The notes beneath the pieces are model-generated. The model ran no database searches. It was not told the origin of the DNA and saw only the letters and a program-made list of their open reading frames with translations. The position numbers and the translations under genes are program-made. From a virus: a stretch of 44,778 nt of DNA. Below are positions 1-44,778 of the stretch, piece after piece. The stretch covers positions 1-44,778 of IMG/VR virus record IMGVR_UViG_3300006919_000103; one strand, 5' to 3'. The number at the start of each line of letters is the position of its first letter. The first letter of the stretch is position 1.

Positions 1-3000
1 AAGTGCTGCTTGAACTGTTGTTTCAGAAGTACTTAATATTCCAGCAAAGGCTGATGTATCGGTTTGGACATCTACTGCTTCTTGGTCGTGTATAACTAAT
101 GAAGTCTGTACTGGGAAGTTACCCCTTACAGGACTTGAACCACCATATTGGAAATCATAAGTTGCAGAACCAGATATATTGGCTGCAAACCATTTGAATA
201 CAACTCTATCTGTAGAAGTAAATTCTTGTGGGTTAGTAAGTAAAGCATCTGCATAGAACTCTTGATAAGAAGTATTTGTTACATTAGATGTAGAACTAGA
301 AGTACCCATAAGTGTCTCAGTACCACTAGAGTCTCTATGAAAAACTTTAAAGTAAAATCCTGCACTACCACCAGATGTGTTTCTTATACTACCTACAACG
401 TGAACATTGATATAACCTGGATTGCCAGTAAATAAGTCTGCATCTGCTATTACTGCACCTACTTCTTGGTCATTAGCAGTGATAGAACCTGTTGATACAT
501 CTACAGCAGTTGTATCATAATCAGTATCAGATATAGAAGTAACCATTCTGGAGTAACCACTAATACTTCCATCTGCTGTATCAGTAGGATAAAAAGTTAA
601 TGTAGATGCTAAAGTAGATTTATCAACTTTAGCTAAATCTAATTCATCTAATGCACCTTTAACATTTGTTGCAGTTAAGGTATCAGCATCAGAGTTGTCA
701 TAAGATATATCTGCTGCACCATGATTAGAAATATCTGAAACTTGTCCTGTTACATTTCCTGTAAGGTTTCCAGTAACATTTCCTGTGACATTACCAGTGA
801 CATCTCCAGTCAAGTCTCCCTCGAAAGTACCTGCTACAAATGTCTCAGAACCTACTGTCCACTTATCATTAGTCTCATCCCAAAGTAAAGTTTTGTTTGT
901 GTCATCTCCACGCTCTATTTCTATTCCACCATCTTCTGTAGCAGAACCTGTAGCGTTAGAGTTAAGAACTATTGTGTTGTCAGCTAATTGGATTGTTTCT
1001 GTATTAATTGTTGTAGAAGTGCCACTTACAGTTAAATTACCAGAAACTGTTAAATCATTAAATGTTACATTGTCAGAAGTTCCTACAGACTGTCCTATTG
1101 CAACTTCACCAGAAGTTACAGTAACACCTGTACCACCTGTTACATAGCTATCTATTTCACTATCAACTCTTGCATTTGTGTAATAAAGGTTTGTAGAACC
1201 TTCATTAAGGTTATCTGTTGTTTTACCACTAAATGCAGTATCAAATCTAGCAGTAGTGTAATAAAGGTTACTACCTTCTGTTAAGTCAGATGTTGTCTTT
1301 CCGCTAAAGTCAGTATCGAATCTACTACTTGTGTAATAAAGGTTAGTTGAGCCTTCTGATAAGTCATCAGTAGTACTTTCTGCAAGTGATAAACCTTGAA
1401 CAGATATAACTGCATCATTAGCCATACCTGAGTGAGCAGTACAGTAATAATAAAGTGAATCAGCAGTAGCAGCGTCTACAACTATTTGTAAGTAAGCACC
1501 AGATGAGCCTTGTGAACCATTTGTTGTTACACCAGTTGTATATGAACTTCCGCCACCATGAGAACCATCTTTTGTAGTTGATAATGCAAATGGATGTCCT
1601 CCTGTTGAGCTGTCTGATAAATCAAATCTATATGTTAATCCAGGAATTAATTGTATATTTGCTGCTAGCTCTCCGTCTAGATAAAATTTATTACTTCCAC
1701 TAGCATTAGATACAGTGACTGCAAATTCAACTATCGGTGTGTTATCTTCAAAGTTTATTGTTTTGTTTGTAAGTGTTTGTGTACCTGTAAGTGTTGCTAC
1801 TGTATTATCTATTGAAATAGCACCTGAGCTAAAGTTAATACCTGTACTACCACTTAGATAGCTTTCAACTCTTGCGTCTGTATAATATAAGTTTGATGAA
1901 CCTTCAGATACATCATCAGTATCTTGTGTCTTAATTCTAAGCATGCCATCATTAGCCATACCAGAGTGTGCTGTACAATAGTAGTACAAGTTAGGTGTCA
2001 TACCATCTACTACTATTTGTAGATATGAACCTGATGTACCTTGTGAGCCATTAGTTGTAACACCTTGTGTATAACTAGAACCACTATTGTGTGAGCCGTC
2101 TTTAGTTTCAGATAAAGCAAATGGATGACCAGATGTTGAGGAGTCTGATGTATCAAATCTATAAGTTACACCTGGAATTAATTGTACAGTACTTGCAAGT
2201 TGTCCATCTAAGTAATATTTGTTACTACCAGAAGCATTAGACACTGTTACAGCATATTCAATAATTGCTGTGTTGTCTTCAAAATTTATTGTCTTGTTAG
2301 TTAATGTTTGTGAGCCAGTTAATGTAGCTACAGTTGAGTCAATACTTATTACACCAGTGCTACTGTTATAAGTAATTCCTGTACTTCCTGATAATGCAGC
2401 TCTTGCTCTAGTAGCAGTATGGAATAGATTAGAGCTTCCTTCTGTAATGCTATCAGTATCAAATTCTGTAAAGTCTATGCTTATTGTTCCAGAACTATAT
2501 GTTATTCCAGTTCCGCCTGTGTGGTAAGCGTCAACTCTAGCATCTGTGTAGTAAAGATTAGTTCCCTCTGTTAAGTCACCAGTGTCATGATTTGATATGT
2601 CAGATACAGTTCCAGTCACGTCACCAGTTAAATCACCTTCAAATGTAGAGGCTACGAATGTTTCAGAACCTACTGTCCATTTATCTGAGGTTTCATTCCA
2701 TAATAAAGTCTTGTTAGCGTCATCGCCTCGTTCTATCTCTATACCAGCATTAGCACTAGCAGAACCTGTAGCATTTGAGTTGAGTGTAATAATATTGTCA
2801 GCAAGATTTATTGTTTCAGTATTAACTGTTGTAGTAGTTCCAGATACAGTTAAATCTCCACCAACAGTTACATCTCCAGTAGTTGTAACAGTTGCAAAAT
2901 CTACATCACTTGTTGTTTCTACTGCTTGTCCAATAGATATTTGTCCTGTAGTTATATCTACACCTGTACCTGCTGTAAAGTGAGCTCTTACTTCAGCAGA

Positions 3001-5541
3001 TGAAGGACCTGTGTATGTAAATACTCCTGTAGCAGAGTCGTAACTAAAGCTACCGTCTCCACCTGTATCATTTGCAGAAACAGCACCGCGAGCTCTTGTA
3101 TTTGTAAAATAAAGATTAGAACCTTCTACTAAATCATCAGTATCGTGATTACTTAACGAAGATACTGTTCCTGTAACGTTACCTGTAACATTACCTGTTA
3201 CGTTACCTGTAACATCTCCAGTTAATCCAGCAGTGACATCTGCAAATGTAACAGATGAAGTTGTAGAAACGTCTTGACCTATACTTATCTCACCAGAAGT
3301 AACTGTTACACCAGTTCCTCCACTGACATAATTATCTATCTCTGTATCTACTCTTGCGTTTGTAAAATATAAATTAGTTGTACCTTCTGTTAAGTCATCT
3401 GTGTCATGATTTGATATACTAGAAACTGTACCTGTTACGTTACCAGTGACGTTACCAGTTACATTTCCTGTAAGGTCTGCTATTACAGTTCCTGCTGCTA
3501 AGTCATCACTGTTAATGCTAAATCTATCGTTTGTTTCATCCCAGAAGAAATGTTTGTGCTGTAAATTACCTCTCCAAAATTCTATTTCAACATTATATGT
3601 ATTATCTACACTTTGAACATCATAGTTTAATGTAATAGTGTTTGTTCCTATAAGAACTTGACCACCTGATGTTAAATCTCCATCAATAGTTACATCTGCA
3701 AACTGTACATTAGAAGTTGTTTCTACAGCCTGTCCAATACTTATTGTTGGTGTAGATGTCTCACCACTATTGTTAGAAAGTGTTACACCTGTTCCTGCTA
3801 CAAGACTTGCTACATAGTCACCTTCAGTATCTGTACCTAAGTTAAGTGGTTCATTTACAAAAGCTGAACCATTATATCTAAGTATGTCACCAGTAGCAGT
3901 AGAAGTAAGAGTTACATCAGATAAATCTCCAATACTAGCTGCTGCAATTCGAGCATCTGCTCTAGCACTTGTATAATAAAGATTGCTTCCTTCAGTAATA
4001 CTTCCAGTATCAAACTCACTAAAATCTATTGCTATAGCACCAGTAGTGTAGCTAATTCCTGTTCCACCACTTAAATGATTATCAACTCTAGCTGTAGTAA
4101 AGAATAAGTTTGTTGTTCCCTCTACTACATCATCTGTATCAAATTCTGTAAAGTCTATTGCTAATGTAGGTGTTTGTCCTTCACCAGAAGTAACATCAAT
4201 CGAAATTCCAGTTCCGCCTGTAATGCTTTGTACATAATCACCAATAGTATCTGTAGATAAATTAACAGGGTCATTAATCCAAACAGTTCCGTTGTATCTT
4301 AAAAAGTCACCATTAGCAGGGTTAGTAAGAGTAACATCGTTCATCTCACTTAATTCATTTTCAGAAGCTACTGCACTATCTACATAAGATTCTGTAGCAT
4401 AACTATTAGTTGTTAAGTAACTTCCTACTCTTGCGTCGGTATAGTAAAGATTTGTGCTACCTTCAGATAAATCATCAGTATCTGCTGCTGCCATCTTGGT
4501 ATCCCATCTGGCATCTGTATAATATAAGTTTGTTCCTTCAGCTATATCATCGGTGTCAGGTGCTATATTTACCCAAGCAGAACCGTTATATTGTATAAAA
4601 TCTCCAGTAGTAGTAGATGTTAAAGTAACATCTGTCATCTCTGATAATTCGTTAGCAGTTGCTACTTGTGATTGAACATAGCTTTCTGTAGCATAATTGT
4701 TTGTTGTCAGGTAAGTTCCAACCCTTGTGTCGGTGTAGTATAAATTAGTAGAACCTTCTGATAAATCATCAGTATCGGCAGCTGCCATTTTTGTGTCCCA
4801 ACGAGCAGTTGTGTAATATAAATTAGTTGAGCCTTCAGCTATATCGTCAGTATCGTGATTACTTACATCAGATACTGTACCTGTAACATTTCCAGTAACG
4901 TTTCCTTCAATATTTGCAATTAATGTAGCTGTTGCATGGCCTGTTGCTCCTGTATCTACTAATGTGTTTGGTTCACTTTGATTACCAGTCCATAAAATAA
5001 ACTTATCTTGTGAAGCGTCCCAAGTAAAACCTAAATATTTTGTAGTTGAAGATTCTACATATTCTCCATACCAACCAATGTCAACTGTATCAGAAGTATT
5101 ATTATCAGCTAACTTCATTAATACATCTTCAGTTGTTACTGTTGATGCATTAACTGTTACAGTATCACCTTGAACTGTTAAATCTCCAGTTACTGTTAAA
5201 TCATTAGATACTGTTAAATTATTAAATGTTGGACTGTCCGATGAACCAAGTCCTAAAGATGTTCTAGCAGTTGAGCCACTTTCTACTACCCATGCTGAAC
5301 CATTGGATACTATAAAGTTTCCGTCACTATGAGAAAGTCCTGCAATTGCTGCTAAATCGGTATCATACGCTTGTATATCAACGCCAATTTCTATACCTAA
5401 AGCAGCTCTAGCACCAGATGCTGTAGTAGCACCTGTACCACCATCGTCTACTCCTATAAATTCATCAGCTTGAAATTCCGCAAAGCCAACGGCATTACCG
5501 TCTCCATCGTAATTTACTCTTACTGGCGTTTTTTCTGACAT
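1..5541 (-). CDS. Giant modular tail fibre protein, C-terminus cut by window edge
   Basis: The frame is open from ATG at 5541 to base 1 with no stop, giving at least 1847 residues. The start overlaps the stop of the upstream fibre gene as TAATG. The protein is built from repeats: about 14 copies of a segment ending in (E)G-S/T-NLYYTDAR-like, several TGNVTG runs, two copies of an IEIERGDD...KTLLWxET module, and two copies of a cupredoxin-like domain (His about 1139 and 1316; C-x2-H-x2-M starting at about 1189 and 1367). The NLYYTDAR and TGNVTG repeats are familiar from tail fibres of marine phages. Role: a trimeric, beta-rich host-contact fibre on the virion (inferred). The receptor-binding tip would lie in the missing C-terminus. 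The cupredoxin assignment rests on motif spacing only. It follows the tail-tip genes in the late operon. Confidence 0.88.
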   Translation of the reverse strand, partial: MSEKTPVRVNYDGDGNAVGFAEFQADEFIGVDDGGTGATTASGARAALGIEIGVDIQAYDTDLAAIAGLSHSDGNFIVSNGSAWVVESGSTARTSLGLGSSDSPTFNNLTVSNDLTVTGDLTVQGDTVTVNASTVTTEDVLMKLADNNTSDTVDIGWYGEYVESSTTKYLGFTWDASQDKFILWTGNQSEPNTLVDTGATGHATATLIANIEGNVTGNVTGTVSDVSNHDTDDIAEGSTNLYYTTARWDTKMAAADTDDLSEGSTNLYYTDTRVGTYLTTNNYATESYVQSQVATANELSEMTDVTLTSTTTGDFIQYNGSAWVNIAPDTDDIAEGTNLYYTDARWDTKMAAADTDDLSEGSTNLYYTDARVGSYLTTNSYATESYVDSAVASENELSEMNDVTLTNPANGDFLRYNGTVWINDPVNLSTDTIGDYVQSITGGTGISIDVTSGEGQTPTLAIDFTEFDTDDVVEGTTNLFFTTARVDNHLSGGTGISYTTGAIAIDFSEFDTGSITEGSNLYYTSARADARIAAASIGDLSDVTLTSTATGDILRYNGSAFVNEPLNLGTDTEGDYVASLVAGTGVTLSNNSGETSTPTISIGQAVETTSNVQFADVTIDGDLTSGGQVLIGTNTITLNYDVQSVDNTYNVEIEFWRGNLQHKHFFWDETNDRFSINSDDLAAGTVIADLTGNVTGNVTGNVTGTVSSISNHDTDDLTEGTTNLYFTNARVDTEIDNYVSGGTGVTVTSGEISIGQDVSTTSSVTFADVTAGLTGDVTGNVTGNVTGNVTGTVSSLSNHDTDDLVEGSNLYFTNTRARGAVSANDTGGDGSFSYDSATGVFTYTGPSSAEVRAHFTAGTGVDITTGQISIGQAVETTSDVDFATVTTTGDVTVGGDLTVSGTTTTVNTETINLADNIITLNSNATGSASANAGIEIERGDDANKTLLWNETSDKWTVGSETFVASTFEGDLTGDVTGTVSDISNHDTGDLTEGTNLYYTDARVDAYHTGGTGITYSSGTISIDFTEFDTDSITEGSSNLFHTATRARAALSGSTGITYNSSTGVISIDSTVATLTGSQTLTNKTINFEDNTAIIEYAVTVSNASGSNKYYLDGQLASTVQLIPGVTYRFDTSDSSTSGHPFALSETKDGSHNSGSSYTQGVTTNGSQGTSGSYLQIVVDGMTPNLYYYCTAHSGMANDGMLRIKTQDTDDVSEGSSNLYYTDARVESYLSGSTGINFSSGAISIDNTVATLTGTQTLTNKTINFEDNTPIVEFAVTVSNASGSNKFYLDGELAANIQLIPGLTYRFDLSDSSTGGHPFALSTTKDGSHGGGSSYTTGVTTNGSQGSSGAYLQIVVDAATADSLYYYCTAHSGMANDAVISVQGLSLAESTTDDLSEGSTNLYYTSSRFDTDFSGKTTSDLTEGSNLYYTTARFDTAFSGKTTDNLNEGSTNLYYTNARVDSEIDSYVTGGTGVTVTSGEVAIGQSVGTSDNVTFNDLTVSGNLTVSGTSTTINTETIQLADNTIVLNSNATGSATEDGGIEIERGDDTNKTLLWDETNDKWTVGSETFVAGTFEGDLTGDVTGNVTGNVTGNLTGNVTGQVSDISNHGAADISYDNSDADTLTATNVKGALDELDLAKVDKSTLASTLTFYPTDTADGSISGYSRMVTSISDTDYDTTAVDVSTGSITANDQEVGAVIADADLFTGNPGYINVHVVGSIRNTSGGSAGFYFKVFHRDSSGTETLMGTSSSTSNVTNTSYQEFYADALLTNPQEFTSTDRVVFKWFAANISGSATYDFQYGGSSPVRGNFPVQTSLVIHDQEAVDVQTDTSAFAGILSTSETTVQAAL
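1393..2460 (-). repeat. Tandem 178-residue repeat carrying cupredoxin-like domains
   Basis: Two adjacent copies inside the giant fibre gene are offset by 534 nt (178 codons), measured between their CTAHSGM cysteines at 1443 and 1977. Each copy contains a TLTGxQTLTNKTINFEDNT segment, a GHPFALS histidine, a YYYCTAHSGMAND motif and a fibre NLYYT-type spacer. The protein copies are nearly identical but many codons differ, so the duplication is not recent or has been under selection. Confidence 0.85.
3167..3225 (-). repeat. 12-bp tandem repeats encoding TGNV units
   Basis: About four to five direct copies of a 12-bp unit (plus-strand form acctgtaacgtt with small changes) encode successive T-G-N-V tetrapeptides. 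Similar shorter runs occur near 735-815, 2605-2640, 3430-3475 and 4875-4915 in the same gene. They are probably beta-helical or triple-stranded linker segments and could expand or contract by slippage. Confidence 0.75.
4342..4857 (-). repeat. 294-bp tandem duplication in fibre gene
   Basis: Bases from 4342 and from 4636 match in register with a period of 294 nt (98 codons). Each unit encodes a paired D-T-D-D-I/L-x-E-G...NLYYTDAR segment, a TKMAAADTDD linker and a YATESYV...NELSEM segment. This is an in-frame duplication of a fibre shaft module. Confidence 0.75.
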
Positions 5542-6695
5542 TATTCAGCTACATCCATATCTATCGTATGTGTACTCCCTGAGGAATCCTCTATTGTTAA
5601 TTCTAGTGTACTGTTATCTGATTTTGCTGGCATTAAAACGTCTACAGTTGAACCAGAGCTATTTAATACTTGTAAAGACCTAGTACTAACTCCTATGCTT
5701 GTGCCGCCACCAGATATACTTAAACCACTGGTTGTAACGTTAAGAAATTTATTTCTTAAAGGAACTCCAGCATTTTCGCCAGTTTGGCTTACTAATGGTA
5801 CTTTACTAGCCATTGAAAAAGTTTTGGGTATATTGTTTTTTACTACAACCTTATTTGTTTCAGTATCTGTAATAACAGTAACTTTGTCTCTATCTGTTCT
5901 ATATCTACTATCCATTAAGGAATTTGTTTGAGAATCTATTGTTAATGTATCCTGAGTTTGACTTGCAGTAATTGTACTTTGACCTGTAGATGCAACACTC
6001 GTAAAAGCATTTTGATTAACATCTCCTGAAGTACTAGCTGATATTGTTATTGTATCCGAGCTTGTGTTTGGGTCAATTGTTATATTATTACCAGCTACAA
6101 ATGTTAATGTATCAGAACTTGAGTCTGCATTAATACTTGAACCACCAACAGCAATTGTACTAAATGCATTAGCAGCTCCAGAACTACCTGAAGATGTTAT
6201 TGTTACTGTCTTGTTAGTACTATTAGTAGAAAGTGTAATTCCTGAGCCAGCAATCAATGTTAAGTTATCTGCTAAACCACTTGATGTTACTGTATCTTGT
6301 CCAGATACGATTATTCCTCCAAAAGCATTTTGTTGTGTTGGTAAATCTGCCCAGCTTAAATTTCCATAACCATCAGACTTTAAAACTTGATTAGGGCTTC
6401 CTGTTGTTCCATCTAATAAAAACTTACCTGATTTTAAATCAAAAGCTCCATCTGTATTTATGTGTGCAGCAACGGTAGAATCTGTTGCAAATATTATAGA
6501 TTTACTATCTGTAGTACCAATAACAAATGTACCGTCAGAAACTAATGTTTGTCCATCTATGTATAAATTATGTTCCGAATCAGAAACATTAACTACTGCT
6601 TGACTTGTTGTATATCCGTAACTTCCGTCTAATATATGGTCAGCATCTGCTGAACCTTTCATATAGCTCGTAGAGCTATGGGTTACTTCTGCCAT
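5541..6695 (-). CDS. Tail fibre / virion appendage protein
   Basis: This 384-residue protein is rich in Ser, Thr, Gly, Asn and Asp, with repeated beta-strand-like segments such as SSDTLTFVAGNNITID, LADNLTLIAGSGITL and SQTQDTLTID at about residues 140-270. That composition and periodicity are typical of phage fibre shafts. A segment near residues 95-120 (GSPNQVLKSDGYGNLSWAD) resembles a linker seen in many phage and bacterial fibre proteins. The C-terminal 100 residues look globular. It lies directly before the giant fibre gene with a TAATG overlap, so the two may be co-translated and assemble together. I infer a tail-fibre or baseplate-to-fibre connector role. No enzymatic motif is visible. 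Confidence 0.75.
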   Translation of the reverse strand: MAEVTHSSTSYMKGSADADHILDGSYGYTTSQAVVNVSDSEHNLYIDGQTLVSDGTFVIGTTDSKSIIFATDSTVAAHINTDGAFDLKSGKFLLDGTTGSPNQVLKSDGYGNLSWADLPTQQNAFGGIIVSGQDTVTSSGLADNLTLIAGSGITLSTNSTNKTVTITSSGSSGAANAFSTIAVGGSSINADSSSDTLTFVAGNNITIDPNTSSDTITISASTSGDVNQNAFTSVASTGQSTITASQTQDTLTIDSQTNSLMDSRYRTDRDKVTVITDTETNKVVVKNNIPKTFSMASKVPLVSQTGENAGVPLRNKFLNVTTSGLSISGGGTSIGVSTRSLQVLNSSGSTVDVLMPAKSDNSTLELTIEDSSGSTHTIDMDVAE

Positions 6696-6699
6696 TTAC

Positions 6700-6975
6700 C
6701 TATCCTCTAGTAAATTCAGAACCGAAAGAACCTCCTAAACTTCTATAGATATGTTTTAGCCTATCTATTTCTTGAATGGTTTGTTTCACAGCATCATACC
6801 AATCTGGATAAGCACTGTGATTTTCATCTAGTCTATCTACCATTAATTCGAAATGCATTTGTTCAGCTTCAGCAATTCTACTAAGTATAAACTGCATTTT
6901 GTACTCATGGTCAACAAACCTATATTCAATCTCATAATCTTTTTTAGGTTCTGGTTGATTATTATCTTCAGACAT
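6700..6975 (-). CDS. Small helical hypothetical protein in fibre cluster
   Basis: This 91-residue protein is charged and predicted mostly helical, with a central helix rich in Glu, Met and His (about residues 28-55) and a second helix at 60-82. There is no signal peptide or membrane segment. A purine-rich ribosome site (GGAGATAAGG on the minus strand) lies just before the ATG. It sits between a conserved unknown gene and a fibre gene, so a fibre-assembly or virion role is possible. I do not recognise the family. Confidence 0.65.
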   Translation of the reverse strand: MSEDNNQPEPKKDYEIEYRFVDHEYKMQFILSRIAEAEQMHFELMVDRLDENHSAYPDWYDAVKQTIQEIDRLKHIYRSLGGSFGSEFTRG

Positions 6976-6999
6976 CCTTATCTCCTCATGGAGATTCTA

Positions 7000-7758
7000 C
7001 TATGAGTTTTTGAAACTAGAGGTAATTGAACGGTATGCATTCTTAAATTTTGAACTTAAATGTGTTTTATGTGTTATGTCTTGATACTTTTGCTTTTCTG
7101 TCATTTGTCCTACTTGAAATTTCCAATCATCTCTTTTAAAAGGAATAACTTGTATAAATGGGGTACCTCTTTCAATTATTATATCTTTTTTTGTATGAAT
7201 TATAGTTGGAAAGTTTATATGATGATATGAATCAGTTTCTACAATTCCAGGAAGTACTGTAAATCTTTTTTCAAATTGGTATGTAGGTTGTGTAAACATA
7301 ACTGAATAACCTGGTGGCGTATATATTCTCCAAGGATTTGTAAATTTAACACCTTCTGGAAAGTCATTTTTCTTTAATGGCCAGTTATATATTTGAGCTG
7401 TATTATGAAACTCAATACCATATGGAAAATTTTTATTATCCCATTCCAATATTGTGCCATCATTTTGTAAAAGAAAATCAGACCACATTGGTATTATAAA
7501 ACCTTCGCTAATTAAATCTACAATAGCTGGACATCTTTTTACAGTTCCACTTGTCCATTTTTTTGCTGTATCTCCACTTCTTTCAAATCTTCCAGGAACA
7601 CTACCATCAGGTGAAGCAGGAGTGTTGATAGTTTCTTTCATATCTTTAAACCATTGAGGTATAAAGAATTTAGATGGTTTTACTCTAGCAATATCTTCAA
7701 GTCCAGCTACATCAGTAGCAAACTCTATATATTGATTGCCTCCTAGTTTAAATTTCAT
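7000..7758 (-). CDS. Conserved phage protein of unknown function (DUF6065-like)
   Basis: This 252-residue soluble protein is rich in aromatic residues. It carries a pattern I associate with a family seen in marine phages and some bacteria, possibly DUF6065: KRCPAIVDLISEGFIIPMWSD near residues 73-95, PPGYSVMFTQP near 152-162, a LPGIVETD-type segment near 175-182, a NFPTIIH segment, and ERGTPFIQVIPFKRD near 200-214. The order (CP..., PPGYS, ...TD, ...NFP, RGTP..Q..PF.R) suggests a cupin-like or jelly-roll fold, but I cannot confirm a fold or activity. It is embedded in the tail-fibre cluster. The family label is from memory and should be treated as tentative. Confidence 0.7.
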   Translation of the reverse strand: MKFKLGGNQYIEFATDVAGLEDIARVKPSKFFIPQWFKDMKETINTPASPDGSVPGRFERSGDTAKKWTSGTVKRCPAIVDLISEGFIIPMWSDFLLQNDGTILEWDNKNFPYGIEFHNTAQIYNWPLKKNDFPEGVKFTNPWRIYTPPGYSVMFTQPTYQFEKRFTVLPGIVETDSYHHINFPTIIHTKKDIIIERGTPFIQVIPFKRDDWKFQVGQMTEKQKYQDITHKTHLSSKFKNAYRSITSSFKNS

Positions 7759-7762
7759 TTAT

Positions 7763-7993
7763 TTATGGAGCTTGATACCACTCATGGTCTTCTGGTAAAT
7801 TTTGGCATATTTCATTGTATTCAGAAATTTTTCTTTGATATATAACATCAAAATCTGCTGCTTGTTGTTCTGTCCATGTTGAGCTTTCTTCATTAATAAT
7901 GATTTCACAATCTCTTATTTCATATCTTTTATTTTGAGCTTTTTCAACCCAATCTACAGCTTCATCTGGGTCATAGAATAAAAAATCTGGCAT
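7763..7993 (-). CDS. Small acidic hypothetical protein
   Basis: This 76-residue acidic protein starts MPDFLFYDPDEAVDWVEKAQ and ends HEWYQAP. The ATG at 7993 overlaps the stop of the preceding gene (TAATG). It looks like one compact alpha/beta domain with a C-terminal helix at about residues 42-66. It has no membrane segment or metal site. It lies four bases before the conserved unknown gene. I do not recognise it; a small fibre chaperone is one possibility. Confidence 0.6.
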   Translation of the reverse strand: MPDFLFYDPDEAVDWVEKAQNKRYEIRDCEIIINEESSTWTEQQAADFDVIYQRKISEYNEICQNLPEDHEWYQAP

Positions 7994-8199
7994 TAGTATG
8001 TCCCACCTAAGTCCTCGTATTCTTGACGTTTTGCCATAATTTGAGATTCAACTATTTCTCTATCTTTTTGCATTTCTTCACTAGTACCTAATTTATAGTA
8101 AGAAACTTCTAAAGAAAATATATCACTTCTTAAATCATTTAGTTGCTCTTCAATAGATTTTTCTTCAGGTATAAAAAATTTAAAATCTTCGTAAGCCAT
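7993..8199 (-). CDS. Small coiled-coil hypothetical protein
   Basis: This 68-residue protein has two charged amphipathic helices (about residues 14-38 and 43-62), probably a helical hairpin or coiled coil. It starts right after the stop of the His-rich fibre gene and its own stop overlaps the next ATG by one base. The position directly after a fibre gene suits an assembly chaperone or a minor virion part, but the sequence itself gives no function. Confidence 0.6.
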   Translation of the reverse strand: MAYEDFKFFIPEEKSIEEQLNDLRSDIFSLEVSYYKLGTSEEMQKDREIVESQIMAKRQEYEDLGGTY

Positions 8200-10062
8200 T
8201 TAACCCTCCAAGGTTGTTATTCTATCTTCTAATGTTTCTATCTTAGCAGATAATTCTTTTATTGCTTGTACTAAAATAGGAACCATATGTTCTTGAGAAA
8301 AACCTTTTACTGTTTCTCCTTCTTCTAAATCTGAACTATGTTCCTCTGTGTAATAATCTACATTATCTAAAACCATACCAAAACTATCTGTATATCCATC
8401 ATCAGTCAGAGCTTGTTTCACATCTTGTGCTGTTAATGTAAAAGCTGTAGCTGTTAAGTGTTCAGTAATATATCCAGATAAATTTTCTTTACTAGTAAGC
8501 CTTGTTTCTACATTTCCTATAAAGTTTGTTTGTACTGGATTTAATCTATTTACAAAATTTATACCAGGAACAGTATTTGCATTAATATTTAATAATCTTG
8601 AATCGTGAATAATAGGGTTTGGGTGATAATGTGTAGTTACAGAAATGTTACCATTAAAATGATTAGTCTGATTCATATTACCATTACCATTACCATTATT
8701 ATGTACTGACCCAGCATGGGACCATCCAGTATTTACTTTCACATTATTATCTATAAGACTGTTTACATCTGCAGAACTTATATTTGAGTTACCAGTTCCA
8801 AAACCTAAATTATTATGACTTTCATTACCATGAGTACCTAAGTTAGAGTTACCATTATTACTTGTAAAACCTCTTGAGTTTACATATCCAACTGTTGCTA
8901 AGTTATTATTGTTATTTCCTGTATGGTCAGAAGATGAATGATGGTCAGTACCATGGTTATCATAAATCAATATTGCAGAATTACTATTTCCTTGACTTAA
9001 CATGTTACCTTGAACTTGAACAGAAGTTACGTTACCAGTTGTATGAGAGTGATAAACTCCAGCATTATTGTTTGTAGTACTATTAACTAAAACATTTGCA
9101 GAATCTATTCCTGTAAAAGAACCTGCTGCATTTGTAGAAGTATGATTATGACTATCATCAAGGCCTGCAAGATTATTTGTATTAGTAGCATTATGGTTGT
9201 GGCCAGAGTTTGCTAAATTATTATGACTTTCATGGTTATCAGTTATGATAACAGCACCAGTGTTAGAATTACCAGTTGCTACAATACTACCAACTGCGGT
9301 TACTGATGTTACACCTGCGTTAGCAGGAACGTTGCCCCAACCAGGAGAAGTACCTCCTATTAATACTTTACTTGAAGTTCCTACATCTCCACCAATATAT
9401 AAACCTGCGGCAGGGACTAATCTTACTGGTCCAACAGCAGAGCTTAATGTAAGACCACTTGCGTAAATGTCGCTTTGTAAAGCAAAATTTCCAGCGTTAT
9501 CTTGTAATGTTCCAAATGTTCCACCACCTTTAACATACGACATTGTACTTCCGCTATCACTAGATAATTCAATATAAGTATTTCCAGAAGCAGTTCTTAT
9601 TTCTCCATCTATAGTTCCATCTATGTTTGCACCAGATATTGTACCTGTAATAGTTACATCATGAAATGTTGCAGAGTTAGCCCCTATTTGATAACCTGTA
9701 TTAGCGTCAAAAGTAGTTGACTCAATGTTGCTTGAATTTATTTGTGTTCCACCAATAGTTCCATCAGTAGCAGTTATATTTCCTGATATGTTTGCACCAG
9801 AAGCAGATAATGAATTAGCAATTAATGAACCATAAAATACTGCGTCACCATCTGATTGAAGTCTGTATCCTACTTGATTATTAGCACTAAAATTAGAAGA
9901 TTGTATATAAGTTGCACCAATATCAAGTCCACCAATATCTCCTTGCTCTGCATGTATAGTTCCATCAGTTTCTACATAGAATGGTGCAGAAGTTGTAAAT
10001 GTATTAGAAGCAGAACCTATCCAAAGGTTTCCGCTACCATCTATGTGAAATCCATCAGCCAT
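8200..10062 (-). CDS. His/Asn-rich tail fibre with C-terminal coiled coil
   Basis: This 620-residue protein has three parts. Residues 1-260 hold repeated Gly-rich fibre modules (GGTQINSSNI, SGANISGNITATDGTIGG) like those at the end of the J-like tip protein upstream. Residues about 270-500 are very rich in Asn, His, Gly and Ser, with several HxH motifs (GHNH, SHNH, HSH, HYH) and single histidines. The C-terminal 90 residues end in a charged helix (VPILVQAIKELSAKIETLED) like the coiled coil that closes many fibre chaperone (peptidase S74-type) domains, though the catalytic S74 start motif is not seen. In T4 gp37, HxH motifs bind iron in the fibre needle; a similar metal-bound shaft is inferred here. 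It lies four bases after the tip gene. Confidence 0.8.
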   Translation of the reverse strand: MADGFHIDGSGNLWIGSASNTFTTSAPFYVETDGTIHAEQGDIGGLDIGATYIQSSNFSANNQVGYRLQSDGDAVFYGSLIANSLSASGANISGNITATDGTIGGTQINSSNIESTTFDANTGYQIGANSATFHDVTITGTISGANIDGTIDGEIRTASGNTYIELSSDSGSTMSYVKGGGTFGTLQDNAGNFALQSDIYASGLTLSSAVGPVRLVPAAGLYIGGDVGTSSKVLIGGTSPGWGNVPANAGVTSVTAVGSIVATGNSNTGAVIITDNHESHNNLANSGHNHNATNTNNLAGLDDSHNHTSTNAAGSFTGIDSANVLVNSTTNNNAGVYHSHTTGNVTSVQVQGNMLSQGNSNSAILIYDNHGTDHHSSSDHTGNNNNNLATVGYVNSRGFTSNNGNSNLGTHGNESHNNLGFGTGNSNISSADVNSLIDNNVKVNTGWSHAGSVHNNGNGNGNMNQTNHFNGNISVTTHYHPNPIIHDSRLLNINANTVPGINFVNRLNPVQTNFIGNVETRLTSKENLSGYITEHLTATAFTLTAQDVKQALTDDGYTDSFGMVLDNVDYYTEEHSSDLEEGETVKGFSQEHMVPILVQAIKELSAKIETLEDRITTLEG

Positions 10063-10066
10063 AATT

Positions 10067-13000
10067 TTAAGGTGTTATATGGAATCCAGTTATTGCACTT
10101 AAGGTTACACCACCTTGAGAATTTACAACAAATGTTCCATTTCCAATATTTATTCCTCCACTAAAAGTACCAGTAGCACCAGTTATATCTCCTCTGAAGT
10201 TTCCATCATTAAACTCTACAGAACCATCAGCAGCAATTTTCCAACCTGAACTACCAGCAGTATAGTTACCCTCTATTGTACCAGCAGTAGCATCAAGAGT
10301 TAGGTAATAAGTTGTACCGCCTGTAGTGTAATCAGCAGATAAAGTATCTTCAGATATATCCCATCCACCAATAGAACCAGTTTCGGCTGTAAGGCTACCT
10401 CTAAAAACACCATCAGAAAACTCCACATATCCATTTGGATAATTAGCATTTTGTTTTTGTATTATCCAACCTTGTACACCTTGCTGGTAATTATCAGATT
10501 GAATAGTGTCATCAATCTTAGCATTAGTTATAGCAGCATCTACAATCTTTGCAGTAGTAACTGCTAAATTAGCAATCTTAGCTTCAGTAATAGCAGCGGT
10601 TCCTATATTTTGTGTTTCTACTAAATTACCTCTAGCTTCTTGTTCTTCAGAAGGGTCTGACTCATTTCCAGCTTTGTCAACTACAGTAAATCTCCAGTAA
10701 TAATTTTCACCATTAGCTACTTGTACTTCACCTATAGCAGGTATTTCATTTCTTAAATGTGAAGCAGTTACAGGTATTTGTCCTTTAGGTGTCATACCAG
10801 ATATAGAAAAACCTGATGATTGTGAGTAATAAACATTTAAATGGTCAATATCATTTTGGAGTGTAAAATCAATAACATTAGAAACAGGATTTCTATTTGT
10901 ATCTTCTGCTGCTCCTAAATTGTGTATTATTTGCACACGTGTTGCACCAGGAGCTATTGTTACGGCTTGGTCTGGTTTAAGTGGAGCTACTGTATCTACG
11001 GCAGTTGTTATGTAATCAGTTACGTAATCTCCTGTTGCTCCATTAGAGTTTACTGGTTGAACCCCTACTTCATACTGTGTATCTAAAGCTAATCCTTCTA
11101 TTGTATAAGTTTCTTGACCCCAAGTTACTGCGCTTTCGGTATAAGGGTCAGTAGTTCCTGTTTTTCTATATCTAATATTGTAATGAGAACCATTTTGTAT
11201 TATTGAGCCGTCCTCATTTAAAGGTACAACCCATTCTATTTTTATTATTGCTTGTTGAGCACCTAAAGCATCTTGAATAAATCCAGATGTCAAATTAATA
11301 CCATTAGTAGATGTATTATCTGGGTCTCTAACTTTTCCAGGAAATGTTACTTTAGAACCTGCTGTAATACCAGTTACTGTAGGAGAAAATCTTAAGTCAT
11401 CACCTAATTTAAGTGGAAGGTCTCCAACTTCAAGCCTTGCACCACCAGATTCAAATTGTACATATGGTGTCAAATCTATATATTCTACTTCTTGAGAAGA
11501 TGGGGTTCTTAGTCTTCTTAAATAAATACCCATACCTGATTTAATAGGATGTGTAATTGAGGTAACTCTTATTTTTTCTGGATTTATATATTCTCCTTGA
11601 AAAGCAACTTCGAATAAAGCTGTTCTTCCATCTTCAATTCTCTTAGCTTCATTATCTTCAAAACCTAGCTCAGGGTCGTAAATAAATATATTATCTCCAA
11701 CTTCAAAATCACCTTGAATATCGTAATAATCCAAATCTAAATCTATTGACCTTTTAACTCTCTTAAGTTCTTTTAAGAAAGCTCTAGCTCTTTCTTCTTT
11801 AGATATATGTGGATGTTGAGGTTCTGAAGCATAAACAACTCTTTCAAGTAAATTGCCGTTTATGTCGCGGTAAGGTATTGCATCATCGGTAACATCTAAT
11901 GTATCAAAGTTTTGTCCACCTATTGTTTCAAGATACTCTACTGTAGAAACATATTCTCTAGCATCAAAAGATGATTTAATACTTGATGGGTCTATACCTG
12001 TTATTGTTGGGTCTTCACCAGAAGTTCCCCTAACAACAATAGTTTCTGCATATTCATTTACACCATGACCAACAAAAAGACTTGTTCTAGGTCCAATATC
12101 TAATAAAACTTTTCCAACGTTAGTTCCTGAAGGTATTGGCCTATCTGTATCATCTGCTGTTGTACCTATTCTTACTTTCCACTCAATATCTAGTTGTGTT
12201 GCAATTCTATTTAAAGCAGTTAACACTGTTTCCAAATAATGAGTTCCACTATAACTAGTTTGTGCATCTTCTGTTTCTGGTGCGCTAGTTGGAACACTGT
12301 AGCTTACTATTCCTGTGCTAGTATCTGTTTGATGTTTAGCAGTTCCTTTAGTAATTCTTAAACCATCTAAATATCCATAAAAGTGGTCTGCATTTTGTGA
12401 TAAACCAATTGATAAATTTAATCCAGTAGATAACCATAATTTTGTATCAGGTTGTGGTATTTTAATTGTTTTGTCGCTTCTCCAACTATCTACCATAGTT
12501 CCATTTTTAAATGTGTAAAAGTTGTTTCCTTCTCTTGTAATAGCAAAGTGATTCCATTGACCATAGTCAATTGTTCCTAAAGATTTTCCATTAGCTATGT
12601 CAAAGCAATCATCAGTAGCTACACCATTTAAAACCTTACTAGTTGACGTTACTGACCTCATATAGACTTTAGATGTTCCTTGACCATTTTCATTAAGTCC
12701 AATCATAAAAGAAGGAAGTGAATTATGTTGCGTAGATGCTAATACAGCACCCCATTTAGTTTTAGCTCTAGGTTTTGAATAAGCAGTAGTTCCATGAAAC
12801 CATGATGAACCATCTTGCCAATATTTAGAATAATAAGCTTGAAAGTTTGGGTCAGTACTCCAGTAATCAACAGTTCCAGCATCTGAATCAAATATAGAAC
12901 GAGCTCCTGAATAATAATCTGAATAGTCGACATTTGCTCCTGTAGAGTTTTTACCTTGCCAAAAGTCTGTAGAAGGTAATGGTAAGGTTTCTAAATTTTC

Positions 13001-14404
13001 TATTAAATTTTCTATAGTTATTGGTGAATTATCTGCTGATTCAGTAATAGTATTTGGGTTAATTGCCGAGTCTGCAATATTAGATGGGTTACTAACACCA
13101 CCTTGTGCTGCTTGACCACCTCTTACACTCCAGCCATTTACACCACCTGGGGCAGTAAAATATCCACCATACCAAGCATCAGGTGCGTAAAACCAGTTTT
13201 TATTTATGTCATGTCCTTGATACCAGTTCCTAGAATCAGCAATTGGATTTGGGTCAACTCCAAACTGAGGAGTCATTGTAGATAAGTTTCCACTAAAATG
13301 ACTTCCTCTTAGTAAAGTTTGAATATGTTTTCTGTATCTATCTACAGCCCATTGTTTAAAATAATATTTTTTTGTATTTTTGTCATAAACTACACCAAAA
13401 AATCCCATTGCATAAGCAGCATCCTTGTATGCCTCCAAATCAGAAGCAGAAGTTATCTGACTACCATCTCTTAACGTATCTTCTGTACCATCATATTTAT
13501 AAACTTGTACAAACCATGAATGTTTAAAACCTCCAGTTCCTTTATGCCAAGCTATATCAACCATCATATCAAAATGTTCTTGAGCTATTGTTGTGTCATA
13601 AGGAAAACAATCAGCTTCTAATATGGTGTTATTATTGGAATCTAATTCTTTAACCCATACAGAACCTGTTTTATCCCATCTGTAAAAAGCTTCTTTAACT
13701 CCAACAGCATACTTGACTGTTACAGGAGTTGCTACTAATTGTTTTAAAAGAGCATAAGATGGTCTAGCTTTTATTATAGTTATCCCATCACTTCTGGTTA
13801 CTGAACTTCCATCTCCAGTATATCTTATAGGGATTGGTTCATTGTTTTGTACTACACCTGTGTTACCAACTCCATCATTATCTGTACCACTTTGGTTAGT
13901 ATCTATCCAGCCTCCGCCTGTACTATTAGTAGCGTATGATAAATCATGTTCTATTGGAAAGTATATGTTGTACCAAGTTCCATTTATTATTACAGCTATA
14001 CCTTTATCTTCGTCATGTAAAACGTCATAAAGATTTAATCTATGGTTATCATTACTGAACTTAAGACCCTCAGCATTCTTAGGCCATGGTGACGTAGTAC
14101 CTGGTTTTATAAAAGCATCTAATGTATTTCCTATACCAAAAGTAGGAGTAGTGTTTTTTAATAAGTCCATAACATGTCTATTTGGGTCAAGAGGGCATTT
14201 GGACCAATATCCAGCACCAGTCATTCCAGTACCACTTTGTTGAAACTTACTTATATTTGGGTCAGGAGCTGCTCCAGTTTTAAGAACAGTTTGACCTGCA
14301 TTTTTTAAATCCCAATATACAAAAGGAACGATAGCTTCATTAAGTATTAATCTATCAACAAAGTTTGAACTTACTTCAGCGTTTTCTAAATCAAATTGAG
14401 GCAT
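10067..14404 (-). CDS. Central tail tip protein, J-like, with half LamG and FN3 domains
   Basis: This 1445-residue protein has these parts in order: an N-terminal region of about 500 residues with no recognised domain; a concanavalin/LamG-like C-terminal half at about 545-690 (QWNHFAITREGN, FYGYLDGLRITKGTAKH); a tail-tip region at about 715-970 resembling the Gp37-like or prophage tail endopeptidase proteins of actinophages (GPRTSLFVGHGVNEYAETIVVRG); FN3-like segments at about 1010-1230; and a J-type end (AITEAKIANLAVTTAKIVDAAIT, then FSDGVFRGSLTAETGSIGGW) as in lambda gpJ relatives. It should form the tail tip and hold the fibres. It starts four bases after the preceding gene, which carries the matching first half of a LamG domain. 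Confidence 0.85.
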   Translation of the reverse strand: MPQFDLENAEVSSNFVDRLILNEAIVPFVYWDLKNAGQTVLKTGAAPDPNISKFQQSGTGMTGAGYWSKCPLDPNRHVMDLLKNTTPTFGIGNTLDAFIKPGTTSPWPKNAEGLKFSNDNHRLNLYDVLHDEDKGIAVIINGTWYNIYFPIEHDLSYATNSTGGGWIDTNQSGTDNDGVGNTGVVQNNEPIPIRYTGDGSSVTRSDGITIIKARPSYALLKQLVATPVTVKYAVGVKEAFYRWDKTGSVWVKELDSNNNTILEADCFPYDTTIAQEHFDMMVDIAWHKGTGGFKHSWFVQVYKYDGTEDTLRDGSQITSASDLEAYKDAAYAMGFFGVVYDKNTKKYYFKQWAVDRYRKHIQTLLRGSHFSGNLSTMTPQFGVDPNPIADSRNWYQGHDINKNWFYAPDAWYGGYFTAPGGVNGWSVRGGQAAQGGVSNPSNIADSAINPNTITESADNSPITIENLIENLETLPLPSTDFWQGKNSTGANVDYSDYYSGARSIFDSDAGTVDYWSTDPNFQAYYSKYWQDGSSWFHGTTAYSKPRAKTKWGAVLASTQHNSLPSFMIGLNENGQGTSKVYMRSVTSTSKVLNGVATDDCFDIANGKSLGTIDYGQWNHFAITREGNNFYTFKNGTMVDSWRSDKTIKIPQPDTKLWLSTGLNLSIGLSQNADHFYGYLDGLRITKGTAKHQTDTSTGIVSYSVPTSAPETEDAQTSYSGTHYLETVLTALNRIATQLDIEWKVRIGTTADDTDRPIPSGTNVGKVLLDIGPRTSLFVGHGVNEYAETIVVRGTSGEDPTITGIDPSSIKSSFDAREYVSTVEYLETIGGQNFDTLDVTDDAIPYRDINGNLLERVVYASEPQHPHISKEERARAFLKELKRVKRSIDLDLDYYDIQGDFEVGDNIFIYDPELGFEDNEAKRIEDGRTALFEVAFQGEYINPEKIRVTSITHPIKSGMGIYLRRLRTPSSQEVEYIDLTPYVQFESGGARLEVGDLPLKLGDDLRFSPTVTGITAGSKVTFPGKVRDPDNTSTNGINLTSGFIQDALGAQQAIIKIEWVVPLNEDGSIIQNGSHYNIRYRKTGTTDPYTESAVTWGQETYTIEGLALDTQYEVGVQPVNSNGATGDYVTDYITTAVDTVAPLKPDQAVTIAPGATRVQIIHNLGAAEDTNRNPVSNVIDFTLQNDIDHLNVYYSQSSGFSISGMTPKGQIPVTASHLRNEIPAIGEVQVANGENYYWRFTVVDKAGNESDPSEEQEARGNLVETQNIGTAAITEAKIANLAVTTAKIVDAAITNAKIDDTIQSDNYQQGVQGWIIQKQNANYPNGYVEFSDGVFRGSLTAETGSIGGWDISEDTLSADYTTGGTTYYLTLDATAGTIEGNYTAGSSGWKIAADGSVEFNDGNFRGDITGATGTFSGGINIGNGTFVVNSQGGVTLSAITGFHITP

Positions 14405-14408
14405 ACTA

Positions 14409-15101
14409 TCACGGTTGTAACCTGTACTCCCACCACTCTATTGTAAAGTCATTTTTTGCAGGATGAAATCCTGGGTGATAGTCAACTAATACATAACCAT
14501 CACCATCTAAATATAAACTTGTATTACCAAATTTTGCTTGGTCGTCTGATATTTTTGCTGTGTCGTAAAATTCTAAGTTATGTTCTAAATCGGTCTCATC
14601 GTCATAATCTGTATCACCATCTGTGCCTTCAAAATTTAAAAGTAAGTCGGTATCTTGAATAGTTTTTTCAGTTATAGTTCCAGGCCAAACACTTCTTAAT
14701 CTTCCGCTGTCATTATTTCTAAGCAATCCATAAGGTTGTCCATTATTATTATTAATTACGTATTCTAATGTATTATCTTCATAGACTCTAGAAGATGAAC
14801 CATCGTTTTGTATTTCACTAACACCTAATCCTTTATTATCAGAATCTCCAAGGTAAACAGATATACCAACTCCTTCAATTTCTGCTGTTTCTGGCTCAAT
14901 AGATAAAGACTGTATTACACCTACATATTCTGATGAAGGTAACATTACACTATCTATCCACTCTGCTGCTTCCATTTCTGAGTCTGTTATTACAATTTGG
15001 TCCCATGGCTGTATAGAATTCAAAATATAATTTGGCACCAAAGATAAATCTAAAGTTACTATTACTTGACCTTGTGACATTAATTTTTCTGTAATAGGCA
15101 T
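14409..15101 (-). CDS. Minor tail protein with truncated N-terminal half of a LamG domain
   Basis: This is a 230-residue protein. Residues 1-140 look like a tail protein domain (QGQVIVTLDLSLVP, EAAEWIDSVMLPSSEYVGVIQ). Residues about 150-230 match the beginning of a phage LamG/concanavalin domain: TDLLLNFEGTDGDT, then KFGNTSLYLDGDGYV, then DFTIEWWEYR, after which the frame stops with LQP. LamG domains normally continue for about 100 more residues. The matching second half lies in the next gene about 545 residues in. The start overlaps the stop of the upstream gene (TAATG). It may be a two-chain lectin or a gene broken by an insertion. Confidence 0.75.
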   Translation of the reverse strand: MPITEKLMSQGQVIVTLDLSLVPNYILNSIQPWDQIVITDSEMEAAEWIDSVMLPSSEYVGVIQSLSIEPETAEIEGVGISVYLGDSDNKGLGVSEIQNDGSSSRVYEDNTLEYVINNNNGQPYGLLRNNDSGRLRSVWPGTITEKTIQDTDLLLNFEGTDGDTDYDDETDLEHNLEFYDTAKISDDQAKFGNTSLYLDGDGYVLVDYHPGFHPAKNDFTIEWWEYRLQP

Positions 15102-16459
15102 TATGCTTTCACCATTTTTTGAAATTCATTTATATTGTCAACATATTGTTTGTATACATTACTAGCAGTATTATGAGATAAAGCAGCATTTGTATTTGGG
15201 TCAATTAATTCATATCCAACCATAAAACCAAAAACAGAACCATTAGCATTGTTTCTCAACATGCCTCTGTCTGTTATAGATGTATCTGAATCTAAAGATT
15301 TTAACCCACCTAGAATCCAATAATTTCCATCTTCTGGAGAAGAAGAACCATCTTTAATAAAACCATTTAATATATTTGTTACATCTGGAGCAGTTGATGG
15401 AGCTGACTCTAAAGCAATATTTATTTTTGTACCAGCAGTGTAGTAATTTGTTATTACGCCTATGTGATGCGCTCCTCTTCTTAATGAAAAGTCTACCACA
15501 AGTCTTTTACCTCTTGTATCACTATCTTTATAAGTAGTACATCTAACTACAACTAATTCTGGTCTATTAACGAGTATTTGTACTCTGTGCCAACCTAAGA
15601 ATAATTCACCATGTTGGTCAGAGGCTGAGGCTGGGTCTCCTTCGGAAAATACCCATTCTTGTTCTGTAGCATATTGATTTACATCCCATATAAAAGTATT
15701 AAAACTGGAAGTAGCAGTACTTGTTCCTAAAACCATTTTTATAATTCCATTATCAAGAACTAATGTATCTCCTACAGACCAGTCTCCAGCGTATTTACCA
15801 CATTTGATACTTTGAACTACTGTATCAGAAGCTCCTGGAGAAGATTTTTCCATATGTTCTCCCATTCTTATTTGACAACATCCTTTGTAGTAATCACTAA
15901 TATCCAAATTATATATAGAGTTATTATTTCTCAATATACTTGATTGATTTATATATAAATTTGTTGTATCAGATGCTGTACTGCTTGTTAAATCTCTAGC
16001 AACTCTTAATGCTCTTCCAGGTAATGAATTATGTATAAAAGCAAAGTTATTTCCTGGTGCAGCATGAAATTGTTGATTTGTTGCTGTAGTTATAAAATCG
16101 TTTTCTAATAAAGCTCCAGTAAGTCTTGATTCAAATTGTACATCACCTACTTTACCTATGTATTCTAAATTAATATCATAGCTAATTCCACCTTGTAAAT
16201 ATTTTTGTATATCCACACTAGAACTAACTACTTTAACATATCCATTTAATGTAGTATCACCATCGTAAATAAAAGGGACATGTTCATCCATAGTTGACAT
16301 TGATTGAAGCTCATCTCTTAAGTATTTTATATGGTCAATAGTATGTTCAACACCACCAAATTTACCACTGATAGACAAACTTTTTCCATCAGGTCCTGCA
16401 CTAAGTTGTAGTGTTCCTGGAGATGTAAAACTAATTCTTCCTAAATGTATTTGATGCAT
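15101..16459 (-). CDS. Distal tail-like / minor tail protein
   Basis: This 452-residue soluble protein lies immediately after the tape measure and before the tip proteins, where distal tail (Dit) proteins are encoded in siphoviruses. The N-terminal 115 residues (GRISFTSPGTLQLSAG, GYVKVVSSSVDIQKYLQGG, YDINLEYIGKVG) look like a tail-tube-like beta domain. Residues about 130-440 form a second, larger beta-rich domain with no motif I recognise; it could be a carbohydrate-binding or evolved-Dit insertion. Start and stop both overlap the neighbours by one base. The function is inferred from position and architecture. Confidence 0.7.
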   Translation of the reverse strand: MHQIHLGRISFTSPGTLQLSAGPDGKSLSISGKFGGVEHTIDHIKYLRDELQSMSTMDEHVPFIYDGDTTLNGYVKVVSSSVDIQKYLQGGISYDINLEYIGKVGDVQFESRLTGALLENDFITTATNQQFHAAPGNNFAFIHNSLPGRALRVARDLTSSTASDTTNLYINQSSILRNNNSIYNLDISDYYKGCCQIRMGEHMEKSSPGASDTVVQSIKCGKYAGDWSVGDTLVLDNGIIKMVLGTSTATSSFNTFIWDVNQYATEQEWVFSEGDPASASDQHGELFLGWHRVQILVNRPELVVVRCTTYKDSDTRGKRLVVDFSLRRGAHHIGVITNYYTAGTKINIALESAPSTAPDVTNILNGFIKDGSSSPEDGNYWILGGLKSLDSDTSITDRGMLRNNANGSVFGFMVGYELIDPNTNAALSHNTASNVYKQYVDNINEFQKMVKA

Positions 16460-19400
16460 TATACGTTCCTTATACCTCCACCAGCGTTACCTTCTCTATC
16501 TAATCTTTGTAATGCTTTTTTGATTTGAATTGCTGCTTTTCTAGCAGAAGCATTATCTACTGGTATACCAGTAACATTAACAGATAAATTTTGAACTATG
16601 GTGTTATTACCCCTACCACCTGTTGTAAGTGGTTTTACTAAGAAACCTGAACCTGGAACAAATCTTACTTCTTCTGGGCCATATTCTCCAACAAGAGCTC
16701 GCTTCATCATGTGGTCTTGAGTTCTACCACCCATTGCATATTTTTTAGGTTTAATATGTGACATATCTGGAATTCTTCCACCCATTTTATAACCTTTTGT
16801 TCTTAGCCCCATCATTCCTTGAGGAACATATCCAGAAGGTCTTCTTCCAGTATCTCTATATCCAGCTCTAAGTGCAGCTTGTCTTGCAGCATCATTTGTT
16901 ACAATTCTTTCTTCACCAGCTGAATTTATATATACTGCAGGGTAAGCAGAACCTGGTGGAACATATATTGTTCCATTATCATTAGCTACTTCTACACCCA
17001 TATCCATTTCTTGATGTACTGGTGAGCCACTTAATACTTTTTCAATGTATGCTTGATTTTTTGCAGAAGAAGACATCTCGTCTGCAGATTGTTTTGTAAT
17101 TCCAGTAAAAGTATCTCCAAAGTTTTCTAAAAATTTTCCTAGTGATATTCCTAATTTATCTTCTACAGATTTTAAGTTTTTCTCAAAGAAGGTGTATCCA
17201 GAACCATCAGTCTTTCTAGTTAAGTTAAGACCTAATGATTCAATAAATTGTTTTAGTATTGTAGTTCCAGACTCTTCTCTAAAGATTCTGTTTAGACCTT
17301 GATTGTTAAATACATCAAGAATATTTTTTATATTTTTTAAATCAGCATTAGTCATGAATTGCTCTTCTTCTCTTAATCTATTAGATTCCATATTAAGAGC
17401 AGTTCCTTGTTTAAAAATTGGAGATAAAAGTGGATTGTATATAAATTTCTGATATTCATCTAATAGTCCTGCTTCTTCAAAAGAACCTTTAAATGTATTC
17501 ATAGCTTCTTGGTAACTCATTTTATCGCCCAGTTGAGCTGTATTAACATCTGATACATATTCATTGAATTCTTCTTCGACAGCTTTATTTTTGTTTTCAT
17601 CATATATAGATGGTTTTGTTATCTCAGCACCATCAGGTCCAAATATGCTATCAATACTTCCTTCTTTATATTTTTCTAATGCATCAATTAATCCATCTAC
17701 CTCTGTTGTGATAGCTCCATATGATTCAGCTAAAGTAGAAAGTGTATCTATATGAGGACCAATATTCTCTTCAAAATATAATATTGCAGATGTTAGTGCT
17801 AAATCAGCTTCTACTGCACCTTCAGTAGCTGCTGAATATTTATCTTGTGCTGTTTTTACTCTTAGAGTCATTTGCTCTTGTTCATCTAGTAATCCAAAAT
17901 ATTCTTCTCTTGTAGATACAAGCTCTTGGTCTATTTTTAAAGCAGCAGCTTGTGCATCTTCATATTCTGTTTGAGCATCAGCTAGTTGTAAGAAAAACAA
18001 CTCTTTATCTTCTTGTGTTTTAAATTCACCTTTCATTTCAGAAAGTTCTTCTTGTGCAGCTTGGAACTCTAATGCACTTATGACACCTTTATCGTACATT
18101 CTTGCAAGAGTATTAACCTCTTGTTCTTTATCCTGTATCGCGAGAGCTTCTTTTGCAGTATATTCACCAGCAGCTCTCTTTTCCATCTCTCTTAAAGAAA
18201 GTAGTTTTTGTAATATTCCAATACGTTCTTTAACAGTTACGTTACCTTGTTTACCTTCTTGTTCTAATTTATTTAGCCTCTCTAAAGTATCTCCAATTCT
18301 ATCTTGTAATGAAGCTTCGTCTCTTAATTGTTTCGCGTAAGCTGCTTTAGATTGCATTACATTTAATAAAGCAGAGTTTCTAGCTCTTTCAGCTCCTGTT
18401 AATTGAGTTACCATCTGGAAAGCTTTTTGTTGGTCAGATGTGTATTTTTGTGCTTTAGTAGAAACACCAGCCATAAATGCTTCAAGGAATGTTTGGAAAT
18501 TTCCTTCACCATAAGTAGAGGCTATGAATGCTGAAAATGCTTCTACGTTTCCACCGAATCTTTTTATTAATTCTGCAAAGTCATCAAATGCTGCATTTAC
18601 TCCACCAGCTGACCCAAAAGCTCCTCTTAAACCATCTACAAAACCATTTGCTACATTTTGTCCGTATTGTGTAAATAATTTAGAGTTTGAATTAATTCCT
18701 AGTATTGCTCTAAATGCTTCCGCACTATTTTTAGCCATATCCTGCATAGCTAATTCAGTTTTTGGTATTCCTTCTTTTATACCTTGTGCAAATCCACCAC
18801 TTGTCCAGTTACCAAATTGAATCATAACTTTAGATGGTGAACCGAATCCAAGTGCTTCTCTAAGTGCGGCTACAACCTCTTCACCCATTTCTCCAAACAT
18901 TTGTCTTATAATTGGGAATCCATCTTCTATACCCTTTACAAAGCTTTCTGTTATCTGAATACCCAAGTTGTTCATTTGGTCCATATAGGCATCATCCATT
19001 AATGGAGACTTAACACCTACATCAGAAGCAGTTGCAGGAGCAGTTTTAATTAATTCAAACTCTAAAGCCTGTGCAGCCATTGGGTCTTCTAAAGCTCTAG
19101 CCGCTATATCTCTACCACCTAGACCCATTTGTAGTAATCTATCTGCTGTAAATTCAAATCCTTTTGCTCTTAATTGTGCAATATCTTTTTCATACGCTTC
19201 TATAGCTTTTCTGTTATCTTGTAAATTATTTAAAAGTTTACCGAATGATACATCTGTTAATTCTGCGTCTTCTAATGGTTTTCCTAGTGCAGTAGCAGCT
19301 TCTCTTATTTGTTTGAAAGCCTCTTTAGCTTTAATTGCAAGTCTTAATGACATTTCGGCTGTTATGCCAAATTCGTCTTGCATCTTTTTGTTAGCGTCTG

Positions 19401-22400
19401 TTATTTCATTAGATATTGCTAATTGAGCATTCTTGTAAAGCTGTAACATCTTAGTTGTACTATCGCCAGCTGCTAAAACTTCTCTTTCAGTTAAATAACC
19501 TGCAGTTGTCATTTCGTCTAAATAAATTTCTAACATATCTCTCAATGCACCCATTGCATCAGAGTCTTCAGGTAGCATTTCTAATGTATCTGCAATATCA
19601 GAAATACTCTTACCAGCAAGATTGTTAAATGTTTCCATGAAAACTAAGAAGTCTAATATTGCCTTACCAACTTCAGTGTCAGTAGCATCTGGCATTTTTA
19701 CTCTGAATGCATCTGCTAAACTTGTAAATACTTGATTTAATTCATGCTCAAGAAAATCTGAACCACCAATATTTGCTATTAGTTGTTCATTTAATCCTTG
19801 GAATAAATTACCTTGTCCTATTCTTGCAGCTAGTTCATCACCTTTTATTTGTGTAAATGCAGTGTATTTATCTAATACATTAAAGAGTCCTGTACCTATA
19901 TCGGCAGAAGCAAGTCCAAATGAGTTCAAATCCATATCTGCCATTGCTTCTGTATATAAGTCTTGGAATACATTAAATGGATTATCATCTCCAATCATTG
20001 CATCAATTATTTCTCTACTTGTACCTTTAAAGTAAGATGATAAATAAGTTCCATCAATATCTTCAGAGAAGAGTAATTCATCAAATATATTTTGGAATGT
20101 AGGTATTTCACCCATTTCAAATATGCCTCTAATAGCTTCTCCAACTGGAACAGCTATTCTATCTTTTATTTGTTGTTCTGTATCACCAGTTACTTTTTCA
20201 AGTAGTTTGAAGTAGTTTTTTGCTAATGCTCCTTCATCAACTTGATTTTCAACAAGTAGCATTCCATCTAAAAATGCTTTACCTAATTGCTCAGAAATAT
20301 TTTTATTTTGTTTAGCTAATGCTTTCTCTTGCTCTTTTACATATTCTTCTAAAGTCTCAGCAATTGTAGTTTTTCCATCAGGTGAAAATACATTTTGTTC
20401 TTTTGCTAAAAGTTTTCGAGCTTCAGCTAGCTTGACTGTATTAGATTGAAGCTCTTGGAATTCGTTAGTAATTTCTCTTAATGAGTTTTTATATTCTTCT
20501 AATCCTTTTGCTTCTGCACCTGCTCTAGCAATCATCTTTATTAGTGGAGCAATTACACGCATTACAAGTAAAGCCATACCTCCAAACTTAAATATGCCTT
20601 TAAATATTCCTACAAACTTTGCACCAGCTACTGTTGCTTTATCAAAATTCTTAGCTAAATCTGCTGTAACTTTAACATCTTTACCTCTGAATTTCATAGT
20701 TTCAAATCCACCAGTAGAAGCTAACTGTCTAGATTTTTCTACCATTGCTGCTACTTCAGAATCTAATCCTCTTAGTATTAATTTTCTTCTACCTCTAGTA
20801 AAGCTCTTATTACCTTTTCCATATAATCCATCAAGGAACTCATCTAATTGTTTAGTAGCGCTTCTTTTACTTACTGGGCCAGCAGCAGTTTGTAAATCTC
20901 TTAGTTGTCTCTTAAGGTCACCTAACTTAGGTAAAGCTTCTTTAGCTTTTGTTCTATTAAGTTTAGCCTGAGCTCTTTCTTCTATTCTTAGAGCAGCAGC
21001 GTTTGCTTTTCTAGCAGCAAATTCTTTAAATTTATTAGCTAAAGTTTTCTTTTCAACCTTTTCAGCAGCTTCAGTAACTGTAACACTTGTAGCTTTTACT
21101 TTTGTTTCAACTTTTTCAGCAGCAGCTTTAACTTTTTTAATAACTGCTCCTCTAGCTTCAACTTTATTTAATCTTTCAATAATTAAACGTTGTTTTTCTA
21201 ATAATTTTGCACGCATTGCAGCAGTTCGTGATGGTTCAACTCTAAGAACATCTTGTGCTCCAGTAGAAGCTGGTAATTGTCCAAATGGTTTTTTACCATG
21301 TGCTGTTACTGGAATTCTAGGTTTTGGTGCAGGTAAAGCTTTAGGCACTCTTCCTGAAGGTAATGCTTTAGGAGCACGCAAAGCCATATTCTGTATAAAT
21401 GACCTACCCATTTTTGCAAAATCAAATTGGAAGTTACTTCTTGCGAATTGTATTAAACTCTTTAGGTTTTTAAGAATAAATCCTATACCAGCAAATGCAC
21501 CACCTAGATTAATGAATGCTGCTCCTACTCTTGCTGCTGCAGCATTTAATACATTAGAAAGTTTTACAGTTTGTAACATAATTGCATCTGATAATGCAGC
21601 ATATGCTTTATTAACTCTTTGTTGCATTCTTATTATTGCATTAGGAGGTTGAGGACCATAAGTTCCAAACCTATCAGCTCCATAAACATTTCCAGCTTCA
21701 GGGTCAAAACGTAGTTTTTGTAACCTACCTCCACCTGCTGATGGTATTTGTGTTCCTCTAGGATATTTTCTACTTGCTTCAAAGAGAGTTCCATCGCCTT
21801 TAGTACTTTCAAAGTAATTGGCATCACGTATCATCTTTCTTCTTCTATTAAGAATTTTGTCAATTCTCATTTGACGCTTAGCGTCTTCAATAACTGCTCT
21901 ATTTTCCTTTATTTGTCTAATACGTGCTCTTCTTGCAATATTTCTTGCAGCTTCAGCTCTTATATCGGCAATACCAGGACCTCTAGTAGCTGATTGTGTA
22001 ACTCTATCTCTTTGTCTAGCAAGTCTTCTAACTAACTCTTCTCTTCTTGACATTGGACGTTCTGCTAAAGATGCAAACTGTCCTCTCATGGAAGCAATTA
22101 AAGTTTGGAATATATCCTTCATTGCAGAACCAAATGCTTTGAGTGGAATTAGTAGTCTTGCTACTTGCGCATTTAAAGCGCGTAATATTTTTTCAAATTT
22201 AGTAAATAATATAATTGCTGCAGGGTAAGTAGCTTCTAGTCCCCTTGTTCCAGTTACTCCTGGAATAGTTGCTAAAGCTCTAGAGCCTGCTCTTGCAGGT
22301 AATTGTCCGAATGATTGTCTGCTTGATAATTGTAATTGTCTTGTGCCAGGTAGTTGACGCATATTTCTGGCGGAAAATAACATATCCAAAAGTTTTTGTA

Positions 22401-24672
22401 ATCTTGGAATTTTGAAGTCTGTTGGACCAGCGTATTGCCCTGAAGGTAGTTGAGGTAATTGTTTCGGCATCATGCCCCTTATGTTCCTCATCGGTCCTAT
22501 AAAAGATAATTTCTTTGCCATTCCGATTGCTTCTGTTGGAATTCCTGACAATGTTCTAAACATTGCTAATTGTGCTTTTAGCATAAGTGTTCTTAGTTTT
22601 CCAAACAATTCAGCATTACCAGATAATTGTCTTTGTATTGAATATATAAACTTATCGAATAAAGTTAAATTTTGATAATTTAAAGCACCTAGTTTTCTAT
22701 TAAACTCTAAAGCATTTTCTGCCATTTCTGTTTGGCCTTCTATAATTTCTCCAGATGCAATCTTATTTCTGTATTGTTGAATCATATCTTTTTCAGTTCG
22801 CATAGTTGTAATTGAACCTTGAGATATAATTTCGCCTGCTTCATTGTAAATGTCTGATACATTTTCTACTACTTGAGTAGTTATTTCATCAAACATTTCT
22901 TTTGTAATAGTTCCTGCTGATAAATCTCTTAGTAGTCTAGACATTATGTTTCCACCACCTTTACCAGTATCCTTATCAAATGGAGATAAAAATTCATCTA
23001 AAGTTTGTGGAGCTTTTGCTTGTATTGAGAATGGGTCAATACCTTGCATGAATGCGTCTGCTATTGGCCTATTTCTAAAATATTGTTGTCTTGCTAAATT
23101 TTCTTGTCTTCTTCTTTTACCACCTGTGAATCCAAACATATTAAGTAATCCCATTCCAGGCATAGCCATAACTTTATCCATCATTGATATTCTAGAACCT
23201 TGAAGCCCTCTCATTCCAAATCCTGCACCAGTTTTTTCGTCATATAAAACACTTGATTCAAATGATTTACCTGTAGGAACACCTCTCTGAGCAGCGACAC
23301 TATTTAAAGCATTAATACTTTCTGATGCATTTTCAAATACTCTTAAAGCAACAGCCATATCTCTTACATTCGAATTCATTTGTTTAAATACTGTTGATAT
23401 AGCTAAAAGAGGTCCTAATACTTTAGCAACAGTAAAACTTATTTTTTCAAAATTATCCATAATTAAATATGTAATATTTGATATTTCTTCAACTAAAGCT
23501 TTAGCTGTCTCTAAACTTCCAGTATCTTGTGCTAAATTTAAAAATCCTGCTGAAGTAATATTTTTTAATCTTGCTATTTGTGAAGCTAAAGTATCATATC
23601 TTCTTTCTGCTTCTAAGTTAAGTGCATTGTTTTCTATGAAAGCTCTATTAGCAGTATCTATAGCATCAAATAATGTATTGTTAGCTTTAGATAAAGCAAG
23701 TATTGCTTTTCTACTTCTGACTTGTCCTAGTCCTAATTCAGATAATATTTCTAAACTTGTCTTACCAACTTTTGATGTGTCGTCTAATCCTTTAATAAAT
23801 AAAGCAATTGCTTTTGTAGAATCAACAGCGAATAAATCTACGAATTCTTTCATAGAAACTCCAGCAGTTGCTGCGAATATTTCTAATTTACTTCCACCTA
23901 ATTCTACTGCAGTACTAGCCTCATTCATTAACCTAACTATTGCAGTTGCACCTGCTTGTGCTGGCTGACCAATAGCTCTTAAAGCAGTTGAAAAAGCTAA
24001 AGCATCTACAGCAGCATTATTTAAAGTTCCTGATATCTGTGCAGTAGCTGTAGCAATTTGCATAGCTGCATTTACAATTTCAGATTCAGTTGCAGCAAAG
24101 TTGTTACCTAAGTCAACTAATGTTGCACCTAAGTTATCTAATTCATCTACTGAACTTCCTGTTATTTCTTGAAGTCTAGCCATTGATAGTGCAGCTTGTT
24201 CTGCACCTAAGTTTGTGGCTACTGTTAATTTCTGTATTACTTTAGTAAAAGAAACAATATCTTTTGCACTTACACCTAACTGACCACCAACAGCTGCAAT
24301 CTCATTTAATTCTCTAGTAGTGACTGGAGATATTTTTGAAAGTGTTATTAATGAATCTGCAATTTGTTTGAATGCTTTATCAACATCTTTTACTTCTGGA
24401 CCAATATTTAATGTTTTCTTAACAGCTACAAAAGATTCTTCAAATCTAGATGCAGTAGCGGCAGCTATAGTCATACCACCAGCAACAGCACCAAAAGCTG
24501 CACCTGATGCAGACATTAATCCTCTTAATGTATTAGATACAGCAGCTGTGGATTGTTGTATTCTTGCAGCTTCTCTTTTTATCTGTTGGTTGGCTTGCTT
24601 TAACGTTTTATCGTCAAAGCCCATTACTATTCTAGCTTCAAGAGAATATGCTGTAACGCTATTTCTGGCCAT
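16459..24672 (-). CDS. Tail tape measure protein
   Basis: This 2737-residue protein is the largest in the window. Residues about 20-400 match the TP901-type tape measure core (RFEESFVAVKKTL, LSKISPVTTRELNEIAAVGGQLGV, ATNLGAEQAALSMARLQEITGSS). Long helical, Lys/Ala/Arg/Gln-rich stretches follow, with a hydrophobic segment near 1365-1390 (GGMALLVMRVIAPLIKMI) that could cross the membrane during DNA delivery. Near 1900-2040 are three repeats of the tape-measure type G-F-x-x-G-I...GSPSKV. The end has MGGR-rich segments and a LVGEYGPEEVRF motif typical of tape-measure C-termini. It sets tail length and assists DNA entry. At about 0.15 nm per residue the tail would be roughly 410 nm, unusually long. 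It lies after the chaperone frameshift pair, as expected. Confidence 0.95.
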   Translation of the reverse strand: MARNSVTAYSLEARIVMGFDDKTLKQANQQIKREAARIQQSTAAVSNTLRGLMSASGAAFGAVAGGMTIAAATASRFEESFVAVKKTLNIGPEVKDVDKAFKQIADSLITLSKISPVTTRELNEIAAVGGQLGVSAKDIVSFTKVIQKLTVATNLGAEQAALSMARLQEITGSSVDELDNLGATLVDLGNNFAATESEIVNAAMQIATATAQISGTLNNAAVDALAFSTALRAIGQPAQAGATAIVRLMNEASTAVELGGSKLEIFAATAGVSMKEFVDLFAVDSTKAIALFIKGLDDTSKVGKTSLEILSELGLGQVRSRKAILALSKANNTLFDAIDTANRAFIENNALNLEAERRYDTLASQIARLKNITSAGFLNLAQDTGSLETAKALVEEISNITYLIMDNFEKISFTVAKVLGPLLAISTVFKQMNSNVRDMAVALRVFENASESINALNSVAAQRGVPTGKSFESSVLYDEKTGAGFGMRGLQGSRISMMDKVMAMPGMGLLNMFGFTGGKRRRQENLARQQYFRNRPIADAFMQGIDPFSIQAKAPQTLDEFLSPFDKDTGKGGGNIMSRLLRDLSAGTITKEMFDEITTQVVENVSDIYNEAGEIISQGSITTMRTEKDMIQQYRNKIASGEIIEGQTEMAENALEFNRKLGALNYQNLTLFDKFIYSIQRQLSGNAELFGKLRTLMLKAQLAMFRTLSGIPTEAIGMAKKLSFIGPMRNIRGMMPKQLPQLPSGQYAGPTDFKIPRLQKLLDMLFSARNMRQLPGTRQLQLSSRQSFGQLPARAGSRALATIPGVTGTRGLEATYPAAIILFTKFEKILRALNAQVARLLIPLKAFGSAMKDIFQTLIASMRGQFASLAERPMSRREELVRRLARQRDRVTQSATRGPGIADIRAEAARNIARRARIRQIKENRAVIEDAKRQMRIDKILNRRRKMIRDANYFESTKGDGTLFEASRKYPRGTQIPSAGGGRLQKLRFDPEAGNVYGADRFGTYGPQPPNAIIRMQQRVNKAYAALSDAIMLQTVKLSNVLNAAAARVGAAFINLGGAFAGIGFILKNLKSLIQFARSNFQFDFAKMGRSFIQNMALRAPKALPSGRVPKALPAPKPRIPVTAHGKKPFGQLPASTGAQDVLRVEPSRTAAMRAKLLEKQRLIIERLNKVEARGAVIKKVKAAAEKVETKVKATSVTVTEAAEKVEKKTLANKFKEFAARKANAAALRIEERAQAKLNRTKAKEALPKLGDLKRQLRDLQTAAGPVSKRSATKQLDEFLDGLYGKGNKSFTRGRRKLILRGLDSEVAAMVEKSRQLASTGGFETMKFRGKDVKVTADLAKNFDKATVAGAKFVGIFKGIFKFGGMALLVMRVIAPLIKMIARAGAEAKGLEEYKNSLREITNEFQELQSNTVKLAEARKLLAKEQNVFSPDGKTTIAETLEEYVKEQEKALAKQNKNISEQLGKAFLDGMLLVENQVDEGALAKNYFKLLEKVTGDTEQQIKDRIAVPVGEAIRGIFEMGEIPTFQNIFDELLFSEDIDGTYLSSYFKGTSREIIDAMIGDDNPFNVFQDLYTEAMADMDLNSFGLASADIGTGLFNVLDKYTAFTQIKGDELAARIGQGNLFQGLNEQLIANIGGSDFLEHELNQVFTSLADAFRVKMPDATDTEVGKAILDFLVFMETFNNLAGKSISDIADTLEMLPEDSDAMGALRDMLEIYLDEMTTAGYLTEREVLAAGDSTTKMLQLYKNAQLAISNEITDANKKMQDEFGITAEMSLRLAIKAKEAFKQIREAATALGKPLEDAELTDVSFGKLLNNLQDNRKAIEAYEKDIAQLRAKGFEFTADRLLQMGLGGRDIAARALEDPMAAQALEFELIKTAPATASDVGVKSPLMDDAYMDQMNNLGIQITESFVKGIEDGFPIIRQMFGEMGEEVVAALREALGFGSPSKVMIQFGNWTSGGFAQGIKEGIPKTELAMQDMAKNSAEAFRAILGINSNSKLFTQYGQNVANGFVDGLRGAFGSAGGVNAAFDDFAELIKRFGGNVEAFSAFIASTYGEGNFQTFLEAFMAGVSTKAQKYTSDQQKAFQMVTQLTGAERARNSALLNVMQSKAAYAKQLRDEASLQDRIGDTLERLNKLEQEGKQGNVTVKERIGILQKLLSLREMEKRAAGEYTAKEALAIQDKEQEVNTLARMYDKGVISALEFQAAQEELSEMKGEFKTQEDKELFFLQLADAQTEYEDAQAAALKIDQELVSTREEYFGLLDEQEQMTLRVKTAQDKYSAATEGAVEADLALTSAILYFEENIGPHIDTLSTLAESYGAITTEVDGLIDALEKYKEGSIDSIFGPDGAEITKPSIYDENKNKAVEEEFNEYVSDVNTAQLGDKMSYQEAMNTFKGSFEEAGLLDEYQKFIYNPLLSPIFKQGTALNMESNRLREEEQFMTNADLKNIKNILDVFNNQGLNRIFREESGTTILKQFIESLGLNLTRKTDGSGYTFFEKNLKSVEDKLGISLGKFLENFGDTFTGITKQSADEMSSSAKNQAYIEKVLSGSPVHQEMDMGVEVANDNGTIYVPPGSAYPAVYINSAGEERIVTNDAARQAALRAGYRDTGRRPSGYVPQGMMGLRTKGYKMGGRIPDMSHIKPKKYAMGGRTQDHMMKRALVGEYGPEEVRFVPGSGFLVKPLTTGGRGNNTIVQNLSVNVTGIPVDNASARKAAIQIKKALQRLDREGNAGGGIRNV

Positions 24673-24680
24673 TTAATTAC

Positions 24681-25025
24681 CTATAAATCGTTTAAATTTG
24701 TTCTAGCACCGAGACCATCCGACTGAGCAATGAATTGGTCTAGACTCATTCTACTACGAGGCCTTCCTCTTCTGTTTGCTTTCGCATCTAATTCAGCTTT
24801 ATAATTTGAACGACCTGATGATGGATTGTAATCATCGTCATCATCAATCAAACCTTTATCTCTCATTGCTTGTTCGTAGTGTTTAGCAAAAAATAGAGAT
24901 TTATCCATAGGTAATCCTGCCATGAGTAATAAGAACCTACGCCAAGTTATATCTAAGGGACTTTCGATTTTATACCATCGTAAAAAATCAGCTTCTAGTT
25001 TGTTCCACTCATAGATTACATCCAT
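24681..25025 (-). CDS. Tail assembly chaperone, downstream (T-like) frame
   Basis: This 114-residue region lies between the first chaperone frame and the tape measure, the place of lambda T and its actinophage equivalents. Residues about 24-40 (PLDITWRRFLLLMAGLP) resemble the second frame of actinophage tail-assembly chaperones. The C-terminus is Arg/Lys-rich (NRRGRPRSR). Its reading frame is open upstream through the sequence between the genes and is in the -1 frame relative to the first gene, so it is most likely made as a fusion of about 238 residues via the slippery site rather than from its own ATG. No good ribosome site precedes the ATG. The product would bind the tape measure during tail assembly. 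Confidence 0.85.
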   Translation of the reverse strand: MDVIYEWNKLEADFLRWYKIESPLDITWRRFLLLMAGLPMDKSLFFAKHYEQAMRDKGLIDDDDDYNPSSGRSNYKAELDAKANRRGRPRSRMSLDQFIAQSDGLGARTNLNDL

Positions 25026-25036
25026 GAGTGAGAAGT

Positions 25037-25396
25037 TTATTCTTTTGGGTCGTCTGAACCTTCTTCAGCTACTTCCATTTCAACTTCATCATCATCGCCA
25101 CCAATACCATATTCGTTAAGAAGCCATTGAAGTAATTCATCTAATTGATTCCATGTAGCACCATCGTCTAACATATTTTGTAGATTTTCTTTACCTACTA
25201 ATGACTCTAACCATTCTGGTAATGAGTTTGTAGCCATACCACCAGATTCGTCCATAAATCTCATTTGAGTTAGAACTACTCTAGCTGGTAGTTGTGAAGG
25301 AAGTTCATATTCTGAACCCGCCATTTTGAATTTAATTGGCTTTTTATCTGCTTCTGTTATTGCAGCATCAAAGTCTTTATATTTTTTGTCGACCAT
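25037..25396 (-). CDS. Tail assembly chaperone, upstream (G-like) frame
   Basis: This 119-residue acidic protein lies between the major tail protein and the tape measure. Its middle (ELPSQLPARVVLTQMRF, then ENLQNMLDDGATWNQLDELLQWLL) is helical and similar in style to lambda G / actinophage gp G proteins. The C-terminus is strongly acidic (GGDDDEVEMEVAEEG). The last codons contain CCCAAAA in the correct phase for -1 slippage, giving a longer G-T fusion. It is a non-virion chaperone that coats the tape measure while the tube polymerises. Confidence 0.88.
   Translation of the reverse strand: MVDKKYKDFDAAITEADKKPIKFKMAGSEYELPSQLPARVVLTQMRFMDESGGMATNSLPEWLESLVGKENLQNMLDDGATWNQLDELLQWLLNEYGIGGDDDEVEMEVAEEGSDDPKE
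25043..25049 (-). other. -1 programmed ribosomal frameshift site CCCAAAA
   Basis: On the minus strand the end of the G-like gene reads GAC CCA AAA GAA TAA. The heptamer C-CCA-AAA fits X-XXY-YYZ exactly. After a -1 slip, reading continues AGA ATA AAC TTC TCA CTC ATG GAT, which enters the T-like frame with no stop. Frameshifting at this place is a conserved feature of siphovirus tail chaperones. Confidence 0.85.
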
Positions 25397-25437
25397 ACCG
25401 ACCTATCTCCTATTGTAAATTAATACTATATCAACTA

Positions 25438-26097
25438 TTAGTTGACATCAAATGTTGTTGTGTCGTTAGTGTTATCAACAATCTTGAAAAGGTGATATTT
25501 ACCACCTGTGCTTCCAACGTTAAATGTTGAATCAGGAACTAACAACTTAAACTCAGTTGCAATTACCACTTTTTGTGGAGCCTTTGCGTGTGACATTGAG
25601 AATGCACCGACTGATACTACTCTAGGCATTTGAACATGTCTGTCTGCACCTGCTGGTCCTTCTGCAATTAGCAATGCTGCTAATTCGCTGAAAGAGTCAG
25701 TAATAGGTGCTTTGACAACATCATATCCTGCTGCGTAGTCTGAATCGTCTTCACTGACATAACTGTCAGTTTGTCCCATTGCTACTGAAAGGTTTTTAAG
25801 TGAAGCTTGTGAAAGTTCACCCATTAGTCTTGCTTCCTGAGCAGTTTTAATGGTTTTAATTGGGTCTATTTCTTCTGCAACTAGAATGTCCTCGAAAGTT
25901 CTATCCATTTCGAGAGTCCAACCATCTTCAGAATATCCAATGTCTCTCCAAGATGCTGATGCTGTTGAAACGCTTTCAAAAGCGCTTGAACCATCATCAC
26001 CTGGATAAGCTAATCCTGAAGCAGCTCTATCTGCAACATAAAGAACACCAGTACCAACTAATACCTCATTAATTGCACCACTTGTATATGTAGCCAT
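25438..26097 (-). CDS. Major tail (tube) protein
   Basis: This 219-residue protein has the order and style of siphovirus tail tube subunits: GTGVLYVADR near the start, WRDIGYSEDGWTLEMDR at about 50-66, EDILVAEEIDPIKTI at about 69-83, and a C-terminal beta region FKLLVPDSTFNVG. It is well placed between the tail terminator region and the chaperones. Subunits stack as hexamer rings around the tape measure. No C-terminal Ig-like decoration domain is visible; the protein ends soon after the tube domain. Confidence 0.88.
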   Translation of the reverse strand: MATYTSGAINEVLVGTGVLYVADRAASGLAYPGDDGSSAFESVSTASASWRDIGYSEDGWTLEMDRTFEDILVAEEIDPIKTIKTAQEARLMGELSQASLKNLSVAMGQTDSYVSEDDSDYAAGYDVVKAPITDSFSELAALLIAEGPAGADRHVQMPRVVSVGAFSMSHAKAPQKVVIATEFKLLVPDSTFNVGSTGGKYHLFKIVDNTNDTTTFDVN

Positions 26098-26101
26098 TTA
26101 T

Positions 26102-26440
26102 CTACTCCTGCTCGTCTAATCCGATACTATCTTCGAAGATAGCCTCATCTTCGTGAGACTCTTCAATCGTATCCTCATTATCTTCTACTGCTTCATCGTC
26201 TTCCACAGTAGAATCAGCTTCATCAAGTACTGCTTCGTCTTCCTCAATATCAACAATGAATATATCCATGTTGTTATTAAGTAGGCGTTCAGCGTCTTTC
26301 GCCTCAACCTCGACCCATTCTTTCGAAGTAAAGGTCATGCCAGTCACTGTATCACGGACAGTATCTGCCTTTGTGAACAAAGGACTAACCTTAATCTTTA
26401 CTTTCGAATCTTTTTGTTTATCTTTATTATTGTTAAACAT
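26102..26440 (-). CDS. Small protein with very acidic C-terminus
   Basis: I chose the ATG at 26440 (MFNNNKDKQKD) rather than a TTG three codons upstream, giving 112 residues. Residues 1-30 are Lys-rich; a folded part near 30-70 (VTGMTFTSKEWVEVEAKDAERLL, NMDIFIVDIEE) resembles short beta-hairpin domains found in phage neck regions. From about residue 68 to the end nearly half of the residues are Asp or Glu. It lies four bases before the major tail protein. The acidic tail may mask a positively charged surface during assembly. I do not recognise a named family. Confidence 0.65.
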   Translation of the reverse strand: MFNNNKDKQKDSKVKIKVSPLFTKADTVRDTVTGMTFTSKEWVEVEAKDAERLLNNNMDIFIVDIEEDEAVLDEADSTVEDDEAVEDNEDTIEESHEDEAIFEDSIGLDEQE

Positions 26441-26474
26441 AATACTCAAATGTTATAGGATGTTTATAAAAGTA

Positions 26475-26482
26475 GTGGTATT
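26475..26482 (-). promoter_or_regulatory. AATACCAC motif, copy a
   Basis: AATACCAC on the minus strand lies between the tail terminator stop and the acidic gene start, preceded by a T/A-rich run and followed by TATAAA- and TATAAC-like sequences. Three other intergenic copies exist (36863, 42844, 44167). It could be part of a phage promoter; this is inference. Confidence 0.35.
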
Positions 26483-26492
26483 TAAAAAAAGT

Positions 26493-26963
26493 TTATACAG
26501 CTCGATACATCATTGCAATACCTACATCGTATCTACCTAAACCAGTTTGATTTTCATTTACTCTTGTAGGCATTTGAGGAATATCTATACCAATGATTTT
26601 TGCTCTAGTTGATGTAGTGTCTGTTGTGATATATTCATTTTCCATATTGAAACATTCTTGTACTATAGCGTTAGCAACTTCCATAGCTTTTCCATAATCA
26701 GGAGCTGATGTATTTCCATCTCCACCCCACTGTCCTGCAAAACATTGAACAGGTATAATTGCTGATTGTATATGTACTTGTGATGTTGGTCTTACTAAAC
26801 TACCACCAGCTCTTTGAAAAGTTATAAAAGGCATTTCAGCATCTCTTGGTAATCTTGTAGCTATTCTTGTTCCAACTAAATCAGTTATGCTTGTTTTATT
26901 AAGCAAAAACTGTCTGAAAATAATTTCAGCGTCTGGTGGTACTGGTTGGTTAGTTGTAGGCAT
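26493..26963 (-). CDS. Tail terminator / tail completion protein
   Basis: This 156-residue protein resembles tail terminators (lambda gpU, DUF3168-type): an N-terminal helix (AEIIFRQFLLNKTSITDLVGTRIATRLP), a strand region MPFITFQRAGGS, the strand SAIIPVQCFAG followed by a long helix (AMEVANAIVQEC), and a final strand RYDVGIAMMYRA. It lies directly before the tail-tube genes and after the giant neck protein, with a TAATG overlap at its 3' end reversed into the upstream gene. It would cap the finished tail tube and form the joint to the head. Confidence 0.8.
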   Translation of the reverse strand: MPTTNQPVPPDAEIIFRQFLLNKTSITDLVGTRIATRLPRDAEMPFITFQRAGGSLVRPTSQVHIQSAIIPVQCFAGQWGGDGNTSAPDYGKAMEVANAIVQECFNMENEYITTDTTSTRAKIIGIDIPQMPTRVNENQTGLGRYDVGIAMMYRAV

Positions 26964-29900
26964 TAATAGCTCCGTAGTTGTCTATTTGCTTTATTTTTAT
27001 AATAGTAAAATATATCTCGAATTGAGTTATTTGAAGTATCTAAACCTTTTCTACCATTAAGCTCTGCTTCAAGTAAATGTAATCCAACTCCAGGATGAGT
27101 AAGAAACTTTTCAATAAATACTTTTTTGTTTTGTTGAACTGAACCACCTTTACCTTTTCTTGCTTCATTTACTAAAGATAATATAAATCTTTTAGCATCT
27201 TCATATCCAACTTTTTGGAAATATGCACCTATTACACCTTCAAATTTAGAATATTCAATTGCACCAAGACCAGTATGACCAGTTCTTAATCTTGTTTGTT
27301 TAAAGTTATCGTACAAAGAGCCTTCAGGGTCCACAAATAAATGTAAGTCTTTATCAAAAAAATCTTTAGCTAAATTTTCAGGAGTTAATATTTCTGATAT
27401 TGCATTGTTTGTAAATGATGAAAAATTAACAACATCTTCAGGTAGCTTACCTTGTTTGTTTTTAAATTTTTCACTAGGAGAAACTTTTCTAGCATCGTGT
27501 ACGTGGACACCAGAACCATCTCTACTTCTACCATCAATAGAGCCAATATTGTCAAGATGTGGTGTTTTTCCTTTTCTTTCATAATACGCCATAAGTTTTT
27601 CAGCATAGATACCTTCTCTGGTACTAAAACTAAACTTGTAAGATAGTTGTCTAGCTATTTCTTGTGTTCCTTGATATGCAGCATCATCTTCAAAAATAAT
27701 TTCTTTCATTTCTTTTATAACTTCGTCCATGTCTGCACCAGAAGTTATACTCACTACACCTTTTTCTACTTTAATATTGTCAGATTTGTAATTTACCTTA
27801 TTTACAGTGTTACCAACAAAATCATCATCTAATTCACGTTGTGCAATTCTATCGTCTTCTTCAATAGCTTGTTGAATAACATCTTGTAATCCTTCTTCAC
27901 CAATTTGTATAACTACATCTGAATCTATTACTTTTTCAATAATTCTATTTGTATTCATATTATTAATAATAAATCTTGATTTATTAACATCTAATAAACT
28001 TTGTGCTACTTTTAATTTATCTTGATGGGTTCTTGCCATGTCGAATGCTGCTTTTAATAAACCTGTAGTATCAGTAGTAGCTGCAAACCCTTGCTCTAAA
28101 AGAATTGAAGTTCTTTCTAATGCATTCATCATATTTCCTGGAGTATCAAAAGAACCTCCAGCAGATAATCTTGACCAAACGGTTTGTATTGCATTACCTA
28201 CTTTACTTGCAGTACTTGCAGCAATATATCTAACCTTTTGCTGAATTATAGCTCTTTCACTTTCTGGTAACATTTTCATAACATCTTTTAAAGCTTTTTC
28301 CATTTCTGATAAATATAAAGTTGTTAAATTACTTTTAGCTCTACCGCCAGAAAGTGCTTCTCTAATCATTCCAATTTCTGAATTAGGTCCTTGTGGTAAA
28401 CCTATCATTGTTTGGTAATTAGGTATTTCTATCCTATTCAAACCAATTGCATTAGCCAATCCTTTTCTAACTTCAGAGGCTCTAGTTCCAATCATATTTT
28501 TTAATGTTTGAAACTGATTAACTCCTAACAAACCTTGCATCATAAATTCAGAGTTATTTAATAAATCTCCTACTGCTTGTGTATATTCAGGTTGAAATTT
28601 ACCAATTCTAGTTCTAGTATTACTTAAATATCTTCTAGCTTCATCACTATTTGTTCTTAATAATCTTTTATATATCTGTGCATCAAACACTGGCATATAA
28701 GGAAGTCTTCCAACTATACTTTGACCTTCTACTTCATATACGCTTGTATGTTGAGCAGGAGTAATTTCTGTCATTTTCCCAGTAGATTTACTCATAACAA
28801 ATCCACCACCTATGCCAGCTTGTCCTATTTGTCTTTTAACTATACCTAAAGAGGTCATATTAAATTCTCTAGCACCCATTCCTGCTAAACCTTCAGCTAA
28901 AAATCTATCCTGAGATTCCATCAGTAAAGAATTAGGGTCAATAAACCTATCATTACCAACCATACCATCAGCCTTTCCTTCCATTGTTTGAAATGCTTTC
29001 ATACTTCTTCTATTCATAGCTCTCATAACTTCATCTTGAGAACGTCTAGCAAATTTTCTTTGAGCAGCAATAAAAGCATTTTGAGCACGTCTTAAATTCT
29101 TTTGTCCTTTTCTAATCTCTTTTAATCCTCTATCAGTTTGACGAGCATCCATTCTTGCTCTTTTACGATTTGGGTCAGTATCTTTAAGATACATTGTCAT
29201 ACTTCTACCTAATGATTTTTCATTATTTTTTACTACATTTCCAGGGTCTAAACCTAAATAAGCAGCTGACTCTATAGCAGCTCTTGTAAAGAAATAAGAA
29301 GGTAAATAAAACATGCCATCTGTTCTTCTAGAATATCCACCACTAGAATCTGTAGCTGGTCCACCATATTCAAGCGCCACTATATCTCTAACAGCATCTG
29401 CTTTTACATTTCTTTTAGCATCAGAAGTACCAGCTACAACTGCTGCTGCAAGCATACCTGGACCTTTTCTAGCTTCCTTGCTGTTTAAAGGAATAATATG
29501 TATAGATTTAGCAATATCTAATTTATTAGGTATGAAATTGTCTTCACCAGGTTTTCTTGTTCTTCTGTTTTCACTTCTTCTTTGGGCTTCGTTACTAACA
29601 GTAACTCCACCTTGAAATGCATTGCCTGACCTATTCCAACCTGTAAGTTCGTTTGGTATTTGTGAACCTTCCATTAAGGCAGTAGCAAATTCATGTCCTT
29701 TATCTGGTCTAGACTGTAGAACTCTATGAGCACTAAAATTTCCTGTTATATCACCATGTTTACTAGTACCTACTTTCATTTTTAATCCTTCAGCTTCAAT
29801 CATTTTTGAGTGAGCATTAATTTTTTGAATGTTAACGGTTTTTTTATTATTACCCATTCCATTAAACTTCATAGACATAGCACCTTTGACAAGTTCAGAT

Positions 29901-31975
29901 TCTATATGGGTTAACATTGCTAACTCATATTTTAAAGATTGTATTCCCCTACCGTAAGAAGCTTCTACTCTAGGGTCGTTAATAATTTTTCTTAAATTTT
30001 CTACTTTTCTTTTAATAGCACTTTGTAAACTGCCATCTATTAAGTTTATACTTCTTATAGTTCCATCACCTGCATCAATTTTTATATGTTCTTTAATATT
30101 TTGAATTTTGTAAGCTTTACCACCTTGAGTTATATATCTTTCTCCATTAATAACAGTACTGTTACCTTTTTTAGCAGCTGTAAGAGCTCTTCTTTTATTT
30201 TCCGCATATCGCAAAGATTGGTAACTTCTATAATATCTTTGTTTATTAATATCTCTTTCGTCATCGTAATAAAAATGTAATGCTGATTCTACTACTCCCA
30301 TACCTCCTGATTTCATGTGAGGACTATAAAAATAGTTTCCTAACTTTGTTCCAGTTTTAGTATTTACCATACCTCCACCACCTCTCAAATGTTCTACAAG
30401 CTCATTATTCGCAGCTTGTCTTACCTTTATTAAATCTCCTTCTATTAAATTTTTGTTTTGGAAAAATGCTTCACCTAAACCACCAGTTACAGACCTTAAA
30501 TCTGAATCTAAATTACCAGCAGTAAGTGAAAACTCTAAAGCTTCTAAAGCTCCTGTTTGTCCTAATTCTTTTAATCCTTCTTGAGAAACTATCATTTTTG
30601 TTAATGCATCTGACAAACTTGTCATTCCTAATTTATTTACTTCTCTTGTAAAATTGACAATACTTTTTACTTGAGTGTTAAAGTTTAAAGTTGCATTTCT
30701 TGCAGCTTTTGCAAAATCTGTTGTGTCTAAACTCATAGTAATACCAAGATTACTTAGAGACATAAGTAGTTGGTCAATAGTTGCACCTGGTGTATTATTA
30801 CCTACTGTTTGAGAGCTAAATCCAAGTTCTACTGCTAAATTGTTTACCAATCCTGCAAAAGTAGGGTCATTCATACCTCCTTGCATTGCTTGCTTAAGCC
30901 TAGGCTCAGTATTGATAGCTTCTTTTAACCCAGTGTGTATATTTTTATTTGCAAAAGTCTCAAGGTCATCTGTAGAATAACCAGCTAGCATACCATTATA
31001 AGGATTTCTTATTTCATTAATTCTGTAACTATCTTGGCTCAAATTATATCTATTTCCAACTCCATCAGCTCTGTCTATACCAGACTGTGCATAATATGCC
31101 TGTACTGTATTAGTTCTTCTTGCCTTATGAGCTGCTCTAGCTTGTTTAGAAAGATTAGTTCTTAAATGAGCAGAGTCTTTATCTATTGTTTCTAACATGT
31201 AGTTCATCATTTGGTTATCCATTACACTTTTTATATGTGCTTCAGGATTAGTAAATGCTCCTACTTCTAACCCACCCATTATTTGTTCAAATCTTTCATT
31301 AGCCATCATTATGTGTTCATTTTTTGAATCTACAATTCCTTGTCTTGCATTTAAAGTAAATGGAGTAATTTGTCTAGAATTTTTACTTCTTGCCATGTAT
31401 TGTTTAGCTTGCATAAATGCATTATTTCTTATTGGGTCAGGAGCTCCAGTAATAGCTCTCATATAAGTAGCCATTTGCCAGTTGTGTAACATGTTCTGTT
31501 GAGTTGGTCTTCTAGCTTGCTTTTGTATTTCTCTATCAACGACTTCTGGATTAAAAAATGCTTTAAGTGCAGCTTTCTTACCTGCACCTCTGTTAATTTG
31601 TTTTATAACTCCTCTTGATTGTCTACCAAAATATAAACTTGTATATCTATCAATAGCTCCTATATTTGTTTTAGGTAGTGCTCCTCTTGCTTTTGGAACA
31701 ATATTTTTAGCATAAGATAAAACACCAATACGTTGAGCTGATGGCATTAATGAACCAGTTGTTGCAGTTTTACTAAACCTTTTAAATGTGTTCATTGTTT
31801 GTTGTATATCATAAGGTAAAGAAACCAAACCAGCCAATGGAACACCAAGCATACGCAACGTAGACATGTTGTAACCTATTGCGTATCTTAATTCGGAACC
31901 TCTAAGATTTTTAAGAGATTTAAATAAACCTACTCTTCCAGGTCCTGCAAATAACGCAGGTCTTGGAATAGCCAT
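26963..31975 (-). CDS. Giant 1670-aa neck-region protein, gp10-like element suspected
   Basis: This 1670-residue soluble protein sits where siphoviruses encode a small (100-150 aa) HK97-gp10-type neck or tail-completion protein. Near residues 845-910 there is a stretch LAAAVVAGT...VRDIVALEYGGPATD...FYLPSYFFTRAAIESA that matches the gp10 pattern (VGT, EYG, then P..F.R.A..). The rest is not recognised: a basic N-terminus (about 1-170), long helical Arg/Lys/Ala/Gln segments (about 930-1010, 1130-1330), an acidic helix at about 1365-1390, and a C-terminal region with GVHVHDARKVSP and a FVDPEGSLYDNF segment. Start and stop both overlap neighbours by one base. It may be an internal head or ejected protein fused to a neck domain. 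Function unknown. Confidence 0.8.
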   Translation of the reverse strand: MAIPRPALFAGPGRVGLFKSLKNLRGSELRYAIGYNMSTLRMLGVPLAGLVSLPYDIQQTMNTFKRFSKTATTGSLMPSAQRIGVLSYAKNIVPKARGALPKTNIGAIDRYTSLYFGRQSRGVIKQINRGAGKKAALKAFFNPEVVDREIQKQARRPTQQNMLHNWQMATYMRAITGAPDPIRNNAFMQAKQYMARSKNSRQITPFTLNARQGIVDSKNEHIMMANERFEQIMGGLEVGAFTNPEAHIKSVMDNQMMNYMLETIDKDSAHLRTNLSKQARAAHKARRTNTVQAYYAQSGIDRADGVGNRYNLSQDSYRINEIRNPYNGMLAGYSTDDLETFANKNIHTGLKEAINTEPRLKQAMQGGMNDPTFAGLVNNLAVELGFSSQTVGNNTPGATIDQLLMSLSNLGITMSLDTTDFAKAARNATLNFNTQVKSIVNFTREVNKLGMTSLSDALTKMIVSQEGLKELGQTGALEALEFSLTAGNLDSDLRSVTGGLGEAFFQNKNLIEGDLIKVRQAANNELVEHLRGGGGMVNTKTGTKLGNYFYSPHMKSGGMGVVESALHFYYDDERDINKQRYYRSYQSLRYAENKRRALTAAKKGNSTVINGERYITQGGKAYKIQNIKEHIKIDAGDGTIRSINLIDGSLQSAIKRKVENLRKIINDPRVEASYGRGIQSLKYELAMLTHIESELVKGAMSMKFNGMGNNKKTVNIQKINAHSKMIEAEGLKMKVGTSKHGDITGNFSAHRVLQSRPDKGHEFATALMEGSQIPNELTGWNRSGNAFQGGVTVSNEAQRRSENRRTRKPGEDNFIPNKLDIAKSIHIIPLNSKEARKGPGMLAAAVVAGTSDAKRNVKADAVRDIVALEYGGPATDSSGGYSRRTDGMFYLPSYFFTRAAIESAAYLGLDPGNVVKNNEKSLGRSMTMYLKDTDPNRKRARMDARQTDRGLKEIRKGQKNLRRAQNAFIAAQRKFARRSQDEVMRAMNRRSMKAFQTMEGKADGMVGNDRFIDPNSLLMESQDRFLAEGLAGMGAREFNMTSLGIVKRQIGQAGIGGGFVMSKSTGKMTEITPAQHTSVYEVEGQSIVGRLPYMPVFDAQIYKRLLRTNSDEARRYLSNTRTRIGKFQPEYTQAVGDLLNNSEFMMQGLLGVNQFQTLKNMIGTRASEVRKGLANAIGLNRIEIPNYQTMIGLPQGPNSEIGMIREALSGGRAKSNLTTLYLSEMEKALKDVMKMLPESERAIIQQKVRYIAASTASKVGNAIQTVWSRLSAGGSFDTPGNMMNALERTSILLEQGFAATTDTTGLLKAAFDMARTHQDKLKVAQSLLDVNKSRFIINNMNTNRIIEKVIDSDVVIQIGEEGLQDVIQQAIEEDDRIAQRELDDDFVGNTVNKVNYKSDNIKVEKGVVSITSGADMDEVIKEMKEIIFEDDAAYQGTQEIARQLSYKFSFSTREGIYAEKLMAYYERKGKTPHLDNIGSIDGRSRDGSGVHVHDARKVSPSEKFKNKQGKLPEDVVNFSSFTNNAISEILTPENLAKDFFDKDLHLFVDPEGSLYDNFKQTRLRTGHTGLGAIEYSKFEGVIGAYFQKVGYEDAKRFILSLVNEARKGKGGSVQQNKKVFIEKFLTHPGVGLHLLEAELNGRKGLDTSNNSIRDIFYYYKNKANRQLRSY

Positions 31976-32325
31976 TAGTCAAATAAGTGTGCTGAAGCTA
32001 CTACACCAATTATATTTCCTGACCTGTTTTTAGATTTTCTTATAGAATCAATCTCATAATAAATATTTGAATCAGAAGAGCTCTGAAATCTATCATTTGC
32101 TTTTACGTCTACATTTCCATGAAAGTAAATTGTAAAATTTTCAAGTACTGTATTTCTGTCTCCTTTGGCTTCTGTTGTACCAGCTGAATCTATTTTACAA
32201 GTAACCCCATTTAAATGAGATTGCCATGACTGACTTTCTATTCCACGTTCATCAACAGTAGTCTCTGAAATTCTTTGAACGTTTATAGTGTCTCTAAATA
32301 ATCTTTTATGTAGTTGACCTGCCAT
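31975..32325 (-). CDS. Head closure (stopper) protein
   Basis: This 116-residue beta-rich protein has the pattern of phage head-tail joining proteins (SPP1 gp16 / PF05521 style): LFRDTINVQRISETTVDERGI at the start, then NGVTCKID, a strand LENFTIYFHGNVDVKANDRF, YYEIDSIRKSKN, and IIGVVASAHLF at the end. It follows the connector and precedes the giant neck gene, as in other siphoviruses, and would seal the portal after packaging and bind the tail. Confidence 0.8.
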   Translation of the reverse strand: MAGQLHKRLFRDTINVQRISETTVDERGIESQSWQSHLNGVTCKIDSAGTTEAKGDRNTVLENFTIYFHGNVDVKANDRFQSSSDSNIYYEIDSIRKSKNRSGNIIGVVASAHLFD

Positions 32326-32353
32326 GATTTTAGATTAACAGGCGAAACGAAAA

Positions 32354-32971
32354 TTATTGTGTTTTGAGTTTTAATGCTCTTTTAGCTCTTCTACTTTTAG
32401 ACTTACAATTTTTACAAAAATGAGATTTTGAATCAAAACTTCCTAGTGATAAATCTTTTCTGCACATCAAACAAGTTCTTTTACTAGGAGTTTCTTTTTT
32501 ATTATTTTTTATACTTTCAATACAATTTATACAAAACTTGTTATAACCATCTTGATATTTTTGTGTCCTACTAAAATTATCTATAGATTTTATTTCTTTA
32601 CACAATGAACATTTTTTTTCATTCGGGTCAAGTCTTTTAGCTTTTGCAGTAGCTTGTGCTTCTTGTATTCTTTTTGCAACATCTATATCATCTCTCATCC
32701 ATGTGTGAAAAGCATCTCTTCCTATAGGTAAGTCTTCAAATGTTTTTAGGTTAGTTAGTGATGAAATGTTATTTTCTATAAGATATGCTACTTTTTCAAC
32801 AATTTCATAATCTACACTAAATACAGCACCAAGTCCACATTCATGCCGTATTTGTCGTACTCTTTCTGAAGATATACCCCATTCATCAGCGAATTGAGAT
32901 AAAGTTTTATTAGGCTCTTTTAAAAATAAAGCTTTTGCTTCTTCTAACGTAGGTGCTTTTCTATTAGGCAT
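32354..32971 (-). CDS. HTH and double Cys4 zinc-finger protein inserted in neck module
   Basis: This 205-residue, Lys-rich protein has a helix-turn-helix near residues 23-45 (LSQFADEWGISSERVRQIRHE, like sigma-4/LuxR-type recognition), a second helical part at 55-110, and two Cys4 zinc sites: C121/C124 with C147/C150, and C167/C170 with C186/C189. The first zinc module (CSLCKEIKSIDNFSRT...C..C) is of the type that often accompanies phage HNH nucleases, but no HNH residues are present. It separates the connector from the head-closure gene, so it looks like a moron or a decayed homing element. It probably binds DNA; regulator or nuclease accessory are both possible. Confidence 0.75.
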   Translation of the reverse strand: MPNRKAPTLEEAKALFLKEPNKTLSQFADEWGISSERVRQIRHECGLGAVFSVDYEIVEKVAYLIENNISSLTNLKTFEDLPIGRDAFHTWMRDDIDVAKRIQEAQATAKAKRLDPNEKKCSLCKEIKSIDNFSRTQKYQDGYNKFCINCIESIKNNKKETPSKRTCLMCRKDLSLGSFDSKSHFCKNCKSKSRRAKRALKLKTQ

Positions 32972-32985
32972 AGCCTAATTATATC

Positions 32986-33639
32986 TTATAAAAAGAAAGT
33001 TTTTCTATATTTACCTAAAATTTGTAGGTCAGCACCAGCTAATAAAGTTACTGAATTCATACCTATATTTCCAACATAACTTATTGAATAATCTCCTAGA
33101 GATTCTGAGTCTGCTGCGGTGAAATTTGAAACTTGGGAAGATGATTGTGCTACTATTTCACCAGCTTCTTGTTGTGCTGATAATACTAATTGTGACTCTA
33201 GTAACCTAGCTGAAGCTCTAGCACTTACATATTTAAATGCATTAGGTAGTGTTCTACCTTGTCCTCCACCTGTATTATATCCAGCAGTATAAGTAACTGT
33301 TATATTATCTGGATAAGCAAAAGACCATCTACTACCTATTCTTCTAATACGTCCATTCTCATACCATAAATAATCTTCTTGATTTCCGTATGTAAGAGTA
33401 GTTCCGTCTTCAACTACAGATGTAACACTAAGTACTGGTCTTTGTTCTAAAAATAGTTCTTTAGTTTGATTACCTGAGAATGTTTCTGTATGAGTAGCAT
33501 AATCTACGTCATAGCCAACATACTCTCTAATAGCGTCATCTATTAAAGGTATTATATTATTAGTTAAATGTGTTTCTAAATCAGAATGAAAATCAATTAA
33601 TGCAAATGTTTCAACATCTGCAGCAGTTGAGAAAGCCAT
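32986..33639 (-). CDS. Head-tail connector (adaptor) protein
   Basis: This 217-residue protein matches the gp6/gp15-type adaptor pattern: an N-terminal helix pair (FSTAADVETFALIDF, NNIIPLIDDAIREYVGYDVDY), strand motifs FSGNQTKELFLEQRPVLSVTSV and DNITVTYTAGY near 115-125, then the helix PNAFKYVSARASARLLES. The adaptor forms a ring on the portal and receives the head-closure protein. It follows the capsid genes as expected. Confidence 0.85.
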   Translation of the reverse strand: MAFSTAADVETFALIDFHSDLETHLTNNIIPLIDDAIREYVGYDVDYATHTETFSGNQTKELFLEQRPVLSVTSVVEDGTTLTYGNQEDYLWYENGRIRRIGSRWSFAYPDNITVTYTAGYNTGGGQGRTLPNAFKYVSARASARLLESQLVLSAQQEAGEIVAQSSSQVSNFTAADSESLGDYSISYVGNIGMNSVTLLAGADLQILGKYRKTFFL

Positions 33640-33648
33640 TTAGACCTC

Positions 33649-33924
33649 CTATTCTTCTGAGTCGAAATCTTTAACTTCTTCTACCTTAGCGGATTTATCT
33701 TCAACTGGTTTTTGAGCTTTCTTTTTTGCTGGAGCTGCTTTCTTGGAAGATTCTTTCTTCACAGGAGCATCTAAAGCACCTTGCTCTTTCAACCACTCGG
33801 TTGGATATTCCTTTCCAGCTTTAGCTATTAAATCAGCATTACTCACTGGTAAATCTGCAGGAACACCTTTCCAGATTTTTCCGTCAGGTAATTTATATAT
33901 GTTTTGTTCTGGTATTGTATACAT
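33649..33924 (-). CDS. Small protein with Lys/Ala-rich tail, after capsid genes
   Basis: This is a 91-residue protein. Residues 1-50 form a small domain (YKLPDGKIWKGVPADLPVSNADL, then EYPTEWLKEQGALD). Residues 52-80 are low-complexity and basic (KKESSKKAAPAKKKAQK), and the end is acidic (EEVKDFDSEE). An AGGATAAC ribosome site precedes the ATG. It lies between the capsid micro-genes and the connector. Similar small Lys/Ala-tailed proteins occur in actinophage head modules; a capsid-associated role is plausible but unproven. Confidence 0.6.
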   Translation of the reverse strand: MYTIPEQNIYKLPDGKIWKGVPADLPVSNADLIAKAGKEYPTEWLKEQGALDAPVKKESSKKAAPAKKKAQKPVEDKSAKVEEVKDFDSEE

Positions 33925-33938
33925 AATGTTATCCTAAC

Positions 33939-33998
33939 TTACTTACCACGTTTTTTAGGTTTTTTAGGACCTTTCTTTGGTTTATTATGGTAAGACAA
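33939..33998 (-). CDS. Possible 18-aa Lys-rich extension or micro-gene
   Basis: Directly after the TAA of the Arg/Gly-rich micro-gene, and in the same frame, TTG TCT TAC CAT begins a short frame ending at TAA (33939) that encodes a very basic peptide (HNKPKKGPKKPKKRGK). It could be read-through of the TAA, a TTG-started peptide, or chance. No independent ribosome site is clear. Confidence 0.25.
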   Translation of the reverse strand: MSYHNKPKKGPKKPKKRGK

Positions 33999-34109
33999 TT
34001 ATCTTCTCCTAGGCTTACGAATGCGTCCACCACGCTTCATTGGTCTGACTCTACCACCCATCTTCATCCTACCAGGTCTTCCGTATGATTTTGGTCTACC
34101 TCTAGGCAT
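33999..34109 (-). CDS. Protamine-like Arg/Gly-rich micro-protein (36 aa)
   Basis: The ATG at 34109 lies inside the last codons of the upstream micro-gene, with an AGAGGA ribosome site eight bases before it. The 36-residue product starts MPRGRPKSYGRPGR and ends RIRKPRRR; 16 residues are Arg or Lys and none is acidic. Such composition fits nucleic-acid binding or a capsid-interior peptide. Position after the major capsid gene supports a head role. Its regular spacing, ribosome site and non-random content argue it is real, although it is short. Confidence 0.6.
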   Translation of the reverse strand: MPRGRPKSYGRPGRMKMGGRVRPMKRGGRIRKPRRR

Positions 34110-34260
34110 CTAAAAATTCCTCTTCTTCAGGTTCTTCTTCAGGTTCAGATTTAGTTTTCATAAACTGTTTTAATGTTTCTTCTGCTTTTTTAAAAAATTC
34201 TTTATCTCTAACAATTCCGCCATATTGTTGTATTTGATTTTTAACGTCTTCTGGATTCAT
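34102..34260 (-). CDS. Small protein with acidic C-terminus after capsid gene (52 aa)
   Basis: The ATG at 34260 is preceded by AGGAGA at a good distance. The product has a helical first part (MNPEDVKNQIQQYGG, EFFKKAEETLKQFM) and an acidic end (SEPEEEPEEEEFLDA). It overlaps the following basic micro-gene by eight bases, suggesting coupled translation. It resembles small head-module proteins with unknown role; the acidic tail could pair with the basic product next to it. Confidence 0.65.
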   Translation of the reverse strand: MNPEDVKNQIQQYGGIVRDKEFFKKAEETLKQFMKTKSEPEEEPEEEEFLDA

Positions 34261-34278
34261 TTTTTCTCCTAGTCTTCT

Positions 34279-34304
34279 GAGGGGTGCTTACGAAACCACC
34301 CCTC
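34279..34304 (-). terminator. GC-rich hairpin after capsid gene
   Basis: A perfect 8-bp stem (GAGGGGTG / CACCCCTC) with a 10-base loop lies 18 bases after the major capsid stop. It is not followed by a T-tract, so it may be a leaky terminator, an RNA-processing site, or a 3' stabiliser that raises capsid mRNA over downstream genes. Confidence 0.5.
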
Positions 34305-34321
34305 TAGAAAACAAATTAGTC

Positions 34322-35578
34322 CTATATGTTTGTTATAGAACAGAATGCTGTTGGGCGATATACTACAAAGCCAAGACGCATAGTTAATCTAATTGCCAAT
34401 TGGTTCTTTGCGAAGAAATCGCTATGGCTGTCGGAAACAGCTAGGTCAACGCCTTCTCTCATTACTACTTGAGCTGCGTCACCACCACCAAACTTACCAA
34501 CTAAAGCTGTACCTTCAGCAATAACTGTTGAAGGAACTACTCTAAGACCCCAAATTCTTGGAGTCACATCAGCACCAAATCCGCCTGCTACAACGAAAAG
34601 AGGATTCTTAGCAGCATAACCTGCTGAATCTGTTCCTGCAAAATCGTTGACAGCTGTTACAATTTGATACCAGTCAGATGGATGCATTACGATAGAATCT
34701 GCTTCTACGAAAGCATCTTTTCTGATTTCTGTGATTGCTTGATAAATTTGTCCTAACTTACCAAGTTCCCCACCATATGGGTCACCTGTGTAATCGAATG
34801 TATTGATACCTGATTTGTTCAATACACCTGTTAGGTTTGGAGCTGTACCGTTACCATTAATTAATTGATTATCCAAGTTCAATCTCATCATTGTTTGTAA
34901 ACGTGAGTTGACATATCCTTGAATACCAGAGACGTCAGCTAACAACTCGTCAGTTACAGGTAAGAATGTAGCCATCTTTCTGATGGATTCTGTTCTTTCT
35001 GTAAATGCAAGTGCTGATTCGTTTGCAGTGGAGATATCTCCTGATTCTGCAATAGAACCTGCATTGTTAGTGAAAGTTGTCTCTTCTAAGTAAACCCAAG
35101 CGTTTTGTTGTGTTTGAATTTGGTCAAACAAACCTATAACGCTATCTGGATTACGAAGAGCGGTCTCTAGGATTCCTGGAGCTCTCATGCTCTCTGGTGG
35201 ATAACCAGTTGTATTTAAAGTTGTTTTGAATTCTGCTTGAGAATCTACACCTTTAACGCCATTTTCCAAGTATGCATTATATGCTTTTGATTCAGCAAAT
35301 TGTTGTCCAATAGATTTTGGACCATTTTGTGATTCAGGCATAGCATTTGGGATAGCATTGACAGGTGCTTCTGCAGCAACTTCCATTGCTTTCTCATTAC
35401 GAGCTTTTGATTCTTCGATTTTTAAATCTTCAACAAGTTCTGCAAGTTCAGAGTTGAGGCCTTTGATTTTCTCTTTGGCTTCAGGTGTGTACTTGCCGTC
35501 TTCTGAAGGAACGAAAGCTTCTTTAAGCTCTTCACGAGATTTAGCTATTTGCTCTTTGAGCTCTTTAACTTTACTCAT
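34322..35578 (-). CDS. Major capsid protein, HK97 fold
   Basis: This 418-residue protein has a helical, charged N-terminal region of about 105 residues (VKELKEQIAKSREELKEAF), which is the delta/scaffold domain usually cleaved by the prohead protease. The capsid body follows: ESMRAPGILETALRNPDSV at about 128-147, an E-loop region with TESIRKMATFLPVTDELL at about 190-210, LDNQLINGNGTAPNLTGVLN at about 234-255 (typical HK97 motif), HPSDWYQI near 297, and the C-terminal NQLAIRLTMRLGFVVYRPTAF. This order is diagnostic of HK97-type capsids. It follows the protease gene and is followed by a GC-rich hairpin. Confidence 0.95.
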   Translation of the reverse strand: MSKVKELKEQIAKSREELKEAFVPSEDGKYTPEAKEKIKGLNSELAELVEDLKIEESKARNEKAMEVAAEAPVNAIPNAMPESQNGPKSIGQQFAESKAYNAYLENGVKGVDSQAEFKTTLNTTGYPPESMRAPGILETALRNPDSVIGLFDQIQTQQNAWVYLEETTFTNNAGSIAESGDISTANESALAFTERTESIRKMATFLPVTDELLADVSGIQGYVNSRLQTMMRLNLDNQLINGNGTAPNLTGVLNKSGINTFDYTGDPYGGELGKLGQIYQAITEIRKDAFVEADSIVMHPSDWYQIVTAVNDFAGTDSAGYAAKNPLFVVAGGFGADVTPRIWGLRVVPSTVIAEGTALVGKFGGGDAAQVVMREGVDLAVSDSHSDFFAKNQLAIRLTMRLGFVVYRPTAFCSITNI

Positions 35579-35613
35579 TATTGGTTACTTCTCCTATATA
35601 TTTGGTTTATATT

Positions 35614-36783
35614 TTAGAGGACAGGCTCGTCCTCTTCTGTTATGTCAATATCCACTGTGTCAGCTAATAATTGCTGACCTTCTGACCACTCGGCATCAAA
35701 ACCATCGTCAAAGGATTCACTGTTATCATCTGCAACGGCTTCAGGTAATTCAACTTCAGGTTCCTCTGAAGATTCTACCTCTTCTACAGCCTCAACGTCA
35801 TCAGATGGGTCTTCATCTTCAATGTCGTCTTCAACAGGTTGTTGTTCTTCTACTTCTAACTCCAAAGCACCTTCAGTTCCAACGTTTTCGATAAATTGGT
35901 CTAATTCGACCCATGCATCATTTAAATCGTCTTGTACTGCTCTTAGCGCTTCAGTTGCTTTTACTCCGAGGCTTCTTCCATCTTTAGCACGCAACATCGC
36001 AATGGCGGTAGCTCGTACCATCAAGTCGTTCAATGCAGCAAGCACATCTTTGACTTGTTCTGAGAAAGTTTGACTTTTCTCGGACACCTCTATTTCTTCT
36101 TCAGAATCTTGTGCATCTATCAATTCTTTTAGATAAACCGCAGGGTTTTCTAACATTTTTGCACAATGTTCACAAGTTTCAGCATTTGCATTGTGTGCAA
36201 CTACTGGCTCTTCAGAAGATTCAGATTCTTCTTCTTTTTCAAAAGATTCAGAACCTAAAACATTTTTAACTTCATCTTCAACTAAATCTTCTAGTAATTC
36301 TTTATTGGATTTAATTGCCATAGTATAAGTCTCTTGGTTTGCACCAACTAATACTGGTGAAACTTCAAAGACTGTTAAATCTTTTAAATATCTTGCGTCA
36401 ACTTCTTCATCTGAATTAGCACTTTTAAAAGGTGCTCTTTCAGCATCATTGACTCTATAACCGAATGACCATTGTTGCATGTCACCCATGTTTTTTACTA
36501 TTTTATAAGCTTCTTGTCCAGAATCAGTATCTAAGAAAAACTGACCATTAAAGGTAGCTTTTCCTTCGTCTTCTTCAATTCTTCCTTTACCAATTGGCAT
36601 GTCCCATTTATGAGCCCATACCATAGGGACATCACCAGATTTAAAACCTGATTTGATTGAACCTGGGAGAACAACATCTCCATCGGAATCTAGACTATTG
36701 AATACTGAAAATACGGCAGAAACTTTACCTTCGGCATCGTCCTTCAATTCGAAGTCGATTGCCTTTACTTCTTTTTCAGACAT
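35614..36783 (-). CDS. Prohead protease with acidic C-terminal extension
   Basis: This is a 389-residue protein. Residues 1-165 are an HK97-type (U35) prohead protease: FSVFNSLDSDGDVVLPG, the catalytic His in WAHKW (about H58) and Ser in QWSFGYRV (about S106), then LKDLTVFEVSPVLVGANQ. Family proteases are often 180-220 residues. Here about 220 more residues follow, very acidic (many EE/ED runs), with a TCEHCAKML segment near 213 and a helical part at 250-300 (DVLAALNDLMVRATAIAML). The extension could act as a scaffold for head assembly. It has an AGGAGA ribosome site and a palindrome just upstream. Confidence 0.9.
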   Translation of the reverse strand: MSEKEVKAIDFELKDDAEGKVSAVFSVFNSLDSDGDVVLPGSIKSGFKSGDVPMVWAHKWDMPIGKGRIEEDEGKATFNGQFFLDTDSGQEAYKIVKNMGDMQQWSFGYRVNDAERAPFKSANSDEEVDARYLKDLTVFEVSPVLVGANQETYTMAIKSNKELLEDLVEDEVKNVLGSESFEKEEESESSEEPVVAHNANAETCEHCAKMLENPAVYLKELIDAQDSEEEIEVSEKSQTFSEQVKDVLAALNDLMVRATAIAMLRAKDGRSLGVKATEALRAVQDDLNDAWVELDQFIENVGTEGALELEVEEQQPVEDDIEDEDPSDDVEAVEEVESSEEPEVELPEAVADDNSESFDDGFDAEWSEGQQLLADTVDIDITEEDEPVL

Positions 36784-36799
36784 AGCTATTAATATCTCC

Positions 36800-36811
36800 T
36801 CTGTTAACAGA
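36800..36811. promoter_or_regulatory. 12-bp palindrome TCTGTTAACAGA before prohead protease
   Basis: A perfect 12-bp palindrome overlaps the start of the GAGGAGA ribosome site in the only real gap between portal and protease (36784-36870). It could be an operator or hide the ribosome site in a hairpin. The same gap also holds an AATACCAC motif and a CTATATAG-like sequence that could serve as a -10 box. Confidence 0.4.
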
Positions 36812-36862
36812 TTTATTAAAAGGTACGCTATATAGTAATTTTTGCAGAAGCTTTTAAAAAGA

Positions 36863-36870
36863 GTGGTATT
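36863..36870 (-). promoter_or_regulatory. AATACCAC motif, copy b
   Basis: AATACCAC on the minus strand directly follows the portal stop codon and points towards the protease and capsid genes. It is followed at about 40 bases by TATATAG. It may start a capsid transcript; inferred from motif sharing with 26475, 42844 and 44167. Confidence 0.35.
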
Positions 36871-39702
36871 TTATTCGTCTTTTATATCTTTTATAACTGT
36901 GAGTTTTGAAACTGGCATTGTTACTTTTCTGTCAGTCTTTTTATGTTTTCCGTCTTCCATTATTGCATAGACTTGCATAGTGGCTTCTCCGTCACTTACT
37001 GATGTGACTACTCCATGAACAGTTGAGGGTGGGTCTGGGTCCTTGTTTATAGACCAACTAACAGATTGTCCTACTCTAACACTAGCTGCTTTCTCTCCAC
37101 TCTTTTTAGATGAGAGAGGGTGGGAAGAAGGTAGTAAGTCTTGGTCATAAGGCTTTCTCTTAAATCGTCCAGTACGCAAAGCGTGTAAGAACCCATTTAC
37201 TCTGGCTATTCCCCATTGGTCAGCTGAAGTAACATTACCTCTAACTGAAGAAGGATTAGTCTTGTAAGCACCGACACCTCTATTAAAAACTGAGACCAAA
37301 GTTCTGGTATTTGTTCTATGCTTTGGATTTTTAGCATTATGATTTTTTGTCTTTTCAGAAAGTATTTTTCTTACTCTTGAAGAAACAGATTTTAAAGCAA
37401 TATCATCTGCCATAATTTCTGCTAAATCAGATGCATTTTTTCTCCTAGCTCTAACAATTTCTTTTTGGTCATTAATAATTTTTTTCATAGCAGGAACACC
37501 TATGTTAGAAACACCACCCCACTTAATATTGGCAATAGTGCCATTAAGTCTGTTATTGTTTTGATGTCTACCCATAAAACGTTCTCTTCTACGAACCCAG
37601 TTAAGAACTGATTCACTTCTATCACCAGACTTGTATTTAGTCCAATTAGCGAAGGCATCATTTCCTGTAAATGATGTAGGAGGATTACCTCCGTTACCAG
37701 CTCTTCTCCAAATCTCAGGCCAATTTTCTTTTAGGTCTTTAGCATACCCATATGGAAATTGCTTATATTTTGAATTTGAAAGTGATACTTGTTTATCATC
37801 ACCTGGACTTGGAAAATTTGTTCTATCTTTCTTAGGTTTTTCTTTTATGTTTTCTGGTTCAATACTAAATTGCGATTCCATAATAACTTCTGCTTCTTCT
37901 AAACTTACTTTGAGTTCTTCCATTATATCAACAAGATAAGATTTTTTAGACCTTTCCATTTGTTCATGGCTTGCACAAGGCATGTAATAAGTAGTACCTC
38001 TTACTTCATGTTCGTGATAACCTTCGCAACCAATTTCTTTAGCTCTTCTTTCAGCAGCTTCTATTGTGTCATACATCCACATATTGCTAGAAGTATTTCT
38101 ATCTGGGTGTCCTGATTTTTTACCTAAAAACTTTTCAGCTTCTTTTTCCGTATCAAAACATTTAATTACTTTTCCTGTGTCATGACTAATTACACAGAAT
38201 GCACCATTAGGCATTTTTGCAATATATTTTTCTTCATTACGAGGTTCTTCATTTTGTTGTATTCTAGGTTGTCTAGTAGATTCAATTGGATACTGAGTAG
38301 AGTCAGTAGTAGCTTTAATACTTACTTCATCATTGTATCCAGCAGCTTCTGGTAATCTAGCCACTTGTGCAGCTTGGCTTCTATTTTCTTGCGGAGTGTC
38401 ATTAAGAATTGCATTACCATTTGTATCTACTTGAATCATATTTAATGGTCTTAGATATACATCATGTTTTTCATCTACATCTAATCCAACGACTTGTCTA
38501 GCTTCACCAATGGTTATCCAACCACCAGATACGCCCATATTTACTCTTTTGTAAAGATTGTCCATATCTGTCTGTAAAGCTCTTACGCCTTGAATATCAT
38601 ACATACACTCAAAACCTTCATCTTTAAAATCTGGTATCAATAATTGATGAGTCAATTCAGCAGCTACTGTTCTCCACATAGGAACAAGTTTTTGCTCTGT
38701 AAAAAACTCTCTTAATTCCTTCGTATTGTTATAGGTGGCCGAATCCAATCCAGCCCCGAGGCCTGCGAGAATTGCGGGCACGCCTAAAACTGCAGATACT
38801 CTTTCTTCTGGGATTCTTCTAAGTTCTGCTAACTTCATTTGGTCTGGAGAAAAAGATACAATATCAATGTTCATTGCACCAGACAATACCATTGGAGCAC
38901 CACGATTTTGTCCACCAAATTTTTCTTTATACATTTGAGATATTGCTTCTGCTTCTTCTCTAGTAGGTCCACCAAATCCATCATTTCTAGGTGTGAGTAC
39001 TACGCCTGGCACAGCCATGTTATTTAATAGTGCCGCTGTGAACTGGCCAGCAGATTCATCACCTAAAATTTCTCTTAAAACTGTTTTTAGAGGAGCATGT
39101 CCTCTACGATGGTCATTTGGGTCTATACCTTGTCTTATATGGACTACATCAGATTCTGGAAGTTCTATCTTGTCGCCTTTACCATATAAGTAATAATCGT
39201 AATGTGTAATTAATTTATTTTCATTACCTCTTACTTCTACTAAATGTGGCATCAATGGAACAAGCTCTACAACTTTACCATTTTTATCTCTGTTCTTATA
39301 AAGGAACGCATCTCCTAATGTATTTAAAGCTAAAACTATATAATGTGATAATAGGTTAGCTGACATAAAAGGATTAGGTCTTGAATATAATTTTGATAGT
39401 GGATGTTCTTGAATTATTTCACTATCTAAATACTTTGTGTCTTTTCTTATTACTTGTAGCTTAGGTTCTGAAAATGAGGTTGCTAGTACATTAAGACATG
39501 CGACTACAGCTGAATTACCTGAGCCATCACCAATTTCTTTTAATTTCTGTGATTCAAAAAAACCAGCTGAGCTGTTATATCCATATATAGAAGCATCATT
39601 GCCAAAGTGCTGGTTAAAATTACCTTGTAGTTTTTGCTCACTATTCCCTCTTCTAGGAATAATGAAATCCAGAGCCTTCTGGAATCTATTTTTTTCTTCC
39701 AT
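36871..39702 (-). CDS. Portal protein with long C-terminal multi-domain fusion
   Basis: This is a 943-residue protein. Residues about 1-430 are an HK97-type portal (ALNTLGDAFLYKNRDKNGKV, DVVHIRQGIDPNDHRRG, AELRRIPEERVSAVLGVPA, then TYNNTKELREFF). Usual portals have 400-550 residues. Here about 450 more follow: near 487-530 a small domain (YIAKMPNGAFCVISHDTGKV); near 542-580 a KEIGCEGYHEHE...YYMPCASHE segment like the XkdF-type domain found at ends of phage head proteins; near 797-848 a helical VFNRGVGAYKTNPSSVRG...RVNGFLHALRTG domain; and near 875-938 a small barrel (VRVGQSVSWSIN...VHGVVTSVSDGEATMQV) resembling DUF2945/Tudor-like folds. Starts next to the terminase stop. The extension may replace separate head-morphogenesis genes. 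Confidence 0.9.
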   Translation of the reverse strand: MEEKNRFQKALDFIIPRRGNSEQKLQGNFNQHFGNDASIYGYNSSAGFFESQKLKEIGDGSGNSAVVACLNVLATSFSEPKLQVIRKDTKYLDSEIIQEHPLSKLYSRPNPFMSANLLSHYIVLALNTLGDAFLYKNRDKNGKVVELVPLMPHLVEVRGNENKLITHYDYYLYGKGDKIELPESDVVHIRQGIDPNDHRRGHAPLKTVLREILGDESAGQFTAALLNNMAVPGVVLTPRNDGFGGPTREEAEAISQMYKEKFGGQNRGAPMVLSGAMNIDIVSFSPDQMKLAELRRIPEERVSAVLGVPAILAGLGAGLDSATYNNTKELREFFTEQKLVPMWRTVAAELTHQLLIPDFKDEGFECMYDIQGVRALQTDMDNLYKRVNMGVSGGWITIGEARQVVGLDVDEKHDVYLRPLNMIQVDTNGNAILNDTPQENRSQAAQVARLPEAAGYNDEVSIKATTDSTQYPIESTRQPRIQQNEEPRNEEKYIAKMPNGAFCVISHDTGKVIKCFDTEKEAEKFLGKKSGHPDRNTSSNMWMYDTIEAAERRAKEIGCEGYHEHEVRGTTYYMPCASHEQMERSKKSYLVDIMEELKVSLEEAEVIMESQFSIEPENIKEKPKKDRTNFPSPGDDKQVSLSNSKYKQFPYGYAKDLKENWPEIWRRAGNGGNPPTSFTGNDAFANWTKYKSGDRSESVLNWVRRRERFMGRHQNNNRLNGTIANIKWGGVSNIGVPAMKKIINDQKEIVRARRKNASDLAEIMADDIALKSVSSRVRKILSEKTKNHNAKNPKHRTNTRTLVSVFNRGVGAYKTNPSSVRGNVTSADQWGIARVNGFLHALRTGRFKRKPYDQDLLPSSHPLSSKKSGEKAASVRVGQSVSWSINKDPDPPSTVHGVVTSVSDGEATMQVYAIMEDGKHKKTDRKVTMPVSKLTVIKDIKDE

Positions 39703-40919
39703 CTAGTAAGCTGTCCATTCTCGTCTAGTTTGTACTGACTGTGCTGCGAGACCCAGAGCATCGACTTGGTCGTCATGTGCTCCAACAGGAAAAGTCAATA
39801 ACTCTCTCTCTAATTCCGTAAGCCAAGCTGAATCTTTACGAAACATAACTTCGCCTGCCTCCATCCTAGCACTTAGTGGTAAAGCTTTGGTTATTTTATC
39901 CTTTTCTGCACGCATTTCTTTTACACGCAATCCTGCCCTTTGCGCTTGTTGTATAAATGCTTTTGAGAATCCCTGATTTTCCATAAGTACATATCTCCAA
40001 TTATGTTTATGAGATTGTCTTTGCATTGCAGGAACAATATCAGGTCCCTCCATTTTTACTCTTACTAAATCTTCTAAGAAAAGTTGATTACTAGGAGTTC
40101 TTGCAAAAGACATTATTACTGTATAGTCAGAAGATTTTTCAGTAGTAACTGCAACATCAACTGCTCCAAAATGTTCTAAATCATTTGGGTCCCATTGTCC
40201 TCCACCACCTACATAAAAACCATTTGTATTTACATCAAAATAAGATACCCACTCTGGTTTAAATAGTCCTTGTCCTGCTTCTACAAATTCTGCCATATAT
40301 TCTTGTGCATAGACAATAGAGCCTACTTCTCTTTTTGCTGATTCTAACTCTTCAGGGTCAATAGCAGGATTATCAAGTGTGGTAAATCTAAATCTTTCCC
40401 AATTATCTTGTTCTCCAGCAGTTTCCCAAAGGTCATAAAACCAATTACCAATACCAAGTGGAGTACTAATAAATAATGCAGAACCTTTTCTTTCAGTTAA
40501 GGTAGGTCTTAATACTTCTTGCCAAACTTCTGGCTTTACGAATGCTGCCTCATCAATAACAATAAAATCTAAACCTTCACCTCTTAGACGTTGAGGATTA
40601 TCAGCAGACTTACAAGCAATAAAACCACCATTTGGAAAAAGAACTTCCATGTTAGCGATTGAAACTTTTGGTTCAATTTCTCTAGGAAAGGACATTGCTG
40701 CTGCTTCGAGTGCTCTCCAGCCAACCCTAGCAATAGAAAAAGTAGGAGCAACCCACCAAGCTCTTCCACCATTAAGGGCAGTTTGGAGACATAATTAACA
40801 CCAAGTCTAGTCTTACCAAACCTACGACCAGCACAAAGTATTTTCCAACGTGCATCACTTTCTGCAACTTTTTTTTGTGCTTCATGTAATGAAGGTAATT
40901 CTGGTGCGTATATTGGCAT
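39703..40919 (-). CDS. Large terminase subunit (TerL), split by one-base frameshift
   Basis: The ATP-driven packaging motor is present in two frames. Frame 1 from ATG 40919 gives the start and Walker A (GRRFGKTRLG, residues 31-40), then loses sense. From about 40794 the -1 frame reads LCLQTALNGGRAWWVAPTF and continues through SFPREIEP, Walker B (DFIVIDEAAF), motif III (ISTP), and the RuvC-like nuclease residues (DVAVTTEKSSDYTV; HDDQVDALGLA) to 39703. Adding one base restores a 405-residue TerL, normal in length. The break lies at GTTAATTATG; the expected sequence would be GTTAATTTATG. No X-XXY-YYZ slippery heptamer is present, so a sequencing or assembly deletion, or a real mutation, is most likely. 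The ATG at 40695 (MSFPR) is internal. Confidence 0.9.
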
Positions 40920-41126
40920 TTAAATTAAATTTTTTGATTTGTTTCTTAGCCTTTCTATAGAATTCTCTATACCAGTTTTTGCTTGTTGCCAAGATAAATG
41001 ATTTTGCGAATCTTGCAACTTGTTTGGTTCAAGTAATAACATTGCAAAGTGGTCTGCTTCTAATTTTTTTAATTGTGATTCCACAATAGTTTTTTTATCT
41101 TCTTCAGTAATAAATTGATAATCCAT
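40920..41126 (-). CDS. Small helical protein next to terminase
   Basis: This 68-residue protein is nearly all helical and charged (ESQLKKLEADHFAMLLLEPN, then ENSIERLRNKSKN), with its stop adjacent to the TerL start. It lies where a small terminase is often found, but it lacks a recognisable DNA-binding domain and is short for that role. It resembles small phage proteins with a LKKLEADHF-type core seen before terminases. Function unknown. Confidence 0.6.
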   Translation of the reverse strand: MDYQFITEEDKKTIVESQLKKLEADHFAMLLLEPNKLQDSQNHLSWQQAKTGIENSIERLRNKSKNLI

Positions 41127-41132
41127 AATCTC

Positions 41133-41372
41133 CTACCATCTAAATTTTTGTTTTTTAGCTTTTTCAACTTGGGCTAATGATTTAGCACTTAATGTTGCAG
41201 GGTCTTGTACAAAATCTGCATCCATTGGTGTTTCAAACATAACATTTGTTGAAATTTGTCTTTGACATTTAAAAATACATTTAGGACACATAATATCTGG
41301 GTCCTCAGTAATTTTATGTTCTATCTCATAAACGTGTTCACAAACTAAACACTTATAATCATATCTAGGCAT
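41133..41372 (-). CDS. FmdB-family zinc ribbon protein
   Basis: This 79-residue protein begins MPRYDYKCLVCEHVYEIEHK, the standard FmdB-type zinc-ribbon start; metal ligands are C8, C11, C29 and C32, with an extra C36. The C-terminal 40 residues are helical and basic (AKSLAQVEKAKKQKFRW). In bacteria these are putative regulators; in phages they often occur next to terminase and HNH genes and may help DNA packaging or transcription. It overlaps the HNH gene by eight bases. Confidence 0.8.
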   Translation of the reverse strand: MPRYDYKCLVCEHVYEIEHKITEDPDIMCPKCIFKCQRQISTNVMFETPMDADFVQDPATLSAKSLAQVEKAKKQKFRW

Positions 41373-41748
41373 ATCTCCCCAAGTAAGCTCTTACAAACTT
41401 AGTGTACTCTCTTTTTTGTCCAGATATTGTTTTACCATCAAAAATATCGTGATGAAATTTACAAAAGATAGCCACATTACCTTCATCATTAGAGATGTCT
41501 CTATTTTTGCCTCCCATCCCAATTCCAGTAATGTGTGCCATCTCCAGCCACTGTGTATCGTTGCATTCAGGCCACTCACACCTGTAATTTGCACGTTTCA
41601 AAGCTTTTTCACGAAGTGCAGATTTATTTATTTTTCCTGTCCCTTCTCGCTTTTTTTGTCCCATACCAGATATACCATGAGACTTGCTTCTTCGTTTTTT
41701 AAATTCTGAATATGTTTCGTTTTCTGAATCCCACTCTACTCTAGACAT
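41365..41748 (-). CDS. HNH endonuclease, packaging-associated
   Basis: This 127-residue protein has a basic N-terminus and an HNH fold at residues 55-105: zinc ligands C57 and C62 (CEWPEC), the HNH start LEMAHITGIGMGG (H72), N91, and C96..H99-H100 (FCKFHHD). HNH proteins beside TerL, like HK97 gp74, stimulate terminase cutting at cos sites. The position two genes before TerL and the normal length support that role here over a homing nuclease. It overlaps the glycosyltransferase gene by eight bases. Confidence 0.85.
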   Translation of the reverse strand: MSRVEWDSENETYSEFKKRRSKSHGISGMGQKKREGTGKINKSALREKALKRANYRCEWPECNDTQWLEMAHITGIGMGGKNRDISNDEGNVAIFCKFHHDIFDGKTISGQKREYTKFVRAYLGRYA

Positions 41749-42727
41749 TTTGAAACCAATCTTTAGGAATATGATAATTATGTTGAGATTGTTCTTTAAA
41801 AGAAGCTTTCATCCAATCTTCATATTTATTTATAGTGTCAGAATACTTAGGGTCGTTGTAGTATCTATAAAAATTTTCTAGTTCTTTTTTTTCAAGCATT
41901 TGCTTTTCTTCTTCGCTACAGAACATATGCCAGTAAGCTCTACTTCCACCATTTATATCAATTTCTGTTAAATACATATGACCAATAATAGGTTCTCCAA
42001 TATTGGGATGTACTAATTCCCAACCATCATGAAGCAATTTAAAAGTTTTAATCATATCTTCTTCCATTATTACAATTTCAGTGTCTTCATCATAAAGAAA
42101 CATTTGACCACTAAAAGAAAAATTATAACTAAATTTACCAGTTGGTAAAAATTTTTTTACTGAATGTTCTAATGGTTTTACCATCCAAGGCAAGCAACCC
42201 TCCCATAATGGTCTAGATAAAAAAGGAAATTCATCTAAGGTCCAATTCTGTTCCCAACCTATGTACGGATAAAGCATATTGCTATCTAAAAATTTTCTTT
42301 CTCCGTTAATATATTTATATTTAGAAGGATATGCAGTAAGTATTGATTTTAAATTACCAGTTTCAACTACTGCTTCTTTGTACATTTTAATTAATAAAGA
42401 ATCCCAACCATCAATAAACAAAGTATGACTATCAATACTTAAAATATAATCTTCACCATCGTACAATTCTGCTACAGCTTTTCTTGCAATACCTGTACCT
42501 AATTTTTCTAATCTATTGTGTTCAGAAATAGTATCAACGTAACCTCTTATTCTTTTACCAAATTGATTCTTAACTTTATCTAGCTTTTCTTTTTCTTTAT
42601 CAGATGAAGACATAGAGCGTATACCAAAATAAATATCTTCTGGTTTATTTGCTTTTGAAAATGCATCTAATATCGTGGCTTCAAATTCCGTATCGTGCAT
42701 TGTTGGCATTGCTATAAATATTGACAT
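41741..42727 (-). CDS. GlcNAc-transferase-like glycosyltransferase (GT60 type)
   Basis: This 328-residue protein matches the GlcNAc glycosyltransferase family (PF11397, CAZy GT60): IFIAMPTMHDTEFEATILDAF at the start, an IYFGIRSMSS segment, GTGIARKAVAELYDGEDYIL (about 77-96), the SIDSHTLFIDGWD motif (D99-S-H101) which replaces a DxD metal site, and later LPWMVKPLEHSV and FSFSGQMFLYDED near 205-215. Relatives add GlcNAc to hydroxyproline of Skp1 in Dictyostelium; bacterial and phage members are poorly studied. The target here is unknown: a capsid or tail protein, DNA base, or host envelope sugar are possible. No clear ribosome site precedes the ATG, but a structured leader does. Confidence 0.8.
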   Translation of the reverse strand: MSIFIAMPTMHDTEFEATILDAFSKANKPEDIYFGIRSMSSSDKEKEKLDKVKNQFGKRIRGYVDTISEHNRLEKLGTGIARKAVAELYDGEDYILSIDSHTLFIDGWDSLLIKMYKEAVVETGNLKSILTAYPSKYKYINGERKFLDSNMLYPYIGWEQNWTLDEFPFLSRPLWEGCLPWMVKPLEHSVKKFLPTGKFSYNFSFSGQMFLYDEDTEIVIMEEDMIKTFKLLHDGWELVHPNIGEPIIGHMYLTEIDINGGSRAYWHMFCSEEEKQMLEKKELENFYRYYNDPKYSDTINKYEDWMKASFKEQSQHNYHIPKDWFQNV

Positions 42728-42736
42728 AATAAAATC

Positions 42737-42817
42737 TTAGCAGATTAGTATTTTAGATACAGCTCTCCTAAGAGAGCCGATGATGGGAGGAGGTCGGTGT
42801 GGATGCCGACTTAACAT
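42737..42817 (-). CDS. Possible 26-aa leader peptide
   Basis: ATG at 42817 to TAA at 42737 encodes MLSRHPHRPPPIIGSL...ILIC, spanning both hairpins of the leader before the glycosyltransferase. The Pro/His/Arg-rich content would suit a regulatory leader, but no ribosome site is seen and the ORF could be chance. Confidence 0.2.
   Translation of the reverse strand: MLSRHPHRPPPIIGSLRRAVSKILIC
42762..42810 (-). ncRNA. Structured leader with two hairpins before glycosyltransferase
   Basis: Two perfect stems lie in order on the minus-strand RNA: GUCGG-CCGAC with an 8-base loop (42793-42810) and GCUCUC-GAGAGC with a UUAG loop (42762-42777). The linker contains ACCUCCU, identical to the anti-Shine-Dalgarno core, and the second hairpin contains AGGAGAG, so the two can pair. 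This looks like a switchable 5' leader. I do not recognise a known riboswitch class. Confidence 0.4.
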
Positions 42818-42828
42818 TACTTTAACAT
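42811..42828. repeat. Direct repeat TTAACAT-N4-TTAACAT
   Basis: Two TTAACAT heptamers are spaced by 11 bp, one helical turn, upstream of the glycosyltransferase leader. The same arrangement occurs at 44212-44229. It may be a binding site for a regulator or sigma factor. Confidence 0.4.
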
Positions 42829-42843
42829 TTCAAAAGATAGGGT

Positions 42844-42851
42844 GTGGTATT
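42844..42851 (-). promoter_or_regulatory. AATACCAC motif, copy c
   Basis: AATACCAC on the minus strand lies just after the terminator of the upstream gene and before the TTAACAT repeat, so a new transcript could start here for the packaging and head genes. Confidence 0.35.
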
Positions 42852-42865
42852 TAAAGATAAGAAAA

Positions 42866-42889
42866 TACCTCGCCATTTTAGACGAGGTA
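42866..42889 (-). terminator. Rho-independent terminator after AIPR-like gene
   Basis: A perfect 7-bp stem (TACCTCG / CGAGGTA on the minus strand) with a 10-base loop is followed by TTTTC. It lies 25 bases after the stop of the AIPR-like gene, separating the early-side gene from the packaging operon. Confidence 0.6.
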
Positions 42890-42913
42890 AATTCTTAGTG
42901 AAGGATAATATCT

Positions 42914-44095
42914 TTAAGCACTCTTTTTTTTGTACTTTGGATATTGCATTTTTGCTTCTTTTAGAACTTTCATAAAAGAGTTCATCCAGAAAGTTTTGTC
43001 ATAACCAACAGGTCTTAGCTCACCATAATTGTTTGCTGTCATGTGTGGTTCTAACATTAACTCTGCACCAATAGAATCCCAAATAGTTTTTGCTTTATGG
43101 TAATCAAACTTTCCATCAAAAGCTATTAAAGCTCTAAAGGCTGCTAACAATGGCACTAATACACCATTTTGTAACATTCGGTCTGGCTTTCCTTCTGTAG
43201 GATTGCTAGGACATTTTGCTGCAGAATATGTTTTAAACATATATGTCTCTTCATCACCACCAGCTTCTTTCCAAAGCTTTTCAGCAGTAAATTGCATATA
43301 GTCTTGAAATTTTAAGATTTTCGCTAAATCTTTATCTCTAACAGAAAATAAATCAATATTCTCATCGTTATCATATATGCTCATAACTGTATGTTTACGA
43401 CCATAACCAACAGTATCTATTTCAGGTTTGAATTTCATTTCAGTTCCATCAATTCTCAATGTATATAGAGTTGTAAGAATATCTCTTACTGGAAAATTAC
43501 CTGTGTCACCTTGGTGATAAACAACTAAATCTTCCCACTCAGTATTTTTAAGAGATTTTTTAATCCAATCAAGTTTACCTTGATAGTTCCAAATAGATTC
43601 TTTGGATACTTCATTAGATGAATTCAACCCAACTGATATGTCAAGTTTTTTAAGTTCTGGAACTTTTGTCATAATAAATGCTCTAACAAATCTGTCCTCT
43701 GGAACTTCATCTGCATCTTGAATTGCTTTTAATAAGTGATTACCATTTACAAGACCATCTCTAGTTGTTTTTGATTTAGATAGACTTAATGTAAGTTCAC
43801 CTGTTTTATTATCTAATTCAGCTTCACTTGCATAAATGTGTAATCCAATTGCAGCATACCCAAACATATCTGGGTGTGTATCAGCTTGTGCAACAATTTC
43901 AGACAATTCATCAAATGATTTCTTATCTGTAATTGGGTCTCTTGGATTTGGGTCGTTAGGGATATCTATTTCCTTTAACGATTGAGCCTGAACATAACAA
44001 TAAATTTCTTGTATGTCTTTAGCGAATGGATGAGGTAATGTTCTTACCCCTAATGTATTTAACTTTATTTTTATAAAGTCTTTACTACTACTCAT
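42914..44095 (-). CDS. AIPR/DGQHR-like (ParB-fold) protein
   Basis: This 393-residue soluble protein carries DGLVNGNHLLKAI at about 113-125, close to the signature of AIPR and DGQHR proteins (DG..NG.qtl.ai), followed by VRAFIMTKVPELKKLDISVGLNSSNEVSKESI near 138-168, the place of the family's N-x-Q/NxxN helix. The first 110 residues would form the ParB/sulfiredoxin-like fold start. AIPR proteins act in abortive infection; DGQHR proteins include DndB. A role in superinfection exclusion or DNA modification is inferred. It has a strong GGAG ribosome site and an inverted repeat upstream, and is followed by a terminator, so it is transcribed on its own. The C-terminal part is helical and not recognised. 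Confidence 0.7.
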   Translation of the reverse strand: MSSSKDFIKIKLNTLGVRTLPHPFAKDIQEIYCYVQAQSLKEIDIPNDPNPRDPITDKKSFDELSEIVAQADTHPDMFGYAAIGLHIYASEAELDNKTGELTLSLSKSKTTRDGLVNGNHLLKAIQDADEVPEDRFVRAFIMTKVPELKKLDISVGLNSSNEVSKESIWNYQGKLDWIKKSLKNTEWEDLVVYHQGDTGNFPVRDILTTLYTLRIDGTEMKFKPEIDTVGYGRKHTVMSIYDNDENIDLFSVRDKDLAKILKFQDYMQFTAEKLWKEAGGDEETYMFKTYSAAKCPSNPTEGKPDRMLQNGVLVPLLAAFRALIAFDGKFDYHKAKTIWDSIGAELMLEPHMTANNYGELRPVGYDKTFWMNSFMKVLKEAKMQYPKYKKKSA

Positions 44096-44114
44096 AGTAT
44101 TCTCCTATTTCCGT

Positions 44115-44131
44115 GAAAGTCTTTGACTTTC
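44115..44131. repeat. 7-bp inverted repeat before AIPR-like gene
   Basis: GAAAGTC-TTT-GACTTTC is a perfect inverted repeat about 20 bases before the start codon, just before the ribosome site. It could be an operator or an mRNA hairpin. Confidence 0.5.
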
Positions 44132-44167
44132 CTTTATACCTACAACTTTTGTTGAGGCTTTATAAGA

Positions 44168-44182
44168 ATACCACATTGGTAT
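44168..44182. promoter_or_regulatory. Dyad ATACCA-CAT-TGGTAT (AATACCAC copy d)
   Basis: A perfect 6-bp inverted repeat with a 3-base centre contains the AATACCAC motif (44167-44174, plus strand). Being symmetric, it looks like a dimeric regulator site and may explain the half-site copies at the other three positions. Confidence 0.4.
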
Positions 44183-44211
44183 GAATGAAAAGTAAAAAAA
44201 ATAAAAAATTT

Positions 44212-44229
44212 TTAACATATTTTTAACAT
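44212..44229. repeat. Direct repeat TTAACAT-N4-TTAACAT, second location
   Basis: The same 11-bp-period pair as at 42811-42828, in the same genomic orientation, lies upstream of the plus-strand micro-gene. Confidence 0.4.
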
Positions 44230-44288
44230 TAAAAACTATCACTGTTTTATTTAAGTGTTACTATAAATCTTTAATTATAGGAGATATT

Positions 44289-44456
44289 ATGAGTATATTA
44301 GGAATGATTGGCTTAGGGCTTGCTAGTAAACGTGAAATAGAACGAGCAAAGTTCGAACCAAAAAAATCTAAAAGAGCAGAAGGTCGCTACTTAGGTAGAT
44401 TCTCAGTAGAACAACTAGATGCTATTTACCATTTGGACGAGGACGATTTGCCTTAA
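44289..44456 (+). CDS. Small plus-strand protein (55 aa), convergent with whiB
   Basis: The ATG at 44289 is preceded by TATAGGAGATATT, a strong ribosome site. The product begins with a hydrophobic stretch MSILGMIGLGLASK, then a basic part (KREIERAKFEPKKSKRAEGRY), and ends acidic (AIYHLDEDDLP). The short hydrophobic start is too weak to be a sure membrane helix. It is the only plus-strand gene and its last 35 bases overlap the whiB 3' end on the opposite strand. Function unknown; an early host-takeover peptide is possible. Confidence 0.65.
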   Translation: MSILGMIGLGLASKREIERAKFEPKKSKRAEGRYLGRFSVEQLDAIYHLDEDDLP

Positions 44457-44721
44457 GGCGTCTTTCTCGTCTAATGGCGCGTCTTTCTCTTTCTGATTTA
44501 CCTCCCCAAATTCCAAAACGTTCTTTTCGCTCTACAGCATATTCCAAACATTCTTTTTGAACAGGGCATTTTCCACAAATAGCCTTAGCAACAATAGTAG
44601 AACCTCCTCGCTCTGGAAAGAAATCATCTTGATTATCATGTCCTTTACAAGCAGCTTTCTTATAAAACCCAGGTACAGACATAACATCATCTAAGTCACT
44701 ATGTAAGTCATATTTTTCCAT
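44422..44721 (-). CDS. whiB: WhiB-like (Wbl) Fe-S transcription regulator
   Basis: This is a 99-residue protein. A Wbl domain is clear: C25 in KKAACKGHD, FFPERGG near 34-40, then C49-G-K-C52-PVQKE-C58, and the GIWGG turn at 70-74 followed by an Arg-rich end (ERERRAIRRERR). All four cysteines for the [4Fe-4S] cluster are present. Wbl proteins bind the primary sigma factor SigA and redirect transcription; phage copies such as TM4 WhiB can repress host whiB2 and affect superinfection. The gene is strong evidence for an actinobacterial host. No clear ribosome site precedes the ATG, so a weak or leaderless start is possible. Gene continues its own short transcript towards the convergent micro-gene. 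Confidence 0.95.
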   Translation of the reverse strand: MEKYDLHSDLDDVMSVPGFYKKAACKGHDNQDDFFPERGGSTIVAKAICGKCPVQKECLEYAVERKERFGIWGGKSERERRAIRRERRLKANRPRPNGK

Positions 44722-44778
44722 AAGTAGATTTAACTACAGGATGGCTATGCAATGCTAGGACTATTAAGACAAAATAAA

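Follow-up and report, generated by a model that had tools for sequence, protein, structure and literature searches.

A probable tail completion protein of 1670 residues in the neck gene slot of an uncultured siphovirus

Introduction

Tail completion proteins (TCPs, also designated Neck1 or Ne1) are present in most siphoviruses and are encoded between the head closure (Hc1) and tail terminator (Tc1) genes. The described members are small, with reported sizes of 56-231 aa (Lopes 2014, PMC4362835) and 112-255 aa (Auzat 2024, PMC11099176), and full-text searches, of incomplete literature coverage, returned no title or abstract describing a TCP near 1000 aa. The slot is occupied by a 149-aa 'HK97 gp10 family protein' in HK97, by gp51 of 115 aa in 80alpha, and by proteins of 85-139 aa in the actinophages PFR1, Teagster, HunterDalle and Nicky22. 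In lambda gpZ, a TCP of only 192 aa in total, the apex carries an additional inserted domain (PMC11661146), while p143 of T5 is an atypical, larger TCP (255 aa) predicted in part with low confidence.

The position of TCPs in the virion and the way they steer DNA are contested. The TCP of 80alpha is enclosed by the neck, where it has the DNA end on one side and the tape measure on the other and turns a positive face toward the DNA (PMC11661146), while that of T5 has been proposed to lie beside the tail tip (PMC11784142); in the structures of SPP1 and lambda, the TCP has not been seen. In SPP1, the TCP aids assembly of the tail terminator and is later needed for the ejected DNA to enter the cell rather than the medium (PMC11099176). 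Here we describe a 44,778-nucleotide stretch of viral DNA (IMG/VR record IMGVR_UViG_3300006919_000103; hereafter the window) in which this slot holds a single gene, encoding a protein of 1670 aa.

Results

Gene content of the window

The reading of open frames in the window identified a 1670-codon frame on the minus strand at 26963-31975, where the plus strand carried stops throughout. The gene overlapped by one base with each of its two neighbours on the same strand, namely the gene for the head closure/head-tail joining protein at 31975-32325 (PHROG 615 head-tail adaptor, E 4.6e-08) and that for the tail terminator at 26493-26963 (PHROG 123, E 7.8e-06), the latter also matching Pfam Tail_completion_gp17 under the cut-off. 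The order of the region was terminase, portal (36871-39702), prohead protease (35614-36783), major capsid protein (34322-35578, minus strand; PF05065, E 5.4e-35), head-tail adaptor (32986-33639, minus strand; PHROG 442, E 2.5e-23), head closure protein, giant protein, tail terminator, major tail protein of the Ig-domain type (25438-26097, minus strand; PHROG 2175 and 476), chaperone, and a tape measure protein of 2737 aa (16459-24672, minus strand; TIGR01760, E 9.3e-20; PHROG 13339, E 3.3e-65). As this is the HK97-type order of head and tail genes, the giant gene occupies the slot between head closure and terminator as named, the position by which TCP/Ne1 proteins are recognised. Its length lies outside the described range of 56-255 aa, a range that is descriptive of TCPs rather than defining. 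The original prediction, made from the sequence alone, had placed a 1670-aa protein exactly here and had regarded the usual occupant as small; both points were borne out, the isolated phages with similar capsids having proteins of 85-155 aa in the slot.

A WhiB gene was found at 44422-44721 (PF02467, E 3.2e-21), and the G+C content was 32-40%. These two features point to a low-G+C actinobacterium as the putative host; phages with WhiB genes and a G+C content of 33.6-36.5% have already been described for marine 'Ca. Actinomarinales' (PMC7771536). A capsid query against GTDB species genomes detected no relative. The viruses with giant TCPs are a large uncultured aquatic group whose hosts are probably actinobacteria.

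Several other features were noted. The large terminase gene (39703-40919, minus strand) was split into two overlapping frames of 111 and 330 aa, while relatives carried one intact frame of 404-406 aa; this is probably a sequencing or assembly frameshift, or else a genuine disruption. The portal carried a long extension at its C-terminus (residues 543-943) that contained DUF3721 and weakly matched DUF5824, and a similar segment of 40-65 residues occurred in several relatives in a portal-adjacent ORF at the protease position, so that a small domain seems to move between both proteins. The protein encoded at 32354-32971, between the adaptor and head closure genes, had a helix-turn-helix-like start and an endonuclease VII/HNH-like zinc region; it was kept in most relatives and absent from some (e.g. 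L023 and L048), and a similar 177-aa protein was accompanied by a WhiB-like gene in this interval of L183. A GlcNAc-type glycosyltransferase (41741-42727; PF11397, E 3.8e-18) and an AIPR-like protein (42914-44095; PF10592, E 1.5e-05, barely over the cut-off) were encoded near the packaging genes, and a 252-aa protein at 7000-7758 showed a strong match to PHROG 7084 (E 6.3e-74) and a weak one to DUF6065.

Slot proteins of related viruses

When used as a query in sequence searches, the giant protein retrieved almost nothing because it evolves fast; between the window and L009, the capsid proteins are 87% identical and the giant proteins only 51%. The relatives in IMG/VR were collected by capsid queries rather than with the giant protein. 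Every locus with both neighbours present encoded exactly one protein in the slot. This inspection of the same slot in related phages, which the original prediction had proposed, detected 40 distinct giants of 1047-1774 aa along with 17 small proteins of 310-376 aa, and none of intermediate length. The giants comprised clade A, the subfamily of the window (34 proteins, 1108-1774 aa), and clade C (6 proteins, 1047-1238 aa), while the small proteins made up clade B, whose capsids are 56-63% identical to that of the window. The frame was open and conserved throughout the relatives that have the slot, and the dN/dS ratio of the giant gene against a near-identical contig was about 0.4 (0.016/0.041), so that a chance open frame can be dismissed.

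A tblastn search with the giant, one clade B and one clade C protein against 50,697 phage records gave no match, indicating that this collection holds no relative of the giant. In L190, whose capsid is about 50% identical, a 175-aa gene lies close downstream of the capsid gene, and its product was the only one to pass the PF04883 gathering cut-off. A second giant form was seen in L168, L178, L204, L223 and L226; here an unbroken TCP domain forms the N-terminus and is followed by about 750-900 residues that had no detectable homology to the extensions of the window protein. Two clade B contigs, L233 (85,160 b) and L247 (81,955 b), exceeded twice the length of most of the others and may represent larger genomes, proviruses with host flanks, or joined assemblies.

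Two conserved blocks separated by variable additions

The alignment of 25 clade A proteins identified only two conserved blocks, which contained all 11 invariant columns. The N-terminal block (residues 1-182; 31430-31975, minus strand) had a length of 163-205 aa and the gp10-like core (residues 805-911; 29243-29563, minus strand) one of 96-112 aa in all 25 members. Between them lies an insertion (residues 183-804; 29564-31429, minus strand), absent from the sister clades, of 622 aa in the window protein and 240-623 aa across the subfamily. The core is followed by a C-terminal extension (residues 912-1670; 26966-29242, minus strand) of 759 aa in the window protein and 571-895 aa across the subfamily. 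These additions, about 1,400 residues in total, had no invariant column and vary fast among close relatives, with identity falling to 33-46% in the most variable bins of 150 codons versus 81% in the N-terminal block. The consensus of the core, roughly NYVPxRxQIQKxIH...VxFGG....ADxIRDAxQIExGGPATD....RTD..YxPSLFM..AA..A, is reminiscent of the gp10 pattern TGxLxxSI....YxxfxEfGT....PFxrPA.

The short gp10-like pattern that the original prediction had noted around residues 850-910 thus falls within one of the only two conserved blocks. The rest of the protein had been called unrecognised; indeed, the regions outside the two blocks matched no family in Pfam, PHROG, NCBIfam or the PDB. Searches of the same four resources with the giant and its relatives gave chance-level matches at most, and PDB lines to influenza haemagglutinin were discarded as coiled-coil noise.

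Profile chain to tail completion proteins

Direct comparison of the giant with PF04883, PHROG 5 and gp10 profiles gave no match. The PF04883 gathering cut-off was not reached, and the giant was therefore not filed as a member of that family. The profile comparison with HK97 gp10 suggested in the original prediction returned nothing when run with residues 805-912, and hhalign comparison of the giant family in seven segments with gp10 proteins stayed at noise level. Neither TIGR01760 nor PhageMin_Tail was matched by the giant, the tape measure being the separate gene at 16459-24672; no similarity to tape measure or minor capsid families, the outcome named beforehand as counter-evidence, was found.

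The connection was instead obtained through the sister clades. In hhalign comparisons, with E-values given for single comparisons, the giant core matched the N-terminal domain of clade C (probability 93%, E 2.6e-7), the N-terminal block matched clade B (96-97%, E 2.1e-9; E 1.5e-11 against two sequences), and clade C matched clade B over 225 columns (98.8%, E 1.4e-16). Column-shuffled controls were far below all three matches. An independent search of whole contigs with the HMM of the N-terminal block also detected the clade B slot gene in three contigs (E 2.8e-13, 8.7e-7 and 1.7e-6). In clade C, the match to the N-terminal block stops at column 169 and that to the core starts at 189, at the site where clade A carries its insertion. 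The chain indicates that the N-terminal block and the core are the halves of one domain, continuous in clades B and C; at the level of profiles, residues 1-182 and 805-911 were shown to be colinear with the 310-376-aa clade B proteins.

The clade B proteins in turn carry the motif APKKTGNLRKSI, of the APxxTGNLxxSI type, and the motif AAPKKTGNLRKSI. The slot gene gave the only match, a modest one, to PHROG 5 'tail completion or Neck1' in the contigs L183 (E 1e-3) and L184 (E 7e-4). A comparison of clade B with eleven gp10-type proteins gave a modest match (hhalign p 0.008), reached equally by one of 60 shuffles.

The giants share with HK97 gp10, SPP1 gp16.1, lambda gpZ and 80alpha gp51 (PDB 9mu2) the gene slot, the profile chain through the sister clades, and the motif order of a TGNLxxSI-like helix, a hairpin, a YxxxxEFG-like segment and a PxxF helix. 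They differ from these proteins in their length, in the splitting of the domain by the insertion (in the window's subfamily), and in the C-terminal extension. The 622-aa insertion precedes the TGNLxxSI-like helix, and the 759-aa extension comes after the domain. The insertion begins where the helix preceding the TGNL motif ends, and may occupy the same region as that of gpZ. Even T5 p143 is six to seven times smaller than the giant.

On a capsid tree, clade B formed one group and clades A and C interleaved, suggesting recombination between head and neck genes. The C-terminal extensions of clades A and C had no detectable mutual homology, and neither the insertion nor the C-terminal extension was found as a separate gene in the clade B loci and contigs examined, some of which may be incomplete. 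The enlargement could have happened once, long ago, with the proteins diverging very fast since then, or repeatedly, with neck genes being exchanged.

Structure models

Two models, of a giant relative and of a clade B protein, had mean pLDDT values of 51 and 56, and are thus of low confidence. In the model of a relative, the core was built as helix-hairpin-helix-strand-helix with a pLDDT of about 70. The weak clade B model ran from helices through a hairpin and a short helix to a final helix at the C-terminus, in the same order as 80alpha gp51 (PMC11661146). The order of elements in both weak models was consistent with the TCP fold (long helix, beta-hairpin, short helix, C-terminal helix). A Foldseek search of BFVD with the clade B model gave as top match the tail protein of Staphylococcus phage 3MRA (152 aa, E 0.019, prob 0.84), annotated as 'tail completion or Neck1 protein', followed by P10 of phiL7 (155 aa, E 0.076). 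The genes of both proteins sit between head closure and tail terminator genes. The TM-scores of these viral-library matches were low, about 0.34 of the target. Searches of the PDB retrieved nothing with either the clade B model or the whole L048 model, including the solved TCP 9mu2. Repeated weak matches of the L048 model to the C. perfringens O-GlcNAcase (E 2 or worse) were judged to be chance. For the shortest clade A giant, the low-confidence model was mainly helix with hardly any strand outside the core, and the L048 model contained a compact C-terminal domain at about residues 975-1095 (pLDDT ~77).

Composition and tape measure length

The net charge was positive in 39 of the 40 giants, with means per 100 residues of +2.6 in clade A and +7.7 in clade C, whereas the other ORFs of the same loci had a median of -2.7 per 100 aa. 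Cysteine amounted to 0.22 per 1000 aa in clade A and 0 in clade C, compared with 5.05 in the other ORFs. The lack of cysteine is common to the giant and the tape measure of the same virus (0.00 per 1000 aa), and the long external tail proteins of this virus were also low in it (~1 per 1000). Its fibre-type and other large tail proteins were acidic, with net charges of -183, -65, -38 and -20.

The tape measure had 1197-1266 aa in the phages with small TCPs and 1002-3147 aa (median 2188) in those with giant TCPs. Excluding L068, which has a truncated tape measure, TCP length correlated with tape measure length (Spearman 0.82 over 24 genomes, 0.69 within the giants). The correlation was also found in 12 collapsed lineages (Spearman 0.78, p 0.003), a rough collapse that corrects incompletely for ancestry. 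The tape measure reaches 2737 aa in the window and up to 3147 aa in L011; at the usual scale of 0.15 nm per residue, these lengths imply that the tail measures at least about 400 nm, which is very long for the genome size. By a simple volume estimate, one copy of the giant (184 kDa, ~220 cubic nm) would occupy a 4-nm lumen over a length of about 18 nm. The inside could therefore accommodate one copy or very few, but not six; six copies amount to about 1.1 MDa, too large for the neck interior.

Discussion

The giant gene product is very probably a siphovirus TCP of the HK97 gp10, SPP1 gp16.1 and lambda gpZ type, enlarged about ten-fold. This identity is supported but not proven; it draws on the slot, the profiles and the models in combination, and no single line is decisive. 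An enlarged gp10-type neck protein had been foreseen, and this view found its support through the sister clades, while the direct match between giant and gp10 failed. That failure, with the giant core and gp10 proteins aligning at noise level, is what could speak for an unrelated structural protein, such as a second ruler or an internal head protein, having replaced the TCP and acquired a gp10-like motif by convergence. We regard such a replacement as improbable in view of the colinear profile chain to the 310-376-aa proteins of the same slot and the constant core length of 96-112 aa; moreover, the lineage would then have no TCP, and no other gene takes the slot. Nothing except the odd size favours an artefact of assembly or gene calling, and dozens of independent contigs with the same length class, the one-base overlaps with the neighbours and the purifying selection on the gene make this explanation extremely hard to maintain.

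The location of the additions is less certain. The original prediction had considered a head-internal or ejected protein built onto a neck ring, a large collar, or an enzyme carried in the virion. A neck ring is doubtful, as gp51 of 80alpha, the only protein of this type with a solved structure, was resolved inside the neck (PMC11661146) and a monomeric state, next to the tail tip, was proposed for the T5 protein (PMC11784142). Between the other structural options, the composition leans, without proof, to a part inside the head or lumen or one that is ejected. The additions could also be exposed outside as a neck collar or whisker, or as a tail-side or tip structure like that proposed for T5 p143 (PMC11784142), aiding attachment or DNA routing; their fast evolution (33-46% identity against 81% in the N-terminal block) and a size that is easily placed outside would fit. 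We consider this a minority possibility, since the additions are basic and, in the model, helical, whereas the fibre-type and large tail proteins of the virus are acidic, no Ig, lectin or carbohydrate-binding domain was found, and a correlation with tape measure length would be unexpected. Delivery of an enzyme or toxin into the host together with the DNA could be imagined from the large unrecognised regions and the compact C-terminal domain in L048. However, Pfam, NCBIfam and PHROGs yielded no enzyme signature, and the additions lack invariant columns where an active site should be conserved, so that this role also seems improbable.

We thus moderately favour, as the best overall explanation, an enlarged TCP with a split domain and internal, expelled additions. 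The composition, the helix-rich model and the scaling with the tape measure, taken with the TCPs of 80alpha and SPP1, favour internal over external additions; the internal location itself is suggested by two observations only, the composition and the tape measure correlation. The additions may accordingly represent an internal extension contacting DNA or the tape measure. In the corresponding mechanism, which as a whole we hold to be nearly as probable as its failure, the TCP core would sit at the head-tail junction, help the tail terminator to assemble, and keep the tape measure and the end of the DNA in place until the envelope of the host opens, as is thought for TCPs. The basic, cysteine-poor and mostly helical additions would lie in the lumen, either following the DNA upward through the portal or following the tape measure downward. 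At infection they would be expelled and would help to route the DNA into the cell. Large size, a helix-rich structure and exit from the virion with the DNA are likewise known from tape measures and from the ejection (pilot) proteins of phages such as P22 and T7. The resemblance is an analogy only, as these proteins have no sequence match to the giant and another gene position. A more tentative suggestion is that this siphovirus lineage turned its TCP into a very large internal pilot or ejection protein in the neck plug, which scales with the tape measure and leaves with the DNA.

The identification as a TCP would account for one of the larger proteins that lack an annotation in this aquatic virus group. 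A TCP of 120-195 kDa should be visible by cryo-EM and easily detected by proteomics, which matters for a protein class whose place and action are contested. The sister clades with small and giant TCPs form a natural pair that reveals the minimal machine. If the tentative suggestion is true, a pilot protein in the neck plug would be a hitherto undescribed way to route DNA into the cell.
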